Source: Rhyzopertha dominica
Lineage: Eukaryota > Arthropoda > Insecta > Coleoptera > Bostrichidae
NCBI GenBank assembly: GCA_025024175.1
Contig: QCXZ01000041.1
Coordinates: 12,891,786-12,955,785 of the forward strand
Length of the DNA: 64,000 bases
Direction of reading: 5' to 3'
The translations under genes were made by a program, and so were the position numbers. The notes below the pieces were generated by a model. It was not told the DNA's origin. It worked only from the letters and a program-made list of their open reading frames with translations, and did no database searches. Positions 1-64,000 of the stretch are shown here, piece by piece (positions within the stretch are counted from its first letter, which is position 1; each line of letters starts with the position of its first letter).

Positions 1-66
1 TAATAATAATAACAACAATAATAATAACAATAATAATAATAATAGTAATAATAATAATAATAATAA
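1..66. repeat. (TAA)n microsatellite
   Basis: The window opens in an imperfect run of TAA/AAT trinucleotides with occasional C or G interruptions. It is simple-sequence DNA with no coding content, and it probably continues to the left of the window. Confidence 0.95.
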
Positions 67-3000
67 GCCAACATATGAAATTGTTTTACGTGATTAATTA
101 ATATCTAATTATTGTAAATAACGTTTTTGTCAATTTTCACCTAAAAACGTTGTTATCCATCATTAATACCTTTGTTGTACAGATTATTTTAATGAATTAA
201 TAATGCGCGTTTTTCTAATTCATGAATGAAAGTTATGACCTTTCAAGTACTATTTTAGTTCAAAAAGTGCCGGTTTAACGCATGCAGTAAGAAAACACTA
301 GCTCACTAGTGCGAAAAGTTATTTGACGGATTTTTATTTATTATCAGAGCTTTATTTAAACATTTATAACACAATTTTTGCCTAAAGACATTTGATTTGA
401 TCTGCTATCTGCTGGTATTTTCACAGAATTTTTCAATTTGTTTTCGAAAAAAATTTCCACATTTTGGCCACAGTGGCTGATTGCCATGCCCCGTGGCGTT
501 TAAGAGTCAAAATATCTGTCCCTGATTCCACTTATATTGTGATCGAAGATCTTCTAAAACAATGTCCAGTGTACCCCTCTGAGCCAGGGAATTTAAGGAA
601 ACTAGCAATATTTTTGGGGATATTTCCAAAAGTATTGATCCCTACGGGATACATTGTCCTTTTCTGTATTTAAGAAAAAATCTTCGATTGTCAGTTTCAA
701 GCGGACGTAGACGAACATATTTCCGTATAATTTCCATCAAGTTCAATCGTTCAGTGTTTCCACAAGTGTTTCTTAAAAACATTTTGTTTTCGTCGAGGGT
801 ATAACAATATGGTAAACATCGCCCTTATCTCTAACATTCCCCTTCGACGCCAATGATAACGGTTACCTTGAAAAAATATTAGCTTATAAATAAACGAACT
901 ATTTCATGCATTATCATCATCAAGAAATGTTCATCATCTATTGCTTTACAATATCGTCTTTGCTTAACACTTTTTTTTCGATTTATAACCTACGGACTTT
1001 CTTTTCAAAAAAAACAATGAGGTTATTAAACTTGCTAATATCAACGTTCTTATTTTTCGATAACATGGTTCTCAGCATTTAGTAGTGGCTCCAAAGTAAG
1101 GATGGTTGTAGGACTTTGAATTTTTGCTGAAAATATCCTAACAGGATATTCTCGTTGCGGTTCTTTACCTGCTTTTCATCACACCATTTTTGAAATCGCA
1201 CGTACGGTGTCTTATATTGTACTCTGAACTTCACTGGTAAGAAATCATTGATTTCGTCGACTCGACATCGGATGCAACACTGTCAATGCTCTAGTCCTCC
1301 CCCCACATCATAAAGAGCTATTCTTACATTTTACAGGTATATGAATTTTAATCACAAGTTTTCTTTTCTTAATTATTGATAAAAATCTGCTTATGATTCG
1401 CATTATTCTAATCAAACTGTAGTTTTATTAGTTGGAGAAAGGAGTCCTCTTATGCTGTTTTGATTTTCATATATCAGGGAGTAATACGGTATTTATCGGA
1501 TTCAGTGCATTTGCTAATTAGTACTTTGGTAATAATGCACTAAACCTCATTAAAAAATAAAGTTATGGAGACAAACTGATTTATGGTGCTTTGCTTCACA
1601 ATTTTTGTCAGATCGTTTCGACCTAATGGTTATTTTCAAAAAAAATATCCAAACGATTCTAAAGTGAAGTGTGAATATTTGGCCCACATCCCTTATGTTT
1701 ACTGAGGTTATGAAATTTAAGCTCTGGATGGGCTTTGAAGGCCTAATTATTATTTTAGGTAATATCAAAGGTGCTGAGCTTTTAATTCGAAAAAATGTCC
1801 TAAAAGGTTTATGTATTTACTTTTTACTTTTAATACAGCAAAGCATTTTTGAGTTTATACTTGTAACGTATTTTGAGTACATTGTTCTTCATTTTTAATC
1901 TATTGGACCAACCATGTTAACGTTGCATAGCATTCTTTGTATGTAAAATTTATACTGTTGTTGTATTGCTTTAAGTACTCCTTCTGCAATACTCGTATCA
2001 TATCCATTGCATGTGATCATTTTTTAACATGTCGTTTTTATACATTTTCCTCTTATGGTGTTTAAAAACATCAAGCAAGATAATGTCAGATTAGAATTTA
2101 GAAAAGTCAGATAGATATTCATTTTGTATTTTTGATAGTTGGTTCATTAAAACCATTCGTTTCGAATGCAAAGTGTTTTCATTCAAGTAACAATTACGAG
2201 TTAACAAAAAATACAGTCCATCAAGAACAAAACAGTTGGCCTTTTTATTCAACTGCGAAACACGAAATTCTTAATTTGTAACGATTTGAGGAATGATGGG
2301 GTTATAGTTTTTCACCCTGTCGATTTTCTTTAAATTTTAATTGGACAATCAGCTTTTTCGTAGGTATTTAATTATTGATTCAGAATGTTGGACAACGTAT
2401 GCAGCTGCGATAGAATTCAACTTATTTTGGTTGTCTAACATCATATAAGTATATCTCTTCTTATACTTATTTCCATTTGTAGTTTTTAAGGAAAAGAAAA
2501 TTAATTCGTTTAGATTCGCGCTTCACTGGTTTAAAGTACGTTAAAAAACGAGGTCTTTACAAGGAATTCAAGAGCGTAACGAGAGATTAATTGTTTCAGT
2601 ACGTACATGCGGTACGTTACAGTTATTTTGATTCATTTTAGCCTTGGCTTAATCATTTGGTTTCTACTAGTCACTCATTTGCATCAACAACAATCAATAG
2701 CCAACCTTAACTATTTGAAATGCAAAAAAACAAGTGTAACTGCATAGGAAAACTTGTCAATTGCCATTTATAAGACAGAATTGATAGAGGAACTGCAAAA
2801 CGTACGTTAACACTTTCCAATTCGACATGGTCCGAAATTTTCTCATTTACTTTGGGTCAATGGGATTTTCTACAAACATAAACCATACGGTACGCCATAT
2901 GCAATCGGTGACATAACGCAATTATTTCTTTATCTGTGAGATTCCGGAACCTGCATTGCAAAAAGTGCTATTTGCATAAACGAGTATTGTATAACGGTTG

Positions 3001-3500
3001 CGACACAATGTTTGACAGAAAGGAACTAGAGCAGTCTCGATATTGTATCTGTCAAATGGTTCACACAAGCTAATATTAAAAATTCCTCTTCGAAATGTAT
3101 ATCTACGAGAACAATTGTAAATCCCGGGGCCGAGAAAATCTGTCGATCTTTGTCTTGTTTTCAATACCTGTTTGTCTACAATATAATTTTTATTACGTCT
3201 TGAGTAGTATGCCTATAAGGTACGATTCATCCAGTATGGCTGGTTAATCGAATTGTGGAAGCGCCACTCTTTGTTTGCAAATTGTGATATTAAAAAATGA
3301 TGGTATACATAAGGCATACATACTTGATCCCCTATTGTTTGCACATCGCTTTTGTAGTTCTTTGCTATGTTAATTGTTACTGTCAAGGTTCTGCTACGTT
3401 ACTGTATCTGAGACTGTTTCTCACCTTATGATATCGTAGCGCCTATGTGAATCCATCAAAGGTTTCCTGTTTTCAGTTATTATGGATTAAATATGTGTCT
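67..3500. other. AT-rich intergenic DNA, no gene recognised
   Basis: No open frame here shows recognisable protein homology, splice structure or transposon signature. The short open frames at 464-673, 1550-1898 and 2922-3164 have no recognised domain and overlap on opposite strands, so I treat them as chance. Confidence 0.6.
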
Positions 3501-3504
3501 AATC

Positions 3505-4560
3505 AGTATGCAGGGTGTCCCGCATTATGTGGGCAACCTCTCGGAATCTGCAAGCTGTTGTAGCATTAATACTATTTTACAGTATAACTTTTAATTAATT
3601 AACGCTAGCTTACTGAGATATTCACTGTTAAAGATTGATACCAGCCTGGAGCAAGTAACTACCTATTTAAAACAAAATGATATTGAATTCACTGCTTGCA
3701 TAAAATTGTACATAAACAAAAAAAACAATAGCAGCTTTGAAAATATTGGCTCTAGAAAGCGGAGCAAATTTTCTATTAGAAGACAACTTATGGCCCAGAC
3801 ATACAATTATACGTCCATATCAACGGCCATTTTTAAAGAAAACTTCGGTAAATCGACACGTTAGCAAAGAACAGCAATTGATTGATTGATTGAACCAGCG
3901 TACGGTCAGCACTTCTGCCACTTCTGGATATACCGACGGGCCTGCCGTCTACGCTGGGTTGGAGGGGTACATGCTGATTGCTAGTAGTGCGACTGCCTAG
4001 CGCATGTTAAGGACATATAGGGATTGGAGCGGGAAGGTTATATAGGTACATTCATTTTATTTGAATGTTTTCTTGGTGTTGCTGGCATCATTGGTCCATT
4101 TCAGAGTCACTGGTTTCTGGTATGTCGTATTATATATTTAATATATTCTATCAAAACATACAAAGTATTTACAACAAAACGGATGAAATAGCCATATTTT
4201 AGAGAAGTCAAAGTTTTCATCTTCTGGCATTCACCGAACACTGACTAAAACAAAGCATGCAAATACTTGTTAGTATACCAAACTACAATATGGCTTCATG
4301 CTTTACCAGATCAACTCACATTCATGGCAGCTCCCGTATCTTCCTTAAACCAGGATTGAACTAACAATGAATTATGGGATGTGAAACATAGATTTAGATT
4401 TAGAATTGACTGCTTAACGAATTATAAATATTTACAAAGATGGTAGACTTCCGGTTATACTAAAAGTGGGCACCAACTTCGTTATTTTAAATGGAATGCT
4501 CTGTATATTTACCCGATTAACTCATGTTCATGGCGGCTCCTTTATCTTTGTTAAGCGAGG
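3505..4560. repeat. Mosaic of decayed dispersed repeats
   Basis: A CAGGGTGTCCCG segment at 3511 looks like a Tc1/mariner-type terminus. At 4305-4370 and again at 4515-4570 there are two diverged copies of a segment with the pattern 'AACTCA(CA/TG)TTCATGGC(A/G)GCTCC'. The stretch 4450-4510 (ACTTCCGGTTATAC, then TATTTTAAATGGAATGC) resembles the arm of the foldback element at 43745-43835. Together these mark a patchwork of short non-autonomous elements. No open frame here is convincing. Confidence 0.45.
3940..4040 (+). repeat. Dispersed repeat, copy 1 (inverted relative to 11405-11520)
   Basis: This stretch contains TACGCTGGGTTGGAGGGGT, a GTAGCGCATGTTA-like block (here CTAGCGCATGTTA) and a GATTGGAG block. 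The reverse complement of 11405-11520 carries the same blocks in the same order with similar spacing. It is probably the 3' end or UTR of a retroelement family. I did not find boundaries or target duplications. Confidence 0.6.
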
Positions 4561-4759
4561 AGTGAACTATTGGACCTGAAACAGAACAGTAAAAAATTGG
4601 CAATGGAATGTGCAGGAATCCTTGTACCCAATGTAAAATTGGTTGTACTTAGTATCCATCTACCCCCAATAACCGATTTTGGTGAATTTTTGGTAATTCT
4701 CGATGATGCTCTTATATTGTCTTCCTTCAGAAACAGATGCACTATTGCGGAGACGTAAA

Positions 4760-6340
4760 GTGCAAACTTCTTGAATCATGGGCAGGTTGCTGGATGATAA
4801 AAAGACTAGAAGATGCTTTAAAAAAAGAAGCTTGGCATTGCATTGCGAACCACTGTGGTCAGCGAAAGCTGGTCACCAAAAAAAGGTATCGTAAGGCAAG
4901 GAAAAGGACAGCGAGTTGAAGAAGCTTCGGGACTGGAAGCAAGCGGATAGGCGACCCACATAGCTGTCTCTCTGCCAGTTGCGGGGAAGGAGGTGAGCTC
5001 TACTAGTTTTTAAAGAAAGATATTTCAATAACCGCATAGACCTGCTTCTCGATGAAGTAGTTCACACTTTAAGTGGTGTCTGTACACTTGGTGCTTTGAA
5101 AGCTTATCTTGAATTCTTAACATGTTTAAATGTTTACTTCTTTCTCAAGAGTTCAAAAAAAATGTTCACAATTTGCACTTGTTTGGAGAAACAATTTTAT
5201 TATATTTACAAGCATCATTTAACCATGCATCTAGGATATCTCATTCCATCCGCTTTTCACGGTCATTTACAGCTTTAAGCAGTGCAATTATATTGATCCC
5301 GCTGCAATTTGGCTCATTTAAATATTTCTAAGGGCCGTAGAGTCCAAGTCAATAGTAGCGTCCTGATGATATAGTATATTGCTGGGGCCGTAAAGTAATT
5401 TTTTATACCTATCTGAGTAAATTATAATACCTTTAATCCACATGCATTATACTATCACGGCAGCAGCACTGACGTGAAGATGTTTAATGGGTCTTTTTAC
5501 TTCTAGATAGCGGACAAGGACGTGCACACAATCAATCTCGAAGAACATTTCATACCCAAATCAACATTAACTTGACAACAATTCAAGATATTTTAAGTTT
5601 TATCGAATGATACATCGTACAATATACCAGCAATTTAAATTTTAAGCTTTAATAAAATACAATGTTGCTTGTAGTATTAGCCAAATTATCAGTACACTAA
5701 TTAGGACCTGGCTGGTATCAGCCGATAACCTACAGCTAAACGTTTCTGTTCTTGGCGTTTATTGAAATGTAGTGTACCTACCAAACTGGTCCCTTTGGGA
5801 AATATTGCGTGGGTACCTCTCTTTATTTATCACATACCATTATATAATATAATAATATAGGCCCTTTGGAAATATTTTTATTTACAATGAAGGTCTGATT
5901 AAAATATGCATACTTGTTTGAGATGTACCAAATATAACTCATTAAAAACTACAAAATAGTTGAGATAAAAAAATAGCTTATCTACGCTATCTGGTTTGTC
6001 ACAAGCATTTGACGAGTTATTTTGACTACCTGAAGAAAAAAGACTTAAACGAAATCATCTACCATAATTCTGTTTTATTGATATAATTAAAAAATTCACA
6101 TTTATAATCATTTTAATTGTTTGTGAATACTAAACGACTTTTGCTTTGTTAGGTAGTTTATTTATTTATAACCTGGTGGACGCCTACAGTAATAACTGCG
6201 GCAAACATCGACCGCATGCTACAATTTCTTCAGCGAGCTTTATTGGTCCGTATTTTTTAAAGTAACCAAAGGCGCATACTTACCGTTAACTCCAAATCCT
6301 AATTTCTTCGGTCTTGCTCTTCAAGTATGGTATAGATATG
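4760..6340. other. Intergenic DNA, no gene recognised
   Basis: AT-rich sequence. The two short overlapping plus-strand frames at 5096-5331 are in different phases and have no recognised domain. Nothing else is supportable here. Confidence 0.5.
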
Positions 6341-6351
6341 GCTTAGCAACT

Positions 6352-6660
6352 TGGTTCCGGAAAGATGGTGCTACAAGTAGGCAATTAAAGAATTGCTTCC
6401 AGGTGCGTGTAAGTGACATTAAACGGCCACTACTTTGTCCTAACCTGGTTCCACCTGGCTTTTTCCTGTGGGGAAATCTGAAACATCGTGTTTACGTGGA
6501 TCCTGCAGAAAATCTGGATCAACTTAAGGCCTGTATACGAAAGAAAATTGCAACAGTTGGATATGATACGTCTCAACATGTTTTCGCGAATTTCAGGTTT
6601 GGTTTGGAGGTATGCCAACGCCGAGATAGAGGATATCTTCATAACATCCTTCACACATAA
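6352..6660 (+). pseudogene. Tc1/mariner-superfamily transposase, C-terminal catalytic half (degenerate)
   Basis: The translation begins with a block equivalent to the family's 'WFQQDGA' element, here WFRKDGAT, which holds the second catalytic aspartate. It continues to PPGFFLWG, equivalent to the usual SPDLTPPDFFLWG third-acid block, and then the HRVYVDP and NFRFGLEVC helices typical of the C terminus. The expected third aspartate in that block reads Asn (CPNL) and a second conserved Asp reads Gly. The catalytic triad is therefore broken. No upstream N-terminal half is attached. A CCACCCTGTATA end lies about 100 bases downstream, as expected for the 3' inverted repeat. This is a non-functional DNA-transposon relic. 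Homology is by recognition of the motif series, not by a search. Confidence 0.85.
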
Positions 6661-8530
6661 TTTCCTCATTTCATGCTTTAATTTGGTCATAATTACATTT
6701 AAAAAATAAAGATTACAATGTTCTGTTGTTTTGTAGTATGCAATCCGTTTATAAGCCACCCTGTATATACTTTCGAGCAAGTAACCTTGTAATTGAAGTA
6801 CAAAATGCTTGGTGCTAACAATCGGGTGTTTACATTACCAAAGTAAACTATAGTAGCGTTACATTTCGACCAAATTAGCAAGTTAATTTTACTTCGGACA
6901 ATTGTCAGTCCACGGGCTTTGATTTTAGGTAAATGCTATGCTGTATAAATAATGCAAACTCCACTGTAATACCTTCTTACAAATCACACGTGTCGATCAC
7001 ACTGCACTGAGCTTTGTTGCCGATAAGTGTAAAAGTGGTGAAATGGTGGTGAAAATGTTCATAAGAACCATAGGTACCTATAGTTTATAGGTATATTTTT
7101 GTAAGTACCGCAATTCCCTTAATTATTAATTGTAAATTAACAATAAATTAATTTATTAATTAATACAAATAAGCACGCATCTAGGTGGGTTACACACTTT
7201 ATGTAAGAATAAAAACATAGCGCCAAAGTTCAAATCGACAAACAAAGTAGTAACTCATAAGAAAGGAAAATGCATTGGTGGTCAGCNTATATTCAGTGGC
7301 AAGAAACGCCAAATTGGACGAAAGGTGAAACATAATAAGAAATCAATTTCCAAATCTCCCCATTCCCTGATGAAAGCGTTGACAGAAATATTCGTTTAAG
7401 ATCTAATAAGACCATGAATGTACGCACTAAAACTAAAACCTTAAGGTTTCAACTTATTCTTAGTTCTGCCTGCTAATATTAATAAATGTGCATTGCTCAG
7501 AGTTCGTTTTGTGGTTCTATTCTACCCAACGTATGTAAACTGCGATATGCATACAATGTTACAGACGCTTCGGTGAAAAACGTCTGCAACTTTTTAGTGC
7601 AATTCCGACAAGTTCCGGATATTACCGAAATGCGGAGAAAAAAATAGTGTTATCAGCATATATGTAATTTTAGAACCAGTTATACTTAGTAAAACTCTGG
7701 GAACACCATATTTTACCATTCGAGGGGCACTCTCTGATCACCTGATTTTTTAATTGCAAAGGAGTTCTCCTCTAGAGTCGGTCTGAGCGGTGGTCGGATA
7801 CGGACGGTCACCCGAACGGCTCTCTGACGTTTACTACCTTTTTGTGTAATTAATAAATAACTAAACTATACTTAGTGAGTGTAGCACGGTTATAAGGTAG
7901 GAGATAAGTGATTAGCGCTGTAAAAGTGGTGACGNACCTAAGAACCTAGGTATACACCTGAGCCTACCTGTACCACATGAGGGAACACCCTACCAGGCAC
8001 ACCGAATGCAACAGGAACTATAATAAGATAAGACCGTAGAAAAATAGCTGACTAACATAATAATTAATACGCATGTTGCATGTGGATAATTAAAAACAGC
8101 ACATATTATTTCTCTTCCTCGGTATAACCAAGTGCGGAATTATGTGCGAAATAACGCTACACCGAGAGTATTTTGGGGCTGAAGCGGTCAAACGCAGGTA
8201 GAAACCAACCACCCCAGATGATCAGACCTTGAAGATAGACAAATAGCAGGTCCTGACAGTGTAAAAAACGTAATAAAACCAGTATGTCTAATAACAGACC
8301 AAACGTAAGTACCCCGATCTCCCTAATGCGCGATAATACATCAGCACAATCTTAAAAAGAAATAATAGTAATAATAAACTTAAACGAGGTAGTATTATTA
8401 ACAAGAAGAATAAACATCTAACCCACAAAACAAGAATAACGGCTTTCGTCTCTTTAGACCTTCTCACAGTAGAAACAAATCCACAATAGGGGACAATTAG
8501 ATACATATAAGTATACAAGGAAAAAGAAAA

Positions 8531-9085
8531 ATGCTTGAAACGGTGCTTACAAGAAACCCCACAATCATGGTACAGAAAAGCCCAGGAAAGGGAAACTGCC
8601 TCCTAAGTGCACTGGCTCACCAAATATACGGTGAGAATATTATTCAAAAAGAACATAAAAACCTCACAAGAGCAATAAGAAGAAAAGCTGTTAACTATAT
8701 CAGACAAAGCAACTGGAAATTCAGAAGTTAGCTTGGAAGAAACGGTTCAAGAATTACAACCAAAATATAACTCAATAGAAACAGCCAACAGAAATCCAGC
8801 ACTCCTAAACGAATAGGATGGATTCTGGGGAGGAGAAGAAATCATAGCGGCAACAGCAGAAATGCTACCTGCATAGAAAAATAGTAGTCCACATGGAACA
8901 GGGGGAAACAACAACATTCCAACCGGACGAATACACCGAAGATGAAGAAAATACTGGAGAACAAATAAACATTGTATACAGACTCCAAGGAGGAGTAAGA
9001 AACTACCATGACAGCGCGATAATCATATACAGAAACCAAGAAGACATTGGAACAAACCCAGCCACAGAAAATCAGAACAACAGCC
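8531..9085 (+). pseudogene. OTU-like cysteine protease domain of a non-LTR retrotransposon
   Basis: The first frame contains GKGNCLLSALAHQIYG, which fits the OTU catalytic-cysteine block (usually DGNCLFRAL), with the preceding Asp replaced by Lys. After stops near 8730 and 8815 other frames continue with WGGEEIIAATAEML, then VVHMEQGETTTF, then YRLQGGVRNYHDSA. The last is the usual OTU histidine block. Cys and His are both visible but are no longer in one frame. OTU domains are known in several non-LTR retrotransposon lineages. The clade cannot be settled here because the RT core is missing. The segment ends where the Penelope-like fragment begins. Confidence 0.7.
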
Positions 9086-9094
9086 AGGGGGGCC

Positions 9095-10345
9095 GGCTCC
9101 GTGGGTGCTAAGGTGCTCCAGCACCCACGAAAGGTAAATTGTGGGTGGGGAGCACCCACGACCAAATAGACATCAACACTTTTACCATAAATTCAGACTG
9201 ACTTATCACTTATCACATAGATAAAAACGAACTTGTTCATCAAATTTATCAAGTTAGAGTGTCTACAGTGCTGCCATATTACTCAAACCCACCCAACCTT
9301 ATTTTGGAATTTCTTGTGAAAGCAAGCACGTGTAAATGTTGCTCAGTTTTTGAGTATCTGGTTTTTTATTTATTGTATTGGTATTTTGATTTATGTGAAC
9401 CATTTCAAGTATTAATCTCTTGTTTGTATTACTTTCTTTATCCAAAATTTTCATATTATCCCAGTTAATATGATGTCTATTGTTGTGTTCTGTAAGTGAG
9501 CATCTATCCCTTTGTGATGTCTGTCCTATGTGCTTATCTTCACAATCCTCACATCCCAAACAATATATTATATAACATTTGCTTGATATTTTATAGATGC
9601 TTTTGATTTTAGTGTTGTGTTGAGCCATTCCTTTTGTTCTTAATTGGAATTTTTATGTTTTAATTTTTAAACATTCTAATTAATTTTGTTGTCAATCCAG
9701 TAATGTTTGGTAGGGATTCATACCTTCTATGTTCTACTGGTTGTAGATTATTGTCAACCACAGGATCATGATTTACCCTCTACCTCACGTCACCCTGCAT
9801 ACCACCGTTATCCACCGCTAGTTGTGTTTGTGTTACATGAAGTGTTAATAAATCAGTAGTAGAATGCAAGATTTTATTTATCAACGTTTTCGGCTATGAA
9901 TTGCGTATTAGTAAATTTTTCAAAACTAAAATTCTTCTCAATAAATTGTGAATGTGATATTTTAATAATTCTATGTTTCATCTGTTTTACAAAGTAAAAT
10001 TTGATTTGTGTCGAATGACACAGTAATTTATATACCCCCCCCCCCCCCCGATGAGTTTGGGTACTGATACCAATCCAGTATTATTTTATCATTTTTTCGT
10101 ATGACTTTGGTGTCCAAAAAGAGTACTCCACATTCTACCTCTCGTTCTGTAGTGAATTTTCTAACACAGCTTCTGTCCATAAAAAAAGTATGTTAATGAC
10201 TTAGTAATGCTGGTATCAACAAAGGCATTAGAACAAATTTAGCATTTTTGTACTTATCTCTTTCTTCTGTCTTGTGTATCTTTCTGTTTATATCATACAT
10301 ATTTATGTCCTATTGCATGTGTACCTATTGAGTTCTATTGAACGG
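9095..10345 (-). mobile_element. Penelope-like element fragment
   Basis: Minus-strand translation reads from the end of a Penelope reverse transcriptase into a GIY-YIG endonuclease (see the pseudogene entry). It lies inside the plus-strand non-LTR remnant. At its left end, 9088-9170, a GC-rich stretch with repeated GCACCCACG blocks forms local inverted repeats and may be the element's terminus. The exact ends are uncertain, and I could not identify a target-site duplication. Confidence 0.6.
9299..10230 (-). pseudogene. Penelope-like RT/GIY-YIG endonuclease, C-terminal part (frameshifted)
   Basis: Reading leftward, the first block contains FTTEREVECGVLFLDTKVIR, then KIILDWYQYPNSSG, which match the conserved RT C-terminus of Penelope-like elements ('FLD..I.R....I..DWY.KPT.SGR'). 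A 15-base C run at 10035-10049 then breaks the frame. Further on, the 9628-9299 frame gives YKISSKCYIIYCLG, then CEDCEDKHIGQTSQR, then a His-rich helix and MKILDKESNTNKRLILEMVH. That is the GIY-YIG endonuclease module that ends these proteins, with KHIGQTS in place of the usual YIG strand. Internal stops lie between the two parts. No RT palm (YADD-type) region is present. It is a dead fragment. Confidence 0.8.
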
Positions 10346-10589
10346 ATTCATATAGATACGATTTTCACGACTATGTTAGCATAAGTACCCACGGGGTTTT
10401 CTAAAAGCCGGCGTTCCTTACAACAGCAATGAACTCCCGACAAAAGGAACCAATGCGAAAAGACGATAGACATGTCGCATAACACCTTCATCCCACCTGG
10501 AGCTCGAGCGACTGAACGAAATAAATACATACGAAATAACTCAAAGAAGCACCGATCAGCATCACGCAAGAACAATCTAGAAATAAGCT

Positions 10590-11341
10590 CAAATGGCCAC
10601 TTCGAACGTCAGAGGATGTATAAACCTAGAAAAACGCAACAAAATTGATCTAATAGAAAACAGGTTAACCCCTTTAGTGAGAAAACATTAAAAACAGGTA
10701 GCGNATACAAACTAGGGTGACGAGACATACCGTTAACAAACAAAATAAAATATCTGGGAACTATGTAGGTAGCAAACTCAACCGCAGAGAAACAGTCAAA
10801 GAGAGGACAAAACCGCGCATAGAGTGACAAGAACTATACTACCATTTGTAGAGAAACACATGCCAGAATGGAGCATCTTGAAAAACATACTCATCGGTAA
10901 TCCTGCCCATCATGACATACGGAGTCAAAAATGTCGCTACTACCAAAGCTAACAGAAGAAGCTTAAGAAACGCAGAACGAAACATCGTGCAATTACTGGC
11001 CAAAGCGGTCAAAAAAACCAAAATCGAGGGACAACAGAACTCCTAGAGGGAAAGACAATCACAAAAAGAATAGAAACATATGTAATGAAATGTTGGGGGC
11101 ATATTCAAAGGAGAGAAAAGGACCATATATTACAAAAAGCGTGGAAAATGAACAGCAACAAGTTCAAAGTAGGACGACCGTGCTACACGTGAAGAACAAC
11201 GGCAGAGAGAATCATAACAAAATCAAACATAAATGAAGAACAGTGGTCGGAAATCGCAAACGACAAGAAAACAATAAATAAGGAAGTCCTAAAGCTGTAT
11301 ACAATCTCAGACAGCAGTTCGTCCGAGGAAGAACAAGAATA
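10590..11341 (+). pseudogene. Non-LTR retrotransposon ORF remnant: endonuclease start joined to RT C-terminus
   Basis: At about 10590 the plus strand reads MATSNVRGCINLEKRNKIDL. This is the opening strand of an APE-like endonuclease, in which the usual TWNVRG reads TSNVRG. Within about 60 bases the homology jumps to the end of an RT domain: NKIKYLGTM, then PIMTYGVKNVATTKANRRSL, then CWGHIQRREKDHILQKAW, and finally GRPCYTW and an acidic Ser-rich tail ending at 11341. The missing middle implies a large internal deletion. Several frame changes and one ambiguous base (10704) are present. Confidence 0.7.
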
Positions 11342-11404
11342 ATGCAGCCGAACTAAGCTAACATCCAACAAGGACGCTAATAAAAAAGGATCCGCTAGTT
11401 GGAT

Positions 11405-11520
11405 GCCCTGAAAATCTCCCCATTCCAGTCCCCAATCTCCTGTAACATGCGCTACGTGGGAGCCCACTAGCAACAAGCGTGTAACCCCTCCAACCCAGCG
11501 TAGACGTGGCCGGCGATACA
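11405..11520 (-). repeat. Dispersed repeat, copy 2 (inverted relative to 3940-4040)
   Basis: The reverse complement reads CTACGCTGGGTTGGAGGGGT, then GTAGCGCATGTTAC, then GATTGGGGACTGGAATGGG. This matches the order and spacing at 3940-4040. The minus-strand open frame across it (11183-11590) includes RRPRLRWVGGV, which resembles tails of retrotransposon proteins, but I do not consider it a functional gene. Confidence 0.6.
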
Positions 11521-11961
11521 GACGTTCCGTTGTGGCACGTTCATCGGTTTGCCGGAGGGTGTCGCTCCCTAAGGCTTTTTGTTTTCGCATACTGACACCT
11601 GATTTTTACCCTTTGTGTACGCTCTGAGAGGTAACTACAAGGGAGAACCCACTGATCTCATCTCCAGAAGAACTCAGTGGCACACAGTATCAAATGCTTA
11701 ATTAGGTCAATAAGAACAGCAATACAGGTTTCGAATCATCTAGCACAACACGCATTTTCGTTCGAAGAGCAACTATAGCATCGCGGGGTAGATCTTCCTT
11801 GAACGAAGTCCTTGATAAAGCTCCAAAGTTTGAATTTAAGAGATATGTCGAATACGAGTGCAAGCCTAAACACCACTGACATGGGTCAGTGGTTGCTTGT
11901 TTCAGTCCGCATTCCAGTTTTATAAACAGGTGGGCCTTCAAATTCGACTCTTTAACGTTTG

Positions 11962-12290
11962 ATGGCCAAATTTGAGACGACCGGTTCCGTAAACAATCAG
12001 CCAGCATCCTTACGTACAAGGAACGCCAGATCGGTCGAAAACATTGCCGCTGTCAATGAAAGTGTGCAGGAGAACCCGAGGCAGTCAATTCCTCTTCGTG
12101 CACAAAAACTCGGCCTTTCGCAGACTTCAACTTNGCGGATTTTGCGTCGGGACTTGGGCCTGTACCCGCGTACAAGATCCAACTGACCCTAGAGCTCAAA
12201 GTTAACGGTCACAGACAACGCCGTTTGTTTGCTAACTGGGCTTTGGAGAGTTTGGAAGAGGATCCTAACTTTGGGCGAAAAATTCGTTAA
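11962..12290 (+). pseudogene. Tc1/mariner-superfamily transposase, N-terminal DNA-binding part (frameshifted)
   Basis: The frame from ATG 11962 reads FETTGSV, then RTRNARSVENIAAVNESVQE, then LGLSQTST.RILRRDLGL. These correspond to the paired helix-turn-helix domain of mariner-family transposases in which 'SVENIAAVRESV' and 'LGLSQTTLWRILRKDLGL' blocks are typical. A stop at 12184 is bypassed one frame over, where the reading continues QLTLELK, then RRLFANWALESLEEDPNF. This is the start of the catalytic domain, and it ends at a stop near 12290. One ambiguous base lies at 12134. Only the first third of the protein remains. It belongs to the same broad family as 6352-6660, but the two pieces do not overlap, so they cannot be compared directly. 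Confidence 0.85.
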
Positions 12291-12339
12291 TACTTCACAC
12301 ACAGCTTGTTTTATTCCATTTCAACATCGGCCCGTCCCT

Positions 12340-13085
12340 ATTGGANAACCCTATATATAGGGTGTTCACGGCAACAGTCTACAATAGCTAACTTTTTATT
12401 TGGCGTCTTATGAATTTTGAGGTCGTAGAATAATGGTTCAAGCTGAAAACTTTTTCGATTTTTCGACAAATGGCTGTAGTACAGTGGTACTTTAGTAATT
12501 TTTTGTTTAATGCGACGCCCTTCTTCGAATGCGCTTTAAAATGGCGTCATTCTATTTAGAATAACATACTTACAGTAGGTATTCATAATAAACAAACTTA
12601 TAGTCGATATCTCGGTCACTTGATGATCAATTATTTTTTTTATAAATACTACAAAGTATTTTCTCCTTTTTTATTACAATACACTCCAACAATAAACCTA
12701 CCTTATAATTCAAAAAAAGCATAATATGTTCTGACACCTAATGGGGTGGACTGATTTCTTACAAATATTTGCAGATAATCTTATAAACTGTTGTATATTC
12801 ATTTTTGATAATGCTTTTTCTCAAAAAAAGTGGTTGATGTTTTATTCCACCAGAGCAGTTCTTTTTTAAAATTATTTTTGTACTTGGCCCAATAATTTCT
12901 AGACGAATGGAGGTTATTTTCAAGCAGTCTGATCTTGGATTTTCTAATTTTTTGAAAACTATTAATCATTAGTTGACTCTTTGGTGCTCCATTTAAAATT
13001 TACAGACTTCTAAACACATTCATCAAGGTCTCATTAAAAAACATTCGCATACAATGCATTCTTTCAATATGCATGGTCTAAATTA
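12340..13085. other. AT-rich intergenic DNA with a short inverted-repeat end
   Basis: CCCTATATATAGGG at 12348-12361 is a palindrome followed by TGTTCACGGC. It may be a transposon terminus left next to the mariner remnant. The rest, up to the secreted-protein promoter, shows nothing recognisable. Confidence 0.4.
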
Positions 13086-13086
13086 C

Positions 13087-13094
13087 TATATAAG
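13087..13094 (+). promoter_or_regulatory. TATA box of the secreted-protein gene
   Basis: TATATAAG lies 43 bases before the ATG at 13130, in an otherwise featureless AT-rich stretch. Transcription starting about 30 bases downstream would give a 5' leader of only about a dozen bases. The position fits a tightly regulated small secreted-protein gene. It is inferred only from motif and spacing. Confidence 0.55.
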
Positions 13095-13129
13095 CTCTAA
13101 TCTACGATTACTGTAAATAGTTTGCAATC

Positions 13130-15844
13130 ATGAAGCCTTTAGTTTTTATATTTCTTTCTCTGCTAGCTTTTGGATGTGGCAATGCACAACACTATCGCGG
13201 TGAGTTATTGAATTCTGAAAATGTACTTTATTAATTTTTTGTTGTCTACCAAACAGAAAAACCCAGAAATCTGGCATATACTCGTCTTATTCATCTAGGA
13301 CCTGACAGTAAGTAATATTTCTTGAGCAAGTTATATAAATAAGTTTAAAACATTTTGTAAGCCTGCAGGTTAATTACTTTTTGTACTTTTTTCACGTATA
13401 TATTAGTGCTGCAATTAATTTAACATTCAGACGTTTGCGTATTTCGGGCTAAATATAGTTACTTTTCTGTTTCAGTTTGTTGTTTCTAGCAAATACTATT
13501 CAGTGGTAATATAATTAACATGACAGTCATGATTAAAGCTCGGATTATATGCAAAATGCGTATATCTTTCAGAGGGTATATTAACAAAATAGTTTTTCGG
13601 TTTTATGTAATGGTATTGATTAAAATACGCAATGTAAAAATGCTTGTTTTGCATATTTTTGCTGCTTGATGCATATATTTTAAAGTACTGTATTTTTGTG
13701 CATATTTTCTTCAAAAAACCAATATTCTCAGACAAATTCCCTTTAAAAAATTGGTACCTTGAGTTAAAAGTGAACCTTTCTATTAGTTGACGATATGCTC
13801 ACAAAAACATAAAGATACTGTATAAATTATAATACATAACATCTATATATTAAACATTAAGCAAAAGCATTACCACTTAAAAAATTAAATGAATAATGTC
13901 TGTTACCTAATACGTATTTGAATGTCGAAAAAGAGCTTTTAACATCGACGGAAGTAATGGGGTATTATATACCTAATTGTCCTGTTCAAAACAAAATTTT
14001 TAATATGTTTATAGTTTCTGACTAAGAAAGTGAGGCATTTATCCATGTCGTCCCATCCCCAGTAATTACTGGTTTCACAGGTAACGGTAAATCGGGAAAC
14101 CTGCAATGGCGCATTAAAAGTATTACCTGGCTAATTAATTAATTCACATGAGCAAATTAGTTTCGAATTTCTACAGCATTTCTATTAATCTCGTAAGGGA
14201 AACAAATAATAGAAATTAATAGGGCGTGAATTCCTAAATCTAGTTATTGTACAATAATTGGTTTTATTTACCTGCCTACAATATATCGATCACAAGAGTC
14301 TGTAGTTTGATCTACTTAAAAATAAATTAAGTTGAAACCTATCAACGCGAATCTTAGCCATTACTGAATTGTATATTTGTCTAGATAACTGTTTCTCAAA
14401 GCATTTTCATCGGGAAGAAGACGTTGAGAATATTTTCCAAAATAAAATTTTAACCCTGTGTTTTGTAATTGCGTTAGTGGAATATTCGTACTCAGAATCA
14501 GTCACGAAATTCAAGAAATGGCTTCTAATTTATTGTAAAAATTTATTTAGGCGAATAAAGTGTAACAAGCTTTAAAATTAATATCAAATTAAAAAAAACA
14601 GTATTGACACCTGCAGGACCTGCTTTCCTAACGCTTTTTGTTATTTATTTGAAAACACGATTTTTCACAACAATTTTGTGATCAACCTATCTAAATAAAC
14701 GCCAGGATAGAAAGAGTAATACTAAATCGTTTGGTTGCCTTAAAAAAAACTAAAAAAAAATGAGCTGCGATGGAAATGCATTGGCATATGACACGCAAAC
14801 GAAATTAAATAACGAAATGAAAAAATTTGCAAAAAAAGGACATTTTGCTATAAAGCTCGTTTTTACAGAATAAGCCAGTTATTCCATACTTTTGACTAAC
14901 CCTGGTGCAGTACAGTATTTTGCACTGCTATTTCTGCATTAGTTCCATCTACTGCATTTCATATAATATGTTAAGTCTAAAAAGGGCCAGTTTAAGACAA
15001 ACTATATTTAAAGATACTGTTCTTGGTGTTACTTAGCCCTTGATTGAATTTTAAATATTATGATTTGTATAATTATTATTTTATCATTATATATATTATA
15101 TATCAATATTTGAACTTTTTCTATAAAAGCAGTGAGCATGCCTAATTATAAGTGAGTTGAAAGCGCTCAGAGTATTAATCTTGTATTGTTTGTTTTTGTT
15201 TTTTTTAATAGAGTGTAGCAAAGGTTGTAATTATTAATGGAAATATTAATTTATTAAATACACAAATAAATACTAGATCCAGACCGAAGTTAGCATAATT
15301 AGATTTAGAATTAGATACGGCTTTATAACTATATCACATAATTTTTACTAAATTTGTTTACAAAGCAAAAGCACTTCCTTTTTTAAGTATTAGATGTTAC
15401 TGAATTTTCTCGTACGGAAAATGTATCAAACCAACAACCTTAATCTAGCATTTTCACATTATTTCAGCTATTCATTATTTCAAGAAGCAAAATTATAAAA
15501 TCATGATCGACCAGTCTACTGAACGCATTCTGATAAAAGATGAACAAACAAAGGAGGGCGTTGCCTTCTCCTATCTTTCCGGAGAGGGCTACTACATCGA
15601 TGCCAATGTATCGGCTGACATCTTTGGCTTTGACTTGTACCCTGAGATAAAGTGGGCAGACTTCAAAGCAGCTGGCATCCCATTCAGGATCGATAATTAC
15701 GGTGCCACAGGATGCTGCCAACCGATTACCTTCCTCAAGAAGTTTAACATCATCTTTTTCGATAGTCACCAACCGTTCTCTTTGTCCAAATGGGAGAGCA
15801 CCGTTTCCAGTCTAGTTAATAGGAATTACCTACGCCAACATTGA
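13130..15844 (+). CDS. Small secreted protein of unknown function, three exons
   Basis: The exons are 13130-13199, 13257-13307 and 15468-15844. Each junction has a clean GT donor (GGTGAGT, AGTAAGT) and an AG acceptor, and all junctions share phase 1. The total is 498 bases, encoding 165 residues plus a stop. The product opens with a classical signal peptide (MKPLVFIFLSLLAFGCGNAQ), with probable cleavage after about residue 19-20. The mature part is about 145 residues with aromatic-rich blocks (GEGYYIDANVSADIFGFDLY, then IKWADFK) and a CC pair (GATGCCQPITF). There is no transmembrane segment after the signal. The third exon has higher GC and even codon use compared with its surroundings, which supports a real gene. 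Intron 2 is 2,160 bases and intron 1 is 57. I do not recognise the family, and secretion is the only inference I make. The track-like start at ATG 15503 is internal. Confidence 0.85.
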
Positions 15845-18400
15845 TACTGATGATACATTATGAGATCACGATGAGCTAAAACGTTAACCTATCATAAAAT
15901 TTTATGGCCTACCTACAGGTATTCTACGTATTCTTCCTATCTGCAGCAGTATCTTTAGCATTTACAAAAAAAATTTTGTTTGTATTCTTACAGATACGAT
16001 AACACGACGGCTTCCAAAAGGAATTTGAATTTCTATTTTGCCTGGACTACTTTAGCAAATATATTTCATGAATCCCGAAGTGAAATAACTAAATTAAATT
16101 AATTAAGAGTAAATCTCAAAGCTAACTTGCATGTCTTAAACGGTGTCATAAAAGCCAAACATAAATAAAAAAATATGGCTGAAATCAGTGAAAGGCTGCT
16201 AGTAAGCAAATTTTCGTCTCTTTTTTACAAGTTTGTAAACCTTATTGTAGCTACAAATTGGTTTCAAAAAATTTGGAAAACAAGTATGTCAGCGTTTCAT
16301 TTTTGGAATTAATCCAATTAAGCTGGTAAAATTACACTTCTATTTTGGTGTGAAGTCCGTTGCCTTATCTAAAATAAGCAAGCTGAATCCATTCGCGCTT
16401 ACTTGTATTAATAACATTGACCAATATCGTAATAATACGCACATATCACGTTTACCCCAGTGAGTGCGAGAGAGATCGTAACCACTCGTCAGCAACAAGT
16501 TCGTTTCTATTCGCAACTTCACTGACCGACCAGCCAGCGTTCTAGCCATTTCTTCTTTTCGGTGATTGTTGTGGGTTGGTGTTTAGGTCTGTAGTCTTTC
16601 TTGGTCAGTATAGTGCGTGCAACTTAAATTTAAAATTAGAAGGGGACATAATTATATATTACATTTGTGAGAATGCTTTTCAACCACAATTTCAAAATTT
16701 CAAACGAGAAATTATCAAGTTGTTTATGACTAATACTGGAATTTGATGAAGTTATTTGAAATTTTATTCTAGAAAACTAAAGTTACATATTGAGAGTGTT
16801 CTTTTTCTATCTCTTATTTACATGATTGATTAGCGCAAATTTAACTTCAAATTTTCATTTAAACCGTTATGAACTGCATTTTTAAATGACACTTACCGAA
16901 TTCGAAGGCAATACTACATAACACACTTACAAACACTGTTATTTCTTGACATAAATAAATGTATATGCAGAATATCTGCAATTCTTCATTCATTCTGTAA
17001 GAGGGTAAGCAAAAAGCTTCATTTCTATCATTATCATGTAAGCATACTGTTCCGTACTTAGTAAAGACTATCATCTGTGTTGGTTATTTGGTTGGTATTG
17101 GTGTGTGAAAAGCTGAAAAAATAACTGAGCTCATGGGTACCATTGTTCAATTGACTAACCAAGACAGATTTCACTTTGACATCTGATGTTAAGATGATTT
17201 TGATTTTAATTTTCATAGAATGTGATGTAATATCTTAAATTTAGATAAGTATTTTTGGAAGAATATGGTACATAGCGTGGGACAAGAAATACTTCAGCTT
17301 GGAAAACATTATCTCTAAATGGTGCTTGAGTATTTAAGTTGTGATTCTTAGTAATGGTTTATTATGTAGTTCTTCTCTGTTGATTATTCAAACCTTGGAA
17401 ATGTTAAGTACTATAATAAATCTTATTAAAAAATACAAATTATGCGAATCGACTTATATTTTTATATAATAATTATTTGTACTAAATCTAATTAGCTTAG
17501 GCCGCTCGGTTTCGCAATGCATGCTTTGGTTTTTATAAAAAACATTAAAAATGTACGTATAATATTCTGAGAGAAAAACTTAAGTATTAAAGACCTGCAT
17601 TTAATCTTGTATGTATATTAGGCTCCAAAACCTTTGGGTACCAAAAATCAGACCCCGGCAAACAACTCAATTTCTGTTAACTGGTCTTCTATATAAATAA
17701 TTTTGGATGAGTAGTAGCAATCTGCTAGTTTAATTATACAGTCAGCCGTGTATTGAGTAGGCATCAGTACATACAAGTAATAACCAGTCAGTTCCACCAT
17801 TCCAACTAATCCAGTGAGGTGTCGTATGAATAACATTTAAATGTTGAAAATATGACATATGCCTGTACATTGTATTGATCAGATGTATCTAAAATATACT
17901 TTATAGTGATTTATCACTATATTGGGAAAGTCACCAGAGTGACCGACATTTTGATAATCCATTGAGTCAAACTTTACCTTCAAGTAGGTCACTCAGATTT
18001 TTCGCCATAACATTTTAGCATAGCGTGGTATAACTTTGAGCGTTGTATACATTTTATACAGTAAGGCTCAAGGAACATGATACTTCCGCTCCTTTTCTGA
18101 TAGCTTGTTTCCTCACCAAACGCAAAATATCAAACTATAAACTAACCAAAGTTGGCTCGACATCAACTCGGATTTCTTCCATAACTTTTTAATGCGACGT
18201 CGTAGAGCTATACATACCTATATATACTATACCTCTTTATTATTAAACGGTTTTATTTAGCTCACCCCGTTTGTTTTATTTATTATTTATTCTTGGGACA
18301 AATTTAGTAATTCAAATTTCACCCTCTTCCTGTCAACCGATTAATCTGAAATTTTGTATACACTTTGGATTTTGGTGACAATACAATTATGTTTATTCAT
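15845..18400. other. Intergenic DNA, no gene recognised
   Basis: An ATAAATAAA poly(A)-like signal lies near 16162, which could serve the upstream gene. Otherwise the stretch has short unsupported open frames only (for example 16340-16549 minus and 16859-17074 minus) with no recognised domain. Confidence 0.5.
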
Positions 18401-18414
18401 TATCATTATAGATT

Positions 18415-18960
18415 CAAGATGGCCGCCGCTACAAAATGGCGGATAATTTATGTTTTATTAATCCCATCAATATGGGTATCAAATGAAAGGGCTCAACAAG
18501 CAGAATACAATATACTATAAAAAATTGAAATCCAAGATGGCGGCCGCTACAAAATGGCGGATAACGTAGGTTTTATCAATCCCATCAACATGGGTATCAA
18601 ATGAAAAGGCTCAACAAGCAGAATACAATATACTATAAAAAATTGAAATCCAAGATGGCGCTCGCTACAAAATGGCGGATAACGTAGTTTTTATCAATCC
18701 CATCAATATGGGTATCAAATGAAAGTGCTCAACCAGTAGAATACAATGTACTATATAAAATTAAAATCCAAGATGGCGGCCTCTACAAAATGGCGGATAA
18801 CTTAGGTTTTATCAATCCCATCAACATGGGTATCAAATGAAAAGTCTCAACAAGTAGAATACAATTTACTATGCAAAATTGAAATCTAAGATGGCCGCCG
18901 CTACCAAATGGCTGATAGCAATTTTTTATCAATCCCACCAATATGGGTATCAAAAAACTG
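18415..18960 (+). repeat. Tandem array, about 118-bp period, five copies
   Basis: The CAAGATGG start recurs at 18415, 18533, 18651, 18769 and (as TAAGATGG) 18887, an even 118-base spacing. Each unit holds a pair of ATGGCGG-type motifs (CAAGATGGCGGC and AAAATGGCGG), then ATCCCATCAA(C/T)ATGGGTATC, an imperfect inverted repeat, then an AATACAAT block. The last copy is truncated where the helicase remnant begins. Tandem repeats of this sort often accompany Helitron-type elements. Confidence 0.9.
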
Positions 18961-18989
18961 GGGGTTTACCAGCGGAACTGGAAATATTT

Positions 18990-19381
18990 GTGGGGGCAAT
19001 ATTGACGTTTCAAAGGGTTTAGTAAATGGCGCTATAGGCTACATCAACGAAATCGTTTGGCCTCAATTTCGTCGAACTCAGATGTATGCAACAGATGTTG
19101 AGACGGAGTACATCTTATACACCCGAAAGCCATACAGTTTCCAGCTAAGTACAATTACGGGACGGCTGAAAGAAGAATGTTGCCTTTAATACTATCATGG
19201 GCTTCTACAATACATAAAATGCAGGGCATTTGAAGAAGGTCAAGCCTACGTGGCTCTTAGTAGAGTAAGATCTTTGCAGGGACTACGTATAGAGGAGTTG
19301 GACTGCAATAAACTAACGGGCAAGAAACCTTGCAATAATGAAGCACTAAATGAATTAAACAGAATGCGAAATAAAAACTAA
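18990..19381 (+). pseudogene. Pif1-type helicase C-terminus, Helitron-like remnant
   Basis: The first frame reads NIDVSKGLVNGAIGYINEIV, the block preceding the last motifs of Pif1/Helitron helicases. After a frame change at about 19170 it reads LPLILSWASTIHKMQG, then another jump to EEGQAYVALSRVRSLQGLRI, ending at the stop at 19379-19381. 'STIHKMQG' and 'GQAYVALSRV' are the last two helicase motifs. The residues that normally separate them are missing. No Walker A, Rep or HUH endonuclease region is present. The upstream boundary falls in the tandem array. A Helitron origin is likelier than a host PIF1 gene because of the tandem repeats and decay. Confidence 0.8.
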
Positions 19382-19389
19382 AAACTAGA

Positions 19390-19807
19390 AAATAAAAATA
19401 GGTAAAAAAACTTTTTAAGTTAAACGGTTTTATGTTAAACATACATTGCAATGTTTAAGATAAATGTACTAAAAACCAAAAAATAATAAAATAGATACAG
19501 TCGTGGGAATTATAAACATATGCATAGACTAGACTAAAATAAAACCGTGGGGCACGTCAATTGTCTACAATCGTTGATTAAAATGTTTGTTTTGTAATGT
19601 TACACTATAATTAGGCAGTTGTTCAACCGACAACGATGGACGTGCCCCACGGTTTTATTTTAGTCTAGTCTATGCATATGTTTATAATTCCCACGACTGT
19701 ATCTATTTTATTATTTTTTGGTTTTTAGTACATTTATCTTAAACATTGCAATGTATGTTTAACATAAAACCGTTTAACTTAAAAAGTTTTTTTACCTATT
19801 TTTATTT
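19390..19807. repeat. Near-perfect palindrome, 169-bp arms, 80-bp loop
   Basis: Bases 19390-19558 and 19639-19807 are inverted copies of equal length that match throughout by eye. They contain, for example, CCGTGGGGCACGTC near the loop and AAATAAAAATAGG at the outer ends. The loop itself carries a further short complementary pair (ATCGTTG and CAACGAT). The left arm starts nine bases after the helicase stop codon, so it is the 3' flank of that remnant copied in reverse. Confidence 0.9.
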
Positions 19808-22258
19808 ATAAAGTACAGTCTAAGAAACGAAAAGCCCCAGCAAAAGCTAGAGGTCCGCAGGACGTAGTGCTGTTAAGACCTGTAATTATAGTCACAGCTT
19901 GTGTGAGATCTAGATATTGTAAGAATGTAAGATGTCCCTTTTAGATATATTCTACTTCATGATCAATAGGAAAGCTATAAAAATATAAGTTGTTAACACT
20001 ATGACGTAACACTTTAATAATAGTAATAATATTTTATTTTATATTATTTATTTTATTGCAGAGACATTATGTATAACGTCAGCCTAAATGAAATATTAGT
20101 TAGTTTCCATATTTAATTTTTTTGTAAAGAATATTTCATATTTCCCATATTTAGTGCAGGTTTGAAGGNGTCATGAGTTGCACCATTTGGATTTGAAACA
20201 TTCTAAAACATTGCAATCAGCCGCTAATTGAGTGATCTATTAGACAATTTTGATATAGACGGCAGTACGTTCCGGGGCAAATATAGGGCGCCATAAAAGC
20301 CGCCTTTTAGGCACAAAAAGTGGAAAACTGCAAGCTCCATACATCAACGTCCACTTTTTAGCATTCCACGTGTGTTGCGAACGAAACTTCGTAATTGATT
20401 CGAAGCAACAGACTCGGATTTCCGCGGTGCCACACATACCTAAATGCATGTGGTGCCCTAACTAGTTTGCATAGCAGTGGGAGAACGCAGTGTTTGCGCG
20501 AAACTTGGCCTATTTGCGAAGTTGAAAACCGACTTCGCCTATTTTCGCGTCGTGAAAATAGTTACGAAGTTCTGACAAGAGTTAACGGCTCGTTGCACAC
20601 ATCTTGGTGGCCTGGAATTGTTAAAGTGGTCCTAAAGTATTTTGGTTTCTTTTAACATTATATTGTGTGATCTCTATGATCTTCCTTTATCAGCAATTCT
20701 AGAATTCGTGTTTCCGGTTATTCATTTGCTACTAACTTACAACCCTGCGGCGGTTTTATCTAAATTTTATTTTTGTTTCTTGTTTTTTGTTGTAGTTTTC
20801 CTTATGTTGATGTGTTCGTTTCCATGTCATCGTCACTCGTTTATTACTGTGATGTGATCTACTATTAATAGTTCTTATACTTATATACTTGCACTTTAAA
20901 CCTTTTACATACTTCAGTTGTATTATAATTGTCTTTGTTTCTTGTAACAAAATCCTTGTTCTTGTGGTACAAATTGCTTATGGATTTTTAAATGTTATCC
21001 ATTGATTTATNATATTCTTTACAGTTCAATTTATAAGTACCTAGAAAGAAACCGAAGCGCGCATTAAAGTATATGCCTGCTTTGAGCTTTATATATCATT
21101 TAAATGTAAATAATAAATTTTCTATTAAATAAAAAAACTATGGTGTGCCATTGTGCATGTTTGCTTGAGCTTTCTGACTTATGGTTGGTTTTATCAGAAT
21201 GGGATTTCCGCAGCCGTCAAGAGAAACAAAAAAATGTTAAGTTATATTGTAGTTTCTGAATTGCAACGAAAAACTGAAGTTTTGCCAATTTCCGTTGCCG
21301 TTCCGAAGATTATATAAATAAAAATCCACTCCGATATTTTAAAGATGGTTCACTTCTAATATATCAAAAAAGTATGCTGTTTTCAATGGAAACCATAGTC
21401 ATCACTTAATAACAACTAACATCTCTTCCCTCCACTAAAATACTACTTGCTACATTTGTTTTAATTATGAAATGTCAGTAGGCTGACAGAGTAATAAGCA
21501 TGCCCACAAATATTTATTTATTTAAACAAATTTTGGCACACCTGTGTTTTTATTAAGACAAAATCGAGTTTTACAGATGCACTACTATTGTACCAATTTT
21601 TATTTGTTTTCTGAACAAAGTATGCAAAATTTTTTTTGTATCTGGCTACCATGACAAGTCTTTATTGCTTTGTCAGTATTGGCGAGCGAGAAGTGATAAT
21701 TTTCGTCAACTTAGCAAATTTGATATACCGCGAATTTGTGGGATGGGAGATACTTTCTTAACCCTTAGAAATATTGCTACTAGTGTAAGTTCTGCGTGTT
21801 ATTCCTACTGATCGTTTTCATAATACGTCTTACCTTTTTATTATAAAGTATCGCACTTTATCTTTCACTAACTACTGCTTCCTTGCTTTCACCATATCAA
21901 AGGATTAAAGTAAACAGTCAAAATTTTCACATTGACGAAACATATTTTTATACCTCTTAAATATTTCGCAACATTATTAAAAGTCATGAGTTCTTGCAGT
22001 GAAAATCGGTTTTAAGCTCTTACTTCTTTATTAGTTATTTATGAATTAAGAGCTAGCTTTATTATTACTCGAGAGCGACAGTAATTACTCGAGACCAATA
22101 ATGTCACTTTCAAGTTATAATGCGTACAAAAATAAAACTTTCCAATTAATAGCTTTATTGTAACTAGAACATTAATAATAACAAATAGAATAAAAGTAAA
22201 AAATTATTTCGTAATTTGAATGCTGAATGAACAGTCTTAACCTTAACAATAATTAATA
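19808..22258. other. Intergenic DNA; unexplained GC-richer patch at 20240-20660
   Basis: Immediately after the palindrome an open frame without ATG (19809-19945) reads SKKRKAPAKARGPQDVVLL, preceded by a pyrimidine-rich AG that could be a splice acceptor. I cannot assign it. The stretch 20240-20660 has more CpG than its surroundings and overlapping open frames on both strands, with no domain I recognise. The rest, up to the BEL element, is AT-rich with nothing recognisable. Confidence 0.4.
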
Positions 22259-22263
22259 ATAAT

Positions 22264-22493
22264 TGTTGGGATTCGCGTTTAGTTTACCAAATACGCTTTC
22301 CGCTGGTAATGATGATGAAGTGGACTGTATTTCTTTAATTCTTTTATTTCCTTTCTTTATTTACAATTCTATCTTGACATATATCTATTTTTATCAATAA
22401 TAATTCATTTTTTTTGTTGCTTGGTTTACAAACAGTTTATGTACTGCATGCAACATGCATGCAGTGTATTGTATTGGGATGTAATTCCTAACA
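22264..22493 (-). repeat. 3' LTR of BEL/Pao element 1
   Basis: The sequence is 230 bases with TG...CA ends and an internal CTGCATG...CATGCAG inverted repeat near 22446-22466. It matches 28217-28446. Confidence 0.95.
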
Positions 22494-22604
22494 TGCCGGC
22501 CCCCCTTGAAAGCTCAGCTTTCAAGAAAACAGGATAACAAAGGCTGAACAATGTAATGATAATAAAAATTATGTGTATTGTATCAGGTGTATCTAGGTAT
22601 GTAT

Positions 22605-25600
22605 TTATGATATAGGTAATGCTACTACTTTATTAACTGCTCTTTTGATGATACCTCTAGAAGTTTTAATTTCTACTACGCGGACAACGTTATCTCGTCC
22701 TGGATGTAATTCCACAACTCTTCCTAGCAGCCATTTTAAAGGTGGCAAGTTGTCATCTTTTATTAATACTAATGAATTCACCTTTAATTGGGCATTGGTT
22801 GTGTACCATTTCGTGCGTTGTTGTAATTCTGAGACATAAATTTTGCTCCATCTCTTCCAAATTATAAGAATGACTTTTTGCAGCCTTTGAAATTTGTTTA
22901 GTCTATTATCTGGAGTGTCTTCTGTCTGCAGTTGTTCAGGTAAGGAAGTTAATGGCCGTCCAATTAAGAAATGACCAGGTGTTAAAGCACTTAGGTCAGA
23001 AGGCTCTGATGACATTGGATGAATGGGTCTTGAATTTAGAATAGCTTCGATTTGATACAAAACAGTTTGAAAATCTTCATAATTTAGATTTGCGGTTCCT
23101 ACAATACGCTTTATATAACCTTTCATGCACTTCACCCCAGCTTCCCACATGCCACCAAAATGTGGTGATTTAGGAGGTATAAAGTGCCATTGAATGTTAA
23201 GTGTTTGGGCGTATTTTACAAGAATGTCCTGATTTTTATTGTTGCGAAGAAAACTATTTAATTTTTTTATGTCATTATGTGCTCCTACAAAATTCGTCCC
23301 ATTATCGCTATAAACTGCTTGTGGTAAACCCCTTCTGGCAATAAAGCGCCTAAATGTTGCGATAAATGCTTGAGCAGTTAATTCTGTTACTAATTCTATA
23401 TGTATTGCTTTCGTCGTGAGACAAACAAAAATGCAGATGTATGCCTTTATCAGTTTAGAGTTACGAAGTTTTCGGTCCTTGATTAAGCAAGGTCCGGAGT
23501 AATCCACTCCTACATTGGCAAAAGGAAAGGTGGATGATAGGCGACAAGCTGACAAGTTTCCCATTAATGGAGCTTGTTGATTTGGGGGATTTGCTTTGAA
23601 ACAGATAATGCATTTTTGGAAGACCCTTTTTGCTAAATTTCTTCCACTGACCGGCCAGAAACGTTCCCTAACTGCTGCTAATAAAGTCTGTGGTCCACAA
23701 TGAAGTAACCGTAAATGTTCTGCTTCAAAGATAAGTTTAGTAAGATGATGACGATATGGAAGAAGAGCTGGATGCTGCTTGCTGTAGCTGTAATGTGAGT
23801 TTTGTAAACGACCACCTACTCTAAGGATATTATTTTGGTCCAAAAAAGGCCTTAGTTTTAAGATTTTACTTTTAGATGAAACTGAACCATTTCTTTGCAG
23901 TTGTAAAATTTCGGATTGAAAACATTCTGACTGTGCTATCTGAACTAATTTGTATAAAGCGTCATTTAGTTCTGCAACAGACAATGTGCCAACATTTTGA
24001 GTACATTTAAGATTGTTTCGTTCTTTTTTGACGAAGACATTGTGTTTAAAACGTAAACAATATGCTGTAAAACGTATAAGCTTATGTAATGATGAATATA
24101 AATGGAATATTTCCGATGTTAATTCTGTATTAGTAATATGAGTAGTTACACTGCTATGCTCGGGTTTCAGTTCCAAAGTGTGCGAGTCATATTCATGACC
24201 ACCATTAAATAAAGGTGGATGAAATTCTCTCTGTGAGAGGAATAATGGACCGTGCCACCAAAAATTATTTTTTAATAAGCAGGAAGGACTGGTGCCTCTA
24301 CTTATTAAATCAGCAGGGTTATTTTTTGATTCAATGTGCATCCAGTCTTTAACTGATGAAAGTGACTGAATTTCTGCAATTCGGTTAGCTACAAATGTTT
24401 TGTACTTGTACGAATCTGAACCGATCCAAGACAGAGTAATAGCAGAATCAGTGTAATAAACTATATTTTGAATGTTAGTATTCATACATGTAACCACTAA
24501 ACTGGCGAGTCTGGCTAGCAGCAAAGCAGCACATAGTTCAAGGCGAGGTAGAGTAGTTTTATGCAAAGGAGCTACACGTGATTTTGAACAGAGTAGCTGA
24601 ACTAGCACTTGCCCAGAAGAAGAAATACTTCTAAGGTAGATACAACAACCGTAACCTCTCTCGCTTGCATCTGAAAAGCCATGCACTTCTAATTGACTAG
24701 TTTGCTTTGAAATAGAATGACGAGGGATAGCTAATTGGTTAAGTATGTGTAATTCTTTGTGAAACTCATCCCAAATCTTATGAAATTTAGTTGGTAGGGT
24801 ATCATCCCATCCCAACTTTTCAATCCAAAGAGACTGAATTAGGAATTTTATCTTTACTATTATGGGACTTAGGAGCCCAAGAGGGTCGTAGACCGCTGCT
24901 ATTGTTGATAAAATTTCTCGTTTGCTGGGAAATGTGTTTTTAAATGATGATTCCTTGATATCATATTGAATAGTATCATTTGTTGGGTTCCATTTGAGCC
25001 CTAAAACCTTGTTACTCTCATTTTTGCCAAGCTGTAAAACCTGAAAATTGTTATCATTCTTTGAATGTATGGCTATATTATCTAGAACTGATGGAGCATT
25101 GCATAAAAACTTTCTGAGTTCAAAACCTGAGGCTGAAAGCAAATTCATTACTTCTTGGGTTAAACAGCTAAGTTGTTGCACTGTGCTTGCACCAGTTAAT
25201 AAATCATCGACATAAAAGTCACTGTCAATAACTTTACTAGCTACAGGATGGGATTCAAGGTGTTCAACTGCAATTTGATGTAAACATCGGGTGGCCAAAT
25301 AGGGTGCGCTAGCAGTGCCGTAAGTCACGGTGTTGAGTTGATAACATTTTAACAACTGTTCTGGCTCACTGCGCCAGTATATTTGTTGTAACTGTCTTTG
25401 TTCAGGGTGTATTAGTATTTGTCGATACATTTGTTTAATGTCAGCAGTAATAACAAAATTATGTAGGCGAAATCTTAACAAAATCGAAAATAATGAACTT
25501 TGAACTACAGGGCCTACCATCATTATATCATTAAGAGATTTTCCGGTATGAGTTTTCATGGAAGCGTCAAAAACAACTCTTACTTTAGTAGTTAAAGATT

Positions 25601-27839
25601 GTTCACGAACTACAGGGTGATGTGGCAAGTAACATGATTCTGAAACACTGTTTAAAGGGACCTCAGACATGTGACCCTGGGATAAATAGTCATTCATAAA
25701 TTCAGTGTAAGCAGATTTTAGCGTTGGGTGCTTGTTTAACTTGTTTTCCAAGTTATAAAAGCGGCGCTTGGCCAAATATTCGGAATTACCGAGTTCAGAA
25801 ATATTTGATTTCAACGGCATGTGCACGATGAACCTACCAGAAGTGTCTTTGGAAAGCGTTTTAAGAAAGTACTCTTCGCACTGTCGTTCCTCTGCTGACA
25901 TCAAAGGAGATTTAATCATAGGTTCATCAAGAAGCCAAAATTGTGATAAAGACTTATCAAGTAGGTCTCTTTCTTTGCTGTGTAGAAGAAAACATTGCGA
26001 GTAATTAAGGCATGAATTGTTGTCGTAGGTCGGTTGGCGTGCAAAGCCTGTGATTGTCCAACCAAACTTGGTCTCTATAAGTATAATGTTTTTACACTGC
26101 TTTCTCCGGTATCCCACGATATCCCAGAATACGGAACATCCTAACAGCAAATCAACTGGTTTCGAGACATTAAAATCCTCGTCGGCTAAGTGATATCCCT
26201 TTGGAATAACTATTTCATTTCTATTAAAAGTATAATTTGGCAAAGGATTTGTAACTTTCGGCAATACAAAGCAAGATATCTGTCTTTTAAATGATGAAGA
26301 ATTTGAGCTTATTTCTACATTGATGGATTTTGAAACATTTGTAACATTTGAACAGACTCCGGAAATTACGTGTTGAATGCCTGTAATTGGTAGTTTCAGT
26401 TTGTCACATAAAGCTTTTGATATTAAATTGCTTTGACTTCCATTATCTAATAGAGCTCTTACTGTTAAAGTATCACCATTTAAAGCTTTCACTTGAACTT
26501 GAACTGTTGATAGTATTATTTGAAATCTGTTAGAAGGTTCTGAAACAATATTAACACTAGAGTTTTCTGTGTTTGGTTGCTGTGTGGGAAGCTGAGGTTC
26601 AGATTGTTCTACGGTATGGGCAATATGAAGAAGACTGTGATGTTTTTCACCGCAAATAGCACACAAATGTATTGATTTACATTCGGCGACTTTATGATTA
26701 CGTTTTAGGCAGTTTGTGCATAGATTTTTATCTTTCACAAGAGCTTGTTTTGTGTTAATATCAAAGCCTGAAAATATCTGACACTTATAAATTGGATGAT
26801 GTTGACTGCATACAATACAAGGTGAAATTATAGTAGACGCATGGTTTTGGCTAATAGGTTTTGATTTCTGTATTTGGTAGTCGGTAGGTTTAAAGTTGTG
26901 GAACTGTTCCAGTAGTTTACAGCGGTGCAATAAAAATTCGTTTAACTCTTCAATAGTTGGTAATTCAGATCGAAAAGTATATTCGCTAAATGCCTTTTTA
27001 GTATTCATGTCAAATTTATTTGAAATTATGTATACTAAAAGAACATCCCAAGATTCTATCGGTATTTGTAAATTCTTAAGAGCACGTAAGTCACTGTTTA
27101 GAACATCATGAATGTTTCTTAACACAATATGGGATTCTTTAGTAATCGGTGGTATTTCCATGATGTATTTAATGTGACTGTTAACTAACAAATACTTGTT
27201 TTCGAACCTTTTTTCTAAAAGATCCCATATTATGGCATAGTTTTCGCTTGACAACTGTATATTTTCAACAGTGGTTAGCGCATCTTTGGTCAACGCATTC
27301 TTAAGATGAAAACACTTTTCTATATCAGAGTAAACGGGATTGTGGTGGATTAAAGAAAGAAAGCTATCTCTAAAAGGTACCCAGTTTTTATAATTTCCAT
27401 CAAATGGTTCCAATGATAAACGTGCTAGTTTCAAATTATTAGTACTATTTTGATTTGGAATTGCATTTACGTTGTTAGGTGTACCATAGTGTGACTGATG
27501 AAATTTGGTGTTATAGTCATCAAGAATTGTTTCAGCCAATGCAATTGAGGTCACATAATCCTCTTCAAATTGGTTAACTTCACAAGGGGGAACGTTCACA
27601 TCAAAAATTGATAACTTTGTTATTATAGTATTGTATTTTTCATAGAGAGGTCTGATTAATTCTAATTTTACTTTGATTTTTGCTATGACAGTTTCAGTGA
27701 TTGATAGTTGATCAGAATTTGGCAGATTATTTTTAAATGAACTAACTTGCCTAATAATATTCTTAAGAGAGGCTTGAAGTGTTCTTGCCTCCAAAGGTTC
27801 CTTGGGTGGCATCTTCTTGTGAAGGAGAATGTCTCTCAC
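22605..27839 (-). CDS. BEL/Pao Gag-Pol polyprotein, 1744 aa, intact
   Basis: One open frame carries all BEL/Pao domains in order. The gag domain of the DUF1759 type is at about residues 140-320 (LEPFDGNYKNWVPFRDSF). Cys/His knuckles are at about 341-405 (CIVCSQHH, CTNCLKRNHKVAEC, CAICGEKHHSLLH). The aspartic protease is at about 460-475 (LLDNGSQSN). The reverse transcriptase is at about 740-900 (VVFDAS, with FYVDDLLTG around 875-883). RNase H is at about 1052-1180 (FSDASE, LPRLELC, YYTDSA, NPADLISRG). The integrase has an HHCC zinc-binding part at about 1375-1413 and acidic residues in GVDYSGP (about 1446), YSDNGTNF (about 1512) and MWEAG (about 1566). A DUF5641-type C terminus follows. The catalytic residues I can check are present. 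No envelope gene follows. Expression is expected from the 5' LTR at 28217-28446. Confidence 0.95.
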   Translation of the reverse strand: MRDILLHKKMPPKEPLEARTLQASLKNIIRQVSSFKNNLPNSDQLSITETVIAKIKVKLELIRPLYEKYNTIITKLSIFDVNVPPCEVNQFEEDYVTSIALAETILDDYNTKFHQSHYGTPNNVNAIPNQNSTNNLKLARLSLEPFDGNYKNWVPFRDSFLSLIHHNPVYSDIEKCFHLKNALTKDALTTVENIQLSSENYAIIWDLLEKRFENKYLLVNSHIKYIMEIPPITKESHIVLRNIHDVLNSDLRALKNLQIPIESWDVLLVYIISNKFDMNTKKAFSEYTFRSELPTIEELNEFLLHRCKLLEQFHNFKPTDYQIQKSKPISQNHASTIISPCIVCSQHHPIYKCQIFSGFDINTKQALVKDKNLCTNCLKRNHKVAECKSIHLCAICGEKHHSLLHIAHTVEQSEPQLPTQQPNTENSSVNIVSEPSNRFQIILSTVQVQVKALNGDTLTVRALLDNGSQSNLISKALCDKLKLPITGIQHVISGVCSNVTNVSKSINVEISSNSSSFKRQISCFVLPKVTNPLPNYTFNRNEIVIPKGYHLADEDFNVSKPVDLLLGCSVFWDIVGYRRKQCKNIILIETKFGWTITGFARQPTYDNNSCLNYSQCFLLHSKERDLLDKSLSQFWLLDEPMIKSPLMSAEERQCEEYFLKTLSKDTSGRFIVHMPLKSNISELGNSEYLAKRRFYNLENKLNKHPTLKSAYTEFMNDYLSQGHMSEVPLNSVSESCYLPHHPVVREQSLTTKVRVVFDASMKTHTGKSLNDIMMVGPVVQSSLFSILLRFRLHNFVITADIKQMYRQILIHPEQRQLQQIYWRSEPEQLLKCYQLNTVTYGTASAPYLATRCLHQIAVEHLESHPVASKVIDSDFYVDDLLTGASTVQQLSCLTQEVMNLLSASGFELRKFLCNAPSVLDNIAIHSKNDNNFQVLQLGKNESNKVLGLKWNPTNDTIQYDIKESSFKNTFPSKREILSTIAAVYDPLGLLSPIIVKIKFLIQSLWIEKLGWDDTLPTKFHKIWDEFHKELHILNQLAIPRHSISKQTSQLEVHGFSDASERGYGCCIYLRSISSSGQVLVQLLCSKSRVAPLHKTTLPRLELCAALLLARLASLVVTCMNTNIQNIVYYTDSAITLSWIGSDSYKYKTFVANRIAEIQSLSSVKDWMHIESKNNPADLISRGTSPSCLLKNNFWWHGPLFLSQREFHPPLFNGGHEYDSHTLELKPEHSSVTTHITNTELTSEIFHLYSSLHKLIRFTAYCLRFKHNVFVKKERNNLKCTQNVGTLSVAELNDALYKLVQIAQSECFQSEILQLQRNGSVSSKSKILKLRPFLDQNNILRVGGRLQNSHYSYSKQHPALLPYRHHLTKLIFEAEHLRLLHCGPQTLLAAVRERFWPVSGRNLAKRVFQKCIICFKANPPNQQAPLMGNLSACRLSSTFPFANVGVDYSGPCLIKDRKLRNSKLIKAYICIFVCLTTKAIHIELVTELTAQAFIATFRRFIARRGLPQAVYSDNGTNFVGAHNDIKKLNSFLRNNKNQDILVKYAQTLNIQWHFIPPKSPHFGGMWEAGVKCMKGYIKRIVGTANLNYEDFQTVLYQIEAILNSRPIHPMSSEPSDLSALTPGHFLIGRPLTSLPEQLQTEDTPDNRLNKFQRLQKVILIIWKRWSKIYVSELQQRTKWYTTNAQLKVNSLVLIKDDNLPPLKWLLGRVVELHPGRDNVVRVVEIKTSRGIIKRAVNKVVALPIS

Positions 27840-28216
27840 AGGGGTCCGCTTGTAGTTTTACTTGATGTGTTCGTATCCTTGTGTGTTGGTGGGACCACCA
27901 CACCCTTGTATTCCAAAACCCCGACGTATGTATGCTGCTTCTAGATGAAAACTCGCTTTGATGAATCTACTGTTAAGATCCCTGCTCCTGGTAGGTGTCT
28001 TGCTAATTTGCTTAACTGAAATGTAGTCTTTAGTGCTAAGCGCTGAAGTTGGGTAAAGGATATATTTGTTAAGCTTGCTGCCTTTTGCTGACTATTTGAA
28101 GGAGAGCTTATTGCCGCTTGATTGGGAATTAGGCTGCTCCTGGGGATGCTTCTAAATGCTGATTTGTGCAGATACCACTGACTGGTTTCGGATATCCGGC
28201 TCGTAATGGACCATTA

Positions 28217-28446
28217 TGTTGGGATTCGCGTTTAGTTTACCAAATACGCTTTCCGCTGGTAATGATGATGAAGTGGACTGTATTTCTTTAATTCTTTTAT
28301 TTCCTTTCTTTATTTACAATTCTATCTTGACATATATCTATTTTTATCAATAATAATTCATTTTTTTTGTTGCTTGGTTTACAAACAGTTTATGTACTGC
28401 ATGCAACATGCATGCAGTGTATTGTATTGGGATGTAATTCCTAACA
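28217..28446 (-). repeat. 5' LTR of BEL/Pao element 1
   Basis: The sequence is 230 bases and is the partner of 22264-22493. On the minus strand the next internal bases are TAA followed by TGGTCCATTACGAGCC, a TGG-initial primer-binding site offset by three bases. Confidence 0.95.
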
Positions 28447-28451
28447 ATAAT

Positions 28452-28533
28452 TCCTGATTCAGAAGGCATATTACGGCTGTATTCTGATATGGTAATCTGC
28501 CATTGCTGCATTCAATTACTCAAATTTGAATAG
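28452..28533. other. Short flank between BEL element 1 and the tRNA-like sequence
   Basis: This is AT-rich sequence with no motif of note other than the element's target duplication at its left edge. Confidence 0.4.
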
Positions 28534-28608
28534 GACTTTGGTAGTTCAATGGTTAGCACATTTGACTAATAATCAAAAGGTTCGGGGTTCAAATCCCGAT
28601 CAAAGCCA
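28534..28608 (+). tRNA. tRNA-Ile(AAT)-like sequence
   Basis: An A box (TAGTTCAATGG) and a B box (GGTTCAAATCC) are spaced as in tRNAs. The anticodon arm is a perfect 5-bp stem TTTGA/TCAAA enclosing CTAATAA, giving anticodon AAT with T33 and A37. This is the same loop as eukaryotic tRNA-Ile(AAT). The acceptor pairs GACTTTG with CAAAGCC, with one A-C mismatch. The T arm pairs TCGGG with CCCGA but has one base too many. A run of seven T residues (28615-28621) could end Pol III transcription. The acceptor mismatch and T-arm irregularity leave open a pseudogene or a SINE head. Confidence 0.5.
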
Positions 28609-28614
28609 GTAATA

Positions 28615-28621
28615 CTTTTTT
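28615..28621 (+). terminator. Oligo-T Pol III terminator
   Basis: Seven T residues (28615-28621) lie seven bases after the tRNA-like sequence, which is the usual place for a Pol III stop signal. Confidence 0.5.
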
Positions 28622-31597
28622 ATATCATATGTTGGCCTGTTAGCCCAATAACTATACCTTATGTTATTATCTATGCATCCTTCTGCAACTGTATAACTCG
28701 TACATCTCCAGTATCGCTGCATATATATTACCTCCACATTGGAGCAATAGAGTAGCCGATGTACGGCGAAAGCAGTGCCCTGTGTATAAACGACACTCTG
28801 ATAGGTTAAGCGGTACTGTTTGACATTTTAGCAATACTATTGATTCCTACCACTTGATTAAAACACTTGCCATTACTAAATTTTAAGAATAATCGTGGTG
28901 GTGTGTTTTTGAACGTTATTTGCGGTAGTTAAAGTTTGACTTCTAGTCTTTCAATCAGGACTGCTACTTATCAAAATGAATTCTTGGCCCCATTATGTTT
29001 AACTTTAATTTTTACCTACCGAATTTACATTTTCTAAGGTACATATGTTTCATCATTGACTTCGCGCAAGAATCTGTATATTTCCACTTGCGAGAAAATT
29101 TTTGATTTCTTAAACGTCTTTTAACTCCTGCTTTTTCAAACTGCAATCAACTTTTTCAACCTGCTTAAGTCATATCATTCTTGGTAAATAATTTGGATTT
29201 TAGCATTGAGTAAATAGACCATAATGATGACGATTTTAGTGTTTATAAATAATTTCCTTCGTCTTACACTATGTCAGAAATAAGTTATATTGTTTAACTT
29301 TATTAATTTCTCTGGCTACAAACCTAGTTATAGTTTCAGCAGCACAGGATATCACTGCCACTGTTTTCAATTTTCATCATTTTTTTCTACTAAAATTTAT
29401 TATTTCGACTAAATTGCCCAGATTTTACAAAATTTGACAAATACCTATTGCTAAATTTACCACAAAAAAGAACGCTGTTTACTTAATTGCTATTGACGAC
29501 GAACGTTTACTAGATTTTATCGCTCGGCAAGCGATAGCGAAGGTGACACCCTTCAAGAAAACCCTACTATAATTAATGTTTGTTTATAGATAATTGTATA
29601 AATGGTCTTTCTGGTACTCCAATATTCGAACACAATACACGAAGAAGTAAGTTACAAAGTGAGTTTTGACATTTAAATATACTGCAATTTCTTGCTCAAT
29701 TATAGTAGTGTTAACCACGATAATATTTATTGACCAACAGGTTGAGAAATTACAAGGCAATGCACAAAATTAATAATAAATAAATAATAGGTAATTGTAT
29801 TATAACAAGTAATATAACTAAAGGACAAAAGTACAATACTTTAGATTAACAGAATAAATATATTATATGACGTCAATGGGACATGAAGTACTATACCAAG
29901 AAGACGTTTAAACTATTAACCAGAAAATGCTTAGACACAGCATGGCGTCTAGCAAAGAGTAAAATTGTGTCATGTCTCACTAATAAATATGACAATTCGA
30001 TGCTTTTAATAGAGAAAAAAAATCGTCTGTGATTTTATTCGAAGAAAGCGCATGATAGATTGGATATCATAAACCCAGGCATATTGTATCTTGATTACTT
30101 AATGTTGATATCATTCAAGTTACTAGAAAGTAATTGGTGAAGTTAAATTCGGTTCAGAATTAATCAGATCTTTCAGACTGTACATCTTCTGAAGAATATG
30201 GCTCTCTGCCTTGTAAATCTAGTGATACTGCAATTCATTACAAGACGTTTAAATTTAAAGTATGAACACCATTCTTTCGCAATATCGTGATGGTTTAGCA
30301 TTTTATGAATCATAAATAGTTCCCATAACTAAGAAGGCTGTAAAGCTATCAAGGCTTGGTGGTACATTACATTTTAGCAAATTCAATCTTGTAGATTGTT
30401 GATGGATATAATAAATAGTAGGGAACCTAGATTTACAGATTTAAAGCTGCTATAAAAACATACGGCGTTTGGTTATGTATATGGAATTTGGTAACCCTAG
30501 AACAGCAAAAGCAAGTTTCTTGCTCGCTAGGAGTTTATTAGACGAAATTTTATGATGCACACGTTGCTAAGAAATTCATACATATTATGTACGCTCATCC
30601 ATGAAAATTCTCAACAACCCAAGGCAAAGTACATGACATATTGATGATAATAGACCGTTTCGGTAAAAACAATCTTGTGATACAATGAAATATGCACATA
30701 ATATTTATAACAGTAGGGTACAAATATTGTTCTAAAATTTGGATTGGTTAGAAAACATCGGTTTATTGATGTCAACATTTTTGTTATACTTCCTCAATCC
30801 CAAAGCTTGAGGAAACACACTGTGGAATTGTCAAGGACCACGTTGTAATTATAACCGGAATGATATCCCAGCGTCAAATTAATCGAAGCGTTCACCCAAT
30901 TAGCAGAAGTGCGAAAAAACCTGCCCTTGTTACAGGAATGTTTAAGACGCATTAAAGGCCATTTGGCTTCCTGCAAAAAGGCAAGGTCGCGATGCGGGCG
31001 GCAATTCCACGTTTTTACGAAAAAGCGAAACGGATAATTCTGTTTTATGTGTATACGTAAACGCGACCAATGCCCCCTTGCGGTCGATTTAGAACTGTTG
31101 GTCACTTTTGCAGGAATTACGTGAGGTTTATCGAGTTTTTGCATGGTAGATATTATTTATAACTCTAACGGAACAATATTGTTATAAATGTATGAGAGGT
31201 GGGGTACTGCAGTCTGAAGGCGACCATACTGACTGACAGATGCCTGCATTGGTATAACTAGCAGTCGCGCAATGCGCCAAAAAAGTAACGTAAAGAAGTG
31301 TGTGAAGGTAAATAAATACTTGTCTAAATATTTCGATCTTTTATTTTATCAAAGAATATATAATATAAATACGTTTATTGCTACTAATCCTTTCTTATAA
31401 ATATTAAGGAGTCTTAAGGCTTAAATGCAATCAATTGATTTATATAAGTTAAATAATTAGTTTGAATACATACTGAAAACGTAATTATTCCTGTGCTCCG
31501 TCATGGGTTCTTTTTATGACATGGTTCTGAAACGATGAACCATACGGCCATTCTTGAAGTATCCACAGATTTCGTTTTCTTTTCAATCCACTTCATG
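28622..31597. other. Intergenic DNA; one unexplained ORF at 30794-31144 (-)
   Basis: This AT-rich stretch separates the two BEL elements. A minus-strand frame of 116 codons at 30794-31144 is richer in GC than its flanks and contains SKSTARGHWSRLRIHIK and CRPHRDLAFLQEAKWPLMRL. I do not recognise it and see no splice or poly(A) support, so I do not call it a gene. Nothing else stands out. Confidence 0.4.
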
Positions 31598-31602
31598 GTG
31601 TT

Positions 31603-32051
31603 TGTTTCGCGGCACACGTGAAATTTTAGTTAATTAACACCCTTCGACGGTGTACCGCGTGATTTTCTCATAAATTAAACACTTTCGGACTTACTAACCA
31701 TATATTCACTAATTCTTACAATACTTCTTAACTAAGTCTATTCTAACATACAACGTCTTACATTCCCGCGTTACTTTACAATACTTATTGTCATTCGNTC
31801 TGTACCTAGGTATTTATACTAGCCTACCCCCAACCCCTTGAAAGAATCCCGTTACACAGTACAAAAGGGACGGATCTTGGAAATTCCCAATGTAAAATTA
31901 TGATATAACAACTGTCGCCCACCCCTTTGTGGTTCACAGATAATGGGCAATAAAATATTATTGCGGTTTACTGGAAAGGCCTAATCGTTTACCTACTACC
32001 TCAATTTGGAATTTCCAACTATAACCCGGAGGGTATTGCAAACTAAAAACA
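31603..32051 (-). repeat. 3' LTR of BEL/Pao element 2
   Basis: The sequence is 449 bases and contains the ambiguous base at 31799. Small differences from the right copy are visible in the ACTTATTG and TTCACAGATAATGG stretches. Confidence 0.93.
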
Positions 32052-32183
32052 CTCCCCGCCTTGAAAGCTTTGACTTTCAAAACCATACATTAACTTGTAC
32101 TTATTGTCTTCATAGGTTATAGCCTAAATATTGCTTATTTACTGTCTTGTAACACTAACACATGACAGTCCACTTGCACTTTT

Positions 32184-35100
32184 TCACTCACTGCGCACTT
32201 CATGGATAGGAAGCGGACACAATCTGGTAGTAGCTCGCTGAATGACTCCTTGGGACGTTCGTACCGCTGCAGACCTCATGATTCCGTCGTTACCAGGATG
32301 TACCTCGATGATTCGCCCTCGTTTCCACAGTAGCGGTGGTTGGTTATCGTCCCGTACAAGGACAAGTTGACCTACGCTCGGCTGGAGGCCGCTGCATGAC
32401 TTCCACTTGTTTCTGGATTGCAGGTTGTTGAGATATTCTGTATGCCAGCGTCTCCAAAAATGCTGGCGAAGACGCTCCACCAATTGCCACCGAGAGAGTC
32501 TATTCAGCGGCAGCTCAGCTAGATTAAGTTCTGGCAGTGAAGTCAAACTTTCCCCAATTAAAAAATGCCCAGGAGTAATACACGTAAGATCATTTGGATC
32601 GTCTGAAAGCGGACACAATGGCCGCGAATTCAAGATCGCCTCGATTTGAACTAACAAGGTATATAGTTCTTCGAAATATAGCACTGAGTTTCCAGCGATT
32701 CGCTTGAGGTGAAATTTGAAGGATTTAACTGCCGCTTCCCACAGTCCACCCATATGAGGGCTGTTTGGTGGTATAAAATGCCAAGTGATTCCGTCTTCAG
32801 CAAAAGTCTGGGTCAATACGTCTTTATGGTTTTCACTGAGGAACTGTCGATATAAAGCCTTCAATTCACGATCTGCGCCTACAAAATTGGTTCCATTGTC
32901 GGTATATACATTAAGAACCTTCCCTCGGCGAGCAATGAATCGCTTAAACGCACTGATAAAAGCTTCTGTAGATAAGCTTGTAACCAGCTCACAGTGCACT
33001 GCTTTAGTAGCGAAACAGACAAAAACAACTCCGTATGCCTTGCCCACAGGAGAACTTTTTCGGGCACCCATTGTCAAGTTTAATGGTCCGAAGTAGTCAA
33101 TTCCACAGTTAACAAAGGGTCGATTGGCCTGAACGCGTGTTCCTGGTAGATCGCCCATTAATTGGACTGAATTTGCAGGCTTATTACGAAAACAGCGGAT
33201 GCAGTTTCTGATAATTCCTCGCACAGTGCTCTTGGCAGCTATAGGCCAAAATTGATTTCTTACGGCAGCTAATGTTCCAGTGGCTCCAGCATGCAAGTTT
33301 TTTACGTGCTCATACCGAATAATTAATTTTGTTAAATGATGGTGAGCAGGAAGGAGCAATGGATGTTTCATGTCGTAGGTCACCGTGGCATTTCGCAATC
33401 TTCCTCCTACGCGGAGCAAATCGTTTTCATCGATAAAAGGATTCAAACAGAGCAAATGACTGGAACCCTTTAAATTCTCGCCTTTTTTCAACTGCTCAAT
33501 TTCTTTGGAAAAGCATTCCTGTTGTACCGCCTTGACAGCAATCTTAAGGGCTTCTCGCATTTCATTGTAAGTAATTGCACCATATTTGCGGTCTTTAGGA
33601 CGCTGCTTACAGTTGGTGACAAATCGTTTACAGTATGCCAATATACGAAGTATCTTGCTGTATGAAGAATATTTAGCAAAATCAAAATTTTCAGTCTTTG
33701 TCACAGCTATGTTGGAGATTACTTTACGGGCTTCTGGAATTTCATCGTCAGCATGTAATGGTGGTTTTTCATTATACCATTCCATCGATGGTTGCTGCAA
33801 CCATAATGGGCCGTTCCACCACAGATCTGCCTGTATAATATCCTGAGGTGAGCAACCTCTAGAAACAATATCGGCTGGGTTGTCACTGGATCGAACGTGG
33901 CGCCATTGTGACGACTTGGATAGTGTTTGAATCTCAGCAACCCTATTGGAGACAAATGTATTCCATCGCTTAGGACATGCGCTGATCCATGCTAGAACGA
34001 TAGTAGAGTCGGTCCAATAAAATACGCTGTTAGCTTTAAATTGCAAACATCTCAGTACTTTATCCATCAGCTTGACCAACAAATGAGCACCGCATAATTC
34101 CAACCTCGGCAACGAAATAGCTTTCAGAGGAGCTACCCTTGATTTTGAGCAAAGAAGTTGTACATTGTGATTCCCTGATTCATCTGTGGTGTGTAGGTAG
34201 ATGCAAGCGCCATAAGCTTGTTCGCTAGCGTCGCAAAATCCATGTAAGAATGTGTAACTTGATATATTAGATGCTGCTCTTCTAGGAATTTCAAGTTGTT
34301 GTAAATACGGAAACTGAGATCTATAACGAAACCATGCTGTATGGATGTCAACAGGTACAGACTCGTCCCAATCCAGTTTTAACTGCCACAACCGCTGTAT
34401 AATGAGTTTTGCAAGAAGAACAACGGGATTGATTAATCCAAGCGGATCGAAGACTTGAGCGATTTCGGACAGAATGGTGCGCTTACTAATTCGACGATTA
34501 GGAACTAAGGACGGAATAGAAAACTGAAATACGTCGCGATTAGAGTTCCACAGAAGCCCTAGAGTTTTAAGAGTCTCATGTTTGTCGAGATGTAATACCA
34601 TGTTATCAGAATCAGTCGACATTCCCTCAAGTAAGCTTGGATTATTCGACACCCATTTTCGCAACTGGAAGCCCCCTCGGGCAAGAACATCCTTTACCTC
34701 GTCTCTAATCTTCAAAGCATCGTCTACATTATCGGCACCAGTCAACAAATCGTCGACATAAAAATCGTTTTTGATTATTTGTGATGCTGTAGGAAATTCT
34801 TCTTCTACTTCATTAGCTAGTTCATGCAAACAGCGGATTGCCAGGAAGGATGCGGGAGCAGTACCATATGTGACGGTATTAAGTTCGTAGGTTTTTATGT
34901 CTTCAGAAGGGTCTTCTCGCCATAAAATTCTTTGAAAACGTGTATCATTGTCATCAATTAAGACTTGCCTATACATCTTTGTAATATCTGCTGTTAGAAC
35001 ATACTTGTGTGTTCTAAAACGAAGAACAATCGAAAACAAATCGTCCTGGATCAATGGACCTACCATTAAAGTGTCATTAAGAGATAAGCCGTTCGCAGAT

Positions 35101-36173
35101 TTCGATGATGCGTCAAACACCACTCGTACCTTTGTTGTTATACTATTCTCCTTGATAACAGCATGATGAGGCAAATAGAACCCTGGCACGTCTATCTGGC
35201 AGTCGTCTATTAATTTCATATGCCCCAACTCAATGTATTCGCGCATGAATTGAGTATATTCCTGTTTAAGAGATATTTGCCTGTTAAGTTTCCGCTCAAG
35301 GGAGTACAGGCGTTTCAGCGCTATACTTCGGCTGTCACCAAAATCAGGAATTTCTGCGTGTTTAAATGGTAGTCTTACAACAAAACGACCTTGTTCGTTG
35401 CGTTCAAGAGTGCGTCGAAAATGATCTTCGCAGCTTTGTTCTTCGGGAGCGAGGTGTTGCCGTTGAGTTGGCTCTTCTATCGACCAGAACCGTTCGAGAT
35501 ATTTGTCAACCCCGTCTGAGTTGATTGCGAAATTACACACAGTTTCGGAATGCTTATTTGTAATTGGTACCTTTCCTGCCAAGATCCAACCAAAATGAGT
35601 TTTTTGGAGAAGTGGATGATGATTTGATTTAATCTGCCCAATACATAATATATTCCAGAATAGATCGGCTCCGATAAGAATATCAATACTGTCAGATCGA
35701 TAGAAAGTTGGATCAGCCAATTTGATGTTTTTAGGCAGCTGAACTGAGCTTGGATTCAATGAAATTATTGGTAGTTTTTCCGTGATTTTATTAAGTACAA
35801 AGCAGTCCAATTTCGCCTTGAAAGAATTATATTTTGAAGATATAACAACAGCAACTAAGTTAGTGGAACTTGAACTTGCCTGGCCTACACCAACAATAGA
35901 AAGGTTTCTTCGAATTATAGGAAATTTCAGTTTATCTGCGAAAGCTGCCGAAATGAAATTAGACTGTGATCCTGAATCCAAAAGAACCCTAGCAACATGA
36001 ACTGTACCATCAGCACCTTCAACATTTACTAACGCAGTCGATAAAAGCACTTCTTCGGTGAACGTCTTGTTTAAAGAATGATTGGAAGTGACAATATCTG
36101 GATTAGATGTATTTGATGAATTGGAGGTGGATGCCTGTTCAGAATTATTTATGGCGTTATCCAAATGCAACAA
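32184..36173 (-). CDS. BEL/Pao Pol-like ORF, 1329 codons (protease, RT, RNase H, integrase)
   Basis: The frame overlaps the gag frame by 25 bases and has no ATG at its start, since the first codon at 36173 is TTG. It therefore depends on gag by frameshift or is simply detached from it. Domains in order are the aspartic protease at about 60-75 (LLDSGSQSNF), the reverse transcriptase at about 340-490 (VVFDASS, with FYVDDLLTG near 471-479), RNase H from about 645 (FCDASE, LPRLELCGA, YWTDSTI), the integrase with zinc-binding part (LHAGATGTL), acidic blocks GIDYFGP, YTDNGTNF and LWEAAVK, and a DUF5641-type end. All catalytic motifs that I can see are intact. The only defect visible is the frame offset at the gag junction. 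Confidence 0.92.
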   Translation of the reverse strand: MLHLDNAINNSEQASTSNSSNTSNPDIVTSNHSLNKTFTEEVLLSTALVNVEGADGTVHVARVLLDSGSQSNFISAAFADKLKFPIIRRNLSIVGVGQASSSSTNLVAVVISSKYNSFKAKLDCFVLNKITEKLPIISLNPSSVQLPKNIKLADPTFYRSDSIDILIGADLFWNILCIGQIKSNHHPLLQKTHFGWILAGKVPITNKHSETVCNFAINSDGVDKYLERFWSIEEPTQRQHLAPEEQSCEDHFRRTLERNEQGRFVVRLPFKHAEIPDFGDSRSIALKRLYSLERKLNRQISLKQEYTQFMREYIELGHMKLIDDCQIDVPGFYLPHHAVIKENSITTKVRVVFDASSKSANGLSLNDTLMVGPLIQDDLFSIVLRFRTHKYVLTADITKMYRQVLIDDNDTRFQRILWREDPSEDIKTYELNTVTYGTAPASFLAIRCLHELANEVEEEFPTASQIIKNDFYVDDLLTGADNVDDALKIRDEVKDVLARGGFQLRKWVSNNPSLLEGMSTDSDNMVLHLDKHETLKTLGLLWNSNRDVFQFSIPSLVPNRRISKRTILSEIAQVFDPLGLINPVVLLAKLIIQRLWQLKLDWDESVPVDIHTAWFRYRSQFPYLQQLEIPRRAASNISSYTFLHGFCDASEQAYGACIYLHTTDESGNHNVQLLCSKSRVAPLKAISLPRLELCGAHLLVKLMDKVLRCLQFKANSVFYWTDSTIVLAWISACPKRWNTFVSNRVAEIQTLSKSSQWRHVRSSDNPADIVSRGCSPQDIIQADLWWNGPLWLQQPSMEWYNEKPPLHADDEIPEARKVISNIAVTKTENFDFAKYSSYSKILRILAYCKRFVTNCKQRPKDRKYGAITYNEMREALKIAVKAVQQECFSKEIEQLKKGENLKGSSHLLCLNPFIDENDLLRVGGRLRNATVTYDMKHPLLLPAHHHLTKLIIRYEHVKNLHAGATGTLAAVRNQFWPIAAKSTVRGIIRNCIRCFRNKPANSVQLMGDLPGTRVQANRPFVNCGIDYFGPLNLTMGARKSSPVGKAYGVVFVCFATKAVHCELVTSLSTEAFISAFKRFIARRGKVLNVYTDNGTNFVGADRELKALYRQFLSENHKDVLTQTFAEDGITWHFIPPNSPHMGGLWEAAVKSFKFHLKRIAGNSVLYFEELYTLLVQIEAILNSRPLCPLSDDPNDLTCITPGHFLIGESLTSLPELNLAELPLNRLSRWQLVERLRQHFWRRWHTEYLNNLQSRNKWKSCSGLQPSVGQLVLVRDDNQPPLLWKRGRIIEVHPGNDGIMRSAAVRTSQGVIQRATTRLCPLPIHEVRSE

Positions 36174-37315
36174 TGAATGATGTTTTTGTTACAGCAACGA
36201 CATTTACCTGCGAAACACTTATAAGCCGTATGATTTGGCTTAAAACAATTAACGCACAATTTGCGACCCTGCACCTCACGCCACCTTTGCTCTACAGGTA
36301 GATTAATAAATCGGTCACATTGCTTTAAGTTGTGTGCTTGATTGCATAACATGCAACTCGGCGTCTTCGCAGCCGCGCTGGTAGCCACTATACTCTTTCG
36401 ATTTTGATGTTGAACTCGATTATAACTTTCGGGGCTCCTTTTATCACTTACAGATTCCAGTGTTTGGCATTTGTGCTCCAAAAAATCAAGCATATCACTT
36501 AGTTTGGGATGTTCCTTCGACAATTGGTTTTCCCACTCCTTGCACGTAAATTGATCCAATTTAGTAGTGATCAAGTAAATTATGAGATCATCCCAAAAAT
36601 CTGTTGGACGTTTAAGAGCCGTAAGAGCTTGTAAATGTTTTCGCGTGTCGCCTACAATTTTTCTCAATGTTGTAAATGACTCTTTTGAGGACGATGGCAT
36701 ATCAAAGAGTGCACGAATATGATTTTTTGCAATAATTCTTTGATTATCGTAGCGAGCCTTCAACAAATTCCATGCGACGTTATAATTTTCTGCGGAAGTT
36801 TCGAGCGAATCTAAGACACATTTTGCTTCACCTTGTAGAGCAGATTTTAAATAATGGAACTTTTGTATGTTCGTTATATCTGTGTTGGCATCAATAAGGC
36901 TTTGAAATGTGTCAAAAAATGGAAACCACTGATCATATGCTCCACTAAAACTTGGGAGGTCAATCCGAGGAAGTCGTATTTGCGAATGGAGAGATTCCTG
37001 CCGTGATTGTTGATCAGAAGTTTTATTCGCCGCTATTATATCCTTTGCAGCTGCAATGCTATTAAAATACAGCGTTTCAAAGGCTTCTCTGTTATTGGAT
37101 TCTTGGCCTCTATCTTCTATGAAATTCTCTATTTGATCTTGAATTTCATCGAATTTATCCCACAACGGCAAGATTTTAGATAAGCGTTCTTCTACATTTC
37201 TTATGCTAATCTTTTCTTTACCTTCAAGCGAATCAACGTGCTTTTGAAAACGATCTACTGCATCTAAGTATTTATCACGTTTGCTTATGAGAGTTTTTAA
37301 TTCCGGTGCGGGCAT
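36149..37315 (-). CDS. BEL/Pao Gag-like ORF, 388 aa (frame ends early)
   Basis: The frame starts at an ATG (MPAPELKTLIS) 203 bases inside the 5' LTR. It has a coiled-coil-like N-terminal stretch and a DUF1759-type gag domain at about 115-290 (LPSFSGAYDQWFPFFDTF). Zinc knuckles follow (CMLCNQAHNLKQC, CVNCFKPNHTAYKC, then CRCCNK). Directly after CRCCNK the frame runs into a short unrelated tail (IIHCCIWITP) and stops, whereas the family normally continues with an HH.LLH motif. That motif is present in the next frame, so the stop is due to a one-base offset. In element 1 gag and pol are a single frame, so this is more likely a mutation than a normal stop. Confidence 0.9.
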   Translation of the reverse strand: MPAPELKTLISKRDKYLDAVDRFQKHVDSLEGKEKISIRNVEERLSKILPLWDKFDEIQDQIENFIEDRGQESNNREAFETLYFNSIAAAKDIIAANKTSDQQSRQESLHSQIRLPRIDLPSFSGAYDQWFPFFDTFQSLIDANTDITNIQKFHYLKSALQGEAKCVLDSLETSAENYNVAWNLLKARYDNQRIIAKNHIRALFDMPSSSKESFTTLRKIVGDTRKHLQALTALKRPTDFWDDLIIYLITTKLDQFTCKEWENQLSKEHPKLSDMLDFLEHKCQTLESVSDKRSPESYNRVQHQNRKSIVATSAAAKTPSCMLCNQAHNLKQCDRFINLPVEQRWREVQGRKLCVNCFKPNHTAYKCFAGKCRCCNKNIIHCCIWITP

Positions 37316-37500
37316 TTCGGCGCAGTATTATTATTAATGGGGAAAGTAAATAGACTCACCAATGTGCTGCCTTGCTGAGCATCAAAGAAGGTAGTTGTAT
37401 AGTGAAGTTTTTCTGGAGGTCTTCTAATGTTCCGGCCGTCGAAAACGTTGTTTTCCAGAAGTTTGCGGATGAAGAGCTTCTTCCAGGACTTGCTAGTAAG

Positions 37501-37518
37501 ATCCGGCCCGAAGGACCA
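37501..37518 (-). promoter_or_regulatory. Primer-binding site, tRNA-Tyr type
   Basis: On the minus strand the bases directly after the 5' LTR are TGGTCCTTCGGGCCGGAT. They are complementary to the conserved 3' end of eukaryotic tRNA-Tyr (acceptor CGAAGGA plus CCA, then the CCGG T-stem). This site would prime minus-strand DNA synthesis. Identity to the host tRNA is from memory of the conserved tRNA, not a comparison. Confidence 0.75.
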
Positions 37519-37967
37519 TGTTTCGCGGCACACGTGAAATTTTAGTTAATTAACACCCTTCGACGGTGTACCGCGTGATTTTCTCATAAATTAAACACTT
37601 TCGGACTTACTAACCATATATTCACTAATTCTTACAATACTTCTTAACTAAGTCTATTCTAACATACAACGTCTTACATTCCCGCGTTACTTTACAATAC
37701 TGATTGTCATTCGCTCTGTACCTAGGTATTTATACTAGCCTACCCCCAACCCCTTGAAAGAATCCCGTTACACAGTACAAAAGGGACGGATCTTGGAAAT
37801 TCCCAATGTAAAATTATGATATAACAACTGTCGCCCACCCCTTTGTGGTTTACAGATAACGGGCAATAAAATATTATTGCGGTTTACTGGAAAGGCCTAA
37901 TCGTTTACCTACTACCTCAATTTGGAATTTCCAACTATAACCCGGAGGGTATTGCAAACTAAAAACA
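37519..37967 (-). repeat. 5' LTR of BEL/Pao element 2
   Basis: The sequence is 449 bases and is the partner of 31603-32051. It would drive transcription leftward through gag and pol. Confidence 0.93.
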
Positions 37968-37972
37968 GTGTT

Positions 37973-38539
37973 CTAATTGTAAATTCTTGTTGTACGAGTA
38001 TCCTGTTTCAGCCTGAACATGAGTCATAAGGTATGTCAACACTGGTATCTTAAATCTTTAGGTTGCATTTCCCACGGTACGATTTTTTGCCTGCTATTCT
38101 ATGCAAAATTTACTATTTCTCTTGATGTGCAGAATGTATTTCAATTTATTGTTAAATCCATAGATTAGATTCTAATAACTGTTTTCTTTGTATCTTAAGC
38201 CGTTGGTTACATTTCAATTAGTAAACGCGTCTTCAACAATATATGATATTTAAGAGGAAATACTGGGAGTTGTCCTCTATATCCGTAAAAACATTCCAGA
38301 CATTAATACGTTTATGCGTGTCCTAATTAAGGAAACTTAAACCTATACTACTAACCCCTATAGAACGCGCAATACCACTCAATGTTTGTATTCAGAGCTA
38401 TTAAGTTTTATATCGTTAATTAGTAAATTTTTCGAATTCCTTATGATATATTCTTATACAATAATTGTAGTTCTAATTAATATAAATTGTAATATTTATC
38501 CTACGACAAAATAATACTGCCTTAAATGCTACCAATTAT
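37973..38539. other. Intergenic DNA, no gene recognised
   Basis: AT-rich sequence between the BEL element and the next inverted-repeat element. Nothing is recognisable. Confidence 0.4.
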
Positions 38540-39220
38540 ACAGGGTTCCTATAAATGATACATGCAACGCGGGCGGCGTTGATTTCTAAATTCTTTGTGC
38601 CGCCTTTTTAAAAGCGCTGTCAAGCTACAATATGCACGGCGATCACTGAACATCAATAAGCACGATAGTACTGAATGTTGCAGGTCAAGTTACAGTCATG
38701 AAATTTTTCCAACAATTTACGGTTCTATTTTTCTTTCAAAGGTATGAAGTAATAATAATTATTGATATAGTAGGCTTGTGGTAACACCTCTACAGTCTAC
38801 ACCTTTGCACTGTGGAAGCCTTGTGTAGTGCTGTTAACGTTAATGCCACTTAGTTTGTGTGAGTTTTACCATCGCTGCACACTAAAATCATCTTTCAATT
38901 ATTTAACAGGCTTACTGTAGCTATAACTTCACAAATTCTATACATAACCTATAACATATACGAAACCGAAACAGCCCCGACTTGTGAGCTTTCTGCAGCC
39001 TTAAAGCTGATTATTGTACAAAACACTACAGAATATGTTGAAAATACAAACTACCACCCGGTTTCTCGTATCAAAATATATCAAATAATTCAATAATCAA
39101 CATATGACAAGTATACGTCTAAGCAATCGTTGTGTTCACCTTCCTGAGAGGCGGCAAACTGATTTAATCAACAATTTCCATAAGCGCCCTGGATGCATGA
39201 ATCATTTATAGAAACCCTGT
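38540..39220. repeat. Non-autonomous inverted-repeat element, CAGGGTTYCT family
   Basis: The left end reads ACAGGGTTCCTATAAATGAT and the right end, inverted, reads ACAGGGTTTCTATAAATGAT. The ends extend into GCATGCA-like and GCCGCC blocks. The interior (38975-39055) carries a segment also found at 40757-40830 and 44305-44380 ('GTGAGCTT(T)CTGCAACCTTAAAG ... ACACTACA(A/G)AATATGTTGAAAAT'). There is no coding capacity. This is a MITE-like element. Mobilisation by a mariner-type transposase is only a guess. Confidence 0.65.
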
Positions 39221-40430
39221 GTATACTGGAGCTGATAGGTAATGCACCATCCGTAAAGGAAAATGTTTTTACTGATTCTATCCTGATTTTTTTTAAATTA
39301 ATTATAGGCCTGTTACTATCTTACCTATTACATTTACTTCGTGTATGACATCTTATATTCAGTTATTAAACCACTTGACCTAGTTTAGTATATTTTCCGC
39401 CCAAATATTTAGCTTTCCTAAACGACAACACAGTAGACCCTGCCTGAAATCTGCTTTTAATGATATATCGATCGTTCTTCGTGTTTTCACCACTTTCCTC
39501 CGCCTTTGTTTGTGCCTCGCATAACAATTACTGAACAAATTATACTTTTATAGTATATAGTATATAGTATAACGCGACAAGCATTTGATAATCCAAAGCA
39601 AATAATTATCATGCAAAGGTGTACCGCAAGGCTATATCCTCGGTCCATTATTCTTTTTTCTACGTTAACGACTTGTTGAACCTGCATTGTTTGCTTATGA
39701 CCCTGATTTCGAGTATAAAGATTCTGCAAACAAGAACTTTTTTACATCACGACCACGACAGCGAAACTGGTTTAATGAATTTGATTGTTTGTGATATAGA
39801 ACTTGTTACGCGTGATAATGCTAACGTAGGCAGCAATGTGTTCGTCATGAACGTGATACCAGGAAAATGTAAATATAATAGATAAGTATGAATTCTTGGA
39901 TAAACTCCCAATTAGAAAGGAGCTGAAGGCACTCCTTTTAATGAAACCTCTGTGCAGCCAAGATGAATTGTTTTTTGAGCTGTCAGGCATCGGCATGTGC
40001 ATAACTGGATTNGGGTCATCTGGTNTTTTGATTAAATAGCAGCTACTTACCAGTTCTTCACATAAGTATAATGTTTTCACAAATGCTGTTGAAGAGTAGG
40101 TACTTTATAAAAATACTAAAGCACTCTGTATTCAATCCAATTTAGTGTAATATTATCCTTCGTATAAACTTATAATCTACGGCAGTAAACTAATGTTTTA
40201 TTTATTTTATTGGGTTGAATATAAATTCGTTTTAATTATTAATTCGTAATGGGGTAAGAATCTGGGTGGAATGCCTCGTAGAAAAGTTCTTCTGTAAGGT
40301 AGTTGTTTTAGTGTAAATTTCTACTTACCTTTACCCTCAGTACCAAGTATTTATTAATCTAAAATTATTTATTTTATAATGCGTGATGGTGAATTGCACG
40401 TAATCAATCTTAAACATTACGTGGTTAGTA
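39221..40430. other. Intergenic DNA, no gene recognised
   Basis: Short open frames near 39487-40080 on both strands overlap each other, contain ambiguous bases and carry no domain I recognise. Confidence 0.4.
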
Positions 40431-40636
40431 CAGGGTTTCTCTCGGGAAGATGACGTATACTTGTCATCTGTCGACTTTTGTATTATTTGATATATTTTAA
40501 TATGGGAGTGTGTATTTTCAACATATTGTGTAGTTTGAAATCTTAGTCTTTTGGCCTTAGACTGAACCAGCTGAAATAGTTCGGACGTGTTTCTCGCGTT
40601 AGGTTTGCACCATATTCCATATTCCTTATTCCTGTT

Positions 40637-40668
40637 CTGATGATGCCTCTTACAAGGGCGGGCGAAAC
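40637..40668 (+). other. Hammerhead-ribozyme-like core motif (weak)
   Basis: CTGATGA is followed by an imperfect GCC...GGC stem and then GAAAC, the conserved core strands of a hammerhead ribozyme. Such motifs are common in the terminal repeats of Penelope-like elements. I could not find a convincing stem I or the cleavage-site strand upstream, so this is only a partial match and may be inert. Confidence 0.25.
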
Positions 40669-40756
40669 ATCGACCTTATTCCGAAATGAAACGCGGTCTA
40701 ACCCTAAAAGACTAAAATTTCAATATAACTCTGGCCGCAAAAGCCTACGTTACTAC

Positions 40757-40965
40757 ATATTCTGTAGTATTTTGTGGGATAATTAACTTTAAGGTTGCAG
40801 AAAGCTCACATTTCGAAGCTGTTGTGTGTCACTGATCTGCAACCTTCACTACTACTATCGCCGTGCATATTGTAGCTTGGCAGCAGTTACAATAAGCGGC
40901 ACAAAGAATTGGGAAATCAACACCGCCTGCGTTGCATGAATCATTTATAGAAGCCTATCTTAAAA
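40757..40965. repeat. Partial copy of the CAGGGTTYCT inverted-repeat family
   Basis: The stretch contains GGTTGCAGAAAGCTCACAT, then CGCCGTGCATATTGTAG, then GCATGAATCATTTATAGAAG. All three blocks occur in the same order in the copy at 44305-44530, and the outer ones occur in the full element at 38540-39220. Confidence 0.65.
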
Positions 40966-41141
40966 GAAAACGTGCGTCAAAAGTTGTTCGCGAAAATACC
41001 TCATACAATAAAATGATCGCTGTTTTTCTCAGGTTTTTATATTTCAATATTCAATTGCAATAAATCCCCTAAGCACTAGAGCTACTGGTACAAATAATAG
41101 CAATCAAAAAGTTACAAAAACGTTGTGTGCAATTTACAATC

Positions 41142-41306
41142 TATTCCACATACAGCCCAGATTTAGCTCCTTGCGACTTTCTCTTGTATCTAAGAGTAAA
41201 AAAGGACAGGCGAATAAAAGATTCCAGAAAATGGGTATTATTGTGTTTGTTGACGGATGAACATATAGAAACTATAATGATTATTTTATCACCCCTCGTG
41301 AAATAA
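41142..41306 (+). pseudogene. Mariner-type transposase C-terminal fragment
   Basis: The frame reads YSTYSPDLAPCDFLLYLRVK and then continues to a stop at 41304-41306. SPDLAPCDFFLF is the hallmark third-acid block of mariner transposases, and here the Asp is retained. The upstream two thirds are absent and the C-terminal helix is short. It is a different family from the PPDFFLWG type at 6352-6660. Confidence 0.75.
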
Positions 41307-41498
41307 ATACTGTTCACAGCAATAATTGTTACGGTTATTTTGTGTTTACTATCGTCATAACTTGCATGAATTACTGTAATAGGACTGATGTGTTTGGGAT
41401 TATTGCATCACTATCTTATCTAATTTATAGCGCCGCCGTTAGGCATTAATAAATTATTATCATCTAAATCCTCTCTCTGTTGATCTAGTTCTTCTCCA

Positions 41499-41966
41499 TC
41501 AAACCGAAACTTGATAACCGTGTCCAGCCCCTTGTCCGCCGTAATCCACCCCAACACCGAACCCTCCATAGTGGCTCCTATACCTATCGTCTTCAAAAAC
41601 GCCGTAACTCGAACTTGACGATCTTAACGGCGCCTTCGTCGTCGTAGTAACGTAAACGCTGTGCGAGTGGGCCGGAATGTAAGAATGATGCTTGACGTGA
41701 CCGGTGACCCATTCATGTCTCACGTGTGCTGGTCTGGTTGTGGAGGAGGTCTTCAGCGGCCTCGCCGGTTGCGAATGTGGAGACTTCGCGGTGGAGCTGG
41801 GCAACTTCGGAGTTTGTACGTTAGGAGTTGGGGTTGTGAGTTTGATGGAACGTGGTTTGTCCGAGAAGGAGACGTAGCCTGCTTCTAAAGCTGAACGGCG
41901 AGAATGCAGAGGGAGCTGGAGAGAAGTACGTGGGGAGTACAGCAGTATGCAGCAGATTATTGTTAC
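41499..41966 (-). CDS. Probable terminal exon of a secreted, low-complexity protein
   Basis: The open frame runs 155 codons from a strong splice acceptor (pyrimidine-rich tract, then TTCTGCAG on the minus strand) to a stop at 41499. It begins VTIICCILLYSPRTSLQ, which looks like the rest of a signal peptide started in an upstream exon. Next comes a basic Pro/Thr/Ser-rich part (TTPTPNVQTPKLPSSTAK), then a His-rich block (HVRHEWVTGHVKHHSYIPAH), then a Tyr/Gly tail ending YGGFGVGVDYGGQGAGHGY. This composition resembles insect cuticular or extracellular-matrix proteins, but I recognise no defined domain. The frame stays open upstream to 42104, so a single 201-aa reading from an ATG there is the alternative. 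I prefer the spliced form because the hydrophobic run then falls at the N terminus. Confidence 0.6.
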   Translation of the reverse strand, partial: VTIICCILLYSPRTSLQLPLHSRRSALEAGYVSFSDKPRSIKLTTPTPNVQTPKLPSSTAKSPHSQPARPLKTSSTTRPAHVRHEWVTGHVKHHSYIPAHSHSVYVTTTTKAPLRSSSSSYGVFEDDRYRSHYGGFGVGVDYGGQGAGHGYQVSV

Positions 41967-42104
41967 CTGCAGAAGAATGAAAACAAAATTAATTCTTGTC
42001 TCACTCGAACACAAAATGCATAAAGTGCCTCCAAAAGAAACCAAAGGTCGTGTTAGCCGTTCGAAAGCATAATGGTCCAGAAATTTCGAATTGTTAGCCG
42101 CCAT

Positions 42105-43675
42105 ATTGGAGGAGTCAGAGGAGAACAGTGCAATATTATTTTGATTTTTTTATAAGATTCTATATAAGAAAAATGTTAAAAATGCATATAACTGCTGTCA
42201 ATCATTATCAACCTGCGCCATATTTTGGCAAAATATTTCAATTTTTTTAATTTTTGGTGTGATAAAACATAAGTAAGTACTGTGCTAGTTTTATTACTAC
42301 AGAATAGTCAGTCGAAGAGGTATTGTTTTCAGATTTTTAAATTTGAGAGATCTTAACGAAAAAAATTATCAAAAGCCATATTATTCATGTGTATTGCAAG
42401 CGCAAATCACCGATCACAGAGCAGTTAGGACTTTAAGTATCATGATGCGTGTCTCGAATCCAACTTTTACAGGCACTATATCATTCAAATCATAAGTGTA
42501 GACCATTTAGCCGCAACCAACGTCACGTTGCCCAAAGGTGCGCCATAAGGAGGCAGTCTACATTGCATCGCTTTTTATATATTTTATGCTTTATAAATTC
42601 ATAATTTTGAGATATGTGTTGTATCTACATGAAAAAAGAAATTGTCTGAGAATGTCTAGATGCCACCTAGCGAAAACCTGAGGTTATCAACGGACGGATT
42701 GGCGAACGATAAATCGGGCACGTAAGTGGTCCCACCCTAAGTGGGTTGCGCTAAAAATTCAAAAACGGTAAATATCACTTAATATGACAATTCCTGTGAC
42801 CCATTGATACTTTATAATATTGATACAACTGGTCACGAAAATTTCATTCAAACTTGCAAATCGGGACGCACTCATTTGTAAGTTTAATCTAATATTCTCT
42901 TTAAAATTATTCCTACTGATTATAACCTGTAAAGTAGTTAGAATATTATGAAATTGATGAAACTAGTTTATTGGGTAATCAATTATCATTATAAGAAATT
43001 TTTGGGTCAAATTAAATAAGTATGGGTTATCATATGCACAAATAGCTGTTGCCCGCGGCATTGCTCGCGTAGGAGATCGCATATGTCACATATCAAATAT
43101 CCAAATCAAAATACTTTGAAACAAAAGCTAGATATAAATTACTGATATAATTTTTAATTAAATATTGTGTATACTTCGTAAACAATGCTCATACGCATCC
43201 CCATTTTTCCCCCTGGGGATGATATTTCCAGAAAAAAAAAACCAGTGAAACAGTAAATACACGTATTACCTTCTCGCCAAATGCCTGAGTATAAAACTTT
43301 ATCTTGACTTATTATTATTGCTTTAAAAATAACAGAAATCATATACGAATTTTCATGGCTCTTAGGAGTGTAATTTCTGAAACAATTAAGTAGGTGAGCA
43401 TTAATTTCTTGGCGATCGACTTATCAGACATGACATTCTGGACTTGCAAATGCAAATCACTTGTTAAATCACCGATTGGTGATTCTGTTGAAGTAGCGAT
43501 TACATTATTGTGTGGAGTAAACGTGTAAACGTTATTTTCGAAATGTTGAGGAACAATTTGCACGAAGGACTACTGTAAAACATAGGAAAGTATAGGTATA
43601 TGTTTCAGGTTAGAAGGGGTAGATCATGCTGTTGCCGTTAAGGAATTGAATGTAATGGAAGAGGAAGATCATATA
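42105..43675. other. Intergenic DNA, no gene recognised
   Basis: If the exon at 41499-41966 is real, its first exon should lie here on the minus strand, but I could not identify it. At about 43045 TGTTGCCCGCGGCATTGCTC resembles a motif I associate with dispersed insect repeats. Nothing else is recognisable. Confidence 0.35.
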
Positions 43676-44304
43676 TACAGAGTGGTCCAAGTGAACGTAT
43701 TTCTTCCATAACTCCACAACTATTGAAAATATGAAAAACTTTTTTATATAAAAGTGATCCAGTTTTATATGCTGCATCCGGTTATACCGGAAACGCATAC
43801 CAGCTTCCTTATTTTAAATAGAACACCCCGTATATTTTTGCATTCCTTGTTGAATTCTAAGGTTATTTTGTATAACATAGCATACCTCTAAAATGTACAG
43901 TTTTCGACAAAATAAGTGCTAAAGCAAAAAATCGCTCCCCGCCATTTTAAATATCTTCCAATATGAGACACCTAGAAGACTGCGGTTTGCGCGCCGCGTA
44001 AGTTAAGAAAATGGCCTATCATTTGCGTCTTCAAGCAGGTTTATTACTTTTAAATTGAAAGTAATATATCATCAATTGCCATATGAAATATTTCATTCTG
44101 CGATAAGTCAATTTTTAAATGGAACATGCAACTTTTTTACACCATCGGATGCAAAATTAAATTATCTTTAATTCGATATCAGATTGTCACTATCTATTAC
44201 TAACAGTTTTGCAACAATTTGCGTTTTTCTGATTTTTTAGATTAAAGACGCTTATATCAGTTACGCCTTGACAAGACCTGGGAGGCGGCAAAATATCGGC
44301 GCTG

Positions 44305-44540
44305 GCTCCGAAATGTGAGCTTCTGCAACCTTAAAGTTAATTATCTCACAAAACACTACAAAATATGTTGAAAATGCACACTCACGTTTAGGAGCTGTGG
44401 GGTAACATTGATGTGCAACCTCCACTACTATCGCCGTGCATATTGTAGATTGGCAGCAGTTACAATAAGGCGGCACAAAGAATTCAACAATTAACGCCGC
44501 CCGCGTTGCATGAATCATTTGCAGAAACCCTGTATTTGAA
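44305..44540. repeat. CAGGGTTYCT-family copy in the centre of the foldback element
   Basis: This copy shares blocks with 40757-40965 and 38540-39220, ending GCATGAATCATTTGCAGAAA followed by CCCTGT. It sits between the arms of the foldback element, either as an insertion or as part of its core. Confidence 0.65.
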
Positions 44541-45085
44541 TAAACTGTGCTAAAATTCACCAAAGGCCAGCGCTGACATTTTGCCGCCTCGCAGGTCTTG
44601 CCAAGGCGTACCTGATATAAGCGATTTTAATCTAAAAAATCAGAAACACGCAAATTGTTGCAAAACTGTTAGTAATAGATAGTGACAATCTGATATCAAA
44701 TTAAAGATAATTAATTTTGCATCCGATGGTGCAAAAAAAAGTGCAAAAAATTGATTTATCGCAGTTTGAAATATTTAATATGACAACTGATGTATTACTT
44801 TCAATTTAAAAGTAATAAACCTGCTTGAAGACCCAAATGGTATCTAATATTGGAAGATAATTAAAACGGCGGGGAGCGCTGCAAACGACGCTTTTTTCTT
44901 TAGCGCTTATTTTCTCGAAAACTGTACATTTTAGAGGTATAGTATGTTATACAAAATAACCTTAGAATTCAAAAAGGAGTGCAAAAATGTAAAAATATAC
45001 AGGGTGTTCTATTTAAAATAAGGAAGTTGGTATGCGTTTCCGGTATAACCGGAAGTGAACGGTTATCAATATGCAGCACATAAAA

Positions 45086-45091
45086 CTGGAT
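45086..45091. repeat. 6-bp target-site duplication, left (CTGGAT)
   Basis: CTGGAT directly precedes AGTAGGGGG. The same six bases follow CCCCCTACT at 58119-58124. The inverted arm of the host foldback at 43755-43765 shows the uninterrupted site with a single copy (its complement ATCCAG), confirming the duplication. Confidence 0.93.
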
Positions 45092-45641
45092 AGTAGGGGG
45101 ATGATGAGACTTCTGTATCACTCATTTGCATATTAGCCAGTAGAGGGCGTTTGAGGGCGCAAAATTACGCATTTGCATATTAGTCCAATCGAGCATGTGT
45201 GTAAGTCGCGATCAATCAAAAATTATTTTTAATTTTCGATTACTTTTGCTGAATGTGACGGGATGAGAAATATGACGTTCATACGGTAATTAGCGAATTT
45301 ATTAAGTGTCAATTATTTTTATTCGACTTTTTTGAATTTGGTGTGATGGAATGAGATGTNAACTGTGACTGACATTTGTATTTTATANCAGCATGTTTCT
45401 GACTGAGGCTTTTACGCCCTANTNAGATGGGGGACAATATCAGCGAAGGTGGGTTGCTGATGTGTAATTGATATGAAATATTTATTTGCTATTACCACAT
45501 ATTGCTATTGTATATATATGCATGGCGATATGACCAATGTACTCCTAACCATTGTTATGATATGGTGGGGGTTGGTACCACGGTCCACGCTCTATATATA
45601 GGCAACCCCCAGGACAGGGGTAGGCGGGATTTTTTTACTAT

Positions 45642-45710
45642 GCCGAATGCTGGATTTGAACCCGCTACCTCCGGTATGGCAGTCCAACACCTTACCGCTG
45701 CGCCAAACGC
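45642..45710 (-). repeat. tRNA-like unit, left-arm copy
   Basis: On the minus strand this carries an A-box-like TGGCGCAGCGGTAAGG and a B-box-like GGGTTCAAATCC about 40 bases apart. It is the mirror of 57500-57569, which holds the fuller description. Confidence 0.6.
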
Positions 45711-45945
45711 AAACTTACCTAACCGCCGTTATTCTTGTCTATTTAAGAGTAGGGCCACTCATCAATTTATCATTTTTAAACTGAGATGGGATATTAGGTA
45801 AAACTTACCGCTAAGTCCGCTTAGGGAGCACATTTTGACAGTAAATGGTTAATAATTACCTATGCCCATGTTTTTCTATGGTTTTATACTATTTTTTTTG
45901 TCATATTTCATACAATGGATTTTCGTTATGGCCAGCTGGAGGGTT

Positions 45946-46545
45946 TCAATGATTATCAGTTATCTGGAATAAGAATAAACAAATTAATATTAAGAGTATT
46001 CATAGATTTGAACCGTGATTTTGTGGCAAAACCTCAAATAACGGTTACAGCGCGACTTAATTGAGCTAAATAACTGTCATTTCACAACCTAGGCTAATCC
46101 ACAGCAGGTTTGCGATTTCTTAAAAAAATGCACTAAATAAGAATGTAAAGCCACCAGCATGCAATGATTATCAGTTATCTGGAATAAGAATAAGCAAATT
46201 AATATTTATTAAGAGTATTCATAGATTTGAACCGTGATTGTGTGGCAAAAACATCAAATAACGGTTACAGCACGACTTAATTGAGCTAAATAACTGTCAT
46301 TTCACAACCTAGGCTAATCCACAGCAGGTTTACGATTTCTTTAAAAATGCACTAGATAAGAAATTAAAGCCACCAGCATGCAATGATTATCAGTTATCTG
46401 GAATGAGAATAAACAAATTAATACTAAGAGTATTCCTAGATTTGAACCGTGATTTTGTGGCAAAAACGTCAAATAACGGTTACAGCACGACTTAATTGAG
46501 CTAAATAACTGTCATTTCACAACCTAGGCTAAACCACAGCAGGTT
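45946..46545 (-). repeat. Three tandem units of about 218 bp with tRNA-like boxes, left arm
   Basis: Mirror of 56666-57263. Each unit, read on the minus strand, has TTTAGCTCAATTAAGTCG and CACGGTTCAAATC. The three copies differ at scattered bases and by small indels. Confidence 0.85.
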
Positions 46546-49500
46546 CAGATAGCTGAGCAAAACGGTGAATATAAGTTTAAAATTACTAAACTAGCATAAA
46601 TCTACGACTGTTAGTCAACTCTGTTTATATAAAAGAATGGATTTCAAGTGATTGAAGTTATATTAGAATAAATGAAATACTTGCTACTATGTCTATTGAG
46701 AGTCATAGAAGGAACAAGCTGAAGACCAAAACACACACGGTAAGAATGTGTTTAAGGCAGGTAAACTAATAAAAAACACACTATACATCGTTGTATATCG
46801 TGATTTTGCTTTTTAACTAGTTTATGCATGCTGATTGTAATAAATAATGTTAAAATTGTCAGCTTTTTTTAACTAATTCTTTTCATCAATAAGCATATAT
46901 TTCATGTAATTGTAAATAAATTGAAATAATATAATTAATTGACTTTTGTTTGTACTTTAATTAAATATAATTCGCATGTCAGTTATCAATCTTGTAGGTT
47001 GAGAAGTTGCTTGTTACCGTCATCTATCATAGCATACAGGATATTTGATGTAATAAATAACAATCAGCTACATGCTACTAGACTAGCAAAAATCTATGAT
47101 TTCCTAAAACCACCTTCGTACTCCATATGTTGTGAACGTAGTCAATTCTGTTTATATAAGAGAATGGATTTCAAGCGATTGAAGTAGAATTAGAATAAAC
47201 GAAATTGTGTTTTCACATCATATGGAACGTTTTAAATATATAAAAAAATTGGCGAGTTTTTTCATTATTTTTGCACTAGATTGCTTAAATTATGCCACTA
47301 CATGTTTTTTTTCTCTAAAATGAGCAATACTCGTACGCTTAACTTGGAAAAAATACTTGCTACTGTGTATGTTGATAATCATAAATGGAGCAAGCTGATG
47401 AAGCACGGTAAAAATGTGTTTAAGACAACTAGACTACTGAAAAATATACTGTGTCGTACTTCGTTGTATATCGTGAATTCCCCTTTTTATTAGTTTCTGC
47501 GTGTTAATTATATTAAATAATGTTAAAATTGCCTGCTTTTTAACTAATTCTGTTCGTCTAAAAGCATATATTTCTTGCGATTGAAGTAATGTACTTAAAT
47601 GAGTATTGTTTGGACTTTAATAAATATAACTGGCATTTATTATATGTTGAGAAGTTTTTTTATTACCGTCATCTATCATAGCATTTAGGGTAATTGACAA
47701 ATAGAAAAATGACGCGATTTCCTTGTTTATCTTCCTAACACTTGCTTATTTAAATTATGACGCAGCATACTTTTTGTCTAATTAGCAGTACATATATCTC
47801 TAAGTAATAACAAGAAGCAAATTGAGAGAGCAGAAGCAAACAGTCGATCAGGAAACGATGAAAATGTGTTTAAAAGAACTAAACTACTCGAAAATCTACT
47901 TCATGATGTGTTATGAATAGTCTCATCAACTAGCAGCCGGTATTGACATTGACTAATGTTTGATTTTAATCAATTCTCTTTCTGTATTTTATGCTCATAT
48001 AGCATATAGAGCGCTTGACATGGATAAAAATATAACAAGATTACCTTGTCATTTTCCCTTACTTATATTGTTACATGTTTCTCTCTATAATATGCTATAC
48101 TTATACAGATCTTAATGATGGTGGGAAAAATACATATTGCTATTATATTCATGTGATAATCTACAACAAACAAATTGATAACCCGAAACATTTGCTGAAT
48201 GAGCATTCTAAATGGTTTCGAACAAGATTGTGACCATAACCAGCTGAATCGGTTGGTTGAAAGGCCGTAATCGAAGACACGGCGAGCTGTAGGGATGGAA
48301 TAGTAGCAGATAATCGCTATAAGGCATTTGCTTTCTAAAGTATTACAATTTATTCATTAACAATATTCCTGTTTAGTACACAGTACACCCCAAATTCCTT
48401 TCAGATATCTCACTTATTATTACAGCAGGAAAAAGTTTGTAAAGGTAAAGATGTGAACTTTAAGACTACTTGCGTTTTTGTTTGTTGAAAATGGACTCGC
48501 ATTGCTTATTCATGTAGGTATTTGAATACTTAGAGCATGTAAATCTAACAAATTGTAGGTAACGTTTTGATACTTACAACCAGGAATATGTAGCATAGCA
48601 TTCAAGAAAAATGTGTTTATCCAGTAAATTCTTGAAAAAGGTGATGAGAAATATAACGGATAGGTATTTGTCGAAAAGTATTCAAACCTGTTTATATATT
48701 ATCATTAAACTAATACTTCCAATAATGAAAGCCTCCTAGTTAGCTCGCATTCCAAGGGGCATTAAACTTCTTATGTTAAACTGACATAAAAGCCTTATAG
48801 TATGTTGTGTGAACGTAATTTCTTGCTATTGCTATTCAAATACTTTAATATGGCGAATTAACCTCTGATTTAGCCAAAAGAATAACTGTAATATATATTT
48901 TATAAGTATTAATACACAGTTTAACATTGAAGTAAATAAGAAATTAATATTTAATTTTCTTGAGGCTATCAAACTGGACAATATCGTGTCCGTTTAATTT
49001 GTCATTCATTTCTACATAGTGGTAGCGAGAGCTATGGGGAAGCTAAAGTAGGTACGCACTGATATTTAAATATGCATACACACGAGCTTTACACAGGAGA
49101 AACATAAGACAACAAGTAGTTTTTATGTGCTTTAGATAACTTTTCATGCCTTTTCTTCCTAAAACTTACACATTTATGCATTATTTGTAAACCCAATGTA
49201 TCGTCACTGAACCCCATTCTAATAGTTAAAGCTAAAAAAACGCTGCCAGTTACCTATTGTATGTCCAGCAGCATTAGTACTATTATGGTTCTAATATAGA
49301 ATAAACAAAAATCAAATAACTACAATAATATATGGCAGATACATTTACTTTCATTTTTAGTGCAGATATTAATGTGATGCCTTCTTCTTCAAATTCTATC
49401 AAATTATCACGTCTTTTTACCAATTAATGGAGATCACTTGAAAAATGTCTACATATTTATTAAAGAAATGAACTTCTGACAAAAAACGGCACCATTAGCT

Positions 49501-50393
49501 ATTTCAAAATCGATGAGCATGTATTACATGATNGAATGATGTTTTGTTCTTTAAAAGCCTCCAAATTTATGAAACAGTAAGTACATAAATCGACAAATTA
49601 GTGTCAAATAAGAAAAATGATCAAATACACCTATATAAAATAAGAAGAATTTGAACAAAAGACGTAACTTTGCGGAGAAAAGCATAATTGATAGGTAATT
49701 TTGTAAATTTATAGAAAATCGTGTATTGTATGTGAAATGCGTAAATCGACAAAATTAAATCAATAAAAATAATGTAAATATGAGCAAAACTTGTTATTAT
49801 GGTTAGTATTTCCTACAGTTATTCAATTTCAGTATAACAAGTTTTATAAATATAAAAATGTTTACTATGGAAAGCATGCCTAAGGAAATTCTCCCTTTCA
49901 CAGCCTACCTTACAGTATATTGCAGAGGGACCCTTCTCACATTAGCCAAAATCAAACATAAATTACTTCTTCTTGTTACCGCCGTATACTACACATTGCT
50001 CTTAATACACCAGGGAAAGCTGTCTTGTTATAATGTAATGATTTTAAATAAGTCAAGAATAACGAAAATTCAGAAGCATAAATAAGTGAAATGTTCTTTT
50101 GACGAAGTTTATTGTCAAGACAAGTACACAAGAGCGTTGTCATTCTAATTACATGGACATTAAAGAGGCGATTTATTATTACCCATAACAGCAGATCTTA
50201 GACAAAAACAACTTGTTCCGAGCTAAAAAGGTCAGCTTTAATGTATTCCGGAAAGATCAGTACCTACATGACTACTTTCATTAGGTGTAAATGTGAACAA
50301 TTCATTTAACAATGTGGGCAAACTCGATCTGAACCTTTATGTTCTTGCTACGGAATGGTATACTTTTTCCATTACCTAGAAGCGTTATTGACT

Positions 50394-52132
50394 TTTTTTT
50401 GCAAATTAAAGCAATAAGGATTCCCACCTGAGACCTAGATTGACATAGTGATATGCACTATATTAACCTTTAACTGCAGGTACAGCTGCATTTCATTCAC
50501 TTAGGAAACTTCAGTACTGCCTCTGATTGGTTATAATGTCAGATATCATTGGTTCCCTCAGTAGGAATGTATTAATCTTAAGTAATTTTAGTTCAAATGT
50601 TAATTAATTCAGTGTGTAACATTTTTAAAACAGGCTTGCTTATATTATTAGATGGATATTGTGCATCTTATGAAGTGTATGACGCACCTGAGTAATAATA
50701 ATAATAACCATGTAGTATGTATAGGGTATAACACTGCGTTCAGCACTTACCAGACTTTTTATTGGATGATAAGGAATAGTTGCTAAAGAACTCAACTGCA
50801 TCATATTATGACAATACTTTTTTAAGGAATTTTAAAATAACTTAAACCATTCATTTTAAAGAGGAACTTGAGACATCGCAAGATTAATATCACAACTGAA
50901 ACCCCTATTATAGATTTATCCCACTTTACTTATATCCACGACATGAAATTTGTTATCTAAGCGTTCTCTACAGGATAATCTTGTTAACAAAAGCGTTTGC
51001 TAGTAATAGCATGCGCCATCCTGAAATCATGTAAGACATCTTAACATAAGTACACCAACATAGACGCTATTGTTAACTTGTAGGTAGTATTTTGCAATAA
51101 TAACTCAGTATTAACACCTTGTGAGGCGAAACCGTTGCAAAAGAAATATTGATATATGCCATTATTCTGCTAATTTACTCTTTCATTTTAGAATTTGGTC
51201 TTATCAATGGGAAGATGTATACCAATGTGTATACTATTGAGCACTCGTAGTTATCTACATATAATCTTTTTTTTGCATTAAATTCTTAGGAAATTATAAA
51301 GGCTCAAATTTATTATATATTATTATTCTGCCATTGCAGATATTTAAAAATAGGTACTTACCACAAAAGAAGTGGAGTTCATATTCAACATTATATGTGC
51401 TCCTTCAACAACTACACCAAAATATAAATATTTTACTACAATTAAGCAGGTTAAAAAGCAATAGCTCATCGAAAATTTAGACTTAATATGAAAAATATCC
51501 ATCATTGTTATGAGACTGGCGTAATTTTATAGAAAGAGAACCACAACCCTGTTGGTATTGGGGGCTCAAAATTCCATGGGGCATGGCGAGATCTTAATTT
51601 CCTTAACGGTTATGATTCTATTGGCATGAAGAATAGGTTATGTAGGCTTCTTATGACTGTCAAAGCTACTTTACCTAAAAGTATAAAAACTCATGATCGT
51701 TTATAGCCAACTAGTCAAATATATTGAGATATTTCACACTTCCCTTGATAGGTAAATTTTATTTTATTACAGAATATTTCTATTACCTCATTAAAACGAT
51801 GTTAAAAATTTAATTATTTAGTTTCATTTTATATATGAGTACTAGAGCTGCTTTGAGATTTGATGTTTTTCTTTCTATAAAGCATGACAGCAACACATAG
51901 ACTGATTTAATACACACAGAAAGTGAAATATTTCGAACAATTTTTTTGCAGTAGCCGTTATTCTAATACCTATCCACATCTTAACCCACATCCCCTCATG
52001 CACAGAACTGGAGCTGTACGAATCGAAAATTTGAGTATTGTGAACATGAACCACATTTAACTGGAATTTATACATTTCTCTCTAGCTTCAAATACAGTTT
52101 TTTCAATACGTATAGCTCCAGTTCTGTGCATG
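50394..52132. other. Central unique segment of the giant-inverted-repeat element
   Basis: The segment is 1,739 bases of AT-rich sequence with no open frame of note. A 66-codon minus-strand frame at 51875-52075 has no recognised domain. A 21-base inverted pair lies at its right edge (51995-52015 and 52114-52134). No polymerase, integrase or other element gene is recognisable. Confidence 0.7.
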
Positions 52133-54185
52133 AGTCAATAACGCTTCTAGGTAATGGAAAAAGTATACCATTCCGTAGCAAGAACATAAAGGTTCAGATC
52201 GAGTTTGCCCACATTGTTAAATGAATTGTTCACATTTACACCTAATGAAAGTAGTCATGTAGGTACTGATCTTTCCGGAATACATTAAAGCTGACTTTTT
52301 TAGCTCGGAACAAGTTGTTTTTGTCTAAGATCTGCTGTTATGGGTAATAATAAATCGCCTCTTTAATGTCCATGTAATTAGAATGACAACGCTCTTGTGT
52401 ACTTGTCTTGACAATAAACTTCGTCAAAAGAACATTTCACTTATTTATGCTTCTGAATTTTCGTTATTCTTGACTTATTTAAAATCATTACATTATAACA
52501 AGACAGCTTTCCCTGGTGTATTAAGAGCAATGTGTAGTATACGGCGGTAACAAGAAGAAGTAATTTATGTTTGATTTTGGCTAATGTGAGAAGGGTCCCT
52601 CTGCAATATACTGTAAGGTAGGCTGTGAAAGGGAGAAATTCCTTAGGCATGCTTTCCATAGTAAACATTTTTATATTTATAAAACTTGTTATACTGAAAT
52701 TGAATAACTGTAGGAAATACTAACCATAATAACAAGTTTTGCTCATATTTACACTATTTTTATTGATTTAATTTTGTCGATTTACGCATTTCACATACAA
52801 TACACGATTTTCTATAAATTTACAAAATTACCTATCAATTATGCTTTTCTCCGCAAAGTTACGTCTTTTGTTCAAATTCTTCTTATTTTATATAGGTGTA
52901 TTTGATCATTTTTCTTATTTGACACTAATTTGTCGATTTATGTACTTACTGTTTCATAAATTTGGAGGCTTTTAAAGAACAAAACATCATTCGATCATGT
53001 AATACATGCTCATCGATTTTGAAATAGCTAATGGTGCCGTTTTTTGTCAGAAGTTCATTTCTTTAATAAATATGTAGACATTTTTCAAGTGATCTCCATT
53101 AATTGGTAAAAAGAGGTCATAATTTGATAGAATTTGAAGAAGAAGGCATCACATTAATATCTGCACTAAAAATGAAAGTAAATGTATCTGCCATATATTA
53201 TTGTAGTTATTTGATTTTTGTTTATTCTATATTAGAACCATAATAGTACTAATGCTGCTGGACATACAATAGGTAACTGGCAGCGTTTTTTTAGCTTTAA
53301 CTATTAGAATGGGGTTCAGTGACGATACATTGGGTTTACAAATAATGCATAAATGTGTAAGTTTTAGGAAGAAAAGACATGAAAAGTTATCTAAAGCACA
53401 TAAAAACTACTTGTTGTCTTATGTTTCTCCTGTGTAAAGCTCGTGTGTATGCATATTTAAATATCAGTGCGTACCTACTTTAGCTTCCCCATAGCTCTCG
53501 CTACCACTATGTAGAAATGAATGACAAATTAAACGGACACGATATTGTCCAGTTTGATAGCCTCAAGAAAATTAAATATTAATTTCTTATTTACTTCAAT
53601 GTTAAACTGTGTATTAATACTTATAAAATATATATTACAGTTATTCTTTTGGCTAAATCAGAGGTTAATTCGCCATATTAAAGTATTTGAATAGCAATAG
53701 CAAGAAATTACGTTCATACAACATACTATAAGGCTTTTATGTCAGTTTAACATAAGAAGTTTAATGCCCCTTGGAATGCGAGCTAACTAGGAGGCTTTCA
53801 TTATTGGAAGTATTAGTTTAATGATAATATATAAACAGGTTTGAATACTTTTCGACAAATACCTATCCGTTATATTTCTCATCACCTTTTTCAAGAATTT
53901 ACTGGATAAACACATTTTTCTTGAATGCTATGCTACATATTCCTGGTTGTAAGTATCAAAACGTTACCTACAATTTGTTAGATTTACATGCTCTAAGTAT
54001 TCAAATACCTACATGAATAAGCAATGCGAGTCCATTTTCAACAAACAAAAACGCAAGTAGTCTTAAAGTTCACATCTTTACCGTTACAAACTTTTTCCTG
54101 CTGTAATAATAAGTGAGATATCTGAAAGGAATTTGGGGTGTACTGTGTACTAAACAGGAATATTGTTAATGAATAAATTGTAATA

Positions 54186-54188
54186 CTT
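54186..54188. repeat. 3-bp target-site duplication (CTT), left
   Basis: CTT precedes TTGTTAAG, and CTT follows CTTAACAA at 54870-54872. The left giant arm carries the unoccupied site as a single copy (TAATACTTTAG in mirror image near 48340). Confidence 0.9.
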
Positions 54189-54869
54189 TTGTTAAGAATT
54201 AATAGACTTTAGTTATTTAAGTTGCCTCTTCTAATCGAGGACCATTTTTTGAGTCATTTTGAGTTTTGTTCGCGATTTAAAATTCGCGTTTTATTATTTA
54301 TATTGTTCGCCCGCCTATGTTCGTTTACACGCGTACGCAGGCGTGTCTTCAAGAAATAGCCAGTACCTAGAAGCCATAGCGATTGGGTACCACGCATGGA
54401 ACCTTCCTCGTGGAAAAGTCGCTTACCGCACTCGCAAAACCGTATCGATCACCGCTTACGTAATAGTCACCGCCAGTTCGCCCGCTTTGACAACGTTGGA
54501 CATTGTTGGATTACAGGTAGGCGAACAATCTTTGTTTTTTGACGAATCTTTTAACCGCAACGAACCAACACCGCCTTTTTTTTATAATTATACAGTCCAT
54601 TTACGTGACATCAAAATTTTGTGGCGACGCGGTAAGCGACTTTTCCACGAGGAAGGTTCCATGCGTGGTACCCAATCGCTATGGCTTCTAGGTACTGGCT
54701 ATTTCTTGAAGACACGCCTGCGTACGCGTGTAAACGAACATAGGCGGGCGAACAATATAAATAATAAAACGCGAATTTTAAATCGCGAACAAAACTCAAA
54801 ATGACTCAAAAAATGGTCCTCGATTAGAAGAGGCAACTTAAATAACTAAAGTCTATTAATTCTTAACAA
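54189..54869. mobile_element. Nested 681-bp element with 241-bp perfect inverted repeats
   Basis: The arms 54189-54429 and 54629-54869 are equal in length and match perfectly by eye. The ends read TTGTTAAGAATTAATAGAC. The 199-base centre has no recognised gene. A 3-bp CTT duplication flanks it, and the opposite giant arm shows the exact empty site, so both ends are certain. Three-base duplications occur in PIF/Harbinger, CACTA-type and a few other DNA-transposon superfamilies. CTT is not the usual Harbinger TWA, so I leave the superfamily open. The open frames at 54259-54804 (+) and 54611-54799 (-) start identically only because they lie in the inverted repeats. Confidence 0.93.
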
Positions 54870-56665
54870 CTTTAGAAAGCAAATGCCTTATAGCGATTAT
54901 CTGCTACTATTCCATCCCTACAGCTCGCCGTGTCTTCGATTACGGCCTTTCAACCAACCGATTCAGCTGGTTATGGTCACAATCTTGTTCGAAACCATTT
55001 AGAATGCTCATTCAGCAAATGTTTCGGGTTATCAATTTGTTTGTTGTAGATTATCACATGAATATAATAGCAATATGTATTTTTCCCACCATCATTAAGA
55101 TCTGTATAAGTATAGCATATTATAGAGAGAAACATGTAACAATATAAGTAAGGGAAAATGACAAGGTAATCTTGTTATATTTTTATCCATGTCAAGCGCT
55201 CTATATGCTATATGAGCATAAAATACAGAAAGAGAATTGATTAAAATCAAACATTAGTCAATGTCAATACCGGCTGCTAGTTGATGAGACTATTCATAAC
55301 ACATCATGAAGTAGATTTTCGAGTAGTTTAGTTCTTTTAAACACATTTTCATCGTTCCTGATCGACTGTTTGCTTCTGCTCTCTCAATTTGCTTCTTGTT
55401 ATTACTTAGAGATATATGTACTGCTAATTAGACAAAAAGTATGCTGCGTCATAATTTAAATAAGCAAGTGTTAGGAAGATTAACAAGGAAATCGCGTCAT
55501 TTTTCTATTTGTCAATTACCCTAAATGCTATGATAGATGACGGTAATAAGCAACTTCTCAACATATAATAAATGCCAGTTATATTTATTAAAGTCCAAAC
55601 AATACTCATTTAAGTACATTACTTCAATCGCAAGAAATATATGCTTTTAGACGAACAGAATTAGTTAAAAAGCAGGCAATTTTAACATTATTTAATATAA
55701 TTAACACGCAGAAACTAATAAAAAGGGGAATTCACGATATACAACGAAGTACGACACAGTATATTTTTCAGTAGTCTAGTTGTCTTAAACACATTTTTAC
55801 CGTGCTTCATCAGCTTGCTCCATTTATGATTATCAACATACACAGTAGCAAGTATTTTTTCCAAGTTAAGCGTACGAGTATTGCTCATTTTAGAGAAAAA
55901 AAAACATGTAGTGGCATAATTTAAGCAATCTAGTGCAAAAATAATGAAAAAACTCGCCAATTTTTTTATATATTTAAAACGTTCCATATGATGTGAAAAC
56001 ACAATTTCGTTTATTCTAATTCTACTTCAATCGCTTGAAATCCATTCTCTTATATAAACAGAATTGACTACGTTCACAACATATGGAGTACGAAGGTGGT
56101 TTTAGGAAATCATAGATTTTTGCTAGTCTAGTAGCATGTAGCTGATTGTTATTTATTACATCAAATATCCTGTATGCTATGATAGATGACGGTAACAAGC
56201 AACTTCTCAACCTACAAGATTGATAACTGACATGCGAATTATATTTAATTAAAGTACAAACAAAAGTCAATTAATTATATTATTTCAATTTATTTACAAT
56301 TACATGAAATATATGCTTATTGATGAAAAGAATTAGTTAAAAAAAGCTGACAATTTTAACATTATTTATTACAATCAGCATGCATAAACTAGTTAAAAAG
56401 CAAAATCACGATATACAACGATGTATAGTGTGTTTTTTATTAGTTTACCTGCCTTAAACACATTCTTACCGTGTGTGTTTTGGTCTTCAGCTTGTTCCTT
56501 CTATGACTCTCAATAGACATAGTAGCAAGTATTTCATTTATTCTAATATAACTTCAATCACTTGAAATCCATTCTTTTATATAAACAGAGTTGACTAACA
56601 GTCGTAGATTTATGCTAGTTTAGTAATTTTAAACTTATATTCACCGTTTTGCTCAGCTATCTGAA

Positions 56666-57263
56666 CCTGCTGTGGTTTAGCCTAGGTTGTGAAATGACAG
56701 TTATTTAGCTCAATTAAGTCGTGCTGTAACCGTTATTTGACGTTTTTGCCACAAAATCACGGTTCAAATCTAGGAATACTCTTAGTATTAATTTGTTTAT
56801 TCTCATTCCAGATAACTGATAATCATTGCATGCTGGTGGCTTTAATTTCTTATCTAGTGCATTTTTAAAGAAATCGTAAACCTGCTGTGGATTAGCCTAG
56901 GTTGTGAAATGACAGTTATTTAGCTCAATTAAGTCGTGCTGTAACCGTTATTTGATGTTTTTGCCACACAATCACGGTTCAAATCTATGAATACTCTTAA
57001 TAAATATTAATTTGCTTATTCTTATTCCAGATAACTGATAATCATTGCATTCTGGTNGCTTTACATTCTTATTTAGTGCATTTTTTTAAGAANTCGCAAA
57101 CCTGCTGTGGATTAGCCTAGGTTGTGAAATGACAGTTATTTAGCTCAATTAAGTCGCGCTGTAACCGTTATTTGAGGTTTTTGCCACAAAATCACGGTTC
57201 AAATCTATGAATACTCTTAATATTAATTTGTTTATTCTTATTCCAGATAACTGATAATCATTG
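56666..57263 (+). repeat. Three tandem units of about 218 bp with tRNA-like boxes, right arm
   Basis: The unit starts CCTGCTGTGG(T/A)TTAGCC at 56666, 56881 and 57101. The third copy is cut short at 57263. Each contains an A-box-like TTTAGCTCAATTAAG and, about 48 bases on, a B-box-like CGGTTCAAATC. This spacing is within the range for internal Pol III promoters. Whether they are active is unknown. Confidence 0.85.
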
Positions 57264-57499
57264 AAACCCTCCAGCTGGCCACAACGAAAATCCATTGTAT
57301 GAAATATGACAAAAAAAATAGTATAAAACCATAGAAAAACATGGGCATAGGTAATTATTAACCATTTACTGTCAAAATGTGCTCCCTAAGCGGACTTAGC
57401 GGTAAGTTTTACCTAATATCCCATCTCAGTTTAAAAATGATAAATTGATGAGTGGCCCTACTCTTAAATAGACAAGAATAACGGCGGTTAGGTAAGTTT

Positions 57500-57569
57500 G
57501 CGTTTGGCGCAGCGGTAAGGTGTTGGACTGCCATACCGGAGGTAGCGGGTTCAAATCCAGCATTCGGCA
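57500..57569 (+). repeat. tRNA-like unit, right-arm copy
   Basis: GCGTTTGGCGCAGCGGTAAGG supplies an A-box-like start and GCGGGTTCAAATCC a B box, with a T stem GCGGG/CCAGC that pairs except for one position. The 5' and 3' ends do not form an acceptor stem and the anticodon arm is weak, so this is not a functional tRNA. It looks like the tRNA-derived head of a SINE or a captured Pol III promoter. No T-run terminator follows closely. Confidence 0.6.
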
Positions 57570-58205
57570 TAGTAAAAAAATCCCGCCTACCCCTGTCCTG
57601 GGGGTTGCCTATATATAGAGCGTGGACCGTGGTACCAACCCCCACCATATCATAACAATGGTTAGGAGTACATTGGTCATATCGCCATGCATATATATAC
57701 AATAGCAATATGTGGTAATAGCAAATAAATATTTCATATCAATTACACATCAGCAACCCACCTTCGCTGATATTGTCCCCCATCTCATTAGGGCGTAAAA
57801 GCCTCAGTCAGAAACACGCTGCTATAAAATACAAATGTCAGTCACAGTTCACATCTCATTCCATCACACCAAATTCAAAAAAGTCGAATAAAAATAATTG
57901 ACACTTAATAAATTCGCTAATTACCGTATGAACGTCATATTTCTCATCCCGTCACATTCAGCAAAAGTAATCGAAAATTAAAAATAATTTTTGATTGATC
58001 GCGACTTACACACATGCTCGATTGGACTAATATGCAAATGCGTAATTTTGCGCCCTCAAACGCCCTCTACTGGCTAATATGCAAATGAGTGATACAGAAG
58101 TCTCATCATCCCCCTACTCTGGATCACTTTTATATAAAAAAGTTTTTCATATTTTCAATAGTTGTGAAGTTATGGAAGAAATACGTTCACTTGGCCCACC
58201 CTGTA

Positions 58206-60578
58206 TAGTTTGATTGCGCTGAAATTTAACGCAAATTATGAAGTATACAGACACTTACAAAACCCTTAAAAACATACTTCGAAATGATGAAAATTACTCG
58301 GCAGAAGGCTCAGAAAGCTATGAAAGAAAAGAAAATAAAGATGGAAAAAATAAAAACTTGTCATCAATAATACAAAAAGCAGCCTAATTATATTAAAGCG
58401 GATAATATACCTATTTATCATAAAATAGAGCAGTTTAGATTTTAAAAAAGATGAAGGTGGTATTAGAACCTGTCAAATTTGCTATATGATTCTAAATTGC
58501 CTTGATGAATAGATTCCAATAAACCTAATTTCAAGGACGATGTAATGTGCGCACCATGAAAGAAGGCTGGTGTGGTGGGGATAAAAATTNGCGCCTNATT
58601 CATGGTCGCAATTTCACCCACACGTTTCGTTCCGTTCAAATTGAGGGCGATGTTCCATTCCTAAAGTGGAACTTCCTTCCTGGCGCGCACTATATGCCCG
58701 AAAATACCAAAGGGTTTACTTCGTTCTACGTTTTCACTCTTAATGTGGAATTATTTTGTTGCTTGGCTTAGATGGACTGCTAATTAAAGGATTGGAAACA
58801 TCTCAATAATCCGAAGGATGACAACACTACCACTTCAACGATGCTTGCTGCAGCTATAAATTTTCTTTCCTGTAAGCTTGTTTGCATCCTTCCTATCTTT
58901 TATCAGATTAATTACCAACCAATTTCCAAAAAAAATTCCACTAGACCATAGTTACGTTTATTTAGATTATAGTAACTAGCAGTCCGTCTCCTAACTCGCT
59001 GAATTGCGCAATAGTGGTAATTACCACGAAAATCACTTAAAGTAATAAGTTACAAGCTCATAATGAATTGTGTGAAATATGTAACCTTCCAGAAGCAACT
59101 TGAGAATACGGTGGACATTCAGCACATATGACGCTCAACAGACCGTGAAGTATTTAATTAGGAAAATTAAGCTACACTTGTAGTATTAAACCCTTATTAT
59201 CCAATTGTGTTCATGTGACACTGATGTTTAAAGATTAAAGGAACACAACATATGTTGAAAATTTCCGAAACGCGTGTTTTACAAATTAACAGCCACAATA
59301 ATTTAGAAATGAATAAGGTTTCTCAAACTACTGCTTCTATTCTATTTTTTAATGGATATATATGTACGAAATATGCTTCTCTTTGTTGCATATTTACATA
59401 AACATTAAGGAACCCAACAGAGGTATTCAGTAAACAGCTATCCATCACCAGTTGCTACAAAATATTATGAACACACGATGTTATTTCCATGCACTCTACT
59501 TAAAATATGATTTAGTTTCATGAAGCCAATTCAGTAACAACGGGACCATGAAAACTATAGTTCAGGCACATTTTAGTTGCTTGAATCAATAGAATAACGT
59601 TGATGTAAGGAGGTGTGTTAAATGGAAACGACAGAGTAAACATTGATTATATTCATAGTCGGCTTAAACTAATAATACAGTTGCCAAAAATGAAAGTTAA
59701 AAAAACAGCTAGCGCTTATTGCCTCTCAAAAATAATAAATAATACTCGCAAAGCATACGATACTACAGGTTCAGTTGCCACACAAGTACGAACTCAATTT
59801 TATGCGATAAGTAGAAAGATTGTGATCCCTAATAATATTTCCTCCATAAATTAGTTATTGAATATAGAACTAAATTAGCACATGTATATCACACATTTTT
59901 ATAACTACAACTCACCCTACAGTTCATTAGGATTTCCAGCCCCTATAACTCACCATCCACCATCACCAGATCTCCAATCTTTATTTTTTTCTACCAAGAA
60001 CAGTGTGACTCAACTACTACGTTAAAACTAATCTCCCTGTGGTTTTCTTTTGATTGATTCCGAACTACAGTGACAACGACAGAAGGCAGTGCGTGAAATC
60101 TTGTTTCAATTACTGATAGCTTGTAGTCTCTCAATTGAATGATTATATAATTACGACCGATTCCATGACGTTGCTATTTCAGAAGCTCAATTCTGGAAAT
60201 TCGAAGGTAAACAAACAATTGCTCATCTGTTCACAGAATTTGCCAATGTCTAGCAACACAGGGAATCTATAAAATATAAGAATACGCCTAAAATTTAAAA
60301 AAAAATAAAGCTTTTTGCATTTTATCGCATATATAGCTTAGCAAGAAATACCTAATATTTCTTATGAAAAGTATATCTTAACAGCATAAAATAAAATAAT
60401 TGATATTAATCGTGAAATATGGTGACGAAGAACTCTATAGATCGAGGATTCGTCTTAATTGAAACTATCCGTTTGTGTAATTGACCTTCACTACATTAAA
60501 AGAGGATTTCATCCGGAAAAGCGTTTTAATAAATAATGTTGAATGGATTAAAAGGTGCATTCATTGTCAAACATCCTG
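58206..60578. other. Intergenic DNA, no gene recognised
   Basis: AT-rich. The plus-strand frames at 58547-58771 (two ambiguous bases) and 59615-59854 have no recognised domain and no splice or poly(A) support. Confidence 0.4.
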
Positions 60579-60790
60579 AATCAATTAGGTAACTTGGAAA
60601 CAAGTTGATTGAACGTATGTGCTTTATCTCACCTAATTTTTCAGATAACTCTAACGATCGTTGTCAAAGAATATTACGCTGTTATACCTTTAACAATGAC
60701 CGTCGAAACGATCGTTAGACTTATCTGATAAATGAAGTGAGACAAAGCGGGTACGTTTAATCAGCTTGATTACAAGCTACCTAATTGATT
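60579..60790. repeat. MITE-like inverted-repeat element, 212 bp
   Basis: The left end is AATCAATTAGGTAACTTG and the right end, inverted, is AATCAATTAGGTAGCTTG. The arms stay complementary with mismatches for about 85 bases, through CTTT(A/G)TCTCAC and TCAGATAA(C/G)TCTAACGATCG, around a centre of about 40 bases. I saw no clear target duplication. Non-coding. Confidence 0.75.
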
Positions 60791-61338
60791 TAAATAGTTA
60801 ATCTACAAAATATATTACAAATAACNATAAANGAACATCCTGGGTGTCCTGTGTGATTTATTCAAATTGTAAATATACAGTGTTATTTAGACTGATTGGT
60901 TATAGTAATGTATCAAACTTGAGTGTTTCAACTAGCAATTTTTTAATGCACAAATAAGATATTTTTTCCACTACTAGCTACGAAGTTGACAATTATTGCG
61001 TCTCCTAGACAACTGAGAAGTTGAATTTCTCTATTAGTGGTTAATAATTTTTTCTATTCTTAACCTAGGTTAATAATGAACAAATTCGAAAGTTTTGTGA
61101 ATTCAGAGATAGTTGTTTAACAAAAACTTGTGCAACGTAATTTTGTATACCCAGGAGATTGTCTTTAACGTTTTTATTTGAATAAAAATGCCCTTAGTTT
61201 AAAATTCGCGCTCAACCAAAAAATGACAGCTGATGAGAGACGACCGAATCATGACATGACCGAATGACGGAATGCGGGCGGGCGGGAGAGTCGAAGCTTG
61301 GTTATGTTCATGTTAGAAGACTATCCAAACAACAAAAG

Positions 61339-61344
61339 TTTATT
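61339..61344 (-). terminator. Poly(A) signal of the recombinase gene
   Basis: AATAAA on the minus strand lies 30 bases after the stop codon of the recombinase gene at 61374. Confidence 0.6.
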
Positions 61345-61373
61345 TAAACAAATATTAATACAATGAACACAAA

Positions 61374-62666
61374 TTATTGTTTCCCAAAGTTATAATTAAT
61401 TGTGCAATTGTTGCAAGTCATAGTGATCGTTGCACCCGATGTGTTGGTTAGAGCTGTATTTGGTAAATTGATAACCGTATTATGCAGAGTACTGGTTTCA
61501 TTAGTGTTTTTAGGTGGAACTCTTAGCGGTGAAGATGAGGTTGATGTAACTGCAGCCGATGAGAGTAAACACTGTGACTCAGCTGATAAAGCCACGGAAG
61601 TTGAAGATGTAGAAGGCCCTTGGAGCATATCTGCGATTGACCTTTTGAGTACCAGTGACTCCTCAATGTAACCTTCTGCTACCGTTGCAGATCTCCAACC
61701 TCCATGTTGTTTTAGTTGTAGTGTGTTACCGCCACTAGCCGCTAAAATAGTGGCAGAAGTTCTTCGAAAGCAATGACCAGTGAAGGAACTAGGATCTGCC
61801 AAATTCAGGAAGGTTGCAATTTTATTAGGCATTTGTGCAATTGTATTATGCCCAATATACTGCCTTGTAGCTTTTCCATTTCTAATCCCAACAAATAATC
61901 GAGGTAAGTTTACATGTGATCTGCATTTTAAATATTTCTTTATAATTTCAATCCACAGAGCGTCTGTGACAACAAATTTTCGTGAAGATCCATTTTTACT
62001 CTGACGAATATTTATAACAATTATGTCACCTTTATCCACAACATCCGTCATTAGCAAATTGCAGAGTTCGTCTCCGCGGCAAGCCCCCGCAACACCTATT
62101 ACAAGAACTGCCTGTAATTAAGGAATATCTATGTATTAATATCAATAAACAATGTGATGTAAACGTGTACTTACTTTAATCGCGAGGTAAAGGTCGTCAG
62201 CCGCATGCGTTAAAAATTTTGTAATGTCTTCTTTTGAAAACACAGAGGACTTTTTTGGTGTATAATTCTTATTTTGCCTTTTTAGATAACCGATTAATTT
62301 AAAAAATTTCGAAATGTCAATGTTTTCTTTAAGCTTAATAGTGGCTTTCAACATGGAATAGTGCGCCCATAGAGTAGATGCCTTTTTATCATTCGCGTAT
62401 TCATTGAAATACGCTAGAAGTACGTTTTCACTAATTCCACCAGCGCCTTTACTTACACACCAATGTTTAAAAGTTTCGTAAGTTTTCAAATACACGCTTT
62501 TGGACTTTTGAGGCAGTAGTTCGTCGTTTAACTGCTCTGCAGCTTCCCGCATTTCAGGCGGTGTACAATTAATTTCTAACATATCCATATTGGAAGGAAA
62601 CACCCAAACACGATAATTACAAACGTTGTAACACAGAGATAAGTTCTTATTTGTGCGTTGTGTCAA
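61374..62666 (-). CDS. Crypton-type tyrosine recombinase, two exons, apparently intact
   Basis: Exon 1 is 62175-62666 (start possibly ATG 62588 instead) and exon 2 is 61374-62111. They are joined across a 63-base GT-AG intron (GTAAGT...TTACAG) in phase 0, giving 409 residues from the first ATG. An N-terminal helical core-binding domain (SKSVYLKTYETFKHWC) is followed by the catalytic domain. All the expected residues are visible: Arg in GACRGDEL (about 176), a Lys in the hairpin (QSKNGSS, about 203), HxxR in GHCFRRTSAT (His 277, Arg 280), His in HGGWRS (about 300) and the Tyr nucleophile in AEGYIEES (about 312). A Ser/Thr-rich tail ends NCTINYNFG. Such proteins are encoded by insect Crypton elements and by genes domesticated from them. 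Cryptons lack terminal repeats, so element boundaries cannot be drawn. The alternative is a host gene of Crypton origin. Confidence 0.85.
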
Positions 62667-62819
62667 AAATAAATTTGATTAGTGGAAATGTCAACTGCAT
62701 CAGACTACTTGATTTTTTGTTTTATTAGTGGAAAAGCGAATTTGCATTTTTGTACTACACTTGATTTTTACAAGAATTTTTTTATCTTTTGCTTTAAATT
62801 TGGCTAGTAGTGGAAAAAG

Positions 62820-62954
62820 TAGTATATACACCACGGTGGGGAAGACATTTTTATAGACCTTGCACCTTATTCCGCTCGGGACAAGCCCTCGCGAAATAAT
62901 CTTGGTGCTCGGTCAATAATAATAGTCTTCGCCACCTTGGTGTATAATATACTA
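62820..62954. repeat. Hairpin-forming inverted repeat upstream of the recombinase gene
   Basis: TAGTATATACACCACGGTGG at 62820-62839, with GGAAGAC following, is complementary to GTCTTCGCCACCTTGGTGTA and ATATACTA at 62926-62954 with a few mismatches and small gaps. The loop of about 75 bases contains CCGCTCGGGACAAGC. It may be a small MITE or a structured transcript. Non-coding. Confidence 0.65.
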
Positions 62955-62959
62955 TTTAT

Positions 62960-64000
62960 AAATTGGGAAAACAAGAGCTCAGTGTCAGTCCTAATTCGCA
63001 ATAAGTTTATTATCCAAGATTCCAAGATCAGATGGTGTTTTTTTTGTTTTCTTCTGTCGGTAGATCAGCCGCATTATATTTATTTGTAATTTTAAGTACC
63101 TACCTACCTAAAACAGAGACATATCGAAATTTGTTTTGCAAGACTAAAATTATAAGAATAATGATTATAATACTTTTGCTTGCATTTTCTCCATTGAAAA
63201 TTTTTTAATATTGCCAATGGTCGCTTACTACTTATTTTTCTGAATAAGTAAGTAAGTATTCTGAAATATAAACTGATAAACGCAGTGCCCACTGGCCAAT
63301 GCACCTTCGTTTAATGTCGCATTATGTAGTAATAAACTTAATATAAAAGATATTAAAATAAAACGAAGAAATACGCTGCCGAGGAAATGCGTTGACATAC
63401 AAATACAAAACCAAAATGTAAGCTATGAAATGAAAAATAATTAACAGAAAACATCTTTTGTTGAGGACATTTTGTTATAAGCAACTAAACTTGCGCATTA
63501 TGAGCTATTGTATAAGTTTTATACATGTTTTTGTGCTTTATAATCTTTGATATTTTATTGAAAAATTTGGAAAATTTCGAAGAGCAGAGCTTCCGAAGAA
63601 GACAATATTCAGGAAAAATTGTGAAGCTGTAGTACCTCTACTGGCAGTTAATGAAATACTTGGGAAAGAGATAGAGATTAGGGTTCAAGAAAACATATTG
63701 AACGTTCTGAACCATTTAAGTAAAGTTTTAAATGAAAGCAAGGTAGGCCAGTATTCATGATTTTTATAATTTTTATATATATTGGACAATGGATATGTTT
63801 CTATTACCACTATGTACTAGTCAAGCATGCGAAAATTTCCGTTGGCAAATTCTCTCCATGTCTAGGACTTATTCAACGGTAGTATACAACTGTTTGCTTA
63901 GAGCTTAAAAGAGTTGATTGGTAAAGCGACGTTCGATGTTGTATTTCCAAGAATGTCAAATAAAACCTAATTATGCACCAGATCGTGATTATAAGTAAAA
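62960..64000. other. Intergenic DNA, no gene recognised
   Basis: AT-rich sequence to the window edge. A plus-strand frame near 63560-63740 stays open for part of its length but shows no recognised domain. It could be an exon of a gene beyond the window, but I have no evidence for that. Confidence 0.35.

What the first reader, a model, noticed from the sequence alone, without database searches (positions are those of the whole stretch)
45092..58118. 13-kb element with 5.3-kb terminal inverted repeats, AG...CT ends and a 6-bp target duplication, but no recognisable Polinton genes
Both ends read AGTAGGGGGATGATGAGAC inward and CTGGAT is duplicated at the flanks. The arms are equal at 5,302 bases once a later insertion is removed, and only 1.74 kb is unique. 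AG...CT plus a 6-bp duplication is the Polinton/Maverick signature, but those elements usually have inverted repeats of a few hundred bases to about 1 kb and a full set of replication and capsid genes. An element that is about 80% inverted repeat, non-coding and precisely integrated suggests a non-autonomous Polinton satellite with an unusual replication or fold-back history, or an undescribed DNA-transposon type.
Basis: partly seen in the sequence, partly recalled or inferred. Interest (0 to 1): 0.88.

Follow-up and report, generated by a model that had tools for sequence, protein, structure and literature searches.

The report
Giant hairpin-shaped satellite of virus-like transposons
In what is probably an insect genome, gene-free DNA palindromes about 17 kb long carry the same ends as virus-like Polinton transposons elsewhere in it, so they look like parasites that borrow the Polintons' machinery and copy themselves as giant hairpins.

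Summary
In detail: 5.3-kb inverted arms (99.5%), AGTAG...CTACT ends, a CTGGAT duplication, and an empty site with one CTGGAT inside the window. It belongs to a family with at least 23 paired copies in this 479-Mb genome. All 17 other copies read at both junctions have perfect, different 6-bp duplications. Better-preserved copies are near-complete palindromes with halves of 8.4-8.8 kb; the window copy has lost its centre. No coding was found in the window element. Inner arms of one copy differ by 0-0.8% substitutions, different copies by a median 7%. Three further elements (18.1-18.5 kb) have the same ends but were not hit by the arm queries; each holds a Polinton-type packaging ATPase, one also PolB. 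One matches the window's first 47 bases at 45. Best reading: a non-autonomous, hairpin-replicating satellite of that Polinton lineage. Shown: family, duplications, palindrome, shared ends. Inferred: trans-mobilisation and hairpin copying.

The parts
45086..45091 (+). left copy of the 6-bp target duplication CTGGAT
58119..58124 (+). right copy of the 6-bp target duplication CTGGAT
45092..45138 (+). left terminus; 45 of 47 bases shared with the ATPase-bearing element C1:8328768-8346876
58072..58118 (-). right terminus, mirror of the left one
45092..50393 (+). left arm of the palindrome (5,302 b), no coding found
52133..58118 (-). right arm, interrupted by a later insertion
54189..54869 (.). later 681-bp insertion with 241-bp perfect inverted ends, in the right arm only (not part of the family)
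50394..52132 (+). centre, single here; most of it lies in both arms of other copies (e.g. L013, L019, L024)
52053..52134 (.). patchwork junction of three short inner-arm pieces that marks the loss of the palindrome's centre
45561..45760 (-). tRNA-like (SINE-like, by recalled A- and B-box look) stretch; present at the mirrored place in the 5 copies read there on both sides
   Evidence: sequence
57450..57649 (+). mirror copy of the tRNA-like stretch
45947..46545 (+). subterminal tandem array, about 215 bp x 2.8
56664..57263 (-). mirror copy of the tandem array
43668..45091 (.). older palindromic repeat that received the insertion (continues at 58119-58214); its other arm is the empty site

Best explanation
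The element is a non-autonomous satellite of a Polinton/Maverick lineage living in the same genome. Its complete form is a near-perfect palindrome: two copies of a gene-free unit of about 8.4-8.8 kb, head to head around a short loop, with the Polinton terminus at both outer ends. I propose that helper proteins (protein-primed PolB, integrase, perhaps capsid and packaging ATPase) act on it in trans because it carries their ends. Displaced single strands fold back into a long hairpin with one open Polinton end. Copying or repairing that hairpin makes both arms the same, so each new insertion starts with identical arms. The helper's integrase then inserts the ~17-kb duplex with a 6-bp duplication. 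After integration the arms drift apart and the centre can be lost, as in the window copy. Shown: multicopy family, 6-bp duplications, palindrome, near-identical arms per copy, shared ends with ATPase/PolB-bearing elements. Inferred: trans-mobilisation, hairpin intermediate, any packaging.
For: Different perfect 6-bp duplications in 17 of 17 copies read plus the window (empty site). Within-copy substitution difference of ~900 b of inner arm 0.0% in 8 of 12 copies (max 0.78%) against a median 7.0% over 66 between-copy pairs. End variant equal at both ends in 17 of 17 read copies (one with 1 mismatch in the first 24) and in 26 of 26 position-paired ends. Palindrome centres read without a gap in five copies (L019, L024, L026, L027, L031); three of them are symmetric to within 1-14 b. 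The three of 26 paired elements not hit by the arm queries are the three holding a PF04665 ATPase, at offsets 12,285, 12,286 and 12,683; 0.03 such matches expected by chance in all 26. One also has a PolB match. 45 of 47 terminal bases shared with C1:8328768-8346876. Similar sizes: the three symmetric satellites 16.8-17.7 kb, candidate helpers 18.1-18.5 kb. No coding in the window element and no frame of 150 aa in 12 other centres.
Against: Arm searches score only 40 candidates each, so absence of arms from them is not proved. 10 of 12 centres fetched first contain a 100-N gap, so many inner structures are unresolved, and assembled end-to-end lengths of the 23 satellite pairs run from 6.8 to 67.5 kb. 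Arms could also be kept alike by gene conversion in the chromosome or by shared polishing reads; the nearest relative of a left arm was its own right arm in 10 of 12 copies, a tie in one and another copy in one. No transcript, extrachromosomal DNA or mobilisation data exist here. The best-read Polinton (L035 family) has other ends (AGTAGTTATACC) and no similarity to the satellite beyond AGTAG.
Confidence: 0.78

Rival explanations
1. Polinton satellite, but the palindrome is a passive by-product: one founding fold-back gave a palindrome that is then simply copied and integrated as linear duplex, and gene conversion between arms in the chromosome keeps them alike.
For: Long inverted repeats can convert each other (established knowledge). 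The copies compared share one overall layout.
Against: Integrated copies do keep one-armed differences: the window's 681-bp insertion and centre loss were not copied across. The turning point appears to differ between copies.
Confidence: 0.25
2. Independent non-autonomous transposon of another superfamily (IS3EU/GingerRoot, Ginger, Dada or new) that also makes 6-bp duplications.
For: 6-bp duplications also occur in IS3EU/GingerRoot (PMC10045372, passages).
Against: Those have TA..TA or, occasionally, TG..CA ends. Here the ends are AGTAG..CTACT, shared over 45 of 47 bases with an ATPase-bearing 18.1-kb element.
Confidence: 0.07
3. Assembly artefact (false palindromes joined by the assembler).
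For: A 100-N scaffold gap lies in 10 of 12 centres; some copies show extra mirrored blocks next to the gap (L013, L014).
Against: Both ends of each copy read sit in different flanks with a matching duplication (17 of 17). The window's arms differ by 14 substitutions (21 mismatches, 7 of them with N) and a one-armed insertion. Five centres are gapless.
Confidence: 0.04

Closest known systems
Polinton/Maverick self-synthesising transposons (autonomous)
   Same: 6-bp duplications; ends built on AGT (vertebrate Mavericks: most commonly (AGT)2//(ACT)2, PMC8097293 section 7); overall size (intact vertebrate Mavericks 12.7-24.6 kb, mean 16.9 kb); ends shared with ATPase-bearing elements of this genome.
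   Different: No genes found; inverted repeats of 5.3 kb here and ~8.4-8.8 kb in complete copies, against 46-1,447 bp in vertebrate Mavericks.
Foldback-type elements (Galileo, Tetris; FB recalled)
   Same: Long, internally repetitive inverted arms in Galileo (PMC3573991, start of abstract); Tetris is called a foldback transposon (PMC4079207, title).
   Different: Galileo is classed with the P superfamily (start of abstract); here 6-bp duplications and Polinton ends.
Snap-back or copy-back defective genomes and rolling-hairpin replication (adenovirus, parvovirus; from general knowledge; PMC11575299 seen in listings only)
   Same: Palindromic genomes formed and renewed through a hairpin.
   Different: These are extrachromosomal; here the palindrome is a genomic family with integrase-type duplications.

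Membership tests
Polinton/Maverick, autonomous | protein-primed PolB, integrase, ATPase and capsid genes within the element | tested here: not met
   no Pfam match in six frames of 45092-52132; no ORF of 150 aa or more in 12 centres; no tblastn match better than E 0.1 to 25 ORFs of L035, L036, L045, L046 (L046 lies outside the Polinton)
Polinton/Maverick, autonomous | terminal inverted repeats of a few dozen to ~1.4 kb | tested here: not met
   5.3 kb here, about 8.4-8.8 kb in complete copies; range is that of vertebrate Mavericks, PMC8097293 section 7
non-autonomous Polinton derivative | AGT-type ends | tested here: met
   AGTAG..CTACT in window and 17 of 17 copies; the strict (AGT)2 motif is not met (AGTAGG/AGTAGA)
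non-autonomous Polinton derivative | 6-bp target duplication | tested here: met
   17 of 17 plus window
non-autonomous Polinton derivative | ends shared with a gene-bearing Polinton of the same genome | tested here: met
   3 elements with ATPase, one also with PolB; 45 of 47 bases for one; integrase and capsid of these not tested
non-autonomous Polinton derivative | mobilised in trans by Polinton proteins | not testable with these tools
   needs an experiment
IS3EU/GingerRoot | TA..TA or TG..CA ends with 6-bp duplication | tested here: not met
   ends are AG..CT; family features from PMC10045372 passages
Foldback/Galileo | P-type transposase partner and its duplication length | not tested
   no genome search for such a transposase was made; 6-bp duplication and Polinton ends point elsewhere

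The most novel reading that the evidence does not exclude
A new kind of virus satellite of an animal: a gene-free, genome-sized palindrome that replicates as a giant hairpin with one helper origin at its open end, is packaged in helper Polinton capsids (its complete form is nearly as long as the helper genome), exchanges terminal variants with its helper, and may interfere with it, as defective interfering genomes do.
Probability: 0.3. Interest if true: 0.92.

Novelty: new variant of a known kind. Interest (0 to 1): 0.76.

Why it matters
Polintons are thought to be integrated viruses, but particles have not been observed for Mavericks (PMC8097293, start of abstract in the listing). A multicopy satellite that shares little more than their ends would narrow down which end sequences suffice for replication and integration, gives indirect evidence for hairpin-capable (single-strand) replication intermediates, and its helper-like length is a testable hint of packaging. 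It is also a natural source of ~8.7-kb near-perfect inverted repeats in an animal chromosome, relevant to genome stability and to double-stranded RNA production. In the library searches made (listings; passages of five papers) I saw no palindromic Polinton satellite. That library lacks most subscription papers and no repeat database was searched, so a prior entry cannot be excluded.

Tried and rejected
Rejected: (1) Assembly palindrome - different flanks with matching duplications and arm-specific differences. (2) Origin of the arm from decayed genes of the read Polinton - no protein match better than E 0.1 and no DNA match at E 0.01. (3) The L035-L044 Polinton family as the partner - its end is AGTAGTTATACC (boundary at L035:4227 in 6 of 9 comparisons, 4228 in two, 4232 in one), and it shares only AGTAG. 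An earlier guess that its end was AGTAGGGGGG was wrong: the 7 of 10 loci in which that string was found share the same outside bases. (4) Relatives in viral contigs (one exact pattern, 0 matches) and in phage records (no match). (5) PHROGs on the three plus-strand frames only: nothing.

Led nowhere: genome-wide copy count of the tRNA-like stretch (did not complete), so 'SINE-like' rests on recalled box motifs. How far the shared end extends beyond 47 bases (query L034:197-466 did not complete). PolB as a protein query in the own genome (not completed). The right end L066 (C136:16.56 Mb) was fetched without its left partner and is in no count of duplications. Most genome-search runs were answered 'busy'; nine were answered (19, 21, 32, 46, 82, 85, 87, 119, 130).

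Full report
OBSERVATION. The finding is accurate. The two ends of 45092-58118 read AGTAGGGGGATGATGAGAC inward, CTGGAT flanks both sides, and the arms (5,302 bases on the left) are 99.5% identical; of 21 mismatches 7 involve an N. The one large break is a 681-bp later insertion in the right arm at 54189-54869. The insertion site is inside an older palindromic repeat (43668-45091 plus 58119-58214). The other arm of that repeat reads ...AAAACTGGATCACTTTT... with one CTGGAT, a direct empty-site control inside the window. The longest open frame of the non-redundant part is 109 aa, within shuffle expectation (median 91, 95% 123), and six-frame translations with stops as X match no Pfam family.

A FAMILY. 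The window's genome (G000, 479 Mb, 138 contigs) could be searched. The first 300 bases gave 60 matches, most of them in +/- pairs (40 of 107 candidates scored). The distal arm gave 42 (40 of 76 scored). A 2.9-kb arm piece of another copy gave 91 (40 of 93 scored). Two 24-base end patterns gave 38 and 22 ends, with 0 matches to the reversed control patterns. By position I pair these into 26 pairs and 8 single ends; in all 26 pairs both ends carry the same variant, and no two single ends lie close enough to form a mixed pair (one search lists the pairs). 23 of the 26 pairs also have arm matches. Three more pairs with equal ends appear (C3:26.1, C53:22.1, C136:24.3 Mb). For 17 copies other than the window both junctions were read: 17 of 17 have a perfect 6-bp duplication, each different, and the same end variant on both sides (one copy with one mismatch in the first 24).

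ANATOMY. Twelve centres were fetched. None has an open frame of 150 aa. In ten left halves two loci do: L027 (151 aa, inside a stretch of about 960 b that is absent from the window arm) and L034 (169 aa, beyond a gap and beyond the matching arm); these frames were not scanned. Ten of the twelve centres contain a 100-N scaffold gap, a plausible consequence of the palindrome. Five centres were read without a gap (L019, L024, L026, L027, L031). In C136:65.37 129 bases lie between the two inverted arms (99.6%), in C136:81.92 the inverted match is continuous at 98.8%, in C3:14.62 97 bases lie between the arms. Half-lengths from the axis to the two ends are 8,743/8,744, 8,414/8,424 and 8,819/8,833 in these three (17,488, 16,840 and 17,653 bp in all); the other two are lopsided, C41:36.90 with 8,568/10,456 (19,025 bp) and C136:18.05 with 9,356/8,385 (17,742 bp). 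The outer arm parts of these copies were not all read on both sides; symmetry rests on end positions, the paired arm matches and the centres. Thus the complete form is a near-perfect palindrome with halves of about 8.4-8.8 kb. The window copy (about 12.3 kb without the later insertion) has lost its centre: its 1.74-kb 'unique' part is mostly arm sequence present on both sides in other copies, and 52053-52134 is a patchwork of three short inner-arm pieces, as expected for loss of a palindrome centre (inference). Loops and turning points appear to differ between copies. 15 of the 17 copies carry an extra subterminal stretch of roughly 0.2-0.3 kb that the window copy, C41:36.90 and C136:64.49 lack. 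A tRNA-like stretch at 45561-45760 was found in all 16 other loci tested, and at the mirrored place in the five copies read there on both sides (window, C136:64.49, C137:3.33, C3:16.43, C64:3.90).

ARM IDENTITY. On about 900 bases of inner arm, within-copy substitution differences are 0.0% in 8 of 12 copies and at most 0.78%, while left arms of different copies differ by a median of 7.0% (66 pairs, 0.0 to 10.0%). Among these 12 copies the own right arm is the nearest sequence to a left arm in 10, ties with another copy in one (C41:8.92) and is second in one (C53:24.58, 0.33% against 0.00% to C41:8.92). The remaining within-copy differences are indels. So recent insertions seem to be born with identical arms. 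The window's one-armed insertion and one-sided centre loss show that differences arising after integration are not simply copied across, which favours homogenisation before integration, for example in a hairpin. This step is inference.

THE PARTNER. The genome holds many Polinton-type PolB genes (64 PF03175 matches, 91 of 106 candidates scored). One family was read in part (L035-L044). Its PolB matches PF03175 at 3.2e-31, and its named relatives are nearly all proteins of beetles and other insects. Its outer end is AGTAGT...ACTACT, with the boundary at L035:4227 in 6 of 9 pairwise comparisons and within 5 bases in the rest. Of 16 end pairs of that family, six measure 16.2-18.2 kb and ten are shorter or longer (1.0-23.7 kb). 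It shares only AGTAG with the satellite. The decisive result is: of 31 PF04665 (A32-type packaging ATPase) matches in the genome (68 of 68 candidates scored), three lie inside elements that carry the satellite's ends at both sides. These are C64:43056366-43074462 (which also holds a PolB match at 43065062, E 1e-6), C64:58920422-58938926 and C1:8328768-8346876. They are exactly the three of the 26 paired elements that no arm query hit; the offset of the ATPase is 12,286, 12,683 and 12,285, and chance would put 0.03 ATPase matches in all 26. Each has one ATPase match, not two mirrored ones, so that region is not palindromic there. C1:8328768-8346876 has the window's own end: 24 of 24 bases and 45 of the first 47 at both ends. 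The three candidates carry three different end variants, each also found in satellites.

HOW IT WORKS (inference, in order of certainty). Shared ends and 6-bp duplications suggest that the partner's integrase inserts the satellite. Protein-primed replication from such ends displaces single strands (established for this class of polymerase, from general knowledge); a palindromic strand would fold into one long hairpin with a single open Polinton end. Priming there and copying round the loop, or mismatch repair in the stem, restores a full palindrome with equal arms. This would explain equal end variants in a copy, equal arms, mirrored presence of the tRNA-like stretch and the variable loops. 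The similar length of complete satellites and Polintons (about 17-18 kb) may reflect packaging; that is speculative. The satellite ends also carry ATTTGCAT octamers (45124, 45171 and mirror positions; 4 of 9 in the window); the first is present in the C1 partner's end too, and none lies in the last 400 bases of the L035-type Polinton. From memory, octamers of this kind (NFIII/Oct-1 sites) are part of adenovirus origins; no function is claimed.

WHAT IS KNOWN. PMC8097293 (passages and section 7): vertebrate Mavericks have 6-bp duplications, (AGT)2, (AG)3 or (AC)3A ends, inverted repeats of 46-1,447 bp (mean 402) and sizes of 12.7-24.6 kb. PMC10045372 (passages): 6-bp duplications for Polinton, and usually also for IS3EU/GingerRoot with TA..TA or occasionally TG..CA ends. 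PMC2836005 (passages) and PMC6431247 (passages) gave background; PMC4028283 one passage. In the listings of searches I saw no paper on palindromic or satellite-like Polinton derivatives; the other papers named there were seen only as titles and starts of abstracts.

LIMITS. The helper candidates' bases were not read beyond their ends, so integrase and capsid genes are untested; two of three gave no PolB match. Arm searches are capped at 40 scored candidates. The host is probably an insect, perhaps a beetle, judged only from the relatives of its Polinton PolB, and such elements can move between species. No long reads were available.

Noticed in passing
window 22264-28446: BEL/Pao LTR retrotransposon with 100% identical 230-bp LTRs and one open 1,750-aa frame (Peptidase_A17, RVT_1, rve just under its cut-off): very recent insertion.
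   Followed up: partly
window 31603-37967: A second BEL/Pao element with 449-bp LTRs 99.1% identical, coding in two long frames.
   Followed up: partly
window 61374-62678: Minus-strand frames with tyrosine-recombinase domains (PF00589; PF13495 below its cut-off), Crypton-like by recall, 3 kb from the element.
   Followed up: no
window 54189-54869: 681-bp inverted-repeat element (241-bp perfect arms, TTGTTAAG ends, 3-5-bp duplication) inserted in the right arm only.
   Followed up: partly
window 43668-45091 and 58119-58214: Older palindromic repeat (arms ~89-95% alike) that served as target; its ends read like CAGRGTGGKCCAAGTGAACG.
   Followed up: partly
window 18415-18954: 118-bp tandem array, 4.6 copies, 89% matches.
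   Followed up: no
G000 C1:42643004-42644016 and C45:1882307-1884877: Short (1.0 and 2.6 kb) stretches bounded by L035-type Polinton ends in opposite orientation: possible miniature deletion derivatives of a second Polinton family.
   Followed up: no
window 28534-28608: tRNA-Ile (AAT) gene just outside the first BEL/Pao element.
   Followed up: no
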